A stretch of DNA of 60,345 bases from a virus. Of this stretch, positions 1 to 60,345 are shown one piece after another; position 1 is the stretch's first letter, and each line of letters begins with the position of its first letter. Below the pieces are notes generated by a model, which did not search any database, was not told the DNA's origin, and saw only the letters and a list, made by a program, of their open reading frames with translations. A program made the translations under genes and the position numbers. Where the stretch lies: positions 1 through 60,345 of IMG/VR virus record IMGVR_UViG_3300027861_000031, one strand, 5' to 3'.

Positions 1-16
1 TCTCGAAAAGGAATGA
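1..16 (+). CDS. possible 3' end of an upstream gene
   Basis: The first bases can be read as the last codons of a gene (Leu-Glu-Lys-Glu-stop) ending four bases before the next start codon, which fits the tight packing seen downstream. Nothing else can be said from so short a stretch, and it could be chance. Confidence 0.25.
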
Positions 17-19
17 CAA

Positions 20-232
20 ATGTATTTAGGATTATTGAAGCAAGCTATGGAAAGGATTGGAATTGTACTGTTTTTTGCAGTAGTTATACTGATATTTTTA
101 GCGCCAACACTAATTTTGTGGTATAATGATATACACGCACCAGGGCTGCACACGGCAGGTCTAGGATTGTGGGCAACCTTTATTGTGTGGTTTATGACAG
201 GTGGAGAGAAAGATGAAGATTGTAGAAAGTAA
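20..232 (+). CDS. small membrane protein, unknown
   Basis: A 70-residue protein with a hydrophobic segment at about residues 13-33 and a second at about 45-59, then a short charged tail; probably a two-span inner-membrane protein. The start has a GGA-rich upstream sequence. It overlaps the next gene by 20 bases, so the two are probably translationally coupled. No family is recognised. Confidence 0.6.
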   Translation: MYLGLLKQAMERIGIVLFFAVVILIFLAPTLILWYNDIHAPGLHTAGLGLWATFIVWFMTGGEKDEDCRK

Positions 233-716
233 TGTTCGTAAATTAAACATATCAGGAATTAAACATTTAGACCCTATTTCTGTTTTCCTTGAAGATTTTG
301 AGCCAAGAAAAGGAAAGATAACTATAAGTTGTTATGATAAATCTTGGAACTCTTACTGGGGAGGGATGGGAGATAGCACTATAGCTGAATTTTTCACATC
401 ATGTGGCAATGATTATTTAGCTAAGAATCTATCTTCTATAAGGTCTTCTGTAACCGACTATGAATCTCTAGGAAAGAAAATGATAGAACACTACGGCGAT
501 GATATAGACTCTGAACTGGAAGATATTATAGAGTCTATGGGTGAAGAGTCTGGGGATTGGGACGCTTGGTTAAGGAACAATAATAAAACAATGGAAGAGG
601 TTTTCGGAGAAGAGTGGTGGGTCTATGGTATCCCTATTAAACCTAATCCTGAATATGAATACCTTTGTAGAATATTAGATACTGTTAAAGAGGCTTTAAA
701 AAATGAGCAAGAATAA
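213..716 (+). CDS. hypothetical acidic protein
   Basis: A 167-residue soluble, acidic protein of unrecognised family, with many Glu/Asp and Trp residues (for example a DWDAW stretch). The ATG at 213 is preferred over the in-frame codon at 201 because GGAGAG lies just before it. It overlaps both neighbours by a few bases, as in a cotranscribed cluster of small phage genes. No catalytic motif is visible. Confidence 0.6.
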   Translation: MKIVESNVRKLNISGIKHLDPISVFLEDFEPRKGKITISCYDKSWNSYWGGMGDSTIAEFFTSCGNDYLAKNLSSIRSSVTDYESLGKKMIEHYGDDIDSELEDIIESMGEESGDWDAWLRNNNKTMEEVFGEEWWVYGIPIKPNPEYEYLCRILDTVKEALKNEQE

Positions 717-1065
717 TGACGAAATAGATATGTTAGTCCAAACAAACCGATGGTACTATCACGACAAGAAGTTCTATAAAGGAACAGTTATACGTCAGTG
801 GGAATCTGAAGAGCCTAATAATGAATATGCTAATGGGGATATGGGGTATAAGTTTTACCCAGAAGGCTCAGACGCCTACTTGGTTCATAGCTTTGAGACG
901 TTTTTTGATGAAAACAATACGGCTGAAAACCCTACCGATCTCATGAACAAATTAACAAATTATAATAATGATCGAATGGCTGATATGGATAAACAAATCG
1001 AGCAGTTAGCTGATAAAAACTACGAAATACTACAAGCCTATAAGGAGTTTGCAGATGGAAAGTAA
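703..1065 (+). CDS. hypothetical protein
   Basis: A 120-residue protein rich in Asn, Asp and Tyr, with a helical, probably coiled-coil C-terminus (about residues 85-115). It overlaps the preceding gene by 14 bases and the following gene by 11, so coupled translation is likely. No family is recognised. Confidence 0.6.
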   Translation: MSKNNDEIDMLVQTNRWYYHDKKFYKGTVIRQWESEEPNNEYANGDMGYKFYPEGSDAYLVHSFETFFDENNTAENPTDLMNKLTNYNNDRMADMDKQIEQLADKNYEILQAYKEFADGK

Positions 1066-1273
1066 AGTTGAAAAAATATATACAATGACATTAAAACTAA
1101 ACGCCGCCGAAGTTAATTGGCTTAAAAGTCTTGTGCAAAACCCTATTAGGAGTGATTTTCATGAAGATGTAGGTGAAAGTGTTGAAGATGAGAATATGCG
1201 CCTTGCATTTTTTGAAGCTTTAGGTGGAAAGCGTTTTCAACCATACGGAAAACCAGAAGGAGTGATGGATTGA
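1055..1273 (+). CDS. hypothetical protein
   Basis: A 72-residue protein. AAGGAG upstream supports the ATG at 1055 rather than an in-frame TTG at 1049. The N-terminal half (KIYTMTLKLNAAEVNWL) reads like a short beta strand followed by a helix. No function can be assigned. It ends in TTGA, shared with the next start. Confidence 0.55.
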   Translation: MESKVEKIYTMTLKLNAAEVNWLKSLVQNPIRSDFHEDVGESVEDENMRLAFFEALGGKRFQPYGKPEGVMD

Positions 1274-1578
1274 AAGATTTAAGAGATAAAATCACACTAT
1301 ATCAATCCATAGTTGACGACTTTGACAGTATGAAGCAAGAAGTTGAATCTAAGGATAAAGAAATAATTAGACTTAAAAAAGTCATTACCAAGCTTGAAGC
1401 GGAGAAATACGCTCAAATCAAAAGATCGGAGTATGAGCAAAAGAACATTGCTGGTGATATTATGGAAGATGCTAAAAAGATAGTAGAAGGTGAAACAGAA
1501 ATGCCTCACGGTCATTATAGAGAGACTGTCAAGACCAAATCTAAATTTAACTTTACCCATAAGAAACAGGTAGGATAA
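1270..1578 (+). CDS. hypothetical coiled-coil protein
   Basis: A 102-residue highly charged protein, coiled coil over about residues 5-70 (heptad-like Leu/Ile among Lys and Glu), with a basic C-terminus. It starts with TTG overlapping the previous stop as TTGA and preceded by AAGGAGTG. This start arrangement recurs elsewhere in the window. Function unknown. Confidence 0.55.
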   Translation: MKDLRDKITLYQSIVDDFDSMKQEVESKDKEIIRLKKVITKLEAEKYAQIKRSEYEQKNIAGDIMEDAKKIVEGETEMPHGHYRETVKTKSKFNFTHKKQVG

Positions 1579-1579
1579 T

Positions 1580-1975
1580 ATTAAAGTAATCATAGCCGGC
1601 TCTAGATACTTCAAAGATTTCAAACGTTTAATAGATGAGTTGCTAAAAATTCAAAAAGATGTTACAATCGATGAGATAGTGAGCGGCGGCTGTGCAGGAG
1701 CTGACGAGTATGGAGAGAGTTTTGCTGAAATTTATGGTTTTCCAGTTAAAATTTTTAACCCTAATTGGAAGGCTCACGGCAAGGCTGCTGGACCAATTAG
1801 AAATAAGTTGATGGCAGAGTATGGGGATATGTTAGTGCTGTTTTGGGACGGTAAGTCTAAAGGCTCTGGTAATATGTTAAAAACTATGCAAAGCTTGAAT
1901 AAGAAATGTATAGAAGTTATTGTGGAGATTGAAGAAGGAACTCCACCTAAGAAAAGAAGAGTACAATTTAAATAG
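1580..1975 (+). CDS. DUF2493 / SLOG-family protein with apparent ATT start
   Basis: A 131-residue Rossmann-like protein of the YspA/DUF2493 branch of the SLOG superfamily, whose members are predicted to bind nucleotides or nucleotide-derived ligands. The diagnostic pieces are present: N-terminal VIIAGSR strand-loop, a GGCAGAD motif (about residues 40-46) and a C-terminal IEV strand. A TTG at 1640 would delete the first strand and the AGSR loop; the family start instead fits an ATT codon at 1580, five to six bases after AGG, and no ATG, GTG or TTG lies between the upstream in-frame stop and that point. The family assignment is firm, the ATT start probable, the biological role unknown. Confidence 0.75.
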   Translation: MKVIIAGSRYFKDFKRLIDELLKIQKDVTIDEIVSGGCAGADEYGESFAEIYGFPVKIFNPNWKAHGKAAGPIRNKLMAEYGDMLVLFWDGKSKGSGNMLKTMQSLNKKCIEVIVEIEEGTPPKKRRVQFK

Positions 1976-1983
1976 GAGAACAA

Positions 1984-2169
1984 ATGAAATTTGCAGACTA
2001 TAAAAAAGATGTACAAACTTTAATCTTCGATTTAATCGATCTCAAGCAAAGAGCTTTAAAGCTGAATTTAGGTAAAACTACACAAGCTATTGATAAGGCT
2101 ACACAAGCTATTGGGTGGGAGTTGGGTGATAAGATTGAACAACATCAAAAGAAAGCTGAGGAAATGTGA
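1984..2169 (+). CDS. small hypothetical helical protein
   Basis: A 61-residue, mostly helical protein with a short internal repeat (TQAIDKATQAIGW). AGGAGAA precedes the ATG. It overlaps the next start by four bases (GTGA). No family recognised. Confidence 0.55.
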   Translation: MKFADYKKDVQTLIFDLIDLKQRALKLNLGKTTQAIDKATQAIGWELGDKIEQHQKKAEEM

Positions 2170-2561
2170 AATTTAAACTAATTAGAAATTCCAGTACAGA
2201 CATATGTGAATATGAAGAGTCAGATAAGATGTATTGTCCTGAAGGCTCTAATGTGTATCAGGAGCGTGAGTTTCTACCAAACCTGACATTTTACAGATAT
2301 AGTGATAATAGCTATGGTATGATGAGCGTTAATCTAGCGAAGTTTAAAGCTGTTAGGGAAACTCCTTGCGGATATTGGATATTAAAATTTAATAAAGAAA
2401 AGTGGATTCCAAAAAATAGTCGTAAAAGGTTTTGCTATCCTACAAAGGAAGAGGCGTGGCACAACTTTAAATGTCGAAAAAAGAAACAGCTTCAAATACT
2501 TGAAGCGAGAGTGGAAAGCGTTAAGTCAGCAATTCAGCTAATCAAAGAAATAGAGGAATAA
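2166..2561 (+). CDS. hypothetical protein
   Basis: A 131-residue protein starting at GTG behind GAGGAAAT and overlapping the previous stop. Tyr-, Lys- and Cys-containing, with a basic stretch (CRKKKQ) near residue 103 and a helical tail. No motif for an enzyme is apparent. Confidence 0.55.
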   Translation: MKFKLIRNSSTDICEYEESDKMYCPEGSNVYQEREFLPNLTFYRYSDNSYGMMSVNLAKFKAVRETPCGYWILKFNKEKWIPKNSRKRFCYPTKEEAWHNFKCRKKKQLQILEARVESVKSAIQLIKEIEE

Positions 2562-2806
2562 TGAAGTTTAAACTAATAATATTACTAATCCTGTTAAGTT
2601 CTTGTAACAATAAAAAATGCCACTACCTTGTAAAGGAAGTGGGAAAATGTACATCAGACACTCTATTTCATTCTGGAAAATGTATGTTGAAGTTAGACAA
2701 CGGAAAAATTATAAAAGCGACAGGGTTATATATGGCAGGACAAACTTACACCGAATACTACTGCTCGGATAAAGAATATGAGCGAAGAAATAGAGGAAAA
2801 CAGTGA
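2561..2806 (+). CDS. small predicted lipoprotein
   Basis: An 81-residue protein with a type II signal peptide: basic start (MKFK), hydrophobic core and a lipobox ending LLSSC at Cys15. The mature part carries several more cysteines (CHY, GKC, GKC, YYC) that could form disulfides in the periplasm. Phage lipoproteins of this kind can be spanin subunits or superinfection-exclusion factors, but nothing here decides between them. Confidence 0.65.
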   Translation: MKFKLIILLILLSSCNNKKCHYLVKEVGKCTSDTLFHSGKCMLKLDNGKIIKATGLYMAGQTYTEYYCSDKEYERRNRGKQ

Positions 2807-3105
2807 TAACAGATAGAGCAACAGCTACTATTGGAGATGCCAAAATTTACGGAACTATAAGAATGATCTTCGGCGGCGTTGTATTTTCTGGTGGCTATGT
2901 AAAGCTAAAGAAGCCGCTCAAAAACCCTATAGCTACTTTACTGAAAAGACTAAACAAAGACAAAAAATGTACCATTACAGACGCTGACGGTAAGGTATGG
3001 TCAAACAAAGACCGCTCTTATAATCTTGTAAGATACAGTATAGGGATACAGAGTAATCCTATAAGATACAACATAAGCTTCACAATAGAGGAAAAAAATG
3101 AATAA
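2803..3105 (+). CDS. hypothetical protein
   Basis: A 100-residue protein starting at GTG after AGAGGAAAA and overlapping the preceding stop. It looks beta-rich (alternating hydrophobic residues, GTIRMIFGGVVFSGG). No family recognised. Confidence 0.55.
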   Translation: MITDRATATIGDAKIYGTIRMIFGGVVFSGGYVKLKKPLKNPIATLLKRLNKDKKCTITDADGKVWSNKDRSYNLVRYSIGIQSNPIRYNISFTIEEKNE

Positions 3106-3466
3106 CGACAAAGTATTTTCTTATAGAAATCTACACCGTAAAGGTGTTGTGTGGTCTATAAAGTCCTGTAAAACAGGTCTTGTAGTTGCTAGAGAAAAAT
3201 ACGTTATCTTCCGTGACGTAGAGCTTAAAGTCTCTAAGGCTGGTCATCTTAGGGTTATTGACCAGAAAAGAAAAAACGTACATGCAGGAGTTAAAGGTGT
3301 TCGTATTAAGTACCATCCAAAGAATCGTACTTGGATTCGAGCCAGGTATAACCCGTATGATTTTACGAAAAAACAAACGCCGGTCTTTAAAGATATGGAC
3401 GGCAACCCAATATTAACTTGTAAGTACGCTAAGCTTTGTAAGACAGGGCTTTACGTAAGTTTATAA
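3098..3466 (+). CDS. hypothetical basic protein
   Basis: A 122-residue very basic protein (many Lys and Arg throughout), likely nucleic-acid binding but without a recognisable domain. It overlaps the preceding gene by eight bases. It is the last gene before an extended -10 promoter-like element. Confidence 0.55.
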   Translation: MNNDKVFSYRNLHRKGVVWSIKSCKTGLVVAREKYVIFRDVELKVSKAGHLRVIDQKRKNVHAGVKGVRIKYHPKNRTWIRARYNPYDFTKKQTPVFKDMDGNPILTCKYAKLCKTGLYVSL

Positions 3467-3467
3467 G

Positions 3468-3480
3468 TTGTGGTATTATG
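3468..3480 (+). promoter_or_regulatory. extended -10 promoter-like element
   Basis: TTGTGGTATTATG, a member of the recurrent class described in the findings: TG one base ahead of TATTAT. It lies between two genes, but the -10 is so close to the Shine-Dalgarno (GAGGAGG at 3484-3490) that the leader would be almost nil. It is therefore the least certain member of the class. Confidence 0.45.
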
Positions 3481-3495
3481 CTTGAGGAGGTAGTA

Positions 3496-4113
3496 ATGAA
3501 CGGATTAAGACTTGACGACTTTATACAATGGGCAAAATCTTACCCAAAGGTTTTACGCCTACTGGAAATTCCTGGCGTAGTTTTGGCTGGAGGCGCTATT
3601 CGTGATTTTATCACGAAATCTGAACCAAAAGACTTCGACTTTTTCTTTCTTCATCAGACAGCTCTAGATCAGGCTCGAATATTGATGTATGGAACTAATG
3701 GAAGTTTTACAGCATATACTCAAACATTTAAATTGCATAACTGTGATATTCAATTTGTTCATAAACAGTTCTATACGTCGCCTAACAGCATTATAGCTGA
3801 CTTTGATTTTGATATTGTAAGATTCGCAGTATCTAAGAATGGAATTATATCAGGTAATGGCGCATTGTCTAGCATCGCTCTTAAGAAAATATCAGTCAAC
3901 CTTATTACAAAACCTTTTGACTCGTTGAAAAGATTGCAAAAATATACCCGTCTTGACTATGACGTTCAAGAAGCTTATATTTATATCTTAGATATATTAA
4001 AAACAACACCACCAAAGCTTGCTCTGGATGCTGAGTTTTATGAAGGGGTTGGTGAGGTTGATGAAGAGGTTGATTTAAGATTTGAAATGCACCCTGACGA
4101 TATACCGTTTTAG
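3496..4113 (+). CDS. CCA/poly(A) polymerase head-like nucleotidyltransferase
   Basis: A 205-residue protein with the signature of the class II CCA-adding/poly(A) polymerase head: AGGAIRD at residues 31-37 followed by KDFDFFF at 45-51, where the two Asp (46 and 48) would bind catalytic metal. The later RRDFTINAL-type motif of true CCA enzymes is not obvious, so substrate and reaction are uncertain; it could add a nucleotide to RNA or protein, or be a toxin-like NTase. The start chosen is the ATG behind GAGGAGG. It is the first of four predicted nucleotidyltransferases in the window. Confidence 0.6.
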   Translation: MNGLRLDDFIQWAKSYPKVLRLLEIPGVVLAGGAIRDFITKSEPKDFDFFFLHQTALDQARILMYGTNGSFTAYTQTFKLHNCDIQFVHKQFYTSPNSIIADFDFDIVRFAVSKNGIISGNGALSSIALKKISVNLITKPFDSLKRLQKYTRLDYDVQEAYIYILDILKTTPPKLALDAEFYEGVGEVDEEVDLRFEMHPDDIPF

Positions 4114-4121
4114 GAGAAAAT

Positions 4122-4322
4122 ATGAAACTTTTAATTTTACTAATGTTTTTACTAATTATCTCGTCCTGCTCCTCTACTAAGCATGTTCAGGTGCAGCCGG
4201 TAAAACCAATATATCAAACTAAAAGCGATAGATATGCTGCCTGTGTTGATATGTTTTCCCTGGAAGGTGAGCGCAAAAGAAAGCTCAGAGCCTTCTGTAA
4301 CTACCATGTGAGTAATATATGA
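4122..4322 (+). CDS. small predicted lipoprotein
   Basis: A 66-residue protein with an N-terminal lipoprotein signal (long Leu/Ile core, lipobox LIISSC, Cys16). The mature part is about 50 residues, charged, with two further cysteines. AGGAGAA precedes the ATG. It overlaps the next gene by four bases. Role unknown; exported to the periplasm or outer membrane by prediction. Confidence 0.65.
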   Translation: MKLLILLMFLLIISSCSSTKHVQVQPVKPIYQTKSDRYAACVDMFSLEGERKRKLRAFCNYHVSNI

Positions 4323-4486
4323 AAGAAACAATTGAAATCACTTTAGATAATGGAATAAAAAAAGAGATTAAAACTAAAAATCTCACTGAATGTCCAGACT
4401 GTAAAGAACAGTCAGTTCGAGCTAAAGAGATGTGCGAAGGTGGCGGCGTCACTTGCATAAAGTGTAGCTACTGGTTTTGCTATTAG
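4319..4486 (+). CDS. small zinc-ribbon protein
   Basis: A 55-residue protein starting at the ATG that overlaps the previous stop (ATGA). It contains CPDC at about residues 25-28 and CIKC plus a later Cys in CSYWFC, which fits a zinc ribbon. Stop at 4484-4486. Such minimal ribbons usually bind nucleic acid or protein; the function is unknown. Confidence 0.55.
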   Translation: MKETIEITLDNGIKKEIKTKNLTECPDCKEQSVRAKEMCEGGGVTCIKCSYWFCY

Positions 4487-4494
4487 GAGAGGGT

Positions 4495-4833
4495 ATGAAA
4501 GACATATTAGAAAAAATAGAATGGGCGAAAATGACCATTAACGAGCGCCTAGAGTTTGGGATGGGTGACACAAAAGAGGCTGCTTACTCCAGAGAGCGCC
4601 GAGCCTGTGCTGTTTTAATGGATTGTAAGAGGGCTATTTTAGACCTGCAAGAGAAGACGGACGCTTTAGAAAAAGAAGTTAATATGTATAGAGCATCTGA
4701 AAAACTTCTTGATGCTGGAATATCGGGAAGCCATCTAGAGGTAGGTAAAGCCCTAGCAAAACAAGTTATTAAGCTTAAAAAAGAAATCGAGAGACTGAAA
4801 GGCTCCAAACAAAACCCTTCATCAAACGCTTAA
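4495..4833 (+). CDS. hypothetical coiled-coil protein
   Basis: A 112-residue helical protein with coiled-coil potential at about residues 45-70 and 88-105. The ATG at 4495 is chosen over the upstream in-frame codon at 4477 because GGAGAGGGT precedes it. A short basic tail ends the protein. No family recognised. Confidence 0.55.
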   Translation: MKDILEKIEWAKMTINERLEFGMGDTKEAAYSRERRACAVLMDCKRAILDLQEKTDALEKEVNMYRASEKLLDAGISGSHLEVGKALAKQVIKLKKEIERLKGSKQNPSSNA

Positions 4834-4841
4834 GGAAAAAC

Positions 4842-5002
4842 ATGGACGACAATAAACAATTAATTCACTATCTAAATGCTATATTCATATGTTGGAATTC
4901 AATAAAAGAAATCGAGATGACGTATATGCCCGTTATTACGATAAGAAAATTCCAGAAGTCCAAAAAGAAATTGAAAAACTTAAAGAAAAGACTTGCAAAT
5001 AA
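4842..5002 (+). pseudogene. small gene with probable single-base frameshift
   Basis: Translation from the ATG at 4842 (AAGGAA upstream) is plausible for about 22 codons and then becomes unlike a protein if the frame is kept. The -1 frame from there reads as a charged helical protein ending EIEKLKEKTCK with a stop at 5000-5002. One extra A in the A4 run at 4904-4907 would join the two into a 53-residue protein. So this is either a decayed gene, a programmed frameshift, or a homopolymer error in the sequence. The uninterrupted frame from 4842 runs on to 5114 and overlaps the next real gene, which argues against it. Confidence 0.45.
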
Positions 5003-5037
5003 ATTTGTTTCATGTATTATAGTTGTAGGAGGTTCTT

Positions 5038-5211
5038 ATGAGCAAAGTATACGATTATCACTTGGAAATGTTAGAAATGGAAGAATGTATGGACTGGTGC
5101 CGTTCTCGAGATGAAGAGCTACTTCAAGCCCAAGAAGAAGGCTATGGAATGGAAAACATGGAGCCAAACAAAGCGAAAGAGTTTGCCCGTAAATTAGCGG
5201 AGATTGCGTAA
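5038..5211 (+). CDS. small acidic hypothetical protein
   Basis: A 57-residue acidic helical protein rich in Met and Glu, starting at an ATG with a strong GTAGGAGG Shine-Dalgarno. Its stop overlaps the following ATG (TAATG). No family recognised; the excellent ribosome-binding site and coupling support it as real. Confidence 0.6.
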   Translation: MSKVYDYHLEMLEMEECMDWCRSRDEELLQAQEEGYGMENMEPNKAKEFARKLAEIA

Positions 5212-5570
5212 TGTTTATTAAAGAAACGATGGTATTGATCGGACTGTCCGTAGCTCGAGAGAGAGTTGCTAAGGGTGAAGACGTACACAAAAGAAGTAAA
5301 AGTGGAAGATGTGGTGTTGACTATGAGAGGGTTGAGGAAGGAGATACGTTAGTTGCTGGAAACCTTTATAAAGAGTTGAAGATTAGGGAAAATAACTTAT
5401 TTATGAAGAGCGGATTGAGTGCTAAAAAGTTAAAAGACGGTTCAGTTGAGTTTGGTATTTATATGGATTACGACATTTACGAGACTGAGATTGATAAAGA
5501 ATCTTCAGCAGAACTGGTAAATTTTCTTAAGAAGCCATTCAATTCGATTGAAGAAGAGGAGATTGCGTAG
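5211..5570 (+). CDS. hypothetical protein
   Basis: A 119-residue protein overlapping both neighbours by one base. Mixed alpha/beta composition, with an acidic C-terminus (EEEEIA). No recognised domain. Confidence 0.55.
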   Translation: MFIKETMVLIGLSVARERVAKGEDVHKRSKSGRCGVDYERVEEGDTLVAGNLYKELKIRENNLFMKSGLSAKKLKDGSVEFGIYMDYDIYETEIDKESSAELVNFLKKPFNSIEEEEIA

Positions 5571-5839
5571 TGGAAGCTTTTGGAGGAATAGTGATAGGAA
5601 TAGGAAGTGATGTTTATACAGTGCATGAAGGTGCTTACCATGAAGGTGAGAGTCTTGAATCAGTACACGCATCAAAAGAAGGCGCTGAAGAAAGGTTGCG
5701 AAAGATTACCGCTAAAAAATGTGGTGGAAGTGAGTATCACGGTCAACTTGAAGAGAGCTTTAGAAATGGTCAGTTGTTTGCTGAAACAAGCGCTTCAGAC
5801 TCATACTGGTATGTTAAACAGTCATCCTTGGAGAAATAA
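5570..5839 (+). CDS. hypothetical protein
   Basis: An 89-residue protein starting at GTG that overlaps the previous TAG and follows GAAGAGGAG. The sequence resembles a compact alpha/beta fold (GGIVIGIGSDVYTV start). Function unknown. Confidence 0.55.
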   Translation: MEAFGGIVIGIGSDVYTVHEGAYHEGESLESVHASKEGAEERLRKITAKKCGGSEYHGQLEESFRNGQLFAETSASDSYWYVKQSSLEK

Positions 5840-6090
5840 TGAAAAAATCACACGCCGCTTTAATGATTGCTGAATGTCTTATCGACCCTCACTATCCAGA
5901 CGACACCATAAAAGAAGCTGAATATATATTAAATAAACTAATTAAATGTGGAATTGAAGCGCCACAGATCGTAAACCCTGACTTAGAAGGTGAATACAAA
6001 GACCATTGGGATTGGGTAGATAGTGGGGTTCATTATCCAAATCATGTAGACCATGGAAAAGAATATTATATAAGGGTGTGGGAAAAATGA
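5839..6090 (+). CDS. hypothetical protein
   Basis: An 83-residue protein, His-, Asp- and Tyr-rich in its second half (DHWDWVDSG, HYPNHVDHG). Overlaps the previous stop (TAATG) and the next start (ATGA). No family recognised. Confidence 0.55.
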   Translation: MKKSHAALMIAECLIDPHYPDDTIKEAEYILNKLIKCGIEAPQIVNPDLEGEYKDHWDWVDSGVHYPNHVDHGKEYYIRVWEK

Positions 6091-6287
6091 TTAAAACAGA
6101 ATATAACGAAACATTTCCAGTACACGGCGGCGAAATGTGTGCAGGGTGCTTTAGAGGCGGTACAAACTATTGGAACGTAGAAAAAGATGTACCAGTATGT
6201 ACTACATGTTCTGTAACTTTAGATATTGAAGACTTGCCGTCTAAAACTAAATGGTTAAAAGCCTTAGATCAGTTGGAGGGAAAATGA
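6087..6287 (+). CDS. small zinc-finger-like protein
   Basis: A 66-residue protein with two Cys pairs, CAGC and CTTC, separated by about 20 residues, fitting a zinc-binding fold. The ATG at 6087 overlaps the previous stop as ATGA and is preferred to a GTG three codons upstream. Its last bases overlap the next start. Role unknown. Confidence 0.55.
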   Translation: MIKTEYNETFPVHGGEMCAGCFRGGTNYWNVEKDVPVCTTCSVTLDIEDLPSKTKWLKALDQLEGK

Positions 6288-6508
6288 TTAAGGAGAAATG
6301 GGCGGTAATGGGTAGCGGATATCATGCCTATATTAAAAAACTAGCCCCTGATTTTGACGCCGAAAATTCTGAAGTTGCCGTTTTAAATTCCTTTTCAAGA
6401 GCAAAAAAATGTATTGATGATATGTGTGAAGAACAAATCAGATTTTATAAAAATCTTAGAAAAAGAAATAGGGCAGAAAGAAGAAAAGACTTTAAGGAGA
6501 AAACATGA
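6284..6508 (+). CDS. hypothetical protein with basic C-terminus
   Basis: A 74-residue protein. The ATG at 6284 follows TTGGAGGG and overlaps the previous stop. The C-terminal 20 residues are strongly basic (LRKRNRAERRKD), which suggests nucleic-acid contact. No domain recognised. Confidence 0.55.
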   Translation: MIKEKWAVMGSGYHAYIKKLAPDFDAENSEVAVLNSFSRAKKCIDDMCEEQIRFYKNLRKRNRAERRKDFKEKT

Positions 6509-6705
6509 GCGAAGAATTAAAGTATGCGCAAAAACAGCTAAGAGGTTCGATAAACAGTGAACACTACAACAACACTCTTGAAGATAAAATAGAAGTTATT
6601 CAAGAAGCTTTAGTTGCTATTATAGATAGCTTGCTAGAAGACTATGAAGAGGAAGAAGAGTATGGAGAAGGCTACTGCGGTGGTCAGGAGGGTTGTTGTG
6701 AATAA
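6505..6705 (+). CDS. small acidic protein
   Basis: A 66-residue protein; helical N-terminus and a very acidic, Gly- and Cys-containing tail (DYEEEEEYGEG, then CGG and CCE). Preceded by AAGGAGAAAAC. Function unknown. Confidence 0.55.
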   Translation: MSEELKYAQKQLRGSINSEHYNNTLEDKIEVIQEALVAIIDSLLEDYEEEEEYGEGYCGGQEGCCE

Positions 6706-6997
6706 ATACTTTTTAACATTAATGTTTGTAAATGAAAACGGCTACAAAAATCTTAACTGTAGAGGCTACTTCTCTAAGTTTGAAGACGCTGAGAACTTTC
6801 TGCTAGAGAATTGGGAAGGATTGCACGAGTATTGGAACAATACGGCTGTGATTGAAAGCATTCCTGAAGGACATATTGATAATATTGTCATGGATAAGAG
6901 GGTTGAACAAGTATGGTATAGCACTGAGGATATGGATGTAAAACCAACTAGGTGTGATAATCCACTACGGCTAAAAATAGGCTGCTACGCTTTTTAA
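6698..6997 (+). CDS. hypothetical protein
   Basis: A 99-residue protein. The GTG at 6698 is chosen because CAGGAGG lies just before it; an in-frame ATG at 6644 would lie deep in the previous gene without a ribosome-binding site. Alpha/beta composition (NKYFLTLMFV start). No family recognised. Confidence 0.55.
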   Translation: MNKYFLTLMFVNENGYKNLNCRGYFSKFEDAENFLLENWEGLHEYWNNTAVIESIPEGHIDNIVMDKRVEQVWYSTEDMDVKPTRCDNPLRLKIGCYAF

Positions 6998-7006
6998 GGA
7001 GAATTT

Positions 7007-7309
7007 ATGAGTAAACTAACTTTAGTTGAATATGTTGAGAAACACCCTCACCTAGAAACTGAGATTGGTGGTATGATAGTTGAATTAACCAACAGATGCG
7101 CTACTAACTGGGATTTGTTTAATCACTTGATATTGACTGAAAAAATGTTTGAAGACGTATCTACATTGTCACCTAACAATAGAACTGCGGTTTACAATCT
7201 TCTATCAAGGACTTTCTACGTTTCAATACTATGCAGCTTAATATGGAAATTATTTCAAAAACCTTTTCAGTATTTTTATAAAATTACTGGCGGTCCAGGT
7301 GTTCTATGA
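7007..7309 (+). CDS. hypothetical protein with C-terminal hydrophobic segment
   Basis: A 100-residue protein: soluble helical N-terminus and a hydrophobic stretch at about residues 70-82 that may be a membrane anchor. AAGGAGAAT precedes the ATG. Ends overlapping the next start (ATGA). Function unknown. Confidence 0.55.
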   Translation: MSKLTLVEYVEKHPHLETEIGGMIVELTNRCATNWDLFNHLILTEKMFEDVSTLSPNNRTAVYNLLSRTFYVSILCSLIWKLFQKPFQYFYKITGGPGVL

Positions 7310-7671
7310 GTAAACTACAAAAGCTTGGAGCAAGCTGTAAAATACATCACAAATTTCTAATAGAACAGATAGAAAACGTGAAGAGGGCAAAAGACTCTCT
7401 TAAAATAGCAGAAAAAAGAGAAGATAAGCTTCGTGATTTTTTCTATAGCGAATGTAATAACTACAATATGGAAAAATACCAAGTTAAGCCAGGCGATGTG
7501 ATTGAGTGTGATGGAGATGAATTTCAATTCGTAGGATTCTCACCAAATTCTTCTAGTCCTTTGGTTAAGTATAAGCTCAAGAGCGGCAAGTGGAGTAAAA
7601 ATACTTTGCATCTTTTTCTATACGATTGGGAAAAGAAAACTAATAAACTAGAACTGAGAGGTAAGTTGTAA
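7306..7671 (+). CDS. hypothetical protein
   Basis: A 121-residue protein: a coiled-coil N-terminal half (about residues 15-50) followed by a small beta-rich domain (PGDVIECDGDEFQFVGF) that looks like an SH3- or KOW-like barrel. No exact family recognised. Confidence 0.5.
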   Translation: MSKLQKLGASCKIHHKFLIEQIENVKRAKDSLKIAEKREDKLRDFFYSECNNYNMEKYQVKPGDVIECDGDEFQFVGFSPNSSSPLVKYKLKSGKWSKNTLHLFLYDWEKKTNKLELRGKL

Positions 7672-7973
7672 TGTTAGATGATATGTTAGGTGGTTTTAAT
7701 ATTGGCGGTCCTAGATTCCCAAACTATGAGTATACTGTTGAAAAGAACAGTCAAGGAATATATCGCATAGATATTAATGATCAGGGTCGGTGGCGCTACG
7801 TAACAGATATAGATGTTATAGGTTGTATTAGTGGTAATCATATATCTGAGATTCAATATTTTTTCAGCTTAGAGCAGGTTGAAGAATTTATCGAAAAGCA
7901 TATTACTGTTAAGGAAGAGCCTGAAGTTGAAGAGTTAAAAATTAAACCAGATTTTGTAAAGGTTGATATTTAG
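7671..7973 (+). CDS. hypothetical protein
   Basis: A 100-residue acidic protein, the last gene of the left-hand cluster of small genes; the next sequence is a late-promoter region. It looks like mixed alpha/beta. No family recognised. Confidence 0.55.
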   Translation: MLDDMLGGFNIGGPRFPNYEYTVEKNSQGIYRIDINDQGRWRYVTDIDVIGCISGNHISEIQYFFSLEQVEEFIEKHITVKEEPEVEELKIKPDFVKVDI

Positions 7974-7980
7974 TAAAATC

Positions 7981-7999
7981 ACAATCTTTAACCTATAAT
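7981..7999 (+). promoter_or_regulatory. putative late promoter (ACAATCTTTAACC-TATAAT)
   Basis: The box ACAATCTTTAACC followed by TATAAT is repeated, with variation, in front of the structural genes of this window. Here it lies in the gap before the GIY-YIG gene and the tape-measure gene and would drive the tail cluster 8.0-14.2 kb. No matching -35 hexamer is evident, so a phage-specific specificity factor is likely (inference). Confidence 0.55.
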
Positions 8000-8029
8000 C
8001 CCAAAAACGCCCAATAAAGAGATACAATC

Positions 8030-8048
8030 ACAATCTTTAACTTATGAT
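8030..8048 (+). promoter_or_regulatory. second copy of the late-promoter box
   Basis: ACAATCTTTAACT followed by TATGAT, where the endonuclease start codon at 8044 sits inside the -10-like hexamer. A transcript from this copy would start after that ATG, so it would serve the tape-measure gene rather than the endonuclease. The flanking AATCACAATCTTTAAC is identical to the upstream copy. Confidence 0.4.
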
Positions 8049-8775
8049 AATTTATAAGATAACCAACGAGGTTAATGGTAAGGTTTATATAGGTCAAACC
8101 ATTAGGTCCATTAAAAAACGATGGTGGGAGCATAAGGATGATATGTCAAAGTCTGAACTGCCACTATATCGAGCTATGCGTAAGTATGGTGTTGATAATT
8201 TCACAATAGAAGAGATCGATGGAGCTAATTCAAAATCTGAATTGAATTATAAAGAAGTACATTATATGTATAAATTCAATAGTTTAGATAAGAATAGTGG
8301 GTATAATTTAAGAATGGGTGGAAGCAACGGCGGTCACTCTCAAGAAACAAGAGATAAAATCAGTAAAATTATAAGACAGATGGATGTGGATGGGACTAGA
8401 AATATACCTAAAGGTAGTGATAGTTTTTTATATAAAAACACACACAGAAAAGGCGTTAAACTGTCTCAAGAAACAAGAGATAAAATCAGTAAAGTTCAAA
8501 TGGGTAAAAAAGCTAAGAAATCTACCAAACAAAAAATGTCTAAGACTCATAAAAAAAGAATGGAAAATCCAGAACTTAGAAAGAGAATTTCTCAAACGTT
8601 AAGAAAAACATCGACTCTTAAAAAACCTATCGTAAGAAGTGACGGAGTTGAATTTGAATCAATAAGTGAATGCGCCAGACAAATGGGAACAACATCTCCT
8701 GATTTGTGGGCTACTTTAAACGGAAAAAGAAAAACCCATAAAGGATATTCCTTTAAATATCTGGATAAAAAATAA
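8044..8775 (+). CDS. GIY-YIG homing endonuclease
   Basis: A 243-residue site-specific DNA endonuclease of the GIY-YIG type found free-standing in phages. The catalytic domain is residues 1-90: IYKIT and VYIGQT form the GIY/YIG strands, with Arg/Lys-rich helix, then YNLRMGG. Two NUMOD3-like repeats (HSQETRDKISK and LSQETRDKISK) follow, then a C-terminal NUMOD1/HTH-type DNA-binding region (FESISECARQMG). Such genes spread by cutting related genomes that lack them. It is wedged between a late promoter and the tape-measure gene, which it overlaps by one base; no clear Shine-Dalgarno is present. Confidence 0.9.
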   Translation: MIIYKITNEVNGKVYIGQTIRSIKKRWWEHKDDMSKSELPLYRAMRKYGVDNFTIEEIDGANSKSELNYKEVHYMYKFNSLDKNSGYNLRMGGSNGGHSQETRDKISKIIRQMDVDGTRNIPKGSDSFLYKNTHRKGVKLSQETRDKISKVQMGKKAKKSTKQKMSKTHKKRMENPELRKRISQTLRKTSTLKKPIVRSDGVEFESISECARQMGTTSPDLWATLNGKRKTHKGYSFKYLDKK

Positions 8776-11201
8776 TGCCAAACAATAAAGAAATAAAAAT
8801 ACGCTGGATAAGTGACGAAGCTGAAATAGATCGCTCAATTCAGCGACTCCAGCAGAAACTAACCCAAATGAACCGATCTTCGGGTCAGATGCAAAATATT
8901 CAACAAACTGGCGGCACTCTATCACCAGCGGCTCAGAACGCTCAAAAGCAATTCCAAAAGTCTTCAGAATACCTATTACAACGTGAATCTAGGGAGTTAG
9001 ATCAACGTCAACGTAAAGAAAACATGGCTTTACTCGCTAAGCAGCGTGAGTTAATGAAAATTGAAAAGGCTGAAGGCGCTATAACTGCTGAGAAAAAGAA
9101 ACAAATAGATTTACTAAAAGAAGAAATTAACCTTAAATCTCAATCGGTTATGGATATTGAGTCGGCTAAGCATAAGATTAATCAAAACCTCCAAAATATT
9201 AACGGTACTGGAGGCGGCGGTGGCGGCGGTGGCGGCGGCGGTGGAGGTGATTCTAGCGGAGGCGGCTTTATGTCCTTCCTAAAAGCTATAGGAGCGGCAG
9301 GTATCCTCTCAGGCGGCTTAAACGCTGCGTCAGCCATTGGTCATGATGTTAGGACTAGACGAGCCTCTATCTCTCGAGCAGAGGGTGGGGCGGCTTTTGG
9401 AGCTTCTAGAGACCTTAGAGAGCAAGCCGGAGGTCGTGGCTCAGACGCTTATTTTTATGCTGAAGAAAGAAGAAAAGCCGCTAACATTACAAAAGACACA
9501 TATAAAAATAAAAGATTTTACGATGTAATGGGAGCAGCCGGTAGAGCTGTTCCTGGTGCCATTGGAGGAGCCGTAGGCGGAGTAGCCGTTGGCGGCGCTA
9601 TTGGTGGTACTTTAGGTGCTATAGGCGGTTCTTTCTTAGGTCCGATGGGTACGGCGGCAGGTGCTTACTTAGGTGGAGTTGCTGGCTCAGCAATTGGCGG
9701 CGGTATTGGCGCTTTTGTGGGCGGCGCTAATACAATGGGACGATCTGGCAGAACAGCTATTTTTGACCCTGAAAGATATAATAAAGAGAATTTAGCTCAA
9801 GCCTTTAAAGATCGTGAAGGTCTTGAAATGGCAGAGCTATATAAAGACCCTACAAAAGTAATTGGTCGTCAGCACTTTCAACAAAACGTCAACAAATATT
9901 CTAAACTACAAAGACAGCTTGGATTAGGCGACGAAGCATCCTTCGGTAAAAGAGGATTTTTACAGCAGCAAATGGGTCAAGGAGAACAATTCGGCGGCGG
10001 CTTATTAGGTGAAGATGAAATTCTTGGAAATTTCCAATCCCTCAGAGGCTCTTCTGGTAGAACAGATTCAAGAGAGCTTACTGGTAGATCGGCGGCTATG
10101 GGTCGTCAGTTTGGTATTGCAAACGCCGGCTCAACAATGGGTAAAATGATGGGTCAAGGTTTGGGTGTAACTCAAACTGAAGATGCGTTTAAAAAGATAA
10201 TGGCTGAAGCCGTATCAATGGGAGTTGATGCTACTGAAATGTCAGCAGAGATGCAAAACTTTACGGCAGTGGCTGGAGATATTGCAACTCAAGGCGGTGG
10301 TTTTTCAGCCATTGCTGCAAAACAATTCGCAGGAGCGGCAGGGGATTTTGGAGCTGGAGCTTTAGGTGCCGCTAAGTCTGGCTTTGGTAAGTTTGAAAAA
10401 AGAGCTAACTCAGCCGGAGGCGCTGAAGGACAGCTTGGTTTTGGATTCTTCCAGGGTAGTAAGTCTGACGATGCTTTTGGTAAAGACATTGCCGATAAAA
10501 TTAGAAAAGACCCTAAGCTAATGAATTTGATGAATCAAATGTCAGCCTCAAAACTTCAAAAAAATAAGCGAATGTTGGATGGTATGGCTGAATCTTTGGC
10601 AGGAGAAGATGGAGATAAAGAAGCTATTAAAAAACAACTTTTAAGTGGAATGGGAAAGGTTGATTTATTCAAACAAACTAAAATGCAAGGAACTGAAGAT
10701 GCGCTTTCAAAATATAGAAAATCCAAAGGCACTTCTAGTGAAAATTTAAATTACTTTAAATCAGCAAAATGGTTGGCGGCTGAAAGAGGTACTGAATTCA
10801 CATCGCAAGGTTCTTTGGGAATGTCAGCAGATATTAACTACTCTAGCGGTAGTACATCTTCCGGCGGCGCAGACGAAAGAGGACAAATTGATGGAGCCTA
10901 TAGGAAAGATCGAGGATTTGCAGCAGACGCTGAAAGGTCTTCAAGAGCTATAGGCGATAGGATGAAAATAAATGCTATGGCTGAAGGAGCGACAGCTTTT
11001 ATTGCTGCAGCAAAAAACAATACAGAAGCTTTTGAAAAAACCGCAATACAGTTTAAAGCGTTAAATGACATGATAAAAAAAGAAGGTGTAGACCTTGAAA
11101 CGGCTTTACAAAAGTTAGAGGACGGTTTGAAGAAGTTAGCTAAAGAAGCTGAAGATACCGCCGCCGTCCAAAAAAACACCAAACCTGCTGGCGGCTTTTA
11201 A
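8775..11201 (+). CDS. probable tape measure / tail-length protein
   Basis: An 808-residue protein with the make-up of tail tape measures: long coiled coil at the N-terminus (about 10-140), a run of about 13 glycines near residues 147-160, hydrophobic Gly/Ala-rich membrane-like segments at about 250-320 (IGGAVGGVAVGGAIGG and similar), and a helical C-terminus (about 735-800). Tape measures occupy the tail tube, set its length and are released into the cell envelope. Its position directly before hub and spike genes fits. 808 residues is moderate for the family, and coiled-coil structural proteins of other kinds cannot be excluded. Confidence 0.65.
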   Translation: MPNNKEIKIRWISDEAEIDRSIQRLQQKLTQMNRSSGQMQNIQQTGGTLSPAAQNAQKQFQKSSEYLLQRESRELDQRQRKENMALLAKQRELMKIEKAEGAITAEKKKQIDLLKEEINLKSQSVMDIESAKHKINQNLQNINGTGGGGGGGGGGGGGDSSGGGFMSFLKAIGAAGILSGGLNAASAIGHDVRTRRASISRAEGGAAFGASRDLREQAGGRGSDAYFYAEERRKAANITKDTYKNKRFYDVMGAAGRAVPGAIGGAVGGVAVGGAIGGTLGAIGGSFLGPMGTAAGAYLGGVAGSAIGGGIGAFVGGANTMGRSGRTAIFDPERYNKENLAQAFKDREGLEMAELYKDPTKVIGRQHFQQNVNKYSKLQRQLGLGDEASFGKRGFLQQQMGQGEQFGGGLLGEDEILGNFQSLRGSSGRTDSRELTGRSAAMGRQFGIANAGSTMGKMMGQGLGVTQTEDAFKKIMAEAVSMGVDATEMSAEMQNFTAVAGDIATQGGGFSAIAAKQFAGAAGDFGAGALGAAKSGFGKFEKRANSAGGAEGQLGFGFFQGSKSDDAFGKDIADKIRKDPKLMNLMNQMSASKLQKNKRMLDGMAESLAGEDGDKEAIKKQLLSGMGKVDLFKQTKMQGTEDALSKYRKSKGTSSENLNYFKSAKWLAAERGTEFTSQGSLGMSADINYSSGSTSSGGADERGQIDGAYRKDRGFAADAERSSRAIGDRMKINAMAEGATAFIAAAKNNTEAFEKTAIQFKALNDMIKKEGVDLETALQKLEDGLKKLAKEAEDTAAVQKNTKPAGGF

Positions 11202-11218
11202 AAAAGTAAGGAATCTTA

Positions 11219-13072
11219 ATGGGATATGTTCAAGATATTGATGTAAATTCAGTCGATACTCATCAAATGAGTCCAGGCTATGTTGTGACCTTCTTACGTT
11301 GGTCTAATAGAGATACGTTTAACTATCATCAGCCAGAGACCGATGCTATTAGAATTATCAAAGACCTAGATAGGGTTAAGAAAGATAATTTAGACGTAAG
11401 AAAGCCACTTGTTGTTTATAATGATGCTATCAAGGTAGATGTTAACAATAGTAAAAAATCCTTAAATCCAACAACCACAATTATATTAAAAGGTGGAGAT
11501 ATTAATTACTCTACCGCAGTCCATCCTGGGGATTTCATATTAGTAAATATGCTAACTTGGGAAACAGACGCTGAAAGAGTTAGAGACAAAGCTATCGCCC
11601 TACAACCTATCAATGAGAAAGATGATGGGTTTAAGGGTGTTTTTAAAATCCAAAACGTAGTTAAACATATTGTTACGGATGAAAACTCAGGAGTTAAAAC
11701 ATTAACTTATATCGTTACTGGCGCTGGATTTACAGAGTTTGGTAATATTATATACTACAACCCAGCCATCTCAGCTGCCTTTGCTAAAGAAGGTACTTTA
11801 ATGTATCAATCTGCAATAGGTGAGGAAATAACTAGAGCTATTAAAAGTAAAAATGATATTGATTCTATTATGAAGACACTATTTAAAGTGTTGATTGGCT
11901 TACCTATTAAGGCAGACAATAAAGGTGAAATAAATGATTTTGGCAACTCTCAATTCAGAGTTCCTTCAACTTTAGGTAACTTATTAGGTAAACCTTCCAT
12001 GAAGTACGCTTCTGATATGTTTGATTATATTATAGGAATATGGACTGATAGTAAAACTATTAGAAGCTTTGACGCTTTTCAAAACGGTTTTAATCCTGGC
12101 TTTGTTAGGGATGGGGCTGATAATTTTTTTAAAACAACGTTGGCAGGTAATCCTATAAAAGGAAATAAAAAGATTGATTTAGGAAATTTTAACAGTAATA
12201 CAACTTGGTCAATATTAAACGGATATCTTAATGGTGTTATAAATGAAATGTATACAACATATAGAATAACTCCATCTGGAAAAATACAGCCAGTCGTGAT
12301 TGTTAGGCAAAAACCTTTTACAACTCCTCACTTTAAAGCTCCAACAGATACGCCAGTAACTAGATATATGAAACTACCTAGGTGGAGGATAAACTCGAGA
12401 CTTTTATACGACCTGCAAACATCTAAAAATGATTCGTTTCGTTTTAATTTTGTACAAGTGTTTACTAGAACTGTTGTAGATGCTAGCGTTAAGGCGATTG
12501 ATCAGGCTAGTCAAATAGCCTACAAGAACTTTGTAGTTGATGAGGGTGATATTCAAAGAAACGGACTTAGAACTTATATAAAAACAGCAAACTTTGACTT
12601 CCCAGGAGAAGATAAGCCCAATACAAGATTAAGAGCTAAAGAGTGGTCACAACTATTGGCAGATTGGGTAATTGACGGTAACCTAAAGGAATCAGGTACG
12701 GCAACGTTTGCTGGAATACAAGAATCTATATCTGTAGGTGATAATATCGAAATCGATGGTATTATATATCATATAGAGAATGTTCATCACTCGCTACACA
12801 TATTACCTTCTGGAAAGAAGAAGTTTAGAACAAAGATAGCAATCTCTTACGGAATGGACGTTAGGTCGTCAAAAGATGGACCAGTATATGCAAATATGGA
12901 CCACACAGACGCTTACACTGAAGGGTTAAGAGATGCCGCTAATGAAGGGCTACTACCAGGAACTTCAGACACTCAAAATATCAGAGGTAGAGTTGATGGT
13001 GAAGAGGTGAGAGAAACTAGGCAGCAATCTTTCACTCCTAGTAATCTAAGAAATAAAAAAGGAGATTTGTAG
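11219..13072 (+). CDS. baseplate hub protein (gp27/gpD-like)
   Basis: A 617-residue structural protein with a layout typical of tail hub proteins: beta-rich N-terminal domains, long central region, and a C-terminal part (ISVGDNIEIDGIIYHIENV, then HSLHILPSGKKKFRT) like the final domain of gp27/gpD hubs that carries the spike. It sits between the tape measure and the spike gene, the usual place. The exact family cannot be proved by eye; position plus the C-terminal signature carry the call. Confidence 0.6.
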   Translation: MGYVQDIDVNSVDTHQMSPGYVVTFLRWSNRDTFNYHQPETDAIRIIKDLDRVKKDNLDVRKPLVVYNDAIKVDVNNSKKSLNPTTTIILKGGDINYSTAVHPGDFILVNMLTWETDAERVRDKAIALQPINEKDDGFKGVFKIQNVVKHIVTDENSGVKTLTYIVTGAGFTEFGNIIYYNPAISAAFAKEGTLMYQSAIGEEITRAIKSKNDIDSIMKTLFKVLIGLPIKADNKGEINDFGNSQFRVPSTLGNLLGKPSMKYASDMFDYIIGIWTDSKTIRSFDAFQNGFNPGFVRDGADNFFKTTLAGNPIKGNKKIDLGNFNSNTTWSILNGYLNGVINEMYTTYRITPSGKIQPVVIVRQKPFTTPHFKAPTDTPVTRYMKLPRWRINSRLLYDLQTSKNDSFRFNFVQVFTRTVVDASVKAIDQASQIAYKNFVVDEGDIQRNGLRTYIKTANFDFPGEDKPNTRLRAKEWSQLLADWVIDGNLKESGTATFAGIQESISVGDNIEIDGIIYHIENVHHSLHILPSGKKKFRTKIAISYGMDVRSSKDGPVYANMDHTDAYTEGLRDAANEGLLPGTSDTQNIRGRVDGEEVRETRQQSFTPSNLRNKKGDL

Positions 13073-14152
13073 ATGTATAATCCAACGCTACCGTCATCCT
13101 TATTAGATGAAAGACTAGAGGGCGACGTAGATTTTTCATACTTGTCTAAGATGTTTAATAATGACTCTTTAAGACTAGGAGTTGTTTTAGAGATTACTGA
13201 TATTGAGGATGAAGATAATCAGTCAGGTATTGCTCCTGAATATAAGGTTATGACTATTGAGCAAAACAAAGAAGGCAGTATATCTAGCGTTGAGTATAAA
13301 AACTGCATTAGATTAAACGCCTTAGGTGGAATTGCAGACTATATGTTTGCGAAACTAAGAACCCCTACGGACGCTACCAAGGTTAAGAACTCAGCCTCTA
13401 TAAAGAAACAGGAAGGCTCTATAGTTTTAATTATGTGTCTAGATGGAAACTCTGAGAAGGGAATAATCTTAGGCTCGTTAGATCACCCTGAAGGGACTAG
13501 ACTCTCTAAAGAACTAGGTCATCATTTAGAAGGTGAGTTTAATGGAGTTAATTGGGCAATAAATAAAGAAGGTGCTTTAACCGTTACTTTCAAGTCAGCA
13601 ACAGACTCTAAAGGTAAACAGTCAGACGAAGAAGCAGCCGGCGCTAACTTTAAAATAGAAAAAGATGGCTCAGTAGAGCTTGGTAGTGGCAACGTTGAAA
13701 AGATAAGGCTTGATAAGACTAATAAAACAGCTAGCATTGCTGCTGAAGCAGACGTTAGCATATCAAGCACTACTAAAAGTATTAATGTAACGGCTGGAGA
13801 GTCGGTAAACGTAAAGGCTACAAAAGATTTAATAGCGGCGGCTGAAGGTAAGGCTTCTATTACGGTGGCGCAAACTTTTGATATAGAAGCTAAAGGCGCT
13901 GCAAACGTTAAAGTTAAAGAATTAAAAGTAGAGTCTAAATCCATGATAAAAATGAAGGCTCAATCTTTAGTAGATATTGAAGGCTCATCTGCAATAAATC
14001 TGAAAGCGCCTACGGTAGGTATTGGACCGTCGCCTTCAGAGCCGGCTTTGTTGGCTTTTCAGTTGATTGTGTTGGGTGTTGGTAACCTTTCAGCTCCTGT
14101 GGTTAGTACAGCTATTGCTGGATTCAGCACTTCAGTAACGCTTAGCTCTTAA
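13073..14152 (+). CDS. baseplate spike protein (gp5/gpV-like)
   Basis: A 359-residue protein: an N-terminal OB-fold region (about 30-160, with EGSIVLIMCLDGNSEKGIILG) and a C-terminal repetitive beta region (about 200-330) of short alternating strands such as ASIAAEADVSISSTT and SVNVKATKDL, which is the pattern of the triple-stranded beta-helix that pierces the outer membrane in contractile tails. No lysozyme domain is inserted, unlike T4 gp5. It starts immediately after the hub gene. A short C-terminal segment after the helix may form the tip. Confidence 0.75.
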   Translation: MYNPTLPSSLLDERLEGDVDFSYLSKMFNNDSLRLGVVLEITDIEDEDNQSGIAPEYKVMTIEQNKEGSISSVEYKNCIRLNALGGIADYMFAKLRTPTDATKVKNSASIKKQEGSIVLIMCLDGNSEKGIILGSLDHPEGTRLSKELGHHLEGEFNGVNWAINKEGALTVTFKSATDSKGKQSDEEAAGANFKIEKDGSVELGSGNVEKIRLDKTNKTASIAAEADVSISSTTKSINVTAGESVNVKATKDLIAAAEGKASITVAQTFDIEAKGAANVKVKELKVESKSMIKMKAQSLVDIEGSSAINLKAPTVGIGPSPSEPALLAFQLIVLGVGNLSAPVVSTAIAGFSTSVTLSS

Positions 14153-14160
14153 AGTTTGTA

Positions 14161-14195
14161 GGTAATGGCAATCTTTAAGTAGGAGGATTACCATG
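14161..14195 (+). promoter_or_regulatory. late-promoter box inside a hairpin over the HNH gene start
   Basis: GGTAAT (14161-14166) can pair with ATTACC (14187-14192), directly abutting the ATG at 14193. The 20-base loop holds both the late box CAATCTTTAA (14169-14178) and the Shine-Dalgarno AGGAGG. Transcripts reading through from upstream would contain the hairpin; transcripts from the late box would lack its 5' arm. T4 homing endonuclease genes are known to use this logic; here it is inferred. Confidence 0.4.
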
Positions 14196-14783
14196 ACCGA
14201 AACAGAACATAAAATATGCAATAAATGCGAACACTTACAGCCTATAGAGAACTACACTAAAGAGAAAAAACCAGATGGTTCTTATTATTTTCGCAAAAAA
14301 TGTAAAAGATGTAGAAACAAACAAAGAAGAGACAACCAAAAGGAAACTAATTATTGGTCAAAAAGATACCAATCTATGTCTGAAGAGGATAGAAAGGCGT
14401 ATATAAAGAAAAAATCATTACAAAATCAGGAAAGATTTAAAACAAACCCAGAAGCTTTAAAGAATAAAAAAAAATATGAAAAGTCAGATAAGGGAATTTA
14501 CAATAGATATAGAAACGAATGCAACAGAAGAGGTCGTCTTAAACGAGGTATAAAGGTGCTTATTGAATTTGATGACTTTCAAAAATTAATTAACGATAAA
14601 TGTTATTACTGTAATAAGGATAATTGTAGAGGTGTTGATAGGGTATGTGCAGATGGAAATTATGAATTAAATAACGTAAAATCTTGCTGTAATATATGTA
14701 ATCAAATGAAAAACAATATGACTCATGACGATTTTTTAGATCATATTGATCAAATTCTACTAACAATGAGATTATCTTCATAG
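14193..14783 (+). CDS. HNH homing endonuclease
   Basis: A 196-residue protein. The N-terminal 50 residues form a Cys zinc ribbon (CNKC and CKRC), the middle is very basic and helical, and the C-terminal 55 residues hold an HNH-type nuclease: CYYC, then GVDRV (catalytic region), NVKSCC and CNQMKN, in the order seen in virus-encoded HNH enzymes that use two zinc-knuckle Cys pairs. It is a free-standing mobile gene inserted after the spike gene. Confidence 0.8.
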   Translation: MTETEHKICNKCEHLQPIENYTKEKKPDGSYYFRKKCKRCRNKQRRDNQKETNYWSKRYQSMSEEDRKAYIKKKSLQNQERFKTNPEALKNKKKYEKSDKGIYNRYRNECNRRGRLKRGIKVLIEFDDFQKLINDKCYYCNKDNCRGVDRVCADGNYELNNVKSCCNICNQMKNNMTHDDFLDHIDQILLTMRLSS

Positions 14784-14791
14784 GAGTTAAT

Positions 14792-15037
14792 ATGTATGAT
14801 AAATTAAAACACATGCTAATGGTAAATTTGATGAATCTAGGTATTGTCAAAACAATATCAATATCTTCGGACCTTTTTAATAAACTGTCTGAAAACGAAG
14901 TAAGTTATTTAGAGGGTATGTTAAGCTGTTCTTCTAAAATCAAATGGATAATATCCAACGATAAGAAAGAGCACATCGAATTTATTTACTCTCAATACCC
15001 AAAGAGTGAGAGAGATGGTACGACCATTAATATATGA
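14792..15037 (+). CDS. hypothetical protein
   Basis: An 81-residue protein preceded by TAGGAGTT. Contains a likely helix at residues 1-20 and alternating strands after. No recognised family. Overlaps the next gene. Confidence 0.5.
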   Translation: MYDKLKHMLMVNLMNLGIVKTISISSDLFNKLSENEVSYLEGMLSCSSKIKWIISNDKKEHIEFIYSQYPKSERDGTTINI

Positions 15038-15221
15038 GTTTAAATGTAAATGCGGTAAGTATTTTCTATACAGCCTAAGAGATGGACCAGATTTTAGGTG
15101 CTACGGCTGTAAATCAAACACTACTCTTGAAGACGTTGAGAAAGAATTAAGAGAAATGTCTGAAGAAGAATACCAATCGTTTATGCAAGATATTGAAGAA
15201 TACGAACGAGATGGAGAATAA
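15015..15221 (+). CDS. small zinc-ribbon protein
   Basis: A 68-residue protein with CKCGKYF near residues 11-17 and CYGC about 17 residues later, fitting a zinc ribbon, then an acidic helical tail. The ATG at 15015 follows GAGTGAGAG; an in-frame GTG three codons upstream is possible. It overlaps the previous gene by 23 bases. Confidence 0.55.
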   Translation: MVRPLIYEFKCKCGKYFLYSLRDGPDFRCYGCKSNTTLEDVEKELREMSEEEYQSFMQDIEEYERDGE

Positions 15222-15222
15222 A

Positions 15223-15549
15223 ATGAAAAAGATGAAGAATACGAACATGGCTAACATTGATGTTAACATGATGCAAGAGCTAGAAAATGTTTTTGGTGAA
15301 AAGCCTGAAATGACTCCAGAGCAGTTTTGCTATTGGCTACAGGGTTTTTGTGAAATGACCAAAACTAAAGAGATGGATGAAGATCAATTCAAAATGCTTA
15401 AAGAGCATCTTGCTTTAGTGTTTAATAAAGTGACTCCAAGTTTAATGCCAAACATTACTTGCTCTGCCACCACAATAACACCTAGCGAACAGATCACGGT
15501 AAACGATATTGACTTTACTAAAGTTGCAACAGAAGCGAAGTACTGCTAA
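15223..15549 (+). CDS. hypothetical protein
   Basis: A 108-residue protein. GGAG precedes the ATG at 15223; another ATG at 15247 is also possible. The start region contains a direct repeat, TGAAGAATACGAAC, first at the end of the preceding gene and again within the first codons, which may be a local duplication. The body is acidic and helical (EMTPEQFCYWLQGF). Function unknown. Confidence 0.55.
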   Translation: MKKMKNTNMANIDVNMMQELENVFGEKPEMTPEQFCYWLQGFCEMTKTKEMDEDQFKMLKEHLALVFNKVTPSLMPNITCSATTITPSEQITVNDIDFTKVATEAKYC

Positions 15550-15890
15550 TGAAACCTTATAAAAAAAGAGCTAGAGCACATGGCTGCTGGGGTAAAGACT
15601 ATAAAGAGCAAAAGAATCGCTCTGAACGTAACTACGCCAAGAAAGAAATTAGTCAAGCTGAACAAGAACATCTAGAAGGAGATGATTTTAGATACTCTTT
15701 CTATTCTAGAAGTAGAATTCCTAAAAGAGATCGAAAGATTGCTTGGTACGAAAAGACAATTGAAGCGTGGGAGCAGTCTAAACATTATTATAAACATAAC
15801 TGCTCCAGTTGGTATGGTCGTACTTTAATGTCTTTTAAAGACAAATTAAAGAAACTCAAAAAAGAGAGAGAAGATGAGCAAGGAAATTAA
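15549..15890 (+). CDS. hypothetical basic protein
   Basis: A 113-residue strongly basic protein rich in Lys, Arg, Tyr and Trp, ending in a Lys/Glu helix. It shares one base with the preceding stop (TAATG). Possibly nucleic-acid binding from charge alone; no domain recognised. Confidence 0.55.
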   Translation: MKPYKKRARAHGCWGKDYKEQKNRSERNYAKKEISQAEQEHLEGDDFRYSFYSRSRIPKRDRKIAWYEKTIEAWEQSKHYYKHNCSSWYGRTLMSFKDKLKKLKKEREDEQGN

Positions 15891-15908
15891 AAAAGAACTG
15901 GATAAGTA

Positions 15909-16415
15909 ATGGAGATGATTGTAGGTTTATTGATATTTGTCTTAGTCTTCTGGAAAGACCGTAAAACCCTGCATTTTGATCTTAACGTCGTTCAAAAATT
16001 CATCACATTAATGATATTATTCACGTTCGCTAGATTCACACTACTAAGCGTTCTATCTGACTTTGGTCTAAATATATTCGATCTTAATAAAGGTATTGAA
16101 ACCCTTTCCTTCTGGCGGCTAGCTTTGGTTTTTTGGGAAGATGCATTTTTTGCTTTACCAATATATTATATGGTTGATAAGTGGAAGTGGTCTAAATACA
16201 TATGGATGCCGATAGCAGCCGTCTTGAGTATTAGATTTGGGTTAGGTCATATCTATCAATTTGAACTAGCCTATATTGCATCTTTACTAATACCTTACGC
16301 CGTCTTTTATCGAATGGGTAGGAAGTACGGCTTTGGAACTACTATGACGTGTCATATTTTATTTGATATGTTTACAATAATAACATTCAAACTATCCCCT
16401 ATTGTGGTATTATAA
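15909..16415 (+). CDS. CPBP-like intramembrane protease homologue
   Basis: A 168-residue protein with about five membrane spans. Three sites match the order of CPBP (CAAX protease/bacteriocin-processing, also called Abi) enzymes: an acidic pair in WEDAFFALP (about residues 77-85), Phe-x-x-x-His in FGLGHIY (about 113-119), and His-x-x-x-Asp in HILFDM (about 155-160). The first motif normally reads EExxxR and the Arg is not clear, so catalysis is uncertain. In bacteria this family includes phage-resistance and immunity proteins. Its last codons overlap the promoter of the ncRNA that follows. Confidence 0.5.
   Translation: MEMIVGLLIFVLVFWKDRKTLHFDLNVVQKFITLMILFTFARFTLLSVLSDFGLNIFDLNKGIETLSFWRLALVFWEDAFFALPIYYMVDKWKWSKYIWMPIAAVLSIRFGLGHIYQFELAYIASLLIPYAVFYRMGRKYGFGTTMTCHILFDMFTIITFKLSPIVVL
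16402..16414 (+). promoter_or_regulatory. extended -10 promoter for the tRNA-like ncRNA
   Basis: TTGTGGTATTATA, the exact consensus of this promoter class, with -10 TATTAT at 16408-16413. It overlaps the stop codon of the preceding gene. The expected first transcribed base, 16418-16420, coincides with the first base of the closing stem of the RNA described next. Confidence 0.6.
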
Positions 16416-16417
16416 AT

Positions 16418-16545
16418 AAACGTTAGTAGTTTAATAAAAAACGCTTCCCCGAGGGATAGAGATGCGGCTGGGATTCCCGTCTAACGTTTTCCTGTAAGCC
16501 CTTGTAAACTCAAGGCTATAACCTCCTGAATAGGGGGTTTTTTTT
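16418..16545 (+). ncRNA. structured tRNA-like small RNA
   Basis: No protein fits this stretch, yet it has promoter, structure and terminator. AAACGTTAG (16418-16426) pairs with CTAACGTTT (16481-16489). As in a tRNA, the 5' strand is followed by TA and a D-arm-like stem GTTT/AAAC (16429-16442). In place of an anticodon arm there is a short hairpin (CTTCCC, loop CGA, GGG..AG). A T-arm-like segment with loop TGGGATT, but a C-C mismatch, precedes the 3' strand. No CCA follows. A second hairpin, AGCCCTTG/CAAGGCT (16497-16517), and a terminator complete a roughly 128-base RNA. Pairing is by eye. Confidence 0.6.
16520..16545 (+). terminator. Rho-independent terminator
   Basis: AACCTCC (16520-16526) pairs with GGGGGTT (16533-16539) around a six-base loop, followed by an uninterrupted T run to 16545. 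It ends the small RNA and separates it from the next transcription unit, whose promoter begins 20 bases later. Confidence 0.85.
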
Positions 16546-16563
16546 CGCCCAAATTTCTATCAA

Positions 16564-16577
16564 AGTGTGGTATTATA
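16564..16577 (+). promoter_or_regulatory. extended -10 promoter for the KTSC-RlaP unit
   Basis: AGTGTGGTATTATA, with -10 TATTAT at 16571-16576, lies just after the terminator. It would drive 16.6 kb onward, the start of the RNA-repair island. Confidence 0.6.
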
Positions 16578-16697
16578 TAGTATGGTTGAGATTAATAAAG
16601 ATTATAAATTCATAGGAGTAGATATGGCAGAAGGTTAGACAAGACAGTAATTCAAGTTACAGATTTAGTAAAAACAGAGTCATCTAATGTTAATGAA

Positions 16698-16928
16698 GTG
16701 GCGTATTGTGACAATTCAAACACAGCTTTTGTATCGTTTAAGAACGGTTCTTTGTATCGATATGAGGGCGTTAGTCGTGAAGACTTTGAAACTCTCAGAA
16801 ATGCAGAGTCTGTCGGTAAGTATTTAGGAGCTATATTTTTAAAGAAAGGCTTTGAATATCAAAAACTTGAAAATGCTGAGCTGCTAGATATTTCTTTAGG
16901 TTTTAAAGAAGAAACAGAAGAGGGCTAG
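16698..16928 (+). CDS. KTSC-domain protein, apparent frameshift at its start
   Basis: Residues 1-50 match the small KTSC domain (named for its lysyl-tRNA-synthetase-C-terminal association): FVSFKNGSLYRYEGV, then a helix ending AESVGKYL. The only in-frame start codon (GTG, 16698) has no Shine-Dalgarno and cuts the first strand. An ATG with strong TAGGAG lies upstream at 16624 but opens a four-codon frame (Met-Ala-Glu-Gly-stop). Adding one A in GAAGG at 16631-16635 would give a continuous 102-residue protein. The gene may be decayed, frameshifted by design, or miscalled. Function of the domain is poorly known. Confidence 0.6.
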   Translation: MAYCDNSNTAFVSFKNGSLYRYEGVSREDFETLRNAESVGKYLGAIFLKKGFEYQKLENAELLDISLGFKEETEEG

Positions 16929-16936
16929 GATAAAAG

Positions 16937-17737
16937 ATGAATATTCATTCTCAAGATAAAAAATTCTTAGAAAAGCTTAAAGAGATGAGTTTCATGCGTG
17001 TGCGTGTAGGTTCACACCTATACGATATGAACGGTAAAGATTCTGACATAGATTATCTTTATTTGTATGTGAAACCAAAAGAACTTGCGAATAGCTTCTC
17101 TTGGGAGCACCACCAGCTACAATTTAAAGAGGATGGGATTGATCATAATTTCACAGACTTGCATTCGTTTATTCGTAATATTATGACAGGTGATTCTACT
17201 ATTAACTTTGAAGCGCTTCATTCAGAAGAGTTCAAGAACAACCCTAAAGTAAAATTCTTATATGAGAATCGTAAGTGGTTCTACTCATACAATATCATTA
17301 GGTCTTATCTTGGTCTGTCTCGTAGAGACCTTAAGATGTGTACAAAAGTTAGACCAAAAGTGGATGGAATAAACCACAAGAAACTTTACCATGCGTGCCG
17401 TGGCATGAGAGCGGCAGAACATCTAATGAAAGGCGCTTATGAAAATGTTGTGTCTGATATGTTATTTTCTAAGTACTTAAGAGAGATTAAAGACGGTAAG
17501 ATATTAAAATATGAAGCTAGAGAACTCATTAAAGCTACAGATAACTGTATAGGACACACTAGAGAAGAACTTAATAAAAAGTTTGAAGACGGACTAATAC
17601 CAAGGGTTATGAGTGTATATTATATGGAATTATTAGATGTCTGGTTGAAAGGTTTTACTAACCAACACCAAAAACATTTTGACTTTGATTGTCGTTATTT
17701 TTACAACGCTCTTGAGGAGGGTATTAAATATGATTAA
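16937..17737 (+). CDS. RlaP-type nucleotidyltransferase (first copy)
   Basis: A 266-residue protein of the RlaP group (RNA-repair-associated DNA polymerase beta family). The pol-beta signature is clear: VGSHLYD at residues 24-30 and DSDIDYLYLYV at 35-45, where Asp37 and Asp39 would bind catalytic metal. Family members occur with RNA ligases and are predicted to add nucleotides to RNA ends during repair. AAGATG start follows GGAT; the gene overlaps the next by eight bases. A longer relative lies at 23.9 kb. Confidence 0.75.
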   Translation: MNIHSQDKKFLEKLKEMSFMRVRVGSHLYDMNGKDSDIDYLYLYVKPKELANSFSWEHHQLQFKEDGIDHNFTDLHSFIRNIMTGDSTINFEALHSEEFKNNPKVKFLYENRKWFYSYNIIRSYLGLSRRDLKMCTKVRPKVDGINHKKLYHACRGMRAAEHLMKGAYENVVSDMLFSKYLREIKDGKILKYEARELIKATDNCIGHTREELNKKFEDGLIPRVMSVYYMELLDVWLKGFTNQHQKHFDFDCRYFYNALEEGIKYD

Positions 17738-18356
17738 TCCATTTAAATATGTGCCGGTTAGAACTAACCAATATCTCTACGGCAAAGATTTTTTGGAGAC
17801 TAGATGGGGTATTGTTATCTATGAGGCTAACTATGAAATAAAGCCATTGGGAGCTGTAGCTTTAGTTCCTAAAGACACTTATAAAAAAATTAAAGCTTTT
17901 TTAAAGCCCGTTGAAGGGCAGTACGAGTGGCAAAAGATGACGGACGGTGTTACCAAAGCAATGGATGTTTATATAAAAGATGCTGATAAATATCAACATC
18001 CTATCGGTATTGATAGAGATAGTCTTGTTAAACTACATAAGCATGTTGCAGATCAATGGAAAGAAAGAATCTCTCACTCCAGCGGCTATACTTTGTTGCA
18101 ATATAACGTTAGAGCATCGTTTTTTAGAAGTGGCTTTTTAAGACAAATGGTTAGTCATAGCGACTGGTATGAAGCTCCGCTAAAACCTCATAGATATGGT
18201 GGAGAAGAATTCACCAAAACTACCTATTTAAAATATTTTATGGCTCACTACGGTTCGATAGTTTATTGTAAAGTTATGAACTTTTTCAATCGTAAAAAGA
18301 TCGCAAAAGATAAGGCTGAGCAACTAGCAAAACATAAGAGTGGCTTCTATGATTAA
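17730..18356 (+). CDS. hypothetical protein in the RNA-repair island
   Basis: A 208-residue protein of unrecognised family. The ATG at 17730 is chosen because GAGGAGGGT lies before it. The sequence has many Tyr, Lys and His residues, including a conserved-looking RSGFLRQMVSHSDWYEAP stretch (about 130-147), but no enzyme motif I can name. Tight overlaps with RlaP upstream and the next gene suggest a shared job. Confidence 0.6.
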   Translation: MINPFKYVPVRTNQYLYGKDFLETRWGIVIYEANYEIKPLGAVALVPKDTYKKIKAFLKPVEGQYEWQKMTDGVTKAMDVYIKDADKYQHPIGIDRDSLVKLHKHVADQWKERISHSSGYTLLQYNVRASFFRSGFLRQMVSHSDWYEAPLKPHRYGGEEFTKTTYLKYFMAHYGSIVYCKVMNFFNRKKIAKDKAEQLAKHKSGFYD

Positions 18357-18627
18357 TCCAGAAGATATTGCTGAAAATGTTGCTGAAGGTATTAGAAACA
18401 TATTGAGCCTCAATCTTGGTAAAAAATCAGACGAAGAAAGATGCGTTAACATTAAAGGACAGGTAGACGCCTTTCTTTTTGATTTTATGTATGTTAATAG
18501 ATTAGCAAAAGTGCCAATAGTTAGGGTTGTAAATGAAGGTCCGTTCATTACAATTAATTTTTTCGATAAAGAGGATAACCGATTAGAATCAGTACCAGAT
18601 ATGATTAAATATATGGAATTAGAATAA
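18349..18627 (+). CDS. hypothetical protein
   Basis: A 92-residue alpha/beta protein; the ATG at 18349 overlaps the previous gene by eight bases. Helix at residues 4-20, strands near 60-75. No family recognised. Ends one base before an extended -10 promoter. Confidence 0.55.
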   Translation: MINPEDIAENVAEGIRNILSLNLGKKSDEERCVNIKGQVDAFLFDFMYVNRLAKVPIVRVVNEGPFITINFFDKEDNRLESVPDMIKYMELE

Positions 18628-18640
18628 CTGTGGTATTATA
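18628..18640 (+). promoter_or_regulatory. extended -10 promoter
   Basis: CTGTGGTATTATA with -10 TATTAT at 18634-18639. It lies between two genes, 36 bases before the small HTH gene, leaving room for a short leader with AAAGGAGAT. It would also transcribe the structured leader and the Rnl2 gene. Confidence 0.6.
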
Positions 18641-18675
18641 CGATACCAAACTAATTAGTCACAAAGGAGATTATC

Positions 18676-18855
18676 ATGGCTAAAAATAACACTCTTCGCA
18701 ACGCAGGAAAAGCTTTCACAACAAATGAGGAAGCAATTCTTCTCAGTAGCGCAGGTCTTCTACCTGCAACCCAAATTGCTCTTAAGCTTGGTCGTACAGT
18801 AAAAGCTGTCCGTCGTAAAGCTGAAAAATTTGGACTACTTTTAACAGTTAAGTAA
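18676..18855 (+). CDS. small SANT/Myb-like HTH protein
   Basis: A 59-residue protein with a strong AAAGGAGAT site. Residues 14-54 have the pattern of SANT/Myb-like helix-turn-helix domains common in phages: FTTNEEAILL, then ATQIALKLGRTVKAVRRKA, where TVKAVRRKA is the recognition helix. It probably binds DNA and may regulate transcription in this region; direct evidence is lacking. It has its own promoter and is followed by a structured RNA leader. Confidence 0.65.
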   Translation: MAKNNTLRNAGKAFTTNEEAILLSSAGLLPATQIALKLGRTVKAVRRKAEKFGLLLTVK

Positions 18856-18942
18856 CAAAGTGTGGATAGGACGCATTTCCACATTGGGTCGTCCGTGGTG
18901 ATAAGTGGGATTTAGGTCACCGTTATTAAAAAAGGAGAAAAC
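18856..18942 (+). promoter_or_regulatory. structured leader with predicted pseudoknot before the Rnl2 gene
   Basis: TGTGGA (18861-18866) pairs with TCCACA (18878-18883). Inside that loop GGACG (18869-18873) can pair with CGTCC (18890-18894), giving an H-type pseudoknot. A third stem, GGTGA (18897-18901) with TCACC (18917-18921), extended by G-T pairs, follows. The Shine-Dalgarno AAAGGAGAA comes ten bases later. A translation control element, ligand- or protein-binding site, or a small RNA are all possible. Confidence 0.5.
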
Positions 18943-19956
18943 ATGGACTTTACAAGATATCAATCAATAGATAATTCTTACAGGCTTAAAACAATTGGCT
19001 ATATTCAGGAAGGACTTCCAGGCGCTACTTTTGTAGTTCAAGAGAAGATTCACGGCTCGAACTTCGGTGCTTTCACTGACGGTGAAGAAGTTAAGTTTGG
19101 CAAGATAGGTTCCTTTCTAAAAGAAGGCGATAGTTTCTATAACTATGAAGTTAACGTTGATATTGCAGAATACTCTCGTAAGATTAAAGAAATGTTTGAA
19201 TTTGCAAAGAGAGGGCATCCTCATATAAAACAATTAGAAATTCGTGGTGAAATTTGTGGCGGTTCATACCCTCATCCTGACGTTGAAAAAGTGGCTGGAG
19301 TTAGTAGGGTTCAAAGTGAAGTATTGTATAGCCCAAATATTCATGTTTTAGCGTTTGATATTAAAATTGATGGCGAGTTTGTAAATATGAATGTTTTTAC
19401 TACATTGTGTGAACAGTTTGATATTCCTTACTTACCACTTCTTTTTAAAGGTACTTTGGAAGAATGTCTAAACTATTCAAATGAATACCCACCACACCTA
19501 CCAGGACTTTTAGGATTACCTCCTATTGAAGATAATGTGTGTGAAGGTAACGTTATTAAACCACTAATAACTGCTAGATTTGATAACGGTAAGCGAGTTG
19601 TTGTTAAAAACAAAAACGCTAAATTCTCAGAGAAGTCTGGTCAAAAAGGTACTCCACAATCTAAAGACCCAGTTCCTCAACATGTTATGGATATGATGGA
19701 AAAGGGTAGCATATACGTGTGTGAGAATAGACTCAAAAACGTTTTATCTCACATCGGTGGGGTTCAGCAAAATGAGTTTGGTAAAATCCTAGGATTAATG
19801 TCTAAAGATGTTATTGAAGATTTTGTTAAAGATGAGCCAGAATTTCTAGAAATGGATAGGAAAGAGCGTAAAGAAGTAACTCGATTCTTAAACGGTAAGA
19901 TCGGCTTTCTAATTAGAGGTAACTTTTCCAATATCATTGATGGAACTTACTGTTGA
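18943..19956 (+). CDS. rnl2: Rnl2-family RNA ligase
   Basis: A 337-residue ATP-dependent RNA ligase like T4 Rnl2, which seals 3'-OH/5'-phosphate nicks in double-stranded RNA. All nucleotidyltransferase motifs are visible: motif I EKIHGSN at 34-40 with Lys35 as the adenylated residue, motif III RGEI at 101-104, motif IV CEGNVIKP at 200-207, motif V VVKNKNAKFSEK at about 220-231. The length and the C-terminal helical domain (RLKNVLSHIG, FGKILGLM) also match T4 Rnl2. Good AAAGGAGAA site after a structured leader. Confidence 0.9.
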   Translation: MDFTRYQSIDNSYRLKTIGYIQEGLPGATFVVQEKIHGSNFGAFTDGEEVKFGKIGSFLKEGDSFYNYEVNVDIAEYSRKIKEMFEFAKRGHPHIKQLEIRGEICGGSYPHPDVEKVAGVSRVQSEVLYSPNIHVLAFDIKIDGEFVNMNVFTTLCEQFDIPYLPLLFKGTLEECLNYSNEYPPHLPGLLGLPPIEDNVCEGNVIKPLITARFDNGKRVVVKNKNAKFSEKSGQKGTPQSKDPVPQHVMDMMEKGSIYVCENRLKNVLSHIGGVQQNEFGKILGLMSKDVIEDFVKDEPEFLEMDRKERKEVTRFLNGKIGFLIRGNFSNIIDGTYC

Positions 19957-20165
19957 AAATTAAACTATACAGACATACCGTAAAAAAGACGGAATACTTA
20001 CATAAATCTAGCGGTCACAGTCCTAGGTATTACTATCACCAAACTAATTGGGATTCAATATCTACATACGTCCCAGGTCTAGACTATGAAATAGTACTGA
20101 CTGAGGAAAAAGAAATTGAGGTTGCAGAAAAATGCATCAGAAGAAAGAAAAATGAAAAAAGTTGA
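19953..20165 (+). CDS. hypothetical basic protein
   Basis: A 70-residue protein starting at TTG that overlaps the ligase stop (TTGA). Lys-, Arg-, His- and Tyr-rich at the N-terminus. No family recognised. The start is inferred from coupling and is uncertain. Confidence 0.5.
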   Translation: MKIKLYRHTVKKTEYLHKSSGHSPRYYYHQTNWDSISTYVPGLDYEIVLTEEKEIEVAEKCIRRKKNEKS

Positions 20166-20727
20166 ATGTAAAAACCCTAGAGTTACCGAATTAAAGAAAG
20201 GTGATACTAGGAGACATATCAACGCCACTAGCTTTAAAAAGATCATGAAAAACGGTTTAAAATACTGTGCTTGGTGCGGTGAAAATAGAGTGACAGGTAG
20301 AAGAAAATACTGCAATGACGCCTGTAGAGATAACTGCTATGCGTTTTGTATGCCTCAAAAAGAACACGGCTTAGAGTACCACCTTCAGTCTCAAGACTTC
20401 AAATGCGCTGACTGTGCCTTTGACTATAGACAGACGATGGATAAAATGGATGCAGCCTACAAAAAGAGAAATCTAGTAGGATGGAGTGAAAGTAAATTAG
20501 CCGCCAACCCTTGGTATTTTGGTAGACTTAAAAACCTAGTAGAAAAAGAGTTTGGTAGAAAGAAAAAGCCAGAGGTTGATCATATTGTACCAATAGCCTT
20601 AGGTGGAGACGTAGTTGGTTTCGATAACCATCAAGTCCTTTGCTATGAATGTCATAAAAACAAAACCAAGACCGATATAGGAGATATAGCCAAACATAGG
20701 CGAGAAAAAAATGAAGTCGAAGTTTAA
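20152..20727 (+). CDS. HNH endonuclease with zinc finger
   Basis: A 191-residue protein. A Cys-rich N-terminal module (CAWCG, then CNDACRDNC) is followed by a second pair (CADC), and the C-terminal 60 residues form an HNH nuclease: VDHIVPIALGG with catalytic His, then Asn-His in FDNHQVLC, and CHKNKTKTD. It is probably a free-standing homing endonuclease, though the family also includes packaging-associated and McrA-like nucleases. The ATG at 20152 overlaps the previous gene; its ribosome-binding site is weak. Confidence 0.75.
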   Translation: MKKVECKNPRVTELKKGDTRRHINATSFKKIMKNGLKYCAWCGENRVTGRRKYCNDACRDNCYAFCMPQKEHGLEYHLQSQDFKCADCAFDYRQTMDKMDAAYKKRNLVGWSESKLAANPWYFGRLKNLVEKEFGRKKKPEVDHIVPIALGGDVVGFDNHQVLCYECHKNKTKTDIGDIAKHRREKNEVEV

Positions 20728-21001
20728 ATACGGTGATAAAGTCCTTGCCGGACACCATAAGGGTAAGGTTGTTTCGGTTCGCTTTGTGAACAGCACATAT
20801 CTTTGCGCCGTCAGATTTGATGACTTAAAACTAATCCCTCGAGAGATGGAGTATGAAGAGTTTTATTTAAAGTTTCAGCACGAGTGGGATGAGGTTTGCC
20901 CAAGCTGTGGCGATAGATGGAATATCTCTAAATTTAGAATGCATGTATGGAAAGACTGTCTTAAATGTAAAAAAACTCAAGAGGAGCTTGAAAATGGTTA
21001 G
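20711..21001 (+). CDS. KOW/SH3-like plus zinc-ribbon protein
   Basis: A 96-residue protein: an SH3/KOW-like barrel at residues 1-45 (YGDKVLAGHHKGKVVSVRF) and a Cys4 zinc ribbon at about 62-87 (CPSCG, CLKC). This suggests RNA or ribosome contact but the function is not known. It overlaps both neighbours. Confidence 0.55.
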   Translation: MKSKFKYGDKVLAGHHKGKVVSVRFVNSTYLCAVRFDDLKLIPREMEYEEFYLKFQHEWDEVCPSCGDRWNISKFRMHVWKDCLKCKKTQEELENG

Positions 21002-21239
21002 ACAAAGATTAGTTGATCAGTGGCTACAAATGCAAGGCTGTCATACAGATATGGATGATGATATTATGTATACCGACAGTGAAGGTAAGCAAAAAATTAT
21101 CGGTCACTTAAACGGATACGAAATCACAAATAACAGTGACGGCTCCACCGATCTTCATGTTGACATCACAGCTCACCACAAGATTGAATTTCTAAATATT
21201 AAATGCGTTATAAGTAGAAATGGTGTGGAGGTTGAATGA
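20994..21239 (+). CDS. hypothetical protein
   Basis: An 81-residue protein. The ATG at 20994 with GAGGAG upstream is preferred to an in-frame ATG at 20889 deep in the previous gene. Beta-rich second half. No family recognised. Overlaps the next gene by four bases (ATGA). Confidence 0.55.
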   Translation: MVRQRLVDQWLQMQGCHTDMDDDIMYTDSEGKQKIIGHLNGYEITNNSDGSTDLHVDITAHHKIEFLNIKCVISRNGVEVE

Positions 21240-21565
21240 AAGAACCTCAAATTTATATAACAGACTGGAATCACTTTTATAAGTATTGTGACAAGAAGGC
21301 TAAGACTGCTGACTGTCGTATTAATAATAAAGGCTGGGGCAAGCTCAGAGAATATCACTTAGAAAACTATCTCAAAAGAGTGCAAAACCCTTACGGTTTT
21401 TTATTTAATATTAAGTTCAACTATAAATATTTATACAATAAAAACCAATGCTTATCTAAGTTTTTCCATAAATATTCAAGAATACGAAAAAAATCGTTTG
21501 ACTCCATAGGTAAATCTGTGGTAGAATTTCCATCATGGAAAGGTTTCTTAAGGAGGAACGATTGA
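21236..21565 (+). CDS. hypothetical basic protein
   Basis: A 109-residue Lys-, Tyr- and Asn-rich protein of unrecognised family. Its 3' end contains a promoter-like element and the Shine-Dalgarno of the next gene. Confidence 0.5.
   Translation: MKEPQIYITDWNHFYKYCDKKAKTADCRINNKGWGKLREYHLENYLKRVQNPYGFLFNIKFNYKYLYNKNQCLSKFFHKYSRIRKKSFDSIGKSVVEFPSWKGFLRRND
21516..21527 (+). promoter_or_regulatory. possible extended -10 promoter
   Basis: CTGTGGTAGAAT resembles the class consensus (TGTGGTATTAT) with two changes in the -10. It lies 35 bases ahead of the CCA-type nucleotidyltransferase, inside the preceding gene. Weak candidate. Confidence 0.3.
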
Positions 21566-22182
21566 ATTCTAAACTACAACATATATTCTACCTACTAGGT
21601 CTCCACTCTCCCAACAACTACTTGGTTGGCGGCTGCGTTAGAGACGGATTTTTAGGCGGCGATATTAAAGATTACGATATCGTTACAGACGTTCCTATGG
21701 ATGTGTCTAGAAAAACGCTTGAAGACTACGGTTGGAAGGTTAAAGAGTGTGGAGAGGCTTTTTTAGTTCTTAACGTTAGTAAGGATGGAGAGCAGTATGA
21801 AATCGCTAACTTTCGTAAGGAAGGTGTTTACCTGGACGGTAGAAGACCTGCCAACGTTGAGATCGGAACTATCGAAGAAGACGCTCAAAGAAGAGACTTT
21901 ACAATCAACGCCTTATATGAAAACCCTGTAACTGGTCAAATCTTGGACCCTACAGGCAAAGGCTTGTCTGACATTAAAAATAGAGTACTTAGATTCATCG
22001 GTAAACCTAAAGAACGTATTAAAGAAGACTACTTAAGAGTTTTTAGATTTTATCGATTTTTAGCTTGCAAAGAACTAGTCTCTGACGTAAAATCAATGAA
22101 AGCATGTAGGCAGTACTTTAATGAAGCTTACGAAAACACAACGCCTGAACGAGTTAGGCTAGAAATGGAAAGGATGATATGA
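21562..22182 (+). CDS. CCA-adding enzyme-like nucleotidyltransferase, head and neck only
   Basis: A 206-residue protein with class II tRNA nucleotidyltransferase motifs: LVGGCVRD (21-28), KDYDIVTDV (36-44, Asp37 and Asp39 metal ligands), RRDFTINAL (110-118), and the neck motif ERIKEDYLRVFRFYRF (151-166). CCA enzymes rebuild or repair the 3' CCA of tRNA. Full-length enzymes are about 400 residues; this one ends after the neck, and an HD domain like that at the C-terminus of E. coli Cca is encoded two genes downstream. The TTG at 21562 behind AAGGAGG is preferred to the ATG at 21535, which lacks one. Confidence 0.8.
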   Translation: MNSKLQHIFYLLGLHSPNNYLVGGCVRDGFLGGDIKDYDIVTDVPMDVSRKTLEDYGWKVKECGEAFLVLNVSKDGEQYEIANFRKEGVYLDGRRPANVEIGTIEEDAQRRDFTINALYENPVTGQILDPTGKGLSDIKNRVLRFIGKPKERIKEDYLRVFRFYRFLACKELVSDVKSMKACRQYFNEAYENTTPERVRLEMERMI

Positions 22183-22403
22183 GAAAGTATTTTACAAACA
22201 AAGGTTACCCTTTAACTTTAAATGATCTAGATGGCTGTAGGAGTCATTTAATCGAGATTGAAGAATTAGATATTGATGATATGGAAGTAAAAGTATCAGA
22301 CGTATCCAACGCCGTTAATCACGCTAGTCACTCTGATAAGTTGATATTTGAAGATGGGCTTCGTAAGGGTTTTTACTTACCTTATATTGAAAAGGGATAT
22401 TAA
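22179..22403 (+). CDS. hypothetical protein between the CCA-type and HD-Pnk genes
   Basis: A 74-residue protein overlapping both neighbours by one to four bases, so it is made in step with them. It is acidic with two probable helices. It does not look like the missing body domain of a CCA enzyme. No family recognised. Confidence 0.55.
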   Translation: MRKYFTNKGYPLTLNDLDGCRSHLIEIEELDIDDMEVKVSDVSNAVNHASHSDKLIFEDGLRKGFYLPYIEKGY

Positions 22404-23464
22404 TGGAATTCACAGTAGCAAATTTAGTTAAATGGTTCCAGCTTAAACACTCTAAGATTGTTAAGGCTATGATAGAGTCTAATCATCACTACGATGCAGA
22501 ATTTCTATTAAATCCTTATCATCTGGAAGGTGACGTATGGACTCATACTATGATGGTTGTATTAGAAGCTTCTAAACTAAAAAAGAAGCTGGATGGAAAT
22601 ATGTATAATCATGTTTTAGTATCAGCCTTACTTCACGATATTGGAAAACCCTTAGCTCGTAAGGTAAGTAAAGAGAAGAAGCGTGTGCATTTCTGGGGTC
22701 ATGAGCCGATCTCTGCCTTTCTTTGTATATCTATCTTAAAAGATATTGAGAAAGAGTTTAATATAAAATTAAACCATAGACTTATTATAGAAGCTATCGC
22801 AATGCATACGGATGTTTACAACGTTCCTAGAGAAAAACTGGCAGATAGGCTTATTAAAAACCAACCGTTAGCAGACCTATTAAGCTACTTATCTTCCGCA
22901 GACTACGCTGGGCGTTTTTTTGAAATGGGTGAAAGAGATATGGAACATATTGAAGTAAAACCTTCAAGTGGACTGTACGCACCAAAAGAAACCAAAGAAG
23001 TTGTTTGTATGATCGGATTACCTTGCTCTGGTAAAAGTACAGTTCTTAAGGATATGAAGGAGCAGCATGAAGGTTATGTTGTATTATCTCGAGACGATAT
23101 TGTAATGGAGCTTGGTCGCAGAACGTCTTTCAACCTTTCATACAATGAAGCGTTCAAATTAGTTGATCAGAAAGAAGTTGATAAAATGTTCCAAGGTCGT
23201 CGTAGTACTTATATTAAATTAGGATTAAACGTCATAATAGATATGACAAATATGGGGCGTAAGGCTCGTAGAAGGAATATGCAGGGCTTTAAAGACTATT
23301 ATAAGACAGCCCATGTATGTATGACTGACCTCGCCACGATTCGCCATAGAAACGAACACAGAGCCGGTAAGGTACTCCCTCAGCGTGTGTTTGAAAATAT
23401 GACTAATAGTTTCCAGCCGCCTTTGTATGATGAGTTTGATCATATTGATTGGACGATCACTTGA
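22403..23464 (+). CDS. HD-Pnk: HD phosphoesterase fused to 5' polynucleotide kinase
   Basis: A 353-residue RNA end-healing enzyme. Residues 1-185 are an HD domain: His48, His78-Asp79 (LLHDIGKP), His100 (WGH) and Asp167 (SSADYAG). Residues 198-353 are a T4 Pnk-type kinase: P-loop GLPCSGKS (205-212), SRDDI (229-233), and a lid region NEHRAGKVLPQRVFENM. The same fusion, HD-Pnk, is known from bacteria, where the HD part removes 2',3'-phosphates and the kinase phosphorylates 5'-OH ends, preparing breaks for ligation. The HD part may also cooperate with the headless CCA-type protein upstream (inference). Confidence 0.85.
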   Translation: MEFTVANLVKWFQLKHSKIVKAMIESNHHYDAEFLLNPYHLEGDVWTHTMMVVLEASKLKKKLDGNMYNHVLVSALLHDIGKPLARKVSKEKKRVHFWGHEPISAFLCISILKDIEKEFNIKLNHRLIIEAIAMHTDVYNVPREKLADRLIKNQPLADLLSYLSSADYAGRFFEMGERDMEHIEVKPSSGLYAPKETKEVVCMIGLPCSGKSTVLKDMKEQHEGYVVLSRDDIVMELGRRTSFNLSYNEAFKLVDQKEVDKMFQGRRSTYIKLGLNVIIDMTNMGRKARRRNMQGFKDYYKTAHVCMTDLATIRHRNEHRAGKVLPQRVFENMTNSFQPPLYDEFDHIDWTIT

Positions 23465-23883
23465 AACAGTTTGAAGTAAACAATTTAGTAGACGCTACAA
23501 GCCTATGTCGGGATTTTGACGTAGATATTTTGTTTACTTATTCTGATGAGGGTTCTGAGGTTGACGTTAAGAAGAGAGAAATAATTATAGATTTAGAGGG
23601 CGTCAATTCTTTAAATCTATTTTGGAGCTTAGTGTTTCATGAGCTATGTCATATTAAATGCTATGATGAAGATAAGTACTCGATATTTCATAAAAACACG
23701 CTTCCAAAAAAAGAGATGTATCAATATATGTTAAAAAATGGCTTGCGTATTGAGCGTTTTGTTGATAAAATGGCAGCTAAGATGATGAAGCAATACCTTC
23801 CTCGTCGAACCTATAAGTACTCTTATATAGATCAGGTTGATATTGACTACTTCTATAATTGGGTTAAGGAAGGATATGAATAA
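23461..23883 (+). CDS. ImmA/IrrE-like zinc peptidase
   Basis: A 140-residue protein with FHELCHIKC (HExxH zinc site, about residues 61-69) and, some 40 residues on, ERFVDKMAAKMMKQYLP, which matches the second conserved helix of ImmA/IrrE-type peptidases (Glu ligand, Asp, Ala). Relatives cleave DNA-binding regulators or act in toxin-antitoxin pairs. The start is taken as the TTG overlapping the previous stop (TTGA), with only a weak site upstream. Its partner is unknown; the small HTH protein at 18.7 kb is one candidate. Confidence 0.6.
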   Translation: MKQFEVNNLVDATSLCRDFDVDILFTYSDEGSEVDVKKREIIIDLEGVNSLNLFWSLVFHELCHIKCYDEDKYSIFHKNTLPKKEMYQYMLKNGLRIERFVDKMAAKMMKQYLPRRTYKYSYIDQVDIDYFYNWVKEGYE

Positions 23884-24940
23884 GGATTGTAAAAAATTTA
23901 TTGATGAATTTCATGAGCTACACCCTGGTAGAGAGATTATCTTTCTTATCAAAGCCGGCTCTCACTTCTTTGACTTAGCCTCTCCAACGTCTGATACAGA
24001 CTATAGAGGAATCTATATGCCTTCATTAGAAGAGTTTTATAACGGCGAATCCAAGCGTAAGTTCTTTGAAAGAAAAACGTTAGCTGGAAACAAGACCGGC
24101 GTTAAAAATACTAAAGAAGATACAGATATGTATTTATTTTCATACACTTTTTTCTTAGACCTTTTAAAGCGTGGCGACTTTAACTGTATGGAAATGCTTC
24201 ACGCTCCTGACGATAAGATACTAATTAACTCTGAAGAGATGCAATATCTATCTATTATTAGGAAAACTTTGCTAGTAAATGATATCTCAGCCTTTCTAGG
24301 TTTTATTAAAAGAGAGTATCGTCGATACGGCGTTAATATAAATCACTATAAAATACAAAAAGAGTTTGCAGACTTTCTAAGACCCTACCTACCTCACACA
24401 AAGTTAGAGGATATCTGGTCTGAAATTAAGGAGTATGCGAAAGACGACCCTCAAATTGTTTTCACAACATCCTTAACAGGAAATAACAATAGAGTTCCAA
24501 CGTTGAAGATTGCACAGAGAATGTACCAAAACACTGTTAAGGTTGATTATGTTGTAAAAGGTATCGACTCTAGACTGAAAAAGTATGGTCACAGGCAAAA
24601 GAATATGGCTAAGGCTGGCGTGGAGTTTAAGGGACTTTATCACGCATTAAGATTAATATATGAAGCAAATGATCTCTATGATCACGGTGAGCTTAAGTTT
24701 CCTTTCGACAAGAAACGTCATAAGGTATTGAAATCTATTAAGGATGGAACTGCTAAGAAAAACTATATTTTTAAGTTGATTGACTCTGAGATTGATAAGC
24801 TGTATGATCGTGAAAAAGAAACAATTACCAATAGACCTTCTATTGAGTATAGAGTTAATAAGCTTTTATTCAATATAGAAGGTAAGGCAAAAATTAAGTA
24901 TTTAACGGAGGGTCAGGATGACAGAGCCAAAATTTCCTGA
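23876..24940 (+). CDS. RlaP-type nucleotidyltransferase (second copy)
   Basis: A 354-residue member of the RlaP family, closer to the canonical length and motif than the 16.9 kb copy: KAGSHFFDLASPTSDTDYRGIY at about 26-47 split over the GS and DxD elements (Asp40 and Asp42 predicted metal ligands), followed by the family's FFLDLLKRGDFNCMEML helix. It probably adds nucleotides to RNA during repair. The ATG at 23876 has AAGGAAGG before it. It lies just upstream of the Rnl1 ligase gene, a pairing typical for the family. Confidence 0.8.
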   Translation: MNKDCKKFIDEFHELHPGREIIFLIKAGSHFFDLASPTSDTDYRGIYMPSLEEFYNGESKRKFFERKTLAGNKTGVKNTKEDTDMYLFSYTFFLDLLKRGDFNCMEMLHAPDDKILINSEEMQYLSIIRKTLLVNDISAFLGFIKREYRRYGVNINHYKIQKEFADFLRPYLPHTKLEDIWSEIKEYAKDDPQIVFTTSLTGNNNRVPTLKIAQRMYQNTVKVDYVVKGIDSRLKKYGHRQKNMAKAGVEFKGLYHALRLIYEANDLYDHGELKFPFDKKRHKVLKSIKDGTAKKNYIFKLIDSEIDKLYDREKETITNRPSIEYRVNKLLFNIEGKAKIKYLTEGQDDRAKIS

Positions 24941-25145
24941 AGGCGTTGATAACGCTATTTTTTCATTAGGACCAGGGCAATATATTGCAAAAACTACAGA
25001 CGAAGGTTTGCAGATTAAAAAAGTTCACGGAAATGGTTGGACAATGCCAGTCCATAGCTTGTTTGAAAAAGTTTTATACTTATTTACAGGTAGACTTAAA
25101 GGTGTTAAGGTTATTAATCAGGAGGTAAAGCGTGAAAAAGTATGA
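24918..25145 (+). CDS. hypothetical protein between RlaP and Rnl1
   Basis: A 75-residue protein overlapping both neighbours (23 and 14 bases), with GGAGGGTCAGG upstream. Beta-rich, ends in a basic tail. No family recognised; coupling to two RNA-repair enzymes suggests a related task. Confidence 0.55.
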   Translation: MTEPKFPEGVDNAIFSLGPGQYIAKTTDEGLQIKKVHGNGWTMPVHSLFEKVLYLFTGRLKGVKVINQEVKREKV

Positions 25146-26226
25146 GCCGGATTTTAAACAATTAGACAAGCTAACTAAAGAAGGGTTTATTAGAAAAGTA
25201 ATATCTCCTTGCGGTAGGTTATTTTTGTATAACTATACTGATAAATGTACTTACGAGAAGAAGTGGAATAAACACACTTTAAACGCTCGTGGAACTGTCT
25301 ATGAGGTGGAAACAGGCAATGTTGTTGCAATGGCTTTCCCTAAGTTTTTTAACTTTGGAGAGCTGTCTGTATCACAGCAAAGAAATCTTTTAAAACAAAC
25401 TGATTTTCAATCTTTTGAAAAATTTGACGGTTCTTTTGGTTTAGTTTTTAATTATAAAGGCGAATGGATGTGTACAACTCGTGGCTCATTCACGTCAGAT
25501 CAAGCCTTAAAAGCTGCTCAGATGCTTAAAGAAAAATACAACGGCTTGAAACAAGTACCTGAATGGCTTAATTTAAGAGTAGAAATTATCTATCCTGAAA
25601 ATAGGATAATTGTAGATTATGGTGATCGTGAAGCGTTAGTGTTACTGTCTGTTTATGATCTAGGAACGAATTCTGAAATATCATTGGGTAATTCATACTT
25701 GTTTTCTAATATGGAAAACTGTCGAAAGCACGTATTTGGAACTATCGATCAACTTATTGAAGCTCAATCAAAGCTAGGTAAGATGGAAGAGGGTTTTGTA
25801 GTCCGTTTTGCAAATGGTTTTAGGTGTAAATTTAAATCAGCAGCCTACCTAAAGATTGCTAGGATTATTTCAAACATGACACCTTTAGCTTTTTGGAAGG
25901 CTATGACTAATGGTAAAGTTAGTCCAAGCGTGCTTGAAGAGATTCCAGAAGAGTTTAGAGAAGCGTCTGATAAGATTCAAAGCGGTCTAAGGCTAGCTTA
26001 TTTTAAAGTTTCTAATGAAATACAGGAAGATTATCACTACGCCGTAGAGTCTATTGGCGGTATTAATAGTATTGAAGAAAGCAGAAAAGACTTGGGTATT
26101 TTCATCCAACTTCATGGAAAAGAGATGAAACATCCTGGCGCTATCTTCCCTAAGCTGCTGAATAAAGGTTTAGAAAAATATATTATGAAAGAAATTAGAC
26201 CGAAAGGTAATGAAATTGTGGTATAA
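25132..26226 (+). CDS. rnlA: Rnl1-family RNA ligase
   Basis: A 364-residue ATP-dependent single-strand RNA ligase like T4 Rnl1, which reseals tRNAs cut in the anticodon loop by host nucleases. Visible: FPKFFNFGE (69-77), motif I EKFDGS (96-101, Lys97 nucleophile), RGSF, motif III RVEIIYPENRIIV (149-161), motif IV EEGFVVRF (219-226) and motif V CKFKS (232-236). T4 Rnl1 is 374 residues. GTG start behind GGAGGTAAAGC. Its last codons overlap the promoter of the tRNA that follows. Confidence 0.9.
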   Translation: MKKYEPDFKQLDKLTKEGFIRKVISPCGRLFLYNYTDKCTYEKKWNKHTLNARGTVYEVETGNVVAMAFPKFFNFGELSVSQQRNLLKQTDFQSFEKFDGSFGLVFNYKGEWMCTTRGSFTSDQALKAAQMLKEKYNGLKQVPEWLNLRVEIIYPENRIIVDYGDREALVLLSVYDLGTNSEISLGNSYLFSNMENCRKHVFGTIDQLIEAQSKLGKMEEGFVVRFANGFRCKFKSAAYLKIARIISNMTPLAFWKAMTNGKVSPSVLEEIPEEFREASDKIQSGLRLAYFKVSNEIQEDYHYAVESIGGINSIEESRKDLGIFIQLHGKEMKHPGAIFPKLLNKGLEKYIMKEIRPKGNEIVV

Positions 26227-26228
26227 TA
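26216..26228 (+). promoter_or_regulatory. extended -10 promoter for a leaderless tRNA
   Basis: TTGTGGTATAATA contains a perfect extended -10, TG-G-TATAAT, with the hexamer at 26222-26227. The tRNA begins at 26233, six bases after it, so transcription should start at or next to the mature 5' end. Confidence 0.65.
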
Positions 26229-26232
26229 TAAT

Positions 26233-26322
26233 AGGGCTGTAGCTCAGTAGGAGAGCTGGGAGAGTTGCTATCAGCTGTAGACTTAGTCCTGTGCGGTGGT
26301 GCAAATCCACCCAGCCCTACCA
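26233..26322 (+). tRNA. atypical tRNA or tRNA-like RNA, isotype unresolved
   Basis: Acceptor AGGGCTG (26233-26239) pairs perfectly with CAGCCCT (26312-26318), then A73 and encoded CCA. D-arm GCTC-AGTAGGA-GAGC and T-arm GGTGG-TGCAAAT-CCACC are good. The 38 bases between them, however, do not form a normal anticodon arm: GGAGAGCTG is followed by GGAGAGTTG, an imperfect nine-base direct repeat; the loop TTGCTAT would suit Ser(GCU) but its stem mispairs, and CTGTAGA would suit Tyr(GUA) with mismatches. Length, 90, is that of a class II tRNA. It may be a decayed, insertion-bearing or deliberately odd tRNA. Confidence 0.75.
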
Positions 26323-26338
26323 AATAAGGAGAATTTTT

Positions 26339-26695
26339 ATGCATAATCAATATGACGGTCAATGTTATTTTTCACTTCCAAAAGATTTTTTTGACAAATT
26401 GCCTAAATCTTTACAAAAAAGTTTATCAGAACATATTTCTAGATATAGTATTTTAAGTACATTTCCATTAAACCCTCTCCCACACTTTCAACAAATACCT
26501 GGCGGTCAGGATGTGATGAAGCAAGGGTGTCTTCTACTTTTAGACAAGGCTGACTATCATGTTATTAGCGGCGTTGGTAGGTCTTTTGCTGAATCTACCG
26601 GCGCTAAAGCACAGGCTGAAAAACTTCAAAAAGACTCTGATGAACTCAAAAAGGTTCAATCATCTATGTCTCACTTGAAAGAATTTATAAAATGA
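26339..26695 (+). CDS. hypothetical protein
   Basis: A 118-residue protein with AAGGAGAATTT before the ATG at 26339; in-frame codons farther upstream lie in the tRNA. Globular N-terminus, coiled-coil C-terminus (about 90-115). No family recognised. Confidence 0.55.
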   Translation: MHNQYDGQCYFSLPKDFFDKLPKSLQKSLSEHISRYSILSTFPLNPLPHFQQIPGGQDVMKQGCLLLLDKADYHVISGVGRSFAESTGAKAQAEKLQKDSDELKKVQSSMSHLKEFIK

Positions 26696-26880
26696 TTCCA
26701 GAAAATAAGGTGAATAAAAATAGAAAAAGAGAACTTTGGGTTAAACCTGACGGTTCTATATATAGAGTTTATTGGGCTATCAATGCTGAGTTTGGATTAT
26801 GTTACTCACCTGATTCCGACTATTGTAGTGGGGAATTTTCCAAACATCAACTTGTAGAGTGGGGATATATTAAAAGGTAA
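26692..26880 (+). CDS. hypothetical protein
   Basis: A 62-residue basic and aromatic-rich protein overlapping the previous gene by four bases (ATGA). Beta-rich (ELWVKPDGSIYRVYWAI). No family recognised. Confidence 0.5.
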   Translation: MIPENKVNKNRKRELWVKPDGSIYRVYWAINAEFGLCYSPDSDYCSGEFSKHQLVEWGYIKR

Positions 26881-26886
26881 TTTACC

Positions 26887-27708
26887 ATGATCATATTAAC
26901 CGACATTCACGGAAACTTTGATACAATGATGGCTCTTCTTGATATGATTCCTCAAGAAGAAAAAGATAAGGGTATTGTTATATGCGGCGATCTGATAGAT
27001 CGTGGACCAAAATCTATGCAGATTGTAGATTGGTGTATTGAAAATAAAATCCAAGTAGTTAAAGGCAATCATGAAGCTTTTATGATTGATGAGGTAGACT
27101 TGGTTATAAACTTTATTAAAAGAGCAGGACTTATCCCTAGAGGTAACGCCGGCTCTTTATGGACCGTTCATGGAGGTTATGAGACGCTTGAATCATACGA
27201 AACATATGATGATGAAGCTGTAGACGATAGAGGCGTTCCGATTCGCTTGTTCGACTTTGAAAAACTTAAAAAACATGCCGAGTGGATGGAGAAGCTTCCG
27301 TTATTTTTAGAGTTTCCTAATCTTAAAAATGAAGATGGAAGATATTTAGTATTATCACACTCTAATATTGGAAATGTTTGGAAGATGAGAGACTGCCCTA
27401 AAGAGATTGAATTTGACGTTCTTTGGGGTCGCCCTCGTAAAATTGACGACGTACCTGAAATCTATAACGTTATAGGTCACACCCCACAAGACTACGGTCC
27501 TAGGATACGTAAAACCTATGCTAATATTGATACTGGGTGCTACTATACTAAAGATAATACTAACGGCATGTTAACCGCATTACAATTTCCAGAAATGGTT
27601 ATATACGAGCATGAAAATATCGATTCTAAGGTTGGTCACGTACCTAGAAAAGGTGTTAGAACTGTTAAAGAGATTAAGCATCGAAAGAAACTACGTAAGG
27701 TGAAATAA
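26887..27708 (+). CDS. PPP-family metallophosphatase
   Basis: A 273-residue calcineurin-like phosphoesterase with all PPP motifs: DIHGN (6-10), GDLIDRG (34-40), GNHE (60-63), and later SHSNI and GHTPQD His ligands for two metals. Relatives include lambda protein phosphatase, diadenosine tetraphosphatase and the phosphatase domain of bacterial Pnkp, which heals 2',3'-phosphate RNA ends. Given its place between two tRNAs and near two RNA ligases, an RNA end-healing or ApppN-hydrolysing role is likely, but protein dephosphorylation is also possible. Confidence 0.8.
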   Translation: MIILTDIHGNFDTMMALLDMIPQEEKDKGIVICGDLIDRGPKSMQIVDWCIENKIQVVKGNHEAFMIDEVDLVINFIKRAGLIPRGNAGSLWTVHGGYETLESYETYDDEAVDDRGVPIRLFDFEKLKKHAEWMEKLPLFLEFPNLKNEDGRYLVLSHSNIGNVWKMRDCPKEIEFDVLWGRPRKIDDVPEIYNVIGHTPQDYGPRIRKTYANIDTGCYYTKDNTNGMLTALQFPEMVIYEHENIDSKVGHVPRKGVRTVKEIKHRKKLRKVK

Positions 27709-27711
27709 AAG

Positions 27712-27724
27712 TTGTGGTATTATA
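27712..27724 (+). promoter_or_regulatory. extended -10 promoter for leaderless tRNA-His
   Basis: TTGTGGTATTATA, the exact class consensus, -10 TATTAT at 27718-27723. The downstream sequence ATTATAGGG aligns base for base with ATAATAGGG at the other tRNA, so both should start at the same distance, on the A before GGG. Confidence 0.65.
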
Positions 27725-27727
27725 TTA

Positions 27728-27803
27728 TAGGGGTTAGTTTAACTTGGTAAAACGGTGGATTGTGATTCCGCTCTCAGGAGTTCGAGTCTCCTACCCCTGA
27801 CCA
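27728..27803 (+). tRNA. tRNA-His (GUG)
   Basis: A cloverleaf with D-arm GTTT/AAAC, anticodon arm GTGGA-TTGTGAT-TCCGC (anticodon GTG), T-arm AGGAG-TTCGAGT-CTCCT and encoded CCA. The acceptor TAGGGGT pairs with ACCCCTG, the first pair being T-G. Position 73 is A and no G is available at -1 (that base is A), unlike the usual G-1:C73 of tRNA-His; A73 without G-1 is known in part of the alphaproteobacteria. Confidence 0.9.
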
Positions 27804-27820
27804 CAATAAAGGAAAATATT

Positions 27821-28438
27821 ATGAAAAATGTAGAAACATTACATGAATTCACAGAGTTTGAGACTAAGTATAGGACTGAAAAGCTCCTAGAAGACAAGTT
27901 TAAATCTATCGTATCTGAAATGGATTATAAGAACTTTGTCTACGCCGAAGGTCCAGACCATTACTATACTAAGCCAGACGGGTCTTTTTTAAGATACCGC
28001 AAGGCTGTAACTGAAAAGCGATCTGAAGTAACTCTTAAGGAAAAGCCAACTGGAGCTACTTCTAACATCTCTCGAAAAGAAATTAACTGGAGAGTAGATG
28101 GAAACTCTAAAGAAGCTATCCATCAAGGCGCTCTTATGATGGGCTTTACCTTCAACTTCTCTATTTGGAAGACCTGTCACATATATAATTTTAAAGACGC
28201 TACGCTAGTTTTTTACTCAGTTAAAGACGATAATGATAAGTATGATTATTTTATTGAAATCGAACTTAATGAGAAGACCATTCACACATTAACTCACAAA
28301 GAGGCTATGGATTGTATTAGAAAGTACGAAGAAATCCTATCACCTTTAGGTATCACACACAACAAAAGACTTAAAAAGAGTTTATATGAAATGTATGTTA
28401 AAAACATCTCAGAAGAACCTAAAGAAGCAAAGGCTTAA
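27821..28438 (+). CDS. CYTH-domain phosphohydrolase
   Basis: A 205-residue protein with the ExExK signature of CYTH (triphosphate tunnel metalloenzyme) proteins at Glu12, Glu14 and Lys16 (EFETK), then FLRYRK, EVTLKEKP, and the acidic strand YFIEIEL. Family members hydrolyse triphosphates such as thiamine triphosphate, tripolyphosphate or the 5'-triphosphate of RNA, and some are adenylate cyclases. Being next to a tRNA predicted to be born with a 5'-triphosphate, an RNA triphosphatase role is attractive (inference). The ATG at 27821 follows AAAGGAAA; in-frame codons upstream lie inside the tRNA. Confidence 0.7.
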   Translation: MKNVETLHEFTEFETKYRTEKLLEDKFKSIVSEMDYKNFVYAEGPDHYYTKPDGSFLRYRKAVTEKRSEVTLKEKPTGATSNISRKEINWRVDGNSKEAIHQGALMMGFTFNFSIWKTCHIYNFKDATLVFYSVKDDNDKYDYFIEIELNEKTIHTLTHKEAMDCIRKYEEILSPLGITHNKRLKKSLYEMYVKNISEEPKEAKA

Positions 28439-28440
28439 CT

Positions 28441-28860
28441 ATGTATAAAAAAGTACCATGCGGTCCTACAGCGTTTTTTGACGTAGATGATACATTATTG
28501 ATGTGGGACTTACCTGAAGATATGATGTTGAACGATGATCGATTAGTTAGCGTTCAATGTCGAGACGCTCAAGATATGTTACTACCAAACCATCATAATA
28601 TTCTTCTTTTAAAGAAAATGTCCGTAAGAGGTCACGGTATTGTTGTGTGGTCTGGTGGCGGCAGTGACTGGGCTGAAGCGGTTGTAAAAGCTTTGGAGTT
28701 AGAAGATTTTGTTGATGTTGTAACTTCTAAGCCAACATATTATATTGATGATATTGCAAACTCAAAAGAATGGATAGGAAAACATGGATATTTTACAGTA
28801 GACGGTAAAAGAATTCATGGCGATAATTTTCCAAGAACTCAAGAAATAAAGGAGAAATAA
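28441..28860 (+). CDS. HAD-family phosphatase
   Basis: A 139-residue HAD hydrolase. Motif I FFDVDDTL with nucleophile Asp14 and acid Asp16; motif II region VVWSGGG; Lys and the acidic motif in TSKPTYYIDDI. Small phage HAD enzymes are deoxynucleotidases or polynucleotide 3'-phosphatases like the C-terminal half of T4 Pnkp. Since HD-Pnk here lacks a HAD domain, a 3'-phosphatase role is possible but unproved. Confidence 0.7.
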   Translation: MYKKVPCGPTAFFDVDDTLLMWDLPEDMMLNDDRLVSVQCRDAQDMLLPNHHNILLLKKMSVRGHGIVVWSGGGSDWAEAVVKALELEDFVDVVTSKPTYYIDDIANSKEWIGKHGYFTVDGKRIHGDNFPRTQEIKEK

Positions 28861-29066
28861 TGATTTTGAGTATATTAGATTTTACCGAGTTGGCGCAAAA
28901 AGGTATAACTTCAATAACTTTATCTGAAGATAAATACCAAGAGCTGGTTGATAGTTTTACGCCTAGATTACGCTCTGTAAAGAAAAACGAACTTGAAAAA
29001 ATTAAAAAATACATATCATGCGTAGAAACAGACTACGGTAGAGTGACTATCAATAAGGAGAAATAA
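28860..29066 (+). CDS. hypothetical protein
   Basis: A 68-residue protein overlapping the previous stop by one base (TAATG) and ending where the next gene begins. Helical, charged, no family recognised. AAGGAGAA precedes it. Confidence 0.5.
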   Translation: MILSILDFTELAQKGITSITLSEDKYQELVDSFTPRLRSVKKNELEKIKKYISCVETDYGRVTINKEK

Positions 29067-29516
29067 ATGGAAGATTGTGAACTTAAAAGTGAAGAAATAT
29101 TAAACTATGTAGGAGCCTGTGAAGAAACTGAAGAACCTAAAATGGGCGGCGGTCTTCGATACAATAACGGCAAGGCTGAATTACATCAAGTTCCAACTTC
29201 TTTAATTTTAGCCGTTGCTAAAACTCTCATGTATGGAGCGCAGAAATACGAAAAAGGTAATTTTAGAAAAGGTATGAGTTGGACTTGTGTTTACGACTGC
29301 CTTCAAAGACATATGATGAAATGGCTCGATGGAGAGCAAAACGATGAAGAATCAGGATTACCTCATCTTTATCATGCTGCATGTAATATTGCATTTCTAA
29401 TTGAATATGCTGAAACTTGCCCAGAGTTAGATGATAGGTTTAAAGCAGCTCCTATTAATCAATCTAAGGATTCTTTTGACAAAATAAACTACTCTTCATA
29501 CAAAAAAGATGAGTGA
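29067..29516 (+). CDS. dATP/dGTP diphosphohydrolase-like protein
   Basis: A 149-residue protein resembling the phage dATP/dGTP diphosphohydrolase N-terminal family (DUF5664): GGLRYNNGKAELHQVP (about 29-44), AVAKTLMYGAQKYEKGNFRKGMSW (about 51-74), RHMMKWLDGE, and HLYHAACNIAFLIEY with the metal-binding helix. It would hydrolyse purine dNTPs and adjust the nucleotide pool. A MazG-type enzyme lies two genes on, supporting nucleotide metabolism. Confidence 0.65.
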   Translation: MEDCELKSEEILNYVGACEETEEPKMGGGLRYNNGKAELHQVPTSLILAVAKTLMYGAQKYEKGNFRKGMSWTCVYDCLQRHMMKWLDGEQNDEESGLPHLYHAACNIAFLIEYAETCPELDDRFKAAPINQSKDSFDKINYSSYKKDE

Positions 29517-30027
29517 TAAGTTTTGCTATTCTTGTTTGTTGGACTTACCTAAAAGTTCGTTTGGTAGGGATAAACGAACTTTAGATGGTTTGAGGAGTAA
29601 CTGTAAAGAATGTAGGAATAAATACGAAAAAGCTTTAAGAGATGGTAATTTAGAATACAAAATAAGACAACAAGAGAATAGAAATAAATGGGCGTTAAAA
29701 AATCCAGACAAGGTAAGAGAATTAAAAAGAAAACACAATAAAGGAATAAAACCTAGCGTTCGCAGAGAACAGGCTTTAAAACATAAGTTTAACATTACTC
29801 AAGATGATTATGAAAAAATGTTACAGTCTCAAGACGGGCTTTGTAGGATTTGTCATAAAGAATCTAATAACAAGGTTCAGAAACACTTTCATGTAGACCA
29901 TAATCACGAGACTGGAAAAATTAGAGGATTATTGTGTAATAAATGTAACATGGGACTGGGTATGTTTAACGATAATAAAGACTTAATCAAAAAAGCAATG
30001 GATTATTTAGAAAGATATGATGGATAA
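29509..30027 (+). CDS. endonuclease VII-like HNH nuclease
   Basis: A 172-residue protein: N-terminal Cys4 ribbon (CYSC, CKEC), basic helical linker, and a C-terminal recombination endonuclease VII fold with CRIC, HVDHNHETGKIRG (catalytic region) and CNKCNMGLGMFND. T4 endonuclease VII resolves DNA junctions, but this arrangement with an N-terminal ribbon is typical of free-standing HNH mobile endonucleases. It overlaps the previous gene by eight bases. Confidence 0.75.
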   Translation: MSDKFCYSCLLDLPKSSFGRDKRTLDGLRSNCKECRNKYEKALRDGNLEYKIRQQENRNKWALKNPDKVRELKRKHNKGIKPSVRREQALKHKFNITQDDYEKMLQSQDGLCRICHKESNNKVQKHFHVDHNHETGKIRGLLCNKCNMGLGMFNDNKDLIKKAMDYLERYDG

Positions 30028-30053
30028 TATCTAACCAATAAAAAAGGAAAAAT

Positions 30054-30491
30054 ATGGAATCGAAAGAATATAAAAAACAAGCACTCAGAACAAATACTCC
30101 AGATATTGAGGGAGTGTCACAAAGAATCTTAAACGGATTTTCTAAGGATTCTAAAAAAGTTATCAACTTAACCGTAACCCATGAAAAAGCTAAGGCTAAG
30201 ATTGATTTACTTCACGCCTCTATGGGTCTTGTAACTGAAGCCGGAGAATTCCAAGATGCTCTCAAGAAACACTTCTTTTACGGAAAAGAGCTAGATTTAG
30301 TTAATTTGAAGGAAGAAATTGGAGACTGCCTCTGGTATTGCGCAGTGGCTTTGGACGCCTTAGGGACTGATTTTGAGGCTGTGATGCAGACAAATATCAA
30401 TAAGCTCAACGCTAGATATCCCGAAAAATTCTCAGAAGATCAAGCTATTAATCGAGATGTTGCTGCTGAGCGTGAAATCCTGAAGAAATGA
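30054..30491 (+). CDS. MazG-like nucleotide pyrophosphohydrolase
   Basis: A 145-residue protein with the MazG acidic metal-binding pattern: TEAGEFQDAL (Glu-x-x-Glu type) and EEIGDCLWY (Glu-x-x-Asp), separated by about 24 residues, in an all-helical protein. It would hydrolyse a nucleoside triphosphate, perhaps dNTPs or (p)ppGpp-like signals. The last gene before a late promoter; its stop overlaps the promoter box. Confidence 0.75.
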   Translation: MESKEYKKQALRTNTPDIEGVSQRILNGFSKDSKKVINLTVTHEKAKAKIDLLHASMGLVTEAGEFQDALKKHFFYGKELDLVNLKEEIGDCLWYCAVALDALGTDFEAVMQTNINKLNARYPEKFSEDQAINRDVAAEREILKK

Positions 30492-30507
30492 CAATCTTTA
30501 ACTATAT
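30491..30507 (+). promoter_or_regulatory. putative late promoter
   Basis: ACAATCTTTAACTATAT, beginning on the last base of the MazG-like gene, 35 bases before the structural gene at 30542. The spacing between CTTTAAC and TATA is one base shorter than in the 7981 and 34337 copies. Confidence 0.5.
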
Positions 30508-30541
30508 CCCATCTATTAATTCTCAATAAAATCAGGTATCT

Positions 30542-31948
30542 ATGGCATTAACTTCGGCTGAGCGCATTGAAATTTCAAAGAAAATCATCGAAATTCCTTT
30601 GCAGAACGCAGCTTTTGATTCGGTTAAAGCCACAATGGTCGCCGCCAAAGTCGATCTCACTAATGAAGATAACGCTAATAAGAGTTTAATGGATACTGAG
30701 ACGGCTCTAGTGAACGCCTATCAGTCAGAGTTCACAAATCTTGACGGCAACGTTAGAACTGTTTTGTTAGAGCAGGACGTTATTGACGGCGCTAATAGAA
30801 TCTTCCAGAACTTTTTCTTTCCAAACGATAACTTAACAGTACTTCCAAACGTTCCAGACGGAGTGTGGAAGTTTCTATCTCCCTTTTCAGGCTCCGTTGC
30901 TATTGGTAAAGACTATCTAGAAGCAATCCCAAGCACAACAGTATTAGAGCAAGATAAAATAGATGATATTAATACTGAGATTACAACCATAGAGAGTGAA
31001 CCTCAACCTCATCAATCTACAGGTAAAGAGTGTATTAATGGAGGTTTTTGTACAGGAGAGTCTAGCCCTCCTCAAGTAACTGAAGGAGCTTGTACAGGAG
31101 ATGGTGGTAGCTGGACGCCTGGCGCTGATACTTATGCGAACGAAACGGTTATCCAAACAGCCTTAACAGATATTACTACAAATATAAACGCTTGGAGAAG
31201 TTTCTTAGTTACTGAGAAAGCTTTTATTCCAACGGCTGATACAGATGCTGGAAGACAAGCTCAAAACGATACGGCTATTGCTGATATTGATAATGTAATC
31301 TCTATCATCGATACTTGGCTAGCTTTAGATGATTGGGATACTACAACTTCCTTACCGACTGGAGATGACGGAGCCGGCTGTGCTTTGTACGACGCTTTAG
31401 ATAATACAGATTTTGCAGCTAGTAAGCTGCGATCTAATGAGTTGGCTGCTATTAAAACTGAAATCACAGCCAGACAATCCTTTATAACTACCAGAGAATC
31501 TCAACTAACAACAAATCTAGGAGCTGTCGGTCAAAACCTGGCGACTGGAGAGATTAATGGAACTGGAACTGGTCTGTACGACTCTAGATTTAAGGCTATT
31601 AATGTTAGATTGAATTTACTTGGCGGCTCTCTTAATAGAAAACTTTCTAACGAAAGAGGTCAAGACGCTCAAGATGATATGAAAGACACTAATGATGCGG
31701 CTTCTGCTTTATACAACGCCGCTATGAAAGCTACTAAATTTAGAGCGCCGGCTGCTAATACTGGAACTATCCATGTAATGGACGCCTCATTGTTTAGCGC
31801 TAGTGATACTGTATTTGTAGTTGCTGATAAACAAACAGAACTTACTGGAACAATATCTAGCATTGTTAATAACACTGTATTCTTGGACTTTACAATTCCA
31901 GAGAAATATACTCATGAGAATAATGGTAGACTTTATAAGGTTTTATAA
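30542..31948 (+). CDS. probable virion structural protein
   Basis: A 468-residue protein of unrecognised family under a late promoter. It is helical and Ala/Asp/Thr-rich, with a central loop carrying three closely spaced Cys (ECINGG, FCTGE, ACTGDGG) at about residues 163-188 and a beta-rich C-terminal domain (IHVMDASLFSASDTVFVV) that resembles small beta domains of the baseplate proteins downstream. Tail or baseplate role is inferred from promoter and composition. It ends abutting a convergent gene with no spacer. Confidence 0.5.
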   Translation: MALTSAERIEISKKIIEIPLQNAAFDSVKATMVAAKVDLTNEDNANKSLMDTETALVNAYQSEFTNLDGNVRTVLLEQDVIDGANRIFQNFFFPNDNLTVLPNVPDGVWKFLSPFSGSVAIGKDYLEAIPSTTVLEQDKIDDINTEITTIESEPQPHQSTGKECINGGFCTGESSPPQVTEGACTGDGGSWTPGADTYANETVIQTALTDITTNINAWRSFLVTEKAFIPTADTDAGRQAQNDTAIADIDNVISIIDTWLALDDWDTTTSLPTGDDGAGCALYDALDNTDFAASKLRSNELAAIKTEITARQSFITTRESQLTTNLGAVGQNLATGEINGTGTGLYDSRFKAINVRLNLLGGSLNRKLSNERGQDAQDDMKDTNDAASALYNAAMKATKFRAPAANTGTIHVMDASLFSASDTVFVVADKQTELTGTISSIVNNTVFLDFTIPEKYTHENNGRLYKVL

Positions 31949-32701
31949 TTATTTGCAGATCGCAAGGTAGTTATCACTAGTCTTTTTAATAAATATTTTC
32001 AAGCAAGTCTCATACTCTTCTAAACATCTTACTTTCATTCTAGCTAGTGTTTCACTATCTTTCTTACCCCAGTTATTAGTTTCATTAACAACCTCTGGCT
32101 CTTCACACTTCTCACTAGAAGGGTTTCTTTCCGTAAAGTTTTTATCAACATAATTAAACCACTGATGTCTATCAAACAGCTCTTCTATATAGTAGTAAAA
32201 ATGCTTATTAACACAGTGCTCTCCCATCATCTGAGGGTGCATAAAAGAAGCTGGACATCCGTCTGATAGGTAGTGCTTCTCTTGAAATATCCCTAATTTA
32301 AACCCAACGTCTTCTAGCCAAGCTCTAAAATCTCCCTGAACAGGTCTGTAAGTATGACCTCTTCTTAAAATACAATGTCCTAACTCATGAAATACTAGCT
32401 CCATTTTTTCCATAGGAGACGTTGTTTGTCTCCACCAACTAGCGGATATATCAATTTCCATAATAAATGGATGACATACGCCAACAGTATTGCCTTTTTT
32501 TGAAAGATCACGAAAGCCCATAGTAAGTCTTTTGAATTTTTTTTCTGTAACCTTTCCTCTAGATGCAAAAATAAACTCTTTAATGTAAGGCTCAAACTCT
32601 TTATTTATAGAGTCGTGCTTCTTTATTAGTCTTATTTCAAGAGAAGAGTTAGAGCAAGATACAGGTATTAGAATACATAGTAAGAATATTAATTTTTTCA
32701 C
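31949..32701 (-). CDS. predicted lipoprotein metalloprotease
   Basis: A 250-residue protein with a lipoprotein signal (MKKLIFLLCILIPVSC, Cys16) and a zinc-protease motif HELGHCILRRGH at about residues 107-118, followed by SFMHP at about 153-157, reminiscent of the Met-turn of metzincins. It would sit in the periplasm or outer membrane. Possible roles are virion or envelope proteolysis at lysis or in superinfection exclusion. It starts at GTG, overlapping the upstream stop (GTGA), last gene of the leftward unit. Confidence 0.65.
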   Translation of the reverse strand: MKKLIFLLCILIPVSCSNSSLEIRLIKKHDSINKEFEPYIKEFIFASRGKVTEKKFKRLTMGFRDLSKKGNTVGVCHPFIMEIDISASWWRQTTSPMEKMELVFHELGHCILRRGHTYRPVQGDFRAWLEDVGFKLGIFQEKHYLSDGCPASFMHPQMMGEHCVNKHFYYYIEELFDRHQWFNYVDKNFTERNPSSEKCEEPEVVNETNNWGKKDSETLARMKVRCLEEYETCLKIFIKKTSDNYLAICK

Positions 32702-32844
32702 CTTTTCACCTTCGGTCTAATCAATTTACACCTGCTGCAAACATCTCTTCCTCTTTGGGTTTTCCATTCATGCCCAAAATAACACAACTCTTCCACCATA
32801 AGAAATGTAAGATAAAGAAGTACCAATATAGATATACCCATCAT
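32698..32844 (-). CDS. small membrane protein with Cys motif
   Basis: A 48-residue protein starting at the ATG that overlaps the PhoH stop (ATGA) and ending overlapped with the lipoprotein start. One membrane span at residues 1-18, then CYFGHEW and CSRC and a basic tail. No family recognised; coupling on both sides supports it. Confidence 0.5.
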   Translation of the reverse strand: MMGISILVLLYLTFLMVEELCYFGHEWKTQRGRDVCSRCKLIRPKVKR

Positions 32845-33980
32845 AAGATATCTGCCGCTATATCTGCTAATTCAGACCTTTCACCTTTTGTAAGCGTCAT
32901 GTGAGCTGCAATCTTCTGATCTTTGAACTTCTCAATAACATATGTTAAACCATTATTTATAGAATCCAACCTAGGGTTGTCAATCTGATCAGGGTCTCCA
33001 GTTAAAACAATCTTAGTTCCCTCACCAGCTCTTGAGATAATAGTTTTAACCTCATGCTTAGTTAGGTTTTGAGCTTCGTCAATAATCATATATTGATCAG
33101 GAATACTACGACCACGAATATAAGTTAAGGCTTCAACCTTCAATATCCCTTCAGACTCTAGCTGAATATAGGCGTCAAACCCTTTACTATTTTTATCTTT
33201 GTTGAAAAGGTAGTCTATGTTGTCAAAGATCGGCTGCATCCAAGGTCCAAGTTTTTCATTAATATCTCCTGGTAGAAATCCAATATCATTTCCCATTGGA
33301 ACTACAGGTCTTGAAACTAACAGCCTTCTATATTTGTTAGCATTAATAACGCCTTCTAACCCACAGGCAATAGCTAATAAAGTTTTACCAGTACCGGCTT
33401 TCCCACTTATAGTTACAAGCTTAATATTATCATCTAGCAAAGCATGAATAGCACACCTTTGCTCAACATTTCTATGTTTAATACCCCAAACTGGTTTATC
33501 TTTAGGAAGTCTCTTGCCGTTATAGACAAGTCCTTTATCTCCGAGACAGAATTGATTGGGAGAGATGTCGTATGCTCCCTCTAACTCTCTACCGTCAAGA
33601 AATCCAGAGTATGCCCCATCACATAGAGTGTTTTTGGTTTCGTATTTTTGAGTTTTAACCCCAATTGATCTGGCTTTAATACTCATCATAATATCATTAG
33701 TGATTAAAACACAGTCTTTCTCTCTAGCAACCGAGATGATTTTGTCGTCATTAGTTAAAGCGTGTGAGCTAGTAACTATAGTAAACTCTACATTTTCAGG
33801 AGTTCCCTTATCTATAATCCTAGCAAACTCTCGGATATTCCTACCCTTTTCGCCGTTGTCTGTTTTGTGGTTATCCAACTCTTCTAAGACTGGATATGGT
33901 ATGAAAATCTGTCCTTTTAGTTTATTAATACAATACGGGTCAATCATAATAATATTGGTATCCAGTACAAAATTATCCAA
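32841..33980 (-). CDS. PhoH2-type PIN-PhoH ribonuclease/helicase
   Basis: A 379-residue two-domain protein. Residues 1-130 are a PIN ribonuclease domain (Asp7 in LDTN, Glu33/34, Asp96 in TNDI); residues 165-379 a PhoH ATPase with Walker A GKAGTGKT (193-200) and Walker B IIDEAQN (about 298-304). PhoH2 proteins unwind and cleave RNA. Many phages carry PhoH-like genes. The TTG start at 33980 has AAAGGAG upstream and overlaps the previous gene. Confidence 0.85.
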   Translation of the reverse strand: MDNFVLDTNIIMIDPYCINKLKGQIFIPYPVLEELDNHKTDNGEKGRNIREFARIIDKGTPENVEFTIVTSSHALTNDDKIISVAREKDCVLITNDIMMSIKARSIGVKTQKYETKNTLCDGAYSGFLDGRELEGAYDISPNQFCLGDKGLVYNGKRLPKDKPVWGIKHRNVEQRCAIHALLDDNIKLVTISGKAGTGKTLLAIACGLEGVINANKYRRLLVSRPVVPMGNDIGFLPGDINEKLGPWMQPIFDNIDYLFNKDKNSKGFDAYIQLESEGILKVEALTYIRGRSIPDQYMIIDEAQNLTKHEVKTIISRAGEGTKIVLTGDPDQIDNPRLDSINNGLTYVIEKFKDQKIAAHMTLTKGERSELADIAADIL

Positions 33981-34128
33981 CCTTATCTCCTTTAACTAGT
34001 TTAAATTTCTTACGTTTTCTAATAGGTTCTGATTTTCTTATCTTAACAATCAAAGCAACGAACATAAGTATGCAAAATGAGGTCCACAAACCCATCAAAA
34101 ACCATACAATAGGTGGAATTTCAGTCAT
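33973..34128 (-). CDS. small single-span membrane protein
   Basis: A 51-residue protein with AAGGAGCTAA before its ATG: one membrane span at about residues 7-28 and a strongly basic tail (RKRKKFK). Overlaps the neighbouring genes on both sides. Role unknown. Confidence 0.55.
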   Translation of the reverse strand: MTEIPPIVWFLMGLWTSFCILMFVALIVKIRKSEPIRKRKKFKLVKGDKVG

Positions 34129-34303
34129 TTAGCTCCTTCTTAACTATTATCTTATTTTCTTTACGATCATAGTCTCTGAGGGATTTGAATGAATAGCCGC
34201 CCTTACATGTAGGAAGTCTTTTTTTGATTTTCTTAATAGAAGTTAGTAATTTCGATAACTTACGTCTCTTACTTCTCTTAGATGATTTAGACTTTTTAGA
34301 CAT
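34121..34303 (-). CDS. small very basic protein
   Basis: A 60-residue Lys/Arg/Ser-rich protein (KKSKSSKRSKRRK start), likely to bind nucleic acid by charge. First gene of the leftward PhoH unit, 46 bases from an extended -10 promoter. Confidence 0.5.
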   Translation of the reverse strand: MSKKSKSSKRSKRRKLSKLLTSIKKIKKRLPTCKGGYSFKSLRDYDRKENKIIVKKELND

Positions 34304-34336
34304 TCGTTACCTTGTATTAAAAATTACTATAAATTG

Positions 34337-34354
34337 CAATCTTTAACCTATAAT
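34337..34354 (+). promoter_or_regulatory. putative late promoter for the baseplate cluster
   Basis: CAATCTTTAACCTATAAT, nearly identical to the 7981 copy, 46 bases before the gp25/LysM protein. Its TATAAT is shared, in reverse, with the leftward promoter described next. Confidence 0.6.
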
Positions 34355-34361
34355 ACCACAA
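34349..34361 (-). promoter_or_regulatory. extended -10 promoter for the PhoH unit
   Basis: On the minus strand TTGTGGTATTATA, the exact class consensus. It overlaps the rightward late promoter, so polymerase binding to one should exclude the other. Confidence 0.6.
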
Positions 34362-34400
34362 AAACACCCTCCTCAATACCAATCCAAGGAAATTAACTAA

Positions 34401-37073
34401 ATGGCTAACGATAGCACGATTCCTGACAACAGTGTAGCAAAAAAAACCGCCGGTCTTTTAGGTCTTGATCAGGGTCCAGACTATCCTTGGGATTTAAATG
34501 AACCTAATGAGGCGTTTTTTAAACCTTTAGACATTAATCCAACAAACTGGAATAAGATGTTTCCATATCGATTGATAGTTGTCGATATAAAAGACCCTAG
34601 TACTATATTAGGCTCATCAGCCTCCTCTCAAGGTCTACTCGGTCTATTAACATCAAAAAAAACCGCTAGAATGCTCCCAAACAGTGGCGGCGATACTAGT
34701 TTTGAATATGTATTGACTCAGGAAATCACCAACGGCTCGTGGGAGTTTAATTTACCAATAACACCTCAGATGCTTAAGATTACCGATCAGTTTGCTGTTA
34801 ATACTTCTGCAACCATGAGAGGGATTGTAGAAGAGCATAACGGCGTTAAGTTTAAAATGATACAAGCAACAGGTACTACCGGCATATGGGCGCAAAAACC
34901 AACTATAGCTGGAAGCCCTAAATCTCCAGCAGCGATGGATTCAATCTTTGGCGGTGTTCTTAGTGCGGCTAATAGTATCGAAGAAGATTTTAAAAGAGTA
35001 CAAAGAGCCTTTGCAGGTCAACACCCAGCCTCGGTAACTCCTGCTAAGCGACCTAACGAGCACTCTTCAACAATATACTCAACTGGATATTTTCAAGCAT
35101 TACTAATGGGACAGTTCTTAGAAAGATACGCTCAAGCAAAGAAAAATCCTAGAAATAAAGACTGGCGTTTGGTTTTCGATATACCAAAACAGGGTCAATC
35201 TTTTATAGTATCTCCTATTAATTTTTCGTTGGAACAAAACCAACAAAGACCAATGGAATACTTGTGGAATATACAGTTAAAAGCTTGGAAGAGGATTAAG
35301 CTTGATGCACCTCTACCTGCCAGTCAAGAAGTACCAAAGCTGACTGCTAACGAATTTCTTCGTATTACAAACGGTATTAGAGAGACTAGAAGGATTCTAG
35401 GAAGCTCATTAAATTTAGTAAAAGCTGTTAGAAGTGATATTCAAAAACCCTTAAACGCTTTAAGGCAAGCTTCTTTAGCTGTTAAAGATTTAGGTGGTCT
35501 TGTAATTACAGCAGTCGATATGCCAAGCGCTATATTGGGAGATATCCAAAGCGCATGGAAAGATTCTGTAAGTAATGTTGCAAACTCTTTTCAGCGTGGA
35601 CCTGACGGAGGTAACGTTGGAAACTCAGCCACAGGAGTCACAGCCTCTGGTTTAAGAGCCGATACGCAGGAAGGTAGGGCTGGATTAGCTGCTAATCAAA
35701 TTTTAGCTCAGTCATTGAAAAATGAAGGTCTGAGTCAAGATGCAGTAGCTGGAGGCGCTTTAGGGCTTGGAGCTGCACAGTCTTTAGAATTAGATAACTC
35801 TAACGATATCGCTGAAAACCCTGATGAATTTTTCGATCTTTTTGACGCTATTAGTATTGATGATTTAACACTAACTCGTCAACAGCAGGAATTGATCGAC
35901 AATGAAATAGATAAAGCCAGACTATTAACTGTTGATGATTTGAAAGGTTTCAGGGATGAGATCGAAAGTCTTGCTCTAGATATTAGTAATAATTTTGGAG
36001 CCGGAGACGCAGCATACGCTAACTTATATAATAGACCAGCTCCTAAAACAAGATCACTTCCAATGACCTTGGAAGAGAATGAAATACTAGCAGCTTTGTT
36101 TGAAGCCGTACAAATGTACGATTTACTAACAGCTACCAAGCAGTTTGATGATTTTTCAGTTGAAAACTCTTTGGAATTTGTTGGTGGTTTAGCTAATCAA
36201 GCTGATATTGATTTTGATGAGCCTGAGTCTAAACTTTTAGTGCCAGTACCTTTTGGTTTAACAATTGAAGAGATTGCAGCTAGATATTTACAAAACCCTG
36301 ACAAGTGGGTTGAAATAGCAACTATTAATAGTTTAACATCTCCATATATTGACGAAACAGGATTTACATACAGCTTTTTATCGAACGGAGATGGTCGTCA
36401 GATAAATGTAAACGACGTTGGAAACAATCTTTATATTGGTCAGAAGATAACTTTAAAAAGTGATACTGTAAAGGCTTTTACTAGAAAGATTATCGACGTT
36501 GAAAAGATTGGAGATGAAAACTTTCTAATTAGTTTTAACGGCTTGGCAGATTTAGACAGTTTAACTACAGCCAATAACGCTACTCTTCAAGGATACGCCC
36601 CAGGTACTGTAAATAGTCAGAACCAGATATATATACCTGTTGATGCTCCAGCAGAGCCTGACGATAGAATTAGAACTCCCAGTCACTTAGACGAAGACGC
36701 TCTAACAAGAATATCTAAGATTGATTGGCTACTAACGGATGATGGGGATTTAGCAATTAATGATTTAGGCGAGTTTAGACTTGCCAACGGTTTAAATAAT
36801 TTAGTTCAGGCTTTAAAAATAAAGGTTAGAACTAAGAAAGGTACTTTGATGAGGCATCTAGATTTCGGTCTAGGAATAACTTGGGGAATTTCCGTTGCAG
36901 ACGTAGAAAACGGAGAATTAATTAAGGCAATGTCTAAAATGATCGAAGACGACCCACGCTTTAGTGGAATTGAAAGAATGGATATGATCTTAAAAGGAGC
37001 AACCCTATCAATTGATATGGCTGTAAAAGTTTCAAACGGTTCAGGTATAGTACCTATCACTTTTCAAGTGTAA
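34401..37073 (+). CDS. baseplate wedge protein with LysM-like and gp25-like domains
   Basis: An 890-residue baseplate protein. The N-terminal part (about 1-330) resembles long baseplate/tail proteins (SWEFNLPITPQML, SFIVSPINFSLEQ). A LysM-like segment lies near 618-690 (TIEEIAARYLQNPDKWVEIA). The C-terminal 110 residues match the gp25/gpW wedge family (NLVQALKIKVRTKKGTLMRH, FGLGITWG), which starts sheath assembly. Usually gp25 is a separate small protein; here it is fused to a large N-terminal part. Its position before the J-like gene is the classic W-J order. Confidence 0.75.
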   Translation: MANDSTIPDNSVAKKTAGLLGLDQGPDYPWDLNEPNEAFFKPLDINPTNWNKMFPYRLIVVDIKDPSTILGSSASSQGLLGLLTSKKTARMLPNSGGDTSFEYVLTQEITNGSWEFNLPITPQMLKITDQFAVNTSATMRGIVEEHNGVKFKMIQATGTTGIWAQKPTIAGSPKSPAAMDSIFGGVLSAANSIEEDFKRVQRAFAGQHPASVTPAKRPNEHSSTIYSTGYFQALLMGQFLERYAQAKKNPRNKDWRLVFDIPKQGQSFIVSPINFSLEQNQQRPMEYLWNIQLKAWKRIKLDAPLPASQEVPKLTANEFLRITNGIRETRRILGSSLNLVKAVRSDIQKPLNALRQASLAVKDLGGLVITAVDMPSAILGDIQSAWKDSVSNVANSFQRGPDGGNVGNSATGVTASGLRADTQEGRAGLAANQILAQSLKNEGLSQDAVAGGALGLGAAQSLELDNSNDIAENPDEFFDLFDAISIDDLTLTRQQQELIDNEIDKARLLTVDDLKGFRDEIESLALDISNNFGAGDAAYANLYNRPAPKTRSLPMTLEENEILAALFEAVQMYDLLTATKQFDDFSVENSLEFVGGLANQADIDFDEPESKLLVPVPFGLTIEEIAARYLQNPDKWVEIATINSLTSPYIDETGFTYSFLSNGDGRQINVNDVGNNLYIGQKITLKSDTVKAFTRKIIDVEKIGDENFLISFNGLADLDSLTTANNATLQGYAPGTVNSQNQIYIPVDAPAEPDDRIRTPSHLDEDALTRISKIDWLLTDDGDLAINDLGEFRLANGLNNLVQALKIKVRTKKGTLMRHLDFGLGITWGISVADVENGELIKAMSKMIEDDPRFSGIERMDMILKGATLSIDMAVKVSNGSGIVPITFQV

Positions 37074-37086
37074 TTGTGGTATTATA
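37074..37086 (+). promoter_or_regulatory. extended -10 promoter before the J-like gene
   Basis: TTGTGGTATTATA, exact consensus, right after the stop of the wedge gene and 20 bases before the J-like start. It would give the largest baseplate gene a promoter separate from the late one. Confidence 0.55.
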
Positions 37087-37105
37087 TTAAATACAAGGAA
37101 AAATA

Positions 37106-40100
37106 ATGGCAGAACCAACACCAAAATCTTATGAACAGATATTGTCAGACATGTCTGTTACATATCTTGCTAAAATCGGAATTGACGACCTCAATACGGC
37201 GTCAGCTAATCAATCGTTTTTTGAAGCGGTAGCTCAAGCAGTATATAGAGCCTCTGCCGATACTTTTTCTATTTTAAGAGATTTTAATGTAGATCGTGCG
37301 ACAGGAGAAAAACTTAAGCGCATTGCTGAAGAAGAAAATGTAAGTGTTAGCGGCGACAAGGTTACTACAGGAACCATTACTATTAGTGATAGTTCTTTTG
37401 ATAAGATTGTTACAAAGGTATATGCTGGAGCAAACCCTCCAAATATTGGCTCTACCGTTATTAAGGTATCTGACGCCTCTTTGTTTACACCCACTGGAAG
37501 TATTTACATGGGTCGTGGTACTCCTAACGTTGAAGGACCGCTATCTTACACATCTATAGCTGCAGTTGGTGGTTTTTATGAGATAACACTTTCAGTTGCA
37601 ACTACTAAATTTCATAATTTATCAGAATCAGTAATATTATCTCAAGGAGGCGTTAGAACAGTTAATGCTGGCGAGATTGTAGTAGCTCCAGCTTCTGGCG
37701 ATACAACAGATATTAAATTTACACTAACGCAAAAAGCAACAATACTTGACGGTGAAAAAACCATCACAGGCGTTGCGGTGGCTGCTCAAGAGCCTGGAAC
37801 TGACGGTAACGTACCTAAAGGTGGTATTAAGAGTTTTTCATCAGTTCCTTTTTCAGGAGCTACAGTTACTAACGACGTTGGATTTACTACAGGTAAAAAC
37901 GCCGATACTGACGCTGAAATTAGAAACAACATTAAGAAAATTAGAACATCTAGAGGTTTAGGGACTGCTGTTGCGGTTCAGTCCTCTGTTTTAGGCGCTC
38001 AAGCTCCAGACGAAAATGCAACAGTAACTTCTAATGAAATCTTTAGCGACGGAACTACAACAACATTATTTATCGATAACGGCGCTGGATATGAAGAACT
38101 ATCTCAAGGAGTTGCCTTAGAGCTTATTATTGATTCAGCTTTAGGTGGTGAAACTCACTTCCAACTAGCAAACGGAGGTCGTCAAACCTCTATAGCTAAA
38201 GCTTCCCTACTCTCAAATGAAACATCTCCTTTTGTTATTAACGGCACTGATAGACTTGCTATATTGATAGGTGGAGTGTTAAGCGAACATATCTTTGTAG
38301 ACGCCGACTTTCGATCTCCTGGTAATGCAACTGCTTTTGAAGTTGTAGCTTCTATTAATGCAAATTCTACGATAGATTTTGAAGCTAGAACTTCTGAAGG
38401 TGGAACTAGAATTTCTCTATCAGCTAGAGCAGAGGTTGATGAGTTTATTGAAAAAACAACTCCAACCACAGGAACTGACGTTGCAGACGCTTTAGGTCTT
38501 CCTTCTGGAGAGGTTAAAACATTAAGAATTTACAAAAACAAACTACCTTTAAATATAAACGGTAGAGTTGCTCAGATAACTTCTGAAGATCAGGTAAACT
38601 GGTCAGCAACTATTACTACTGGTGAAACTCTAGATATCTCTATTGATGATACTGCTGAAATAACATACACATTTACAGACGCTGATTTTTTAGCTGAAGG
38701 AACGCATACTACGGTTGATAAAAACAATACGCTTGCATCATGGGTAAATGTTATTAACTCTAAAGTTACCGGCATAACCGCTTCTGTTAACGGCAATAAG
38801 TTAGTTTTTGATTCTAATCTTGGAGCGCTAGCTAGAGCAGAAATAGCTATCAATGTTACATCAACTTTAGTTACAAAAGGTATGTTTACCGTATCTTCAG
38901 GCTTAACCGCTCAAGGAGCTGAGTCTGACTTAACTTTATCTAGAAATACTTCTCAATTTAAAACTAAAAACCCTTTAGCGGCTGGAGACAGTCTAACTTC
39001 GGGTACAGAATTTACCAAAGCTAGAATTGAAAGTGCTAAAATATTAGGCGGTAGTACAACTCTAGCAGCTGATGCGGAAGTATGGTTTTTAATGGACAAC
39101 CAAGACGCATCAATAATCAATACTGGAGTTATAGCAGACACTACAATTACTGTTTCCAAAATAGGGTCTAATACTGTAAGGTATACGTCAAACAGTGCAA
39201 CGGCTTTTACTAACGTTGTAGTAGGAGATAACACAATAGTTTGGGCTGCTGAGCTATCGGCTGGAAACAGACTCGAAGCTAGAGTTAATGCTAGAACTGA
39301 TTCAACTATAGATTTAAAAGTATCACCTACCGAATATGCTGCTGCGGTTGCGGAAGGTCCAGTTGTGTGGGATAAAGGTATTGCTGTTACTAGAACTGAT
39401 CAGGCTATTCAAAAAGTAGTTGTAGCAGCCGGTACATACAACATAAATACTATTGCAGGACTTTTAGATGCGGCGATCTTAGGAGCCAAATCAACTTCTG
39501 AAGGCGATGAGCTTTTAATAGTAACTACTGAAACTGAAGACGAAACTGGTGAAGTGTTTATAGTTACCTTTAATACAGCAGCGCAAAGCTTAAACTTTAC
39601 TAGAGGTGCAAGAAGCCAATCTCAAGCATCACTTTTTGCTTTTTATGAAAGTGGAAGTAGTGATACAGACTTTCCTTTGTTCGTACATGCAAAGATCACA
39701 GACGATAATTCTGCCGACCCACCAACTACTTTTATTCCAGACTTTGATAGTGCGGTTAACCTATCAACCGCCGGAATTGACCCAAACGCCTTGGTTTGCA
39801 TGTTAGAGCCTTACGGCACTATTCAAGACAATATTGCAGCCAACGAGTGTGTTCAAATTGATGGAATAACAACTTTAAACGTTGATATTTCTGATAGTGA
39901 ATTAATTAGAAGACTAAGGATTGACGATAGATTTTACGTTGCTGACGGTTTTCAGTTTAGTGCTGAGGATACCTTAGTAGCTATATTGGATGGAGACCCT
40001 TCCAACAAAACATTCCCAATCCCTCTTTTTAGAAGAGCTATTACAAACAATACTATGGGAATTGACACAAACAACTGGAGAGCATACGATACAGAGTCTG

Positions 40101-43018
40101 GAGCGACTACAGAATTTTCAGAATTCTTTGGCTCTACATACGATTTTAAAAACTACCGTGCCTTAATGAACGCTAAAAACGTTATCCACCCTACCAGCCC
40201 TTTAGCGGCTGAAGACGCCGTTTTATTTAGAAGCGTTGAGTGGGGTCGATCTGGTGAAAGAGTTAATGTTGGATATTCATACCCAACAGCTCCAAGCCAA
40301 GCCATCGGTCATAGTATTATTGTTGGCGATAAAGTTGTCATTAAAATTAATTTAAAATCTGGAGTTGCAGTTTCAAACACTATTGACGGAACTACAGAGT
40401 GGGACGTTACAGTATCAACCGTTAGTGGTATTGATGAAGTAACATACACATATAACGCTACTGGAACAAACCCAACTATTGGGGCGGCGCTATCTTCTGG
40501 AGGATACGTTACTATTAATGGTAACGGAGAGTTTGCAGCTGAAAACACAGGTACTTTTAGGGTATCGGCAGCAACTTCAACATCTTTTACAACTATTAGA
40601 AAGATCGGAGAAGCCACTGCTGAAACAAATAAAGCAACATTAACTAGTACTACTATTAGTTTGTTTGAAAATAGCGCTACTACGGCTGATGAAATTAACA
40701 CATATGTGGGAGCTAATTTAGGAGACCATATAACATCATCTTTAATTGATGACACTGGAGTTACTGGAGCTGGCGTTCTTATCAAATCAACTGATGAGGA
40801 TACAGATTTTGCTAGCGCCGGAGTTGATCTCCTAGACGGTATGAACTGGGTAGAGTCTTCTGCATTAGCAGCCGGCGCACCTAGCTTTCAATTTAGATTT
40901 AAAAACGCTTTAAGTCTATCTTTTTTCGATACCTCAACCGCTAACGCATACGCTTTTAACGTAGGAGAAGAAGTTAGGTTAATCCCAACTACAGCCGCTC
41001 AAACGGTAGCCTTTATGAACGTATTAGCAGTTACTGGATTCACAACTCTTGGAGATATAAATACATCCTCTAGAGAGAGAAAGGTCCAATTTAGAACTGA
41101 GATATTAGGCTCTAACGGTATTGTTCAAATTACAGGTGGTAATGCTAACGCTAGTAGCGCTCAAATCTTACAAGCAGCCTCTAGAGTAGGTACTGCTGAT
41201 AGAATGAAAGGAACTATTCTCAAAAGTGCATCTTCAGGGTTTCACGCTGATCAGTGGGTTAAACTAACCGCCGCTCAAGCTCAGCAAAAAGATACTGGGA
41301 TGAGCTTTGCAACTACGGTTGATATTACTGGAAATTCACCAACGGCTGGAAAGTCTACAATAACATTGGCTGTTCGTGACGCTCACGACCATTACTTTGG
41401 GGAGCCTAGAAATTTCTTTAGAGATAGAGGTAGAATTTTTCATGTAGAAAAGCACGGTAAATTAGTTTCTATTGCTTGGGATGAGACAGGCTCTGACCCA
41501 GTATTTAATAAAACTGTAGAAATAAACGATGCAGCCGCTACAATATCTGTCAATAAAAACGACGTTACAGGGTTTACAGAATATACTGTTGATTCTGGAG
41601 TTCTAAACTTTATGGAAGCTCAGCGTGGTGATAAGTTTACCTCCACAACTTTAACGGACGCTGTTAATAACGGTACTTTCAACGTTGTTGGAATATCGGA
41701 CGACGCTTTAACAATCGTTGTTGATAATAGCTCTGGAGTTGATGCCGCCGGACAAGCTCTTGGTATGAGTGCTCTATCGATAACTACTGAAATTCAAGAG
41801 GGAGACTCTATTGTTATTGGCGCTCCATTCACCACATTAAATCGTGGGACTTTTAGAGTTATTAGAAGATATAATAAAAGTATTTACATTGAAAATACTA
41901 GCGCTGTTGAGGAAACAGTAACAGTGGTTGATAATTTACGATCTTTAGGTTTTGACGGAACTACAGAGTTTGACGTGGTAGTTTCTGGTGGAATTATGAG
42001 AGTAGAGTTTAACGCTACTGGAACAACCCCAACCTTAGAAAACGCCAAATATGGAGATGAGGTTACTATAGGTACTGACTTTGCAGCTGCAAATAGAGGT
42101 ATCTTCTCAGTAGTAAATACTGGAAGTAACTTTATAGAATGTTCTAACGCTTTAGCAACCGCTGAAACATCCGTTACGATTGCAGACGTTCTTGAAGCTC
42201 ACCAACCTTCAATCAAAATATCAGAGTATGACGTAACATCTATCGGAGATACTTTTGTAGTTTCTGGAGATGTTTTTGCCGGCGACAATATTGGAAGTTT
42301 TACTGTTGATGAAGTTTTAAACAAAAAATCAATCGTTGTAGATTCAATACTTGTTAATAAAGTTACAGTGCAGTTAGAAGAAAAATTCACTCAAGTTCGT
42401 GTTGAAGAAAGTCTCAAGTATACTGGATATAAGCAAATTTACAACACTACGGTAGACCCAAGCAATAGTACTAGAAGTTGTTTAATTTTCACTACTGATG
42501 AGCAGTACTTAAAAATAAATAAGGATGCTGGGGAGATAACCCTATCAGCTATGAGTAAGTTAAACTTCAACACTTCTGTTAGAAAAGGTTTTGACTCTTA
42601 CAGATTCCATACTGGATTAATTGCTGAATCAAACAGAATTGTCTACGGAGACCCAAGAGATAATATTACATATCCTGGTACTTCCGCAGCCGGCGCTGAG
42701 ATTTTCATCCAACCTCCTTTGGTTAGACGAATCGAAGTTGGCGTTGGAGTTAGGGTTAATACTGGTATTCCATTTAGCAAGGTTACAGAACAGGCTAGAA
42801 ACAACATCGCAGCCTTGGTTAACTCAAGCCCTATCGGACAGTCAATTGCAATATCTGATATAGTTTCTGTTGTAAATAGCATTCCAGGTGTAAAAGCAGT
42901 ATCTATTACTTCTCCAACTTTTGATATATCAAACGACGTGATAGTGATTAGTCCTTCTGAAAAACCATTCATCTTAGATATTGTTAACGATATTACCATC
43001 TCAAAGGTTGACGGCTAA
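37106..43018 (+). CDS. giant baseplate J-like protein
   Basis: A 1970-residue protein. Both ends are J-like (T4 gp6/P2 gpJ): an N-terminal helical region then VAAQEPGTDGNVPKG, TDAEIRNNIKKIRTSRG and VQSSVLGA (about 225-300), and a C-terminal RRIEVGVGVRV, AALVNSSPIGQSI, IPGVKAVSI. Between them are about 1,400 residues of beta-sandwich modules, some recurring (see findings). Standard J proteins are 300-660 residues. J/gp6 forms the dimeric ring of the baseplate wedge; the insert probably makes an outer decoration or receptor-facing extension. Confidence 0.8.
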   Translation: MAEPTPKSYEQILSDMSVTYLAKIGIDDLNTASANQSFFEAVAQAVYRASADTFSILRDFNVDRATGEKLKRIAEEENVSVSGDKVTTGTITISDSSFDKIVTKVYAGANPPNIGSTVIKVSDASLFTPTGSIYMGRGTPNVEGPLSYTSIAAVGGFYEITLSVATTKFHNLSESVILSQGGVRTVNAGEIVVAPASGDTTDIKFTLTQKATILDGEKTITGVAVAAQEPGTDGNVPKGGIKSFSSVPFSGATVTNDVGFTTGKNADTDAEIRNNIKKIRTSRGLGTAVAVQSSVLGAQAPDENATVTSNEIFSDGTTTTLFIDNGAGYEELSQGVALELIIDSALGGETHFQLANGGRQTSIAKASLLSNETSPFVINGTDRLAILIGGVLSEHIFVDADFRSPGNATAFEVVASINANSTIDFEARTSEGGTRISLSARAEVDEFIEKTTPTTGTDVADALGLPSGEVKTLRIYKNKLPLNINGRVAQITSEDQVNWSATITTGETLDISIDDTAEITYTFTDADFLAEGTHTTVDKNNTLASWVNVINSKVTGITASVNGNKLVFDSNLGALARAEIAINVTSTLVTKGMFTVSSGLTAQGAESDLTLSRNTSQFKTKNPLAAGDSLTSGTEFTKARIESAKILGGSTTLAADAEVWFLMDNQDASIINTGVIADTTITVSKIGSNTVRYTSNSATAFTNVVVGDNTIVWAAELSAGNRLEARVNARTDSTIDLKVSPTEYAAAVAEGPVVWDKGIAVTRTDQAIQKVVVAAGTYNINTIAGLLDAAILGAKSTSEGDELLIVTTETEDETGEVFIVTFNTAAQSLNFTRGARSQSQASLFAFYESGSSDTDFPLFVHAKITDDNSADPPTTFIPDFDSAVNLSTAGIDPNALVCMLEPYGTIQDNIAANECVQIDGITTLNVDISDSELIRRLRIDDRFYVADGFQFSAEDTLVAILDGDPSNKTFPIPLFRRAITNNTMGIDTNNWRAYDTESGATTEFSEFFGSTYDFKNYRALMNAKNVIHPTSPLAAEDAVLFRSVEWGRSGERVNVGYSYPTAPSQAIGHSIIVGDKVVIKINLKSGVAVSNTIDGTTEWDVTVSTVSGIDEVTYTYNATGTNPTIGAALSSGGYVTINGNGEFAAENTGTFRVSAATSTSFTTIRKIGEATAETNKATLTSTTISLFENSATTADEINTYVGANLGDHITSSLIDDTGVTGAGVLIKSTDEDTDFASAGVDLLDGMNWVESSALAAGAPSFQFRFKNALSLSFFDTSTANAYAFNVGEEVRLIPTTAAQTVAFMNVLAVTGFTTLGDINTSSRERKVQFRTEILGSNGIVQITGGNANASSAQILQAASRVGTADRMKGTILKSASSGFHADQWVKLTAAQAQQKDTGMSFATTVDITGNSPTAGKSTITLAVRDAHDHYFGEPRNFFRDRGRIFHVEKHGKLVSIAWDETGSDPVFNKTVEINDAAATISVNKNDVTGFTEYTVDSGVLNFMEAQRGDKFTSTTLTDAVNNGTFNVVGISDDALTIVVDNSSGVDAAGQALGMSALSITTEIQEGDSIVIGAPFTTLNRGTFRVIRRYNKSIYIENTSAVEETVTVVDNLRSLGFDGTTEFDVVVSGGIMRVEFNATGTTPTLENAKYGDEVTIGTDFAAANRGIFSVVNTGSNFIECSNALATAETSVTIADVLEAHQPSIKISEYDVTSIGDTFVVSGDVFAGDNIGSFTVDEVLNKKSIVVDSILVNKVTVQLEEKFTQVRVEESLKYTGYKQIYNTTVDPSNSTRSCLIFTTDEQYLKINKDAGEITLSAMSKLNFNTSVRKGFDSYRFHTGLIAESNRIVYGDPRDNITYPGTSAAGAEIFIQPPLVRRIEVGVGVRVNTGIPFSKVTEQARNNIAALVNSSPIGQSIAISDIVSVVNSIPGVKAVSITSPTFDISNDVIVISPSEKPFILDIVNDITISKVDG

Positions 43019-44625
43019 TGAGTACTAAAGACATAGAAAAAGCAAGACTTAGAAGCTATTTAAACCCTTCTATAAGGGGACCAAACGTTGATAAGGTTTT
43101 AGAGTCTCTTGCTAGCGGTCCTTTACATTTAATTGATAATGTAGAGGCTGTTACAGATATGCTTTATATCGCTACGGCTGAAGGGCAATATCTAGATCAG
43201 CTATTGGCAGGTAGAGATATTACAAGACCTGATAATATCGGTTTATCTGATGAGATATTTAGAGAGCTTGGTATTGCAGTTACTACTAGAAAACAGGTTA
43301 GAGATTTAGTTCATGAAATTCTTAGAGTTATGTATGGAGAAGAATTTGTAAGAGCCTCCGTTAGATCGGCTGAGCTTGAAACATATGCTTTAGCTGACGC
43401 TGATACGTTGATTATGAGTTTTGACGATTTAGACCCTATTGAAGTAACCTTCAGTACAGGACAGTTCTCAAACATAGCTGCTGCTACAGCTCAAGAGGTT
43501 GCAGATGCTATTACAAAAGAAATACGTAGGCTTGGTAAGAATGGAGCGGCTGTTGCTAAAGATGACGGCGTTGGTGGATATGTTAATATTATATCTGAAA
43601 CAAACGGTCCATCATCATCCGTTAAAGTTCTTGGAGGTAAAGCTCAAAACAAATTGAAGTTTAATGAGATTCGACCTACGGGAGGTGTTTCAACTACTCA
43701 ATGGACTTTATCTCTAGAAAACGGCGGTATCGTTCGAGCTACATGGTCAGGAGGACCAGACCCAAAAGTTGGAGTTGTTGAAAAAGATGACTATGTTAAC
43801 ATATACGGTACTGCTTTTGACGTAGATAATAGAGGTACTTTCACAGTCACAACAGCTCAAGGCGGTCTAGTAGGCTCTGCCTTTATCGAGTGGGAAAACG
43901 TCACTGGAGTGGCTGAAACAAAGACTCAGGGAACTGACGAAGGAATCTTATTTTTCAATCCAATCAGGAAAACGTTAAACTCTCAAGTAACCTGGGCTGC
44001 AGCGTTTCAAACGGAAAATAGACTATTAGAAGTTTTTATCCCAGCAACTACTAAAGTTGTGAGGCGTGATAGAGCTGGAGCTTCTCACTTACATGATACT
44101 GGAGCTTCTTTAGCAGATCAGCTTGGACCGTATACTTTTGATATCACAAAACCTTATCTGATAGGAGCCGAAGAGTGCAACACTACCCAGGAGGTAGATG
44201 CGTCTTCAGGATTAATCATTACTGTTGATGATTCAACTCCAATGCCAGACGAGCAAGGGAAGTTGATATTTGGATTTGGAACCTCTAAAGAAGAAGGACC
44301 AGTACCTTATATTTCTAGACCTTCTTCTTCTAGCTTAATGATAAACCCATCCTATGCTTTCCAAAACGTACACGCCTCAGGAACTAACATATCTTTAGTT
44401 GCTCAAGACTACGCATATGACGTTGACAAGGATGGAACAGATTTTCCTTTTTATGCTACAGATATTGTTTCTGGTCGTATTTATACGGAAGATTTAATAA
44501 ACTCTATAACTGCAACAGGAATTAATGTTGTAATAACAATACTGTATCCTTCAGATATTGGTCTTGCTAAAGCTGGAACGGAATTTTCAGATAAGACTTT
44601 TGTTTGGGGAAATGACCCAACATGA
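43018..44625 (+). CDS. baseplate protein at the gpI position
   Basis: A 535-residue protein starting one base before the end of the J gene. Its first 120 residues are helical (YIATAEGQYLDQLLAGR, VRDLVHEILRVMYG), as in gpI-type wedge proteins; the rest is beta-rich and includes a module (IVRATWSGG, then DVDNRGTFTV, about 240-300) that also recurs in the J-like insert. Role as a baseplate component is inferred from order W-J-I and the shared module. Confidence 0.6.
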   Translation: MSTKDIEKARLRSYLNPSIRGPNVDKVLESLASGPLHLIDNVEAVTDMLYIATAEGQYLDQLLAGRDITRPDNIGLSDEIFRELGIAVTTRKQVRDLVHEILRVMYGEEFVRASVRSAELETYALADADTLIMSFDDLDPIEVTFSTGQFSNIAAATAQEVADAITKEIRRLGKNGAAVAKDDGVGGYVNIISETNGPSSSVKVLGGKAQNKLKFNEIRPTGGVSTTQWTLSLENGGIVRATWSGGPDPKVGVVEKDDYVNIYGTAFDVDNRGTFTVTTAQGGLVGSAFIEWENVTGVAETKTQGTDEGILFFNPIRKTLNSQVTWAAAFQTENRLLEVFIPATTKVVRRDRAGASHLHDTGASLADQLGPYTFDITKPYLIGAEECNTTQEVDASSGLIITVDDSTPMPDEQGKLIFGFGTSKEEGPVPYISRPSSSSLMINPSYAFQNVHASGTNISLVAQDYAYDVDKDGTDFPFYATDIVSGRIYTEDLINSITATGINVVITILYPSDIGLAKAGTEFSDKTFVWGNDPT

Positions 44626-45311
44626 TATATTACTTTTATAAAATAGTAAATAAAATTAACAACAAAATATACTATGGGGTTCATAAAACTAAAAATATTG
44701 ATGATGGTTATATGGGCAGCGGTATCGCTATTAAAAGAGCTGTTAAGAAATATAAAAAACACAACTTCTCAAAAAAAATTATTAAGTTTTTTGAAAATGA
44801 AAAAGATGCATATGATTTTGAAAAAAAATTCGTCAATAAAGATATAGTTAAAAACTCAAACACATATAACATGACCTTGGGTGGCTATGGAGGTTTTTCA
44901 CATATAGACTCAAAAGGAGAGAAAAACCCCATGTTCGGTAAAAGTGATAAAATGAAAGAAATCCAAAACAGACCTGAAGTAGCTTTGAAAAAATCTATAG
45001 CAATGACCAAAGAGAACAGGAAAAGATATGATAACGGTTATGTAAATCCCATAAAAGGCACTAACAATTACTGGAATGATATTGAAAAATCTAAAAAAGC
45101 CCGTAAGAAAATGTCTGAAAACCATGTAGATTGTGATGGAGAAAATAATACATTTTTTGGTAAAAAACACTCTAAAAAATCCATAGAAAGAATGTCCGAA
45201 AAACATAAAAATAGAAAAAAAATAGAATGCCCACATTGCTCTAAAGTCGGTGATATTTCAAATATGACAAGATGGCATTTAGATAACTGTAAAAAAATAA
45301 GGAGTGTTTAG
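44622..45311 (+). CDS. GIY-YIG homing endonuclease
   Basis: A 229-residue protein: GIY-YIG domain at residues 1-90 (YYFYKIVN, IYYGVH, then Tyr-Asn-Met-Thr-Leu-Gly-Gly), two NUMOD3-like GKKHSKKS / FGKSDKM segments, and a C-terminal zinc finger (CPHC, then HLDNC). It overlaps the preceding baseplate gene by four bases (ATGA) and touches the next gene, so insertion has not broken either. More AT-rich than its neighbours, as expected for a mobile gene. Confidence 0.85.
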   Translation: MIYYFYKIVNKINNKIYYGVHKTKNIDDGYMGSGIAIKRAVKKYKKHNFSKKIIKFFENEKDAYDFEKKFVNKDIVKNSNTYNMTLGGYGGFSHIDSKGEKNPMFGKSDKMKEIQNRPEVALKKSIAMTKENRKRYDNGYVNPIKGTNNYWNDIEKSKKARKKMSENHVDCDGENNTFFGKKHSKKSIERMSEKHKNRKKIECPHCSKVGDISNMTRWHLDNCKKIRSV

Positions 45312-45736
45312 TGTCACAACCAACAGTGTTAAAAGGTGCTGAGTGTAAGATATATATTGGAGGTAAATTATACAATGAAGCGCAACAAATATCCTATACT
45401 ATAGATTATTCTGAAAAAGAAATTTATGGAATTGACAGTATTTTTCCTCAAGAGATCGCAACCACTCGTGTTTCAGTTCAAGGAACTGTTAGTGGAGTTC
45501 GAGTTAAGCTTTCTGGCGGTTTACAAGGTAAAGATATAACTACTAGAATTAATCAAAAACTATTCGCACCATATGTTTCTGTTGAAATCCGTGAAAGATT
45601 TTCTGAGACTAAAATTCTATTTATACCTCAGTGTAAGGTTGTGAGTGAATCTATGCAAGTGATGGGTAAAGGCATTGTTAAATTGAACTTTACCTTTAAG
45701 GGTATAATTCCGTTTAACGCTCTCGATATGAGTTAA
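45311..45736 (+). CDS. small tail protein, possibly tube-fold
   Basis: A 141-residue beta-rich protein (CKIYIGGKLYNEAQQISYTIDYSE split into strands, then VSVQGTVSG and VMGKGIVKLNFTFKG) with the make-up of the tail-tube fold used in tube and baseplate ring proteins. It lies in the structural cluster under a late promoter. Starts at GTG behind AAGGAGTG. The identification rests on composition and position. Confidence 0.45.
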   Translation: MSQPTVLKGAECKIYIGGKLYNEAQQISYTIDYSEKEIYGIDSIFPQEIATTRVSVQGTVSGVRVKLSGGLQGKDITTRINQKLFAPYVSVEIRERFSETKILFIPQCKVVSESMQVMGKGIVKLNFTFKGIIPFNALDMS

Positions 45737-45772
45737 CGACGCTAATTCTGCTCTAATTGATAATTATCATTT

Positions 45773-46066
45773 TCATTTATTTTCCCACCACCAATTTTCT
45801 TTTTCGATGTCTTGTAAATATAAGCTTACTACTTCAGCAGCTTCTTGGCAAGTCTTCATTTCAGATACCATCCAAGTAACATATCCCCACGTTGTATATG
45901 GGCTTCTTTTGCTTAATTCGTTAGGTTGATCAGTAAGGTGTGTAAGAATGAGGCTAATATTGCTAGTGTCATCATTATACCAAGCAACAAGCGTTCTATC
46001 GTTGAACGTAAACTCTTCAAGAAGCTTCCACCCGTCCTGCTCATCGATTGGATTATTGAAGTCCAC
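45773..46066 (-). CDS. hypothetical protein
   Basis: A 97-residue acidic, Trp-rich protein starting at GTG behind GGAG. Last of a three-gene leftward cluster embedded in the rightward tail region. No family recognised. It is convergent with the small tail protein, separated by a 36-base spacer containing the palindrome TGATAATTATCA. Confidence 0.55.
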   Translation of the reverse strand: MDFNNPIDEQDGWKLLEEFTFNDRTLVAWYNDDTSNISLILTHLTDQPNELSKRSPYTTWGYVTWMVSEMKTCQEAAEVVSLYLQDIEKENWWWENK

Positions 46067-46076
46067 ACATTCTCCA

Positions 46077-46301
46077 TTATATTATAACGCATTTTTTAGT
46101 TTCAGAAGTTTCTTCACAGGCTCTTAGAGCTACAGCATATCCAAAACCAGCATCTCCAACCATTTTAGTATATGGTAGTTCTGCCTTTTTTACACGATAA
46201 TTCCAAACATTTCCTGGTAGTTCTTCTAAGGTATGGTCCTTAAAAACTTCCATATCTTCGGGGTATTTTTGTAGTTCTTCGATCAAATCTTTAACTTTCA
46301 T
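46077..46301 (-). CDS. hypothetical protein
   Basis: A 74-residue protein; the ATG at 46301 with GGAG is chosen over one at 46313. The N-terminal part (VKDLIEELQKYPEDMEV) resembles a common small phage/bacterial fold in which a helix is followed by a strand. Function unknown. Confidence 0.55.
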   Translation of the reverse strand: MKVKDLIEELQKYPEDMEVFKDHTLEELPGNVWNYRVKKAELPYTKMVGDAGFGYAVALRACEETSETKKCVII

Positions 46302-46689
46302 TAACGTCTCCAAGATCAGCCTTACAGTTTTTACATTGCCAGAATTTAGTACCTCCAGCAGTATTTTTAACCTTTTTTTGGTTTTCGCAGCAACTTCTTG
46401 CTATTTCAATACCTGTTATTTTAAAGTCAACAAATTTTCCCTTAGGTACTAATAATCTTTCTTTCATAGCTTTGTGGTATTGATCGCATTGTATTTTAAA
46501 GTGTTCAGGAATCGGTCCTAGTTTAGCAATATCAGAATCTTCTTGAGGAAGTTCAAGGTCTTTTTTAGAAGGTAATTTTCCACCTTGAGTTCTAGCTTTT
46601 TTGGCGTCATCTTCGATTTTACTATAAGATGTGCTCATATCCCATTTAGACATTTCTTTAAACATTAAATCAAAATTATCTTCATACAT
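46291..46689 (-). CDS. zinc-ribbon hypothetical protein
   Basis: A 132-residue protein ending in a Cys4 ribbon (CCENQ, then WQCKNCK). The ATG at 46689 follows GTGGAGGAT and lies 17 bases from the promoter-like element; an in-frame codon at 46716 would lie inside that element. No further family recognised. Confidence 0.6.
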   Translation of the reverse strand: MYEDNFDLMFKEMSKWDMSTSYSKIEDDAKKARTQGGKLPSKKDLELPQEDSDIAKLGPIPEHFKIQCDQYHKAMKERLLVPKGKFVDFKITGIEIARSCCENQKKVKNTAGGTKFWQCKNCKADLGDVNES

Positions 46690-46705
46690 ATAGTATCCTC
46701 CACTT

Positions 46706-46718
46706 AATAATACCATAA
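46706..46718 (-). promoter_or_regulatory. extended -10 promoter-like element
   Basis: On the minus strand TTATGGTATTATT, one base off the class consensus in the TG region and one at the end. It would drive the three-gene leftward cluster, divergent from the late boxes next to it. Confidence 0.45.
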
Positions 46719-46731
46719 CTTACCCAAAATC

Positions 46732-46748
46732 ACAATCTTTAATATAAC
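46732..46748 (+). promoter_or_regulatory. putative late promoter, first of two boxes
   Basis: ACAATCTTTAATATAAC, preceded by AAATC as in the 7981 copy, 92 bases before the GIY-YIG gene. Confidence 0.45.
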
Positions 46749-46760
46749 TTCACAATAATG

Positions 46761-46777
46761 ACAATCTTTAACACATA
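46761..46777 (+). promoter_or_regulatory. putative late promoter, second of two boxes
   Basis: ACAATCTTTAACACATA, 29 bases after the first box. A pair of boxes upstream of a GIY-YIG gene that precedes a large tail gene repeats the arrangement at 7981-8048. Confidence 0.45.
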
Positions 46778-46839
46778 CCCTCCACGTAATTCCAACAAAT
46801 TCAAATAGTTATATCTAAAAGTGGAAATAATAGGATAAA

Positions 46840-47640
46840 ATGGTTTTATACGAAATTAAAAATAAAATCGATAGTAAAAAGTACGTTGGAATTACCAATA
46901 ACCTTAAAAGAAGATGGAAAGAACATCGATCTGAACTTAGAGGTAAAAGACATGGTAATCAACACTTACAATTTGCTTGGAATAAATACGAAGAAAAGTC
47001 CTTTGAGTTTAATATTATCAATAGTTTCAATAACTTAGACGAATTAAACAAAGCTGAAATTGACTACATTAATAGGTTTGATCTGAAGAATCCTAAAAAA
47101 GGATATAATATTGCTGACGGAGGCAATTCTTTTGAACACACAAGTGAAGCTAAGCAAGCAATTTCTACTAGTCAGGAAGTATCTGTAATCCGAAAATGCC
47201 TCGAAACAGGTAAAGAATATACGTATAAGAGGATATTAGACGTTGAGTTGGACGGTTTTGATCGTAAATCTATAGCAAACGCTTGTACTGATCGAGCTTT
47301 AACTTATCAAAAAAATGTATGGATGTATTTTAAAGATTATGAAGAAAACTCTACAAAACTATTAGATAAGTATAAAACTAGGCAAAATGTTAAAGCCAGA
47401 CCTTCCCGATATCGTAAAGTTTACGGAATGAATATTAAAACTAAAGACATTGTGGAATATGCGGCGGTATATCATACAAAAAATGACGGCTTTAGCTACC
47501 AAACTGTTAACAAATGCTGTAAACAGCCAAATATAAGTAAATCACATAGAGGCTATGTATGGTCTTTTGATAAAAAAGAGCTGGAAGATAAAATTGCGAT
47601 AGTTTTATGTAAAAAAACACACAAAGTATACAAGGATTAG
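46840..47640 (+). CDS. GIY-YIG homing endonuclease
   Basis: A 266-residue protein with a GIY-YIG domain at residues 1-90 (LYEIKN, KYVGITNNLKRRWKEH, GYNIADGG). The C-terminal half carries two NUMOD1/IENR-like DNA-recognition units (VIRKCLETGKEYTY and VYGMNIKTKDIVEY). It sits between late boxes and the tail-fibre gene, four bases from the fibre start. Confidence 0.85.
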   Translation: MVLYEIKNKIDSKKYVGITNNLKRRWKEHRSELRGKRHGNQHLQFAWNKYEEKSFEFNIINSFNNLDELNKAEIDYINRFDLKNPKKGYNIADGGNSFEHTSEAKQAISTSQEVSVIRKCLETGKEYTYKRILDVELDGFDRKSIANACTDRALTYQKNVWMYFKDYEENSTKLLDKYKTRQNVKARPSRYRKVYGMNIKTKDIVEYAAVYHTKNDGFSYQTVNKCCKQPNISKSHRGYVWSFDKKELEDKIAIVLCKKTHKVYKD

Positions 47641-47644
47641 ATAG

Positions 47645-50600
47645 ATGGCAGTTCAAAGATCGAATAATTTCCTAAATCAAATGAGAATTGATGTTCCGCA
47701 TTTACGTTCAATTGAATCAGCTGTTCGTAGTGATTTCGATAGTTTATTTACTGGTCTTATCTTAGGAGAAGACAAATCATATACCGTTAGAGGTCTTGCA
47801 ATTGAAATGGCTGGCTCTATCGGAGCCTCTGCAGCCGGTTTACAGCTAATTGTAGCGGATTCTTCAGTATTGCACGGAAAATCCAACGAAGCCGGTACTT
47901 TTTTCAATATTGCAAGCGGTACGGCAAATCAAGTACTTAGCGCTACCACAAACACAAAGGTTAGCGGAGCTTTTACACCCTCTGCATTAAACTATGTTTC
48001 TATTGAGTTTACTCGTCAAGTCGATGATGCAACATCTTCTCAAGTATTTCTATGGAATCCAACTACTAAAAACGAGATTACTAAAAACCTGCCTTTAGCA
48101 GAAACTTTAGACTATCAAATTGTAATTTCTTCTTCAATATTTACATCAAACGTACTACCAATCGCCATTGTAACTACCGATGCTTCAAACAACGTTTTAA
48201 CGGTTGAAGATCGTAGAGAAATGTTATTTGGAACGTCCACAGCCGGTTCTGTAACCCCAAATCCATTCAATGAATATGCGTGGACTGACGGTAGAATTCC
48301 TAACTTTTATCAATCGTCAAACTCTTCAGTATCTCCTTTTGAAGGCGGCGATAAGCAAATTCAAAATTTTAAAGAAAACGATCTAGCTGTTAAGACTGAA
48401 ATTAAGTTGATGAAAGGTACTTCATATTGGCAATCTCCAAATATTGGAGGTTCTCTTGCTGGTTTAAGGTACGATTTAGCAAATACTATATTGACAGGGC
48501 AAGGCTCTATATCTCACGACGCCGGTAACGCCGGTCAAATTAATTGGGACCAAGACATGTTTATGTCAGTCCTATCAACTAGAATTAAATACAAGCTTGA
48601 ATCTAACGCAGCCACTACTGATACTGATTTAGCAGATAAAGAAGTAGCTTACATTAAAATTATTAGAAATGTAGATATTGTTCCTCAACTGATTTTTACA
48701 AACGGTTCAGCAGTTATCACATCTGTTGGAGCAATATCTTGGACAACTGGCTTAGAGGCTGGAGATTATGTCAAGGTTGGTTCTGAAGAAGATATTGCTT
48801 ACTATGAAATATTATCTGTAGACTCTACCTCTCAAGTAACGTTGACTATAAACTTTGGTGGAACTTCTACTGGAGTTAACGGTACTGACGCTAAATATGC
48901 GTGGGGTAATTATAGGACTGATGCGGCTCCTTCAACAGACAGACATATTAAAATCGCTAGTCTTGAAGCGATGCCTTTTGATGCAGATACTTTTTGGCTA
49001 TTTTTTAGAGATGATAACGCCGGCGTATCTAGAATCTATGTTAGATTTTTAAACGCTGAACTTAAGCAGGGTGAGACAATCACTGTTGCTGATCAAGTTC
49101 CAGCAGACGTTTTAGCTTATATGGGAGCTTCTTCTGACGCCGACCCAGACCCAAACTATGCAACGTTAGCAACCGATGCTAAAACAGGTACTGAAAATTA
49201 TAACTCTACTCAAGGTGAAAACCTTACTGTTAGAGCTTCAAAGCTAACTTCTATGATGGCTGACAAAGCCCAAGATAAAACTATCCAGCTTTTAGGAACT
49301 GGTTTTGATACTGCGGTAAATACTACAAACGCTGCTAATCAAGAATTAACTTTTACATCCCTATCCGCTGGAACTCCAGCTCTAAACTTTATCATGACAG
49401 GAAGTGCCAATAACGGTACTGCCAACATTACAGGAACTATAACTTTAGCCGCTAATCAAGTCGCATATATTGACGTTGATAGAAACGCTACATTCGCCGT
49501 TGTACCAACCGTTGCAAATATTACGGCAGTAACGTTAGATGAAAATACATATGTTGTTGCTACAAGATTTAACGGAACAGACGTTCACTTGTGGGACGGT
49601 ACAGTTATAGGCGCTGATTCAAGCGTATCTTTCGGTAGTCATCTTGATCTAATATCAAGACAAAATAGAAACTTAAAAATGGTAGCTGGCGGTACTTGGA
49701 GTTGGAACTCTGGTACTGGTGATTTATCATTTACAGCAGATGCTTATATCCAAATACCAGGACTTGCAGACGTTAGAAATACAATACAACAATCTGTTCA
49801 AAGCCCTATAAATTTATCGGCTGGAGATGTTGCTTATGTTTCTATTAATAGAGCAACGGGAGCTGGAGCTAACTTAACAGTATCAACTTCAGCAATCGCC
49901 TCATTAGTATTGACTGATGATATAATTGTTATTGCTCGTAGAATAGGCGCTATTGTTTTAGTAGGTAGTAGCTCATTTAGTTTAATAAACGGTGAAAGTA
50001 AAGAACTTGACGCCGGCGCTTCAGTAGAAACAAGATCATTTACTGGACAAACAAACGCCGCCGACGCCGCTCCAACATATTCTTCTAGTATTCGTGGTAC
50101 TGCCGCTGAAAGTTTAGAAGCAAGATCAGGCGCTCTTACTCTTTCTATGGGAGATGGTCAAGAAGATAGATCAGCGTATTTTAGATCAGACGACCCAGTA
50201 ACTTGGACTGGAACTCAAATTGAGTTTACAGCTAATATTGTATTAGAAATAATAAATACTGTTACAGGAACCTTAACGGCTCACACAATCTTAGCAGCCG
50301 GCTCTCCAGTGGCTTTAGCTGACGGTGAGAGCGCTTACATTGCGATTGACAGAACGGCAGCTTCTGAAAACGTATCTGTTGTAAAAAGTGGCACGGTAGC
50401 GATACCTGCTCAAACAGAGTCAGATAAAGACGTTTTTATCTTTGGTCGTCGTAAAGATACTGCCGGTGCTGTTGCTTATTTACATTTACCTCTTCATAAA
50501 CAAGTTTTAAATACTGGACAAAGCGTTCAGCTTGGAGCTTCTGGCGGCGGCGACGGCGGTGTTACTGCAGATACATATTTCTTCAGAAACGCTGATAATG

Positions 50601-52402
50601 AAATTGATTTAACTAAATGGACTACAGGAACAAACGCAACTTTGAGTAATGCAAACTTTGCAACTCCAGGTGCTATAGTTGGTACTTATGTAAAAGAAAC
50701 CGTTAACCATTTAAGCGGAGATGAATCATATGCTTTAAAAAGTACAACCGCTAATGACTTTGTTGTTTCGGAAGTAATAACCTTACAAAAACGATCTCAA
50801 GAAAAAACAAACGTAGTTAAGTGTGAATTTACATATGGCGGCGCTGATGATGATATTCAGCCATTTATGTGGGACGTTACTAACGATGTATTATTAAGTA
50901 CCTCATTAGATTTAATTAAAGCAAACGCTAATAGTACAACATTTACTATGCAAGCTCATGTTAATAGTACTGTTGATGATATTAGAATTGGTTTTCATGT
51001 TTTAGTAACTAATACCTCTGATCTAGTGTTTGATGACTTAAGTGTTTCTGACAATCCGTTTGTGTTTAAAGATTTATTCGATTCTCAATATATCCACCAA
51101 CACACATCTAACGGTTTAGGTTCAACCGATAATAAAATCGGTAGAATGACAACAACAGCTGTTAATAGTGGTGCTCTTTTGATTGATATTGCAGATACCG
51201 CCGCTGAAGGAACTACATATACTGCTGTAAGAGACTGTACTGTTATAGTGGCTATTAGTCATAACGCAAACGCCGCATCTAGATTTGGTTTATCTTTAAA
51301 TAGTAATCAGCTTACTACAGCAATTGAAACGATAACCGCAGGTCATAGAATAGCTCTGACGCACGCTCAAAACGGAACTAACGGAACTCAATCAACATCA
51401 GCCACAATTAAAATGGCTAAAGATGATGTTCTTCGTAGACATAGTGACGGTACTGCAGATGGTACGGCGGCTAGATCAAGCATTACTATCACGGCTGTGG
51501 CAGGTACAGAACACATTATATCTGCCGCTAAGTCAAACATGTCAAACCCAGTAGATTACACTCCAACAATCACTGGTTTTGGTACTCCAACTGGTGTTAA
51601 TTTTGAATGGTCAAGGCTTGGAAAGTTTCTAATAGTTGACGGTAAATTAACTGTAGGGACATCAACGGCAGTTGAAGCTCAAATAACACTACCCTCAGGG
51701 TTAACAATAGCACTTCCACACTCTACTACTCAAGTAATAGGGAATGGAGCTAGATCGACTACTAGTGCTGAGTACGATCTTGTATTAGGAACGGATGGCG
51801 ACACCTTTGTTAATTTTGGTAGACAAGATGCTAGTGGCGGCGGTTTATCCGCTGTAAATGGAAATACGTGGTCTAGTGGTGATTTGTCTTTTCACTTCAT
51901 GGTCCCTATTGCTGAGTGGAGTTCAGATGTTACTTTATTAGCTGGAATCCCTGTACAAAAAGTAGCCTACGTTAAAGACGTAAAAACAACAACAACTCAA
52001 GGTGGAACTTTCACCTCAAGCGCCCCTAGAACTAGAGACCTCAATGACGTATCTGGAGATTCTGAAATAGTATCAGTTTCATCTAACCAATTTACATTAG
52101 GTGCAGGTAAGTATGCGATAGAGTGGAGCGCTCCAGGAAACAACGTAGGTAATCATCAATCTCATTTAAGAAACACGACAGATTCAACAAACGATATTAT
52201 AGGCAGCGTGATAGTTATGAATGGTGGAGAAATCAACACTATATCTTCTTTTGGTTATGGTACAATAACAATAACTTCTTCTAAAACCTTTGAAATACAT
52301 CATGAGTGTAGTATAACGGGAACAACCACTGGTTTTGGCGGCGCTGGTAGTTTTGGAACTGGAGAAGTGTATACTCAGGTTAAAATAACTAAACTTATAT
52401 AG
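47645..52402 (+). CDS. giant tail fibre / receptor-binding protein
   Basis: A 1585-residue fibre-like protein rich in Thr, Ser, Ala, Gly and Asn with almost continuous beta strands. The N-terminal about 200 residues would attach to the baseplate. Three related modules of about 110-130 residues (ending AYIDVDRNA, AYVSINRAT, AYIAIDRTA) lie at roughly 565-935. The C-terminal about 200 residues resemble a trimeric tip (YVKDVKTTTTQGGTF, HHECSITGTTTGFGGAGSFG). It probably binds the host surface. Transcribed late together with the endonuclease upstream. Confidence 0.75.
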   Translation: MAVQRSNNFLNQMRIDVPHLRSIESAVRSDFDSLFTGLILGEDKSYTVRGLAIEMAGSIGASAAGLQLIVADSSVLHGKSNEAGTFFNIASGTANQVLSATTNTKVSGAFTPSALNYVSIEFTRQVDDATSSQVFLWNPTTKNEITKNLPLAETLDYQIVISSSIFTSNVLPIAIVTTDASNNVLTVEDRREMLFGTSTAGSVTPNPFNEYAWTDGRIPNFYQSSNSSVSPFEGGDKQIQNFKENDLAVKTEIKLMKGTSYWQSPNIGGSLAGLRYDLANTILTGQGSISHDAGNAGQINWDQDMFMSVLSTRIKYKLESNAATTDTDLADKEVAYIKIIRNVDIVPQLIFTNGSAVITSVGAISWTTGLEAGDYVKVGSEEDIAYYEILSVDSTSQVTLTINFGGTSTGVNGTDAKYAWGNYRTDAAPSTDRHIKIASLEAMPFDADTFWLFFRDDNAGVSRIYVRFLNAELKQGETITVADQVPADVLAYMGASSDADPDPNYATLATDAKTGTENYNSTQGENLTVRASKLTSMMADKAQDKTIQLLGTGFDTAVNTTNAANQELTFTSLSAGTPALNFIMTGSANNGTANITGTITLAANQVAYIDVDRNATFAVVPTVANITAVTLDENTYVVATRFNGTDVHLWDGTVIGADSSVSFGSHLDLISRQNRNLKMVAGGTWSWNSGTGDLSFTADAYIQIPGLADVRNTIQQSVQSPINLSAGDVAYVSINRATGAGANLTVSTSAIASLVLTDDIIVIARRIGAIVLVGSSSFSLINGESKELDAGASVETRSFTGQTNAADAAPTYSSSIRGTAAESLEARSGALTLSMGDGQEDRSAYFRSDDPVTWTGTQIEFTANIVLEIINTVTGTLTAHTILAAGSPVALADGESAYIAIDRTAASENVSVVKSGTVAIPAQTESDKDVFIFGRRKDTAGAVAYLHLPLHKQVLNTGQSVQLGASGGGDGGVTADTYFFRNADNEIDLTKWTTGTNATLSNANFATPGAIVGTYVKETVNHLSGDESYALKSTTANDFVVSEVITLQKRSQEKTNVVKCEFTYGGADDDIQPFMWDVTNDVLLSTSLDLIKANANSTTFTMQAHVNSTVDDIRIGFHVLVTNTSDLVFDDLSVSDNPFVFKDLFDSQYIHQHTSNGLGSTDNKIGRMTTTAVNSGALLIDIADTAAEGTTYTAVRDCTVIVAISHNANAASRFGLSLNSNQLTTAIETITAGHRIALTHAQNGTNGTQSTSATIKMAKDDVLRRHSDGTADGTAARSSITITAVAGTEHIISAAKSNMSNPVDYTPTITGFGTPTGVNFEWSRLGKFLIVDGKLTVGTSTAVEAQITLPSGLTIALPHSTTQVIGNGARSTTSAEYDLVLGTDGDTFVNFGRQDASGGGLSAVNGNTWSSGDLSFHFMVPIAEWSSDVTLLAGIPVQKVAYVKDVKTTTTQGGTFTSSAPRTRDLNDVSGDSEIVSVSSNQFTLGAGKYAIEWSAPGNNVGNHQSHLRNTTDSTNDIIGSVIVMNGGEINTISSFGYGTITITSSKTFEIHHECSITGTTTGFGGAGSFGTGEVYTQVKITKLI

Positions 52403-52410
52403 GGAAATAT

Positions 52411-53001
52411 ATGACTTTACAAGATATAGATTTAATGCAAATTGAAGATCATGAATATAAATTGAGAGAAAGACTCCTACCTAATGAAGAGCCAACGTCT
52501 GAAGAGCTAGCGGCTGAGTTTGAAATTTACAAAGATGAGCTTCGAGCGGAAGAAGAAGCTAGACTTGTAGAACTTGCCCGTATCCAAGACATCAAAGATC
52601 GTTGGGCAGGTTTGGCTGATTTAAATATGACCATGATGAGATTAGGTCACGATCAAACTATCCAGAACTATGCCTTAGAACTTACAAGAATTATAGAAGA
52701 AAACGATCAAATTAGATTAGCTGAATTAGAATCAGATGACGCTGTATATAGGTTAGAAATGACGGCTCAAGGTCGTATTGATAAATTAAACTCTTTGCGT
52801 GATAAAAGAAAACCTCTCCTAGAAGAAGCTGATCATCAAATTAATATCTTAGAAGATGACTCATCAGATACAGCCTCATGGAGAGTCTATAGAAAAGCTC
52901 TTAGAGCCGCTACAGACGCCTATAAGAAGGTTGATGGAAGCCCTAAGGTCTCAATTGACGGTCTAGTTGTAGACTCTTTTACCTTCCCTAGTAAGCCCTA
53001 A
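52411..53001 (+). CDS. coiled-coil protein after the fibre gene, possible assembly factor
   Basis: A 196-residue acidic, helical, coiled-coil protein (about 25-140) immediately downstream of the fibre gene, where fibre chaperones or accessory fibre proteins commonly lie. AGGGAAAT before the ATG. No family recognised. Its end overlaps the convergent lipoprotein gene by 14 bases. Confidence 0.5.
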   Translation: MTLQDIDLMQIEDHEYKLRERLLPNEEPTSEELAAEFEIYKDELRAEEEARLVELARIQDIKDRWAGLADLNMTMMRLGHDQTIQNYALELTRIIEENDQIRLAELESDDAVYRLEMTAQGRIDKLNSLRDKRKPLLEEADHQINILEDDSSDTASWRVYRKALRAATDAYKKVDGSPKVSIDGLVVDSFTFPSKP

Positions 53002-53173
53002 GAAAGGTTTTGCCGCCGCCTCTAAACATAACGTAGTCTCTATGACGGATGTATGTATGGTAGGTTCTTAAGCAGCTATCTTTTTCATACCCTAACTTAC
53101 TGTCACATCTATGTATAGAAGTTGTTTCTCCGGCGCAGCCAAACAATAGAAATAAAAATATTAATTTTTTCAT
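52988..53173 (-). CDS. small predicted lipoprotein
   Basis: A 61-residue protein with a lipoprotein signal ([13 protein letters not shown], Cys13). The mature part has two more Cys (HRCDS, SCLRT) and is basic. The ATG at 53173 follows GAGAGAAA. Last gene of the leftward replication/metabolism unit; it could be an outer-membrane spanin-type partner but no inner partner is obvious. Confidence 0.6.
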   Translation of the reverse strand: MKKLIFLFLLFGCAGETTSIHRCDSKLGYEKDSCLRTYHTYIRHRDYVMFRGGGKTFLRAY

Positions 53174-53664
53174 CTTTTTCTCTCCCAATTTTGTATTTCA
53201 AAATCCCCATCATCGCTACGAATAAGTTCCATCTTAACCATGGCAAAATCATCTTCATAGTGAGGGAAATAAGTGTGAGCTTTTCCAGTATATTGCATTT
53301 GACTAATCAAAATTTCATTCATATGAGGTAAAAAGTAGTCATATATTTGTTCGCCGCCGGCAATATAGACGTTTTGATCTACGGTTTTGACAAAATTAGC
53401 TAAATGATAGGCGTTCTCTATTCTTCTCACAAAGAAAACATTTTTATAACCTGCTTGTGGAGCTTTATAGCTACTAATAACTATAACTTTCCTATTAGGT
53501 AAGCCGTTTGGAATAGACTCATAGGTTTTACGCCCCATAATTACAACATGACCTCTAGTTGTATTTTTAAAGTGACGCATTTCTTCTTTATTTTTCCAAG
53601 GCAGCTTACCTTCAAGCCCTATTTGGTTATGCTCACCAACGGCGGCTATTCCAATTAAATTCAT
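53170..53664 (-). CDS. dfrA: dihydrofolate reductase
   Basis: A 164-residue DHFR (E. coli 159). Visible: [18 protein letters not shown] at residues 5-22 (substrate and NADPH loop), the acidic/Arg helix, [13 protein letters not shown] (about 40-52), and [11 protein letters not shown] (about 109-119). It regenerates tetrahydrofolate consumed by thymidylate synthase, encoded just upstream with an ATGA overlap. Confidence 0.95.
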
Positions 53665-54518
53665 ACAGCAACCTTACCTTTTATAGTGTTGTGAGACCTG
53701 TAGTTTTTCAAATTAATCCAAGTTTTTATCGTATCCCAGTCCATTTCTTGACAGTATTCATCAACAAAACCCATCAATTCACCTTGTTTTAATGTAATTT
53801 CAAGCTCTGGGAGCTTTAAAGGACTTCTCTTAAGCATTTCTTCAAACTTAGGTATATGATTTTTATAAATATGAACGTCACCGAACGTATGGACAAATTC
53901 TCCAACCTCGAGACCACACTCGTTAGCAACTAAGTGAGTTAAGGCGGCGTATGAGGCGATATTGAAAGGTACTCCTAAAAACAAGTCGGCAGACCTTTGA
54001 TATAGCTGGCAAGAAAGCTTACCATTTCTAACGTAGAATTGAAATAGTGTGTGACACGGCGGTAAAGCCATATTGTCAACCTCACCTACGTTCCAAGCGC
54101 TAATAATAATCCTACGTGAGTTTGGATTTGTTTTTATAGTGTGAATAGCATGATCAAGTTGGTCGATATAGTTATCATGCATAATTTCCCCATGACATAC
54201 TTCAGGCGTCCCAATCCAAGCTCTCCATTGTTGACCGTAAACTGGACCTAATTCTCCAGCATCATCAGCCCACTCATCCCAAATTTTAACATTATGGTTT
54301 TTCATAAACTTAATATTGGTCTCGCCACGCATAAGCCACAAAAGCTCTATTAAGACTGACTTCCAATGAGTTCTCTTAGAAGTTACTAATGGAAAGCCTT
54401 TAGAAAGATCAAAGCGCATTTGTCTGCCGAACACAGATATAGTTCCAACGCCTGTTCTATCGTCAGATTCTGTTCCGTTCTTTAATATGTCTCTTACAAG
54501 CGCTCTATATTGTTTCAC
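53661..54518 (-). CDS. thyA: thymidylate synthase
   Basis: A 285-residue ThyA (E. coli 264). Family landmarks: [12 protein letters not shown] (about 20-31), the active-site [12 protein letters not shown] with catalytic Cys (about 153-164), [18 protein letters not shown], and HIYKNHI. Makes dTMP from dUMP for phage DNA. GTG start behind GTGGAGAAGC; coupled to DHFR. Confidence 0.95.
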
Positions 54519-54760
54519 AGCTTCTCCACCTCATTCTCATCAACATGCAAACTAGTTTTAGGCAAAACTTTTACTTCTAAATAGTAGGTTTCAAATCCTT
54601 TTTCGTATGAAAAATACCTTACGCCATCTTTTATTACTTTTTTAGCAAAATCATCTTTAGTATCTTCCTTAGAGCAAAAATAAAACGCAAAACCACAGTA
54701 AGCACATAGGGCTGTAAGTATTGCAAAAAGTCCTATCATGTCTTGAATACTGTAGTGCAT
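54515..54760 (-). CDS. small membrane protein
   Basis: An 81-residue protein: one N-terminal membrane span (about 9-27) and a soluble tail. Its ATG overlaps the previous stop (TAATG) and its end overlaps thyA. No family recognised. Confidence 0.55.
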
Positions 54761-55077
54761 TAGCAAACACCTTTCATGCTGCGATCTTCTTCAGTTTCTT
54801 CAAACAATTCTTGAAGCATTTCGTACTCTCTTTTAGAGATCAAATTTGGATGATCAACGACTAAAAATTCTTCGCCGTGCTCTAAAACATGATAGCCAGA
54901 AGCCGTAAAAGCACCGTCAATACAGTTGGGTTCTTCTAAATTTGAAATAGGCTCTTTAGTTCCCATCCTAACAAAATAGTGAAGACTTCCGTTTTGATCT
55001 CCACCTAAATGTCTTGCAAAAGGCTTTAGTTTTTCTAAAGATTTAAGTTTTACAGATTTTACAGTTACTTCTTTCAT
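54760..55077 (-). CDS. hypothetical protein
   Basis: A 105-residue soluble protein of mixed alpha/beta make-up, coupled to both neighbours by overlaps. No family recognised. Confidence 0.55.
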   Translation of the reverse strand: MKEVTVKSVKLKSLEKLKPFARHLGGDQNGSLHYFVRMGTKEPISNLEEPNCIDGAFTASGYHVLEHGEEFLVVDHPNLISKREYEMLQELFEETEEDRSMKGVC

Positions 55078-55271
55078 AGATCGTTTATTCCCATATATTC
55101 AAGCTCACCTTCAGATGTGAAGTGAAATTGAACATTGTTAGCCTTGATCAACATTACTAAGTTGTCCGTAGACATCTCATGCTCATAGTCAATCTCAGCG
55201 TTGGTTAACATTCTTTCTACTGACTGCACGTCAGTTACAATTACAAAGTCCTCATCCTTACTATTTTGCAC
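55074..55271 (-). CDS. small acidic hypothetical protein
   Basis: A 65-residue acidic protein starting at GTG behind GGAGTAGGAC and overlapping the aminotransferase end. Looks like a helix-strand-strand fold (FVIVTDVQSVERML). No family recognised. Confidence 0.5.
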   Translation of the reverse strand: MQNSKDEDFVIVTDVQSVERMLTNAEIDYEHEMSTDNLVMLIKANNVQFHFTSEGELEYMGINDL

Positions 55272-56259
55272 GTCCTACTCCATCGACTTTTTGTACGGCT
55301 TCTACCGCTTTATTTATAATACCATTAGTTTGACCAATATTCAACCTAATAAATTTTTTATTTTTATCTTTAAATTCTATATACTTTACTTCAGCCTTAT
55401 CAAACAATTTCAGCATCTTATCATCAACTTCAGCACAGTAAAACATACCTTTTTCTTGAACGTCAGTACCTAAAAGGTAAGATAGCTTATGTAAACTCTC
55501 ACGATTTTGGTCTAATGAGTTTTTACCCAAGTGCATAAACTCATCTAAATTTATATTATTCAATACGTCAGTGATGAGATTTTGAGAGGGTTTTGAGATA
55601 GTTGCATTTTCATACATCGCCTCCTCAGAAAAATGTCTATAATCCACAGGACAGTTGGTAGCAATCCACCCAATACGAGCGCCAGTTAGCCCTAAGAGCT
55701 TCGAGAAAGACCCTACGTAAACGCTATGGTCTGGCTGAATAGCAGGACAGGCGTTATATATTGTATTGTGATATACAGCATCCCAAACTATAGGTGGTTT
55801 TTTATCCAAAACACTCTTAATCGAGCCTTGAAACTGGTTTCCAAAAGGGTTGGCAGGACTATCAACAATAGCCATAGCATCGCCCCAAACTTCTTCATAT
55901 CCTTTTAAATCAACGGCGTTATGTATTAAATCATTCTTTTTAATCATATGCGGATAGTAAGGATATCCAAACTTACCAGTAATGACTGTATCGATTCCGT
56001 CAAACCTATGCCAAGCTCTCATGATAGTATTTAACGCTTGAGTAGCTCCGTTAGTAATTATATAGTAATTATATCGATTACCCGTAGTATGCTCTGTTAT
56101 AGCCCTTACACAGTCTAATAATTTAGCTTTACCGTCTGTTGGAGCGTAGTTCATAGACTTAATCTTAGGTCTTTGAAAACCAAAGTGAGGCTTGTACATA
56201 TTATCCAATATTTCCAATAAAAAATAAGGGTCTCCCCAACCTAAATCTAAATCACCCAC
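55261..56259 (-). CDS. PLP-dependent class I/II aminotransferase
   Basis: A 332-residue fold-type I PLP enzyme. Signatures: NGATQALNTIM (70-80), SPANPFG (134-140), Asp160 and Tyr163 in VWDAVYHNT (PLP ring and phosphate contacts), and SFSKLLGLTGARIGW (184-198) with Lys187 forming the Schiff base and a following Arg. It is about 30-60 residues shorter than most class I/II aminotransferases. The substrate cannot be told; histidinol-phosphate or amino-sugar/amino-acid types are possible. GTG start behind AAAGGAAGC. Such an enzyme is uncommon in phages; here it is coupled with replication and dTMP genes. Confidence 0.8.
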   Translation of the reverse strand: MGDLDLGWGDPYFLLEILDNMYKPHFGFQRPKIKSMNYAPTDGKAKLLDCVRAITEHTTGNRYNYYIITNGATQALNTIMRAWHRFDGIDTVITGKFGYPYYPHMIKKNDLIHNAVDLKGYEEVWGDAMAIVDSPANPFGNQFQGSIKSVLDKKPPIVWDAVYHNTIYNACPAIQPDHSVYVGSFSKLLGLTGARIGWIATNCPVDYRHFSEEAMYENATISKPSQNLITDVLNNINLDEFMHLGKNSLDQNRESLHKLSYLLGTDVQEKGMFYCAEVDDKMLKLFDKAEVKYIEFKDKNKKFIRLNIGQTNGIINKAVEAVQKVDGVGRAK

Positions 56260-56431
56260 GCTTAGCTTCCTTTGATTTTTTAAAAGGTTTATATGTAATC
56301 GTTATTTCATAATATTCATCTTCAAGACCTTTCCAGGGAGCCTCTCTAAGATGGGGTAAACAGCTAGTATCTTTTCCAGCCTGAACTTCTTTCATTTTTT
56401 CTAAATCTTCCTGGTCAACGTATAGTTTCAT
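56252..56431 (-). CDS. small hypothetical protein
   Basis: A 59-residue protein: charged helix, then a strand region (EYYEITITYKPF) and a basic tail. Starts at an ATG overlapping the end of the upstream gene (ATGA) and overlaps the aminotransferase start by eight bases. No family recognised. Confidence 0.5.
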   Translation of the reverse strand: MKLYVDQEDLEKMKEVQAGKDTSCLPHLREAPWKGLEDEYYEITITYKPFKKSKEAKRG

Positions 56432-56907
56432 GCTTTCTCCGACTTTTCCATTTTGTTAATATGAAAATTCTTTTTTATGGAAAAGATTTCATAAATCAAT
56501 TCTTGCATACGCTGCTCTGAAAGTCCATAGATTTTTCTTAAATCTTCCACTTTTTTATTTTTATACTCTTCAAACTCTTTTTCAACTTGAATATCAATCA
56601 TAACGCTTTTGACGTTCTCAATAGGTATGATATCATCTAATTCAGGACAGTACCCTGTATGCTCACAAACCAAAGTATTAATAGCACCCTTAGCTTCAAT
56701 ACTGTATACTGGCAGTCTGACCCACTTGTGGATTTTTCCATCTTTCTTAAACTTTGCAAGCCTATCGGTTTCTTTTTTAATAACTTTCTTTAAGGCAGAT
56801 TTTGATTTTAAGTTTTTAACAATAACAGCTATAACAACTAGCGTGAAATACAGCACAATCAAAGTCGCCACACCTAATATTAATAGTGAAATGTTATTTG
56901 ATAACAC
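56428..56907 (-). CDS. membrane-anchored hypothetical protein
   Basis: A 159-residue protein with one N-terminal span (about 8-30) and a charged cytoplasmic part with coiled-coil potential. GTG start with a strong AAGGAGG site. The neighbouring gene also encodes a membrane protein and ClpP follows farther upstream. Function unknown. Confidence 0.6.
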   Translation of the reverse strand: MLSNNISLLILGVATLIVLYFTLVVIAVIVKNLKSKSALKKVIKKETDRLAKFKKDGKIHKWVRLPVYSIEAKGAINTLVCEHTGYCPELDDIIPIENVKSVMIDIQVEKEFEEYKNKKVEDLRKIYGLSEQRMQELIYEIFSIKKNFHINKMEKSEKA

Positions 56908-57352
56908 TTAAAGCCTCCTTGCTTATTTTTTGAAGCTGTCCTATAGCAATTATACTACCGACAAAACTATATAGCATTATAGAGCCTAATAAAATATCGC
57001 CCAACACAACAAAGACGGCAGCTAATGTAGCAGCCAATAACACTCTTTTACAACATATCCAAAAACTTAATCTTTCTATATTTTCACTACCGAGTCTTTC
57101 AATATGTTTAGCTTTCCCATCCTCATCCATAGTTTGCATCTGTTCTTTCAAACTTTTGTAGTCATTTAAACTCATAACCCAAAACACAAGTACCAATACA
57201 GTTATGAGAATATTACTGGGAATACCTACGATTATATACAAAGTTCTAGCATTATCTAGATATTGTAGGTATTCATGCGCCGGATTGAACGCAGTATATA
57301 TTAAACATCCGTAAAACACCCAATAAATTACCGTAATTAATTTTGCCCACAT
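56894..57352 (-). CDS. multi-span membrane protein
   Basis: A 152-residue protein with about four spans (5-22, 42-62, 102-120, 123-140) and a charged loop between spans 2 and 3. It starts directly after the ClpP stop codon. No family recognised; a functional link to the ClpP-like protease is only a guess. Confidence 0.6.
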   Translation of the reverse strand: MWAKLITVIYWVFYGCLIYTAFNPAHEYLQYLDNARTLYIIVGIPSNILITVLVLVFWVMSLNDYKSLKEQMQTMDEDGKAKHIERLGSENIERLSFWICCKRVLLAATLAAVFVVLGDILLGSIMLYSFVGSIIAIGQLQKISKEALSVIK

Positions 57353-58072
57353 TTACTCTTCTCCTTTATTTTTTTTACCTTTTAAATTATCCCAATCACC
57401 GTCAAACACCTCATCAGCAAAACCAATCTTAACTGCTTCTTTAGAGTCAAAATAGACCTCTTCCTTGTAAGCCATCTCTTTAATTAGCCATTCTTTAAGT
57501 CTTTTACGAGACCAAGATTTCTTAGAGCCTTGCTGCTTTAGATTATCAATATAAACACCTAACATCTGGTCGCCGGCTTTTTTAACCTCAACAGCCTCTG
57601 TTAGGTATTGTTTTACAGTACCGCCTCCAAACATGGTGCCTTCGTGAAACATAAACGTGCTATGAGGCATCATAATTCGCCTGTGAGCGGCTAAAAAGAT
57701 CAAAGAAGACATAGACCTTGCATGTGTGTATGAAAGGATTGTAACATGCTTAGGACACAGCCTAATGGCGTCATATATAGCCATACCCTCAGCCCAATGA
57801 CCTCCACAAGTCTTCATATGAATCAATATAGGGTCATCGCCTTTCTTTTTAATTAATGTTTGCAAGTTTTTAATAAATCTACCTGCCATAATATGCTCAA
57901 CTCCTGGCTCTTCATCGCCGTCAGAGCCAGTACCGGCGCTATACTCTCTAGCTCCAATGAGATATATCTCGTTATTCTCATAATCCAGATCATACTCTTG
58001 CATAGTAAAGATCGGGTCGTCAATCTTATATCTATGACTGTCTTTTTTGTGCTTGTCTTTTTTATGATTCAT
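57353..58072 (-). CDS. clpP: ClpP-like serine protease
   Basis: A 239-residue ClpP-fold protease. The catalytic Ser120 lies in HARSMSSL (ClpP usually has xAASMG), His143 in FMFHEG, with the oxyanion-loop CGGHWAEGMAIYDAI at 89-103; an acidic residue near DSKEAV would complete the triad. The N-terminus has a Lys/His-rich extension (first 18 residues) not found in normal ClpP. The ATG at 58072 with GAGGAAA is preferred to one at 58111. It could be a head prohead protease or a phage ClpP subunit that works with a host ATPase; its position among replication genes favours the second. Confidence 0.8.
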   Translation of the reverse strand: MNHKKDKHKKDSHRYKIDDPIFTMQEYDLDYENNEIYLIGAREYSAGTGSDGDEEPGVEHIMAGRFIKNLQTLIKKKGDDPILIHMKTCGGHWAEGMAIYDAIRLCPKHVTILSYTHARSMSSLIFLAAHRRIMMPHSTFMFHEGTMFGGGTVKQYLTEAVEVKKAGDQMLGVYIDNLKQQGSKKSWSRKRLKEWLIKEMAYKEEVYFDSKEAVKIGFADEVFDGDWDNLKGKKNKGEE

Positions 58073-58079
58073 ATTTTCC

Positions 58080-58949
58080 TCACGATTGCCTTTGCGCTCT
58101 TTTATACGCATGTTTCATAATTGTTTTCCACTCTCTTTCTCCAAAATCTCTGTCAGGAGTGAAAAATTCTTCAGTATATGCTATGATTTGATCTCCATCG
58201 AATCCGCTTTTAGCCAACTCCATTGCGATTCCAAACCATTCGTTGTTTCTTCCCTTATCTTCATCAATTCCATTCGCTAGCTTATCTAAAACCCACTGAG
58301 GAATTCCATTTACAGCTCTTGGCGTTGATGCTTTCTTATGTTTTCTCTGCTCAGCAGGGTTAAGCTCTGGATGTTTTTGCAACCATTTTGCTAATTCATT
58401 ATATTTAACCCTTCCATTGAATTCTAAGAGTTTTTGCATCTGTTTCTTACCGTTTGGTCTCATATTGTGAGGGAATCTAATCGATCTAGTAGGATTTTTA
58501 GCAACTTGATCGGCTTTTGGCAAGATATTTAATATCCATTCAGCAATATCACGCCATATATCCTCAGAAGGTAGCTCTTGCTCTAGTACAATTCCAAAAT
58601 GCAGCGATTTATTGCCTGAAAACGTGCAAATTGAATACGGTAATTTACTCTTTTTAATGTAAGCCATCTGCTCTGATAAGGCTCCATCATCAAGCTCTAC
58701 CATAAAAGAACGGAAGGCTGTTACGTTAGAGTCTCTTCTAAAACCTTTTACTGGATTGATCGACATTAAACATATGTCTGTTTCATTAATATATTCATTT
58801 TCAATCCCATCCGTTGGAGATACCTGTTCAATAGCTCCGTTTAACATAGTTTGTGGAATAGAATGATATCCATAATCATTGTGAGAGACGCAAACCTGTT
58901 CGTCCGGCTCAAAAAACAAATCAATAATTTTTTTAGTACATTCTCTCAT
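58080..58949 (-). CDS. AEP-family primase
   Basis: A 289-residue archaeo-eukaryotic-type primase. Predicted catalytic acids in MVELDDG (Glu85, Asp87, Asp88), SGNKSLHFG (111-119) with His117, and PTRSIRFPHNMRP, which resembles the third catalytic segment. A C-terminal helical module (WFGIAMELAKSGFDGDQI, about 233-285) looks like PriCT. It would make primers for replication, together with the helicase encoded upstream. This replaces a DnaG-type primase. Confidence 0.7.
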   Translation of the reverse strand: MRECTKKIIDLFFEPDEQVCVSHNDYGYHSIPQTMLNGAIEQVSPTDGIENEYINETDICLMSINPVKGFRRDSNVTAFRSFMVELDDGALSEQMAYIKKSKLPYSICTFSGNKSLHFGIVLEQELPSEDIWRDIAEWILNILPKADQVAKNPTRSIRFPHNMRPNGKKQMQKLLEFNGRVKYNELAKWLQKHPELNPAEQRKHKKASTPRAVNGIPQWVLDKLANGIDEDKGRNNEWFGIAMELAKSGFDGDQIIAYTEEFFTPDRDFGEREWKTIMKHAYKRAQRQS

Positions 58950-59248
58950 TAAAACCTTTTGATAAAATTATCTTTAGCTAATTCAAAAATTGCTACCTTC
59001 GCTCCCCTGGGAGATTCTGGATATAAAAGACTAACTATCATATTACCGTGAACCTTTCGAGCAGCTTCAAACTCTCTACCCCAAGCAGACGCATTATATA
59101 TATCGTATCCCCAATATAATTTAAATTTAAGCCTAACTAATGCATAATAAAAGTCCATTTCATCTAGTTTTATCATCTGTTCTTGCAATTTTGTTACAAT
59201 AATCAGTAATATTTTGGTAAAAAACCCAATATCTGCATCAGTTTTCAT
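58949..59248 (-). CDS. hypothetical protein between primase and helicase
   Basis: A 99-residue helical protein. The ATG at 59248 follows GAGGGAGAAAAC; another ATG at 59263 is less well placed. Coupled to both replication genes by overlaps, so a primosome accessory role is possible. No family recognised. Confidence 0.55.
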   Translation of the reverse strand: MKTDADIGFFTKILLIIVTKLQEQMIKLDEMDFYYALVRLKFKLYWGYDIYNASAWGREFEAARKVHGNMIVSLLYPESPRGAKVAIFELAKDNFIKRF

Positions 59249-60335
59249 TGTTTTCTCCCTCATTAAAGATATTTCCCATCAATTCTGCGTGTTTTTTAGC
59301 TTCTTTTCTAACTCTAGTTCTAGTCATAAAGTCCTGACTATAATTTATATATCTTCCTTTATCGTAGCCTGTTATAACTGAAATCCCAACGGCTCCTTTA
59401 AATCTATTCTTGCGAAAAATCCACTCTGTTCTAAGATTTTCTCGGTCAGCTTTTACTTCTATAGCAGTAGTTGCATGGTTCATAACGGCTTTAAACTTTT
59501 CAATTCGATCTTTAAAAGAATCGTTGTCACCGTTTGAAGCTTTTAACTGCGAAAATAATAGTATTGGAGCTGGGTATGAGCCTTTCCAATTATCTAAAAA
59601 AGTTCCTAATCGATCTAACACCATCCATTGAGCTAAGTTTGGTATCTCAATTGAAGTTTTAATATTCTGAACATAGTCAATAACTATCGCATCATACGTG
59701 GGTTTTGTTCCCATTTGACTTACAAGAGTATTGCATATTGCCTGAATACCTTCTAACGTTGTTGTTGTTCCTCCAATACCGTTGAACTTATCATCAATAA
59801 TTTCAATCCTTTTCATCAGTATTGGGTATAGTTCATTACATTTAGCCAGCTGCTCTGGGGTTACCTCGTCATGATTTGTGTAAGCCCAATTGTTGAGTAA
59901 AAATATCACACGATTTAGAATATCCGTAGAGTACTCTTCATTAGTGATTACTAAAACTCTTTTACCTTGCTTAATGTAAGATTCAACAAAGTTCGCAACA
60001 GTTGTAGATTTACCAGTTCCTGTTTCAGCGCCAAACAAGATAATGTTCCTTGGAAACAAAGCAACCTTATCTTTAAATACTTTCATACTTAAAAATGTAG
60101 CGGCTTCTTTAGCTAGTTTGATATACTCTTCATTTTCAATAGATAGTGAAGCGGCTCGAGTTGCTATATTCTCACCTATCGGCAATACATCAAAGGCATT
60201 TTGCTGCTCTTGTCTCTTCGTCAGCTCACTATACTGAATATCAACCCTAGTCTTGCGAAGCTCATACTCTTTATCTTTGAGAATTTCACCCTCAGCAATC
60301 GCTTCTTTGATAGGATTTGTTAAACTATCTTCCAC
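59238..60335 (-). CDS. DnaB-like replicative helicase, probably truncated by the window edge
   Basis: A RecA-fold ATPase of the DnaB type: Walker A GAETGTGKST (102-111), the strand VLVITNEEYSTDIL, Walker B YDAIVIDYVQ, and the sensor LLFSQLKAS, with an Arg-containing C-terminal FRKNRFKGAVG. It would unwind DNA ahead of the fork. The first codon seen is a GTG at 60335, but the frame stays open to the window end, so the real start, and perhaps an N-terminal domain, may lie outside. Confidence 0.75.
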   Translation of the reverse strand: MEDSLTNPIKEAIAEGEILKDKEYELRKTRVDIQYSELTKRQEQQNAFDVLPIGENIATRAASLSIENEEYIKLAKEAATFLSMKVFKDKVALFPRNIILFGAETGTGKSTTVANFVESYIKQGKRVLVITNEEYSTDILNRVIFLLNNWAYTNHDEVTPEQLAKCNELYPILMKRIEIIDDKFNGIGGTTTTLEGIQAICNTLVSQMGTKPTYDAIVIDYVQNIKTSIEIPNLAQWMVLDRLGTFLDNWKGSYPAPILLFSQLKASNGDNDSFKDRIEKFKAVMNHATTAIEVKADRENLRTEWIFRKNRFKGAVGISVITGYDKGRYINYSQDFMTRTRVRKEAKKHAELMGNIFNEGENNEN

Positions 60336-60345
60336 TACAGACCTA

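Follow-up and report, generated by a model that had tools for sequence, protein, structure and literature searches.

A phage gene cluster joining five RNA-repair enzyme families, among them a head-only CCA-type nucleotidyltransferase, as a likely RNA-repair operon

A 60,345-nt stretch of viral DNA (positions 1–60,345 of virus record IMGVR_UViG_3300027861_000031), here called the window, was studied at its positions 16,937 to 28,860. By profile searches and motifs we found two RlaP proteins, the RNA ligases Rnl2 and Rnl1, a CCA-type nucleotidyltransferase, an HD-Pnk, a PPP-family phosphatase and a CYTH protein in a single same-strand run. The features of the region, all on the + strand, are:

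16937..17737, + strand: RlaP1, a short RlaP-family Pol-beta nucleotidyltransferase of 266 aa (PF10127, 41 bits)
18943..19956, + strand: Rnl2-family RNA ligase (PF18043/PF09414, ~61 bits; phrog_548, 202 bits)
20152..20727, + strand: HNH endonuclease (PF01844, 29.6 bits)
21535..22182, + strand: head-only CCA-type nucleotidyltransferase, catalytic head and start of the neck (PF01743, CCA/PolyA-pol head, 109 bits)
22179..22403, + strand: 74-aa ORF between the nucleotidyltransferase, whose end it overlaps, and HD-Pnk
22403..23464, + strand: HD-Pnk, HD phosphohydrolase plus P-loop polynucleotide kinase (PF01966 and PF13671; phrog_6931, 196 bits)
23449..23883, + strand: metallopeptidase-like ORF (HELCH; weak PF18894)
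23873..24940, + strand: RlaP2, an NrdC.11-like RlaP nucleotidyltransferase (PF10127, 45 bits; phrog_388, 174 bits)
25132..26226, + strand: Rnl1 (T4 RnlA family) RNA ligase (PF09511, 58.7 bits; phrog_562, 178 bits)
26232..26322, + strand: tRNA-like element (Rfam tRNA, 43.4 bits when searched alone)
26887..27708, + strand: PPP-family phosphatase, lambda-PP/ApaH-like (PF00149, 56.8 bits; phrog_246, 126 bits)
27728..27803, + strand: tRNA-His(GTG) (ARAGORN; Rfam, 51.6 bits)
27821..28438, + strand: CYTH-domain protein (PF01928, 25.4 bits, just above the cut-off of 23.2)
28441..28860, + strand: HAD-like phosphatase, a motif-based assignment (DVDDT, WSGG, DD)

The dense cluster described in an initial annotation of this DNA is thus real, and each of the eight proteins named above holds up as identified there: profiles recover all of them with their motifs (the CYTH protein barely above its Pfam cut-off), and a check for loss of catalytic residues found the motifs kept in the ligases, the nucleotidyltransferases and HD-Pnk. 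Both RlaP copies exceed the PF10127 cut-off of 23 bits and contain the GSxxY/F and SDxD motifs, the latter being the catalytic pair, with the sequence SDIDY at residues 36–40 of RlaP1 and SDTDY in RlaP2. Just two phage records, those of Salicola SCTP-2 and of a Vibrio phage, contain close relatives of RlaP1. RlaP2 is 23% identical to T4 NrdC.11 over 277 aa. Rnl2 has the nucleotidyltransferase motifs EKIHGSN (KxHGSN), EGNVIKP and VKNKN and a T4_Rnl2_C domain (PF18043), and can be aligned to the T4 Rnl2 structure 2hvq; it scores 176 bits against TIGR02307, under that model's curated cut-off of 197. Rnl1 is well above the PF09511 cut-off (28.3 bits) and under the stricter TIGR02308 equivalog cut-off, with motifs EKFDGS (containing the KxDG lysine), EGFVV and KFK; a sequence search of PDB gave no match. 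HD-Pnk has PF01966 at its N-terminal end (45–147) and PF13671 (AAA_33) at 200–340, with motifs HDIGK, GLPCSGKST and SRD, and its catalytic residues (H78, D79, D167, K211 and D231) are invariant in 10 relatives; it too had no match in a sequence search of PDB. The HNH endonuclease is probably a mobile intruder. Promoter and terminator scans gave hits at chance level only.

The five core families (RlaP, Rnl1, Rnl2, CCA-type nucleotidyltransferase and Pnk) all lie inside 7.3 kb of the window. To compare clustering we used 215 sampled loci, comprising the window and 214 related loci (L numbers below), with a span limit of 12 kb. The window is the only one of the 215 with all five families within this span, and one of the 214 others has four. 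Our search for relatives of the window found no near-identical phages, and the same families recur in contiguous orders in unrelated contigs: HD-Pnk–RlaP–Rnl1 in L004 and L010, Rnl2–HD-Pnk–Rnl1 in L005–L007, HD-Pnk–Rnl1–RlaP in L063–L069, and CCA head–RlaP–HD-Pnk with overlapping ORFs in L014. A full-length CCA head and the HD-Pnk domains share a single ORF in L096 and L193, and in L082 the C-terminal half of a CCA head is joined to HD-Pnk. RlaP2 adjoins Rnl1 in the window, and linkage of RlaP to an RNA ligase is also seen in L004, L010 and L063–L069.

One relative, L055, a 55.5-kb fragment, is collinear with the window. It keeps RlaP1 (as a 177-aa homologue), HD-Pnk, PPP, CYTH, HAD and MazG; it has neither of the two ligases, nor the head-only enzyme or RlaP2, and no RNA ligase of these families is present anywhere on its 55.5 kb. 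Since HD-Pnk and RlaP1 homologues persist there although we could recognise no RNA ligase on the fragment, HD-Pnk may serve another purpose in that phage. Because PPP, CYTH and HAD are also kept, they may not be repair genes; the initial annotation had counted them as end-healing enzymes, which L055 leaves unsupported. The PPP protein (motifs DIHG, GDLIDRG and GNHE; 53% identical to its L055 counterpart) has lambda phosphatase (1g5b) and ApaH as its nearest PDB entries, and is nearer to these than to Pnkp phosphatase domains, scoring only 26 bits against the bacter_Pnkp model. The CYTH protein (ExExK motif EFETK; 49% identical to the L055 counterpart) starts at an ATG, the upstream GTG falling inside the tRNA; pattern scans and tblastn returned no relatives, and its homologue was found through the L055 contig only. 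As for the HAD phosphatase named in the initial annotation, the motifs are there, but the ORF matches nothing in Pfam, NCBIfam or PDB, and it has only a marginal PHROG match to a tail family and a structure model with pLDDT of 38.5; relatives occur in L055 and also near RlaP in L226. We do not place these three proteins in the repair pathway.

These observations bear on whether the whole region could be an accessory cluster not dedicated to tRNA repair. Processing of phage RNAs or nucleotides would then be the task of the ligases, HD-Pnk and phosphatases, with RNA 5′ ends or tetraphosphates as the substrates of PPP and CYTH. The affinity of PPP to lambda phosphatase and ApaH, the MazG and dGTP_diPhyd_N (dATP/dGTP diphosphohydrolase-like) genes that come after the cluster, and the gene content of L055 would fit such a role, but the fact that HD-Pnk is found clustered with RlaP and RNA ligases again and again in unrelated phages does not, and we consider this reading unlikely. 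An RNA-repair island with nucleotide-restoring enzymes, as the initial annotation proposed, remains the best reading in view of the conserved neighbourhoods, though without PPP, CYTH and HAD as supported members.

The initial annotation also listed two tRNAs, one of which stands as described. The tRNA-His(GTG) has A73 and no templated G-1, and is otherwise ordinary. The second, which we call a tRNA-like element, has the acceptor, D and T arms of a tRNA, but a 38-nt stretch replaces the anticodon arm and variable loop. Its anticodon region is 14–16 nt too long, so that it lacks the canonical 5-bp stem with a loop of 7 nt and cannot be given an ordinary anticodon. ARAGORN calls it in intron or relaxed modes only; default ARAGORN and default Rfam reported only the tRNA-His(GTG). 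A constrained cloverleaf folds at –33.4 kcal/mol, compared to –33.7 kcal/mol unconstrained. CCA is encoded in both RNAs.

The most unusual protein in the cluster is the CCA-type nucleotidyltransferase. It has the motifs GGxVRD, DxD, RRDFT and EDxxR, and its ORF ends one residue past the last catalytic motif (ERVRLEMERM), so that body and tail are absent. Its AF2 model (pLDDT 88.6) matches CCA-adding enzymes, the nearest solved structures, in Foldseek (TMq 0.78, TMt 0.47); the head is CCA-type and lacks the poly(A)-polymerase signature that we tested, and the NCBIfam CCA equivalog cut-offs are not reached. The same truncation is found in other loci (for example, L039 is head-only, while L145 has a full-length CCA-type enzyme), and across 19 head-only sequences the motifs GG..RD, DxD, RRD and EDxxR are invariant or nearly so. 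Head-only enzymes form one clade (SH-aLRT 94), nearly absent from bacterial genomes and almost confined to phages. We rejected a frameshift or contig-end artefact, as 20 non-redundant ORFs stop at the same motif. We also rejected the 74-aa ORF as the missing body domain: it has no Pfam or NCBIfam match and does not resemble ME3_202, the ORF that follows the head-only gene of Acinetobacter phage ME3, and a body-profile search of all head-only loci found no body-like ORF near any of them. A repair gene lies within 8 kb of 15 of the 19 head-only genes, compared to 11 of 38 full-length viral genes (P = 0.0006, or 0.001 with the window omitted, in a test that treats the related head-only loci of this one clade as independent).

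CCA enzymes grip the tRNA elbow with their body and tail. Judged from its sequence, the window enzyme retains the full nucleotide-selecting core and lacks the tRNA-gripping half, and from this absence we infer that it acts on damaged ends supplied by partner proteins, not as an ordinary CCA-tail enzyme. It could instead serve only to keep up CCA ends, on tRNAs of the phage and of the host, and have an incidental position in the operon. The CCA-type head and its structural neighbours agree with such upkeep, as does the position of some head-only genes beside tRNA arrays (L031, L040), and one CRISPR nuclease is known to cut tRNA tails (PMC12851939). Every member, however, lacks body and tail, most have RlaP, ligase or kinase genes nearby, which is less common for full-length viral enzymes, and both RNAs in the window already encode CCA, which makes upkeep a doubtful explanation. 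Our own suggestion, equally tentative and offered at well below even odds, is that head-only enzymes make up a separate class of nucleotidyltransferase, carried by phages and devoted to RNA repair. Rather than building CCA tails, they would join RlaP, HD-Pnk and RNA ligase in refilling the bases missing at internal tRNA breaks. If so, tRNA repair would include a templateless gap-filling step, replacing for example a wobble base removed by RloC-like nucleases. The clade also poses the question of how a CCA-type active site chooses nucleotide and substrate without the tRNA-binding half.

We interpret the cluster as an operon with which the phage mends RNA broken by host RNases, the breaks most likely being cuts in tRNA anticodon loops, and we put the probability of this at roughly two in three (0.68). 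The HD domain of HD-Pnk would remove the 2′,3′-cyclic phosphate and its kinase domain would phosphorylate the 5′-OH; at least one of RlaP1, RlaP2 and the head-only enzyme would restore bases lost from the 3′-OH end, the last working on damaged ends handed over by its partners; Rnl1 would then seal breaks in single-stranded loops, and Rnl2 breaks held in duplex. The substrates, the sequence of reactions and the connection with anticodon nucleases of the host are our reconstruction. There is a known rationale for refilling: RloC cuts out the wobble nucleotide, and it has been proposed that Pnkp and Rnl1 cannot repair this lesion (PMC2610378). That the cluster is instead a phage-carried defence system against competitors seems very improbable: nucleotidyltransferases can be toxins (MenT, PMC11541572), but PADLOC matched nothing beyond a generic HD/Cas3 similarity of HD-Pnk, and the cluster is made up chiefly of healing and sealing enzymes. 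Whether phages repair tRNAs missing a nucleotide, as in RloC-type lesions, was a question raised in 2008 (PMC2610378), and in the literature we found no experiment in which RlaP or a head-only enzyme adds a nucleotide in repair. The window offers a compact, clonable gene set (HD-Pnk, two RlaPs, head-only nucleotidyltransferase, Rnl1 and Rnl2) for testing nucleotide-restoring tRNA repair in vitro.

Base refilling by RlaP and CCA enzymes before sealing is not a new idea. In part of a published account of jumbo phages (PMC7824862), RNA ligases, RlaP, a CCA enzyme, a kinase and phosphatases are proposed to restore cut tRNAs by healing, refilling and sealing; there the CCA enzyme restores the CCA end, and that part mentions no head-only form. 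What we add to the initial annotation is a five-family cluster unique among 215 loci, the head-only clade and the contrast with L055. In Ruegeria phage RpAliso the same repair families are dispersed, unlike in the window. Sinorhizobium phage phiM12 resembles the window in having Rnl2, NrdC.11/RlaP, Rnl1 and a CCA-type enzyme within ~17 kb (at 125–142 kb), but its CCA enzyme is full-length (415 aa), and our search for HD-Pnk in phiM12 gave partial matches only. Campylobacter phages such as CP220 have an HD-Pnk with the same HD plus kinase architecture and invariant catalytic residues, although in CP220 it is ~110 kb from Rnl1 on the record's coordinates. Cellular HD-Pnk (Runella) also has this architecture. 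The ME3 gene ME3_203 encodes a head-only nucleotidyltransferase 49% identical to that of the window, but no RlaP or ligase adjoins it, a Rnl2-type ligase being ~25 kb away. The statement in the initial annotation that T4 uses only Pnkp and Rnl1 is wrong as worded, because T4 also has Rnl2 (PDB 2hvq) and the RlaP homologue NrdC.11; Rnl1, Rnl2 and RlaP/NrdC.11 are thus common to T4 and the window. The proposed pathway resembles T4 tRNA repair by Pnkp and Rnl1 in that end healing is followed by Rnl1 sealing (PMC2610378). Where T4 has Pnkp, however, the window has HD-Pnk with its HD phosphoesterase and kinase, and it adds a second RlaP and a head-only CCA-type nucleotidyltransferase, packed into one operon-like run.

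Genes on the plus strand run unbroken across 16,937-28,860 of the window, a viral IMG/VR record of 60,345 bases that is classed as linear and probably incomplete, and several of them overlap adjoining genes. The run includes:

16937-17737, plus strand: RlaP nucleotidyltransferase (RlaP1)
18943-19956, plus strand: RNA ligase Rnl2
21535-22182, plus strand: CCA-type nucleotidyltransferase with the catalytic head but neither body nor tail (head-only)
22403-23464, plus strand: HD-Pnk
23873-24940, plus strand: second RlaP nucleotidyltransferase (RlaP2)
25132-26226, plus strand: RNA ligase Rnl1
26887-27708, plus strand: PPP phosphatase
27821-28438, plus strand: CYTH protein
28441-28860, plus strand: HAD-like protein

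Pfam, PHROGs and NCBIfam profiles together with motif checks bear out the initial annotation for all of these except the HAD phosphatase, which is named from its motifs alone. HNH and HNH-like ORFs and GIY-YIG endonucleases of the homing type are scattered through the window at 8044-8775, 14193-14783, 20152-20727, 29509-30027 and 46840-47640, one of them inside the run, and a dATP/dGTP diphosphohydrolase-like protein and MazG (29067-29516 and 30054-30491) follow directly after it. Elsewhere lie a further nucleotidyltransferase-like ORF (3478-4113; phrog_1614, 46 bits, with a weak N-terminal PF01743 match) and an aminotransferase class I/II-like gene (55261-56259, minus strand).

Profiles built in this analysis were run on 215 loci, all of them retrieved for carrying a member of these families. 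A 12-kb stretch containing RlaP, Rnl1, Rnl2, a CCA-type nucleotidyltransferase and a Pnk-type kinase together occurs in the window alone, where the five span 7.3 kb; one locus has four of the five, and 34 have three. Parts of the arrangement are found again in further contigs: HD-Pnk-RlaP-Rnl1 in L004 and L010, Rnl2-HD-Pnk-Rnl1 in L005-L007, HD-Pnk-Rnl1-RlaP in L063-L069, and CCA-head-RlaP-HD-Pnk, with overlapping ORFs, in L014. One long ORF joins full-length CCA head and HD-Pnk domains in L096 and L193, and in L082 HD-Pnk shares an ORF with the C-terminal half of the CCA head. The very long ORFs of L096 (2246-7168) and L082 (2768-11906) combine a cytidylyltransferase-like N-terminus (GRFQPFHKGH) with CCA enzyme, kinase and HD; the CCA head of L082 is divided over two ORFs, the second closed by a ligase-like KTDGQ motif.

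The closest collinear relative that we found, the 55.5-kb contig L055, shares structural genes with the window on both sides and also has RlaP1, HD-Pnk, PPP, CYTH, HAD and MazG. This fragment gave no match to Rnl2, the head-only nucleotidyltransferase, RlaP2 or Rnl1, and an ARAGORN run on the locus called no tRNA. The ligases and extra nucleotidyltransferases therefore behave as an accessory layer in this lineage; because L055 is a fragment, its phage possibly has an RNA ligase elsewhere. Since PPP, CYTH and HAD accompany HD-Pnk there without recognised ligases, and PPP resembles lambda phosphatase and ApaH more closely than it does Pnkp, we do not count these three as repair enzymes.

The 215-aa head-only protein covers the N-terminal half of CCA-adding enzymes, aligning with residues 43-238 of one that is 420 aa long. 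Its confidently predicted fold (pLDDT 88.6) matches these enzymes, with a TM score of 0.78 when normalised to the query and 0.47 when normalised to the target. The protein has the motifs GGxVRD, DxD, RRDFT and EDxxR and ends one residue past ERVRLEMERM; the one poly(A)-polymerase signature looked for is absent. By alignment search, 20 non-redundant viral members, the window's included, end 1-7 residues past this motif, whereas almost all other viral members continue for at least 160 residues. No body-domain ORF was found in head-only loci. The head-only forms make up one clade (SH-aLRT 94; quick maximum-likelihood tree of 84 heads). Two sequences depart from their labels: L039, entered as long, ends 3 residues past the motif, and L145, entered as head-only, has a body domain. 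Several head-only forms (L026, L029, L030, L032, L034, L036, L037, L039) have an N-terminal extension of 70-130 residues. A query of bacterial genomes with the head-only alignment gave 80 loci. Three of these are head-only, and another is truncated where its contig ends. The three head-only proteins are 51-59% identical to the window's; because all lie on metagenome-bin contigs, and one gene adjoins RlaP, they may be phage sequence.

In loci whose searched flank reached 10 kb or more, we counted partner genes within 8 kb. RlaP was near 10/19 head-only and 6/38 full-length viral loci (p=0.0055), and a ligase (Rnl1/2) near 8/19 and 2/38 (p=0.0013). One or more of RlaP, a ligase and a kinase lay near 15/19 and 11/38 (p=0.0006), or 14/18 and 11/38 with the window removed (p=0.0012). 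As the head-only members all belong to a single clade, these counts are not independent. The kinase by itself was not significantly enriched in these loci (p=0.1). Partners and gene order vary among head-only members, which supports a real linkage to repair genes.

One of the two tRNAs reported initially, tRNA-His(GTG) at 27728-27803, has an ordinary shape. The other, at 26232-26322, retains the encoded CCA as well as the acceptor, D and T arms; where the anticodon arm and variable loop belong, it has 38 nt instead. It scores 43 bits if searched alone, and ARAGORN calls it in intron or relaxed modes only, with conflicting anticodons; we treat it as a tRNA-like element. It adjoins Rnl1, and its anticodon arm is 14-16 nt too long; it may be a decayed tRNA, an atypical tRNA with a long variable arm, or a form evading anticodon nucleases (compare phage tRNA anticodon loops, PMC10264068). 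In the tRNA-His, position 73 is A and the gene encodes no G-1, as reported in the Rhodobacteraceae/Rhizobiales/Caulobacterales/Hyphomonadaceae clade of Alphaproteobacteria (PMC3937112). This is a weak hint at a host in that clade, since phage tRNAs can deviate. L089 also has a tRNA-His, 0.8 kb downstream of its HD-Pnk gene.

HD-Pnk, presumably the healing enzyme as in its family generally, would heal broken RNA ends. Lacking the tRNA-binding half and lying among repair genes, the head-only nucleotidyltransferase would act at such ends too. T4 undoes PrrC cuts by healing with Pnk and sealing with Rnl1, and RloC excises the wobble nucleotide, leaving damage that such repair is proposed to be unable to mend (PMC2610378); phage RlaP and CCA enzymes are proposed to put back lost nucleotides (PMC7824862). 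In its gene content, the window fits this scheme of healing, restoring and sealing unusually completely. The observation made initially is largely right. The repair interpretation offered with it is plausible, but its general form is already published. The run is a genuine RNA-repair operon of known type, unusual in its completeness, and its feature for specialists is the clade of phage CCA-type nucleotidyltransferases that lack the body and are linked to RNA-repair genes. The accompanying contrast, that T4 uses only Pnkp and Rnl1, was mistaken: T4 also encodes NrdC.11, which is RlaP2-like (23% identical to the window's RlaP2 over 277 aa), and, as in the window, Rnl2.
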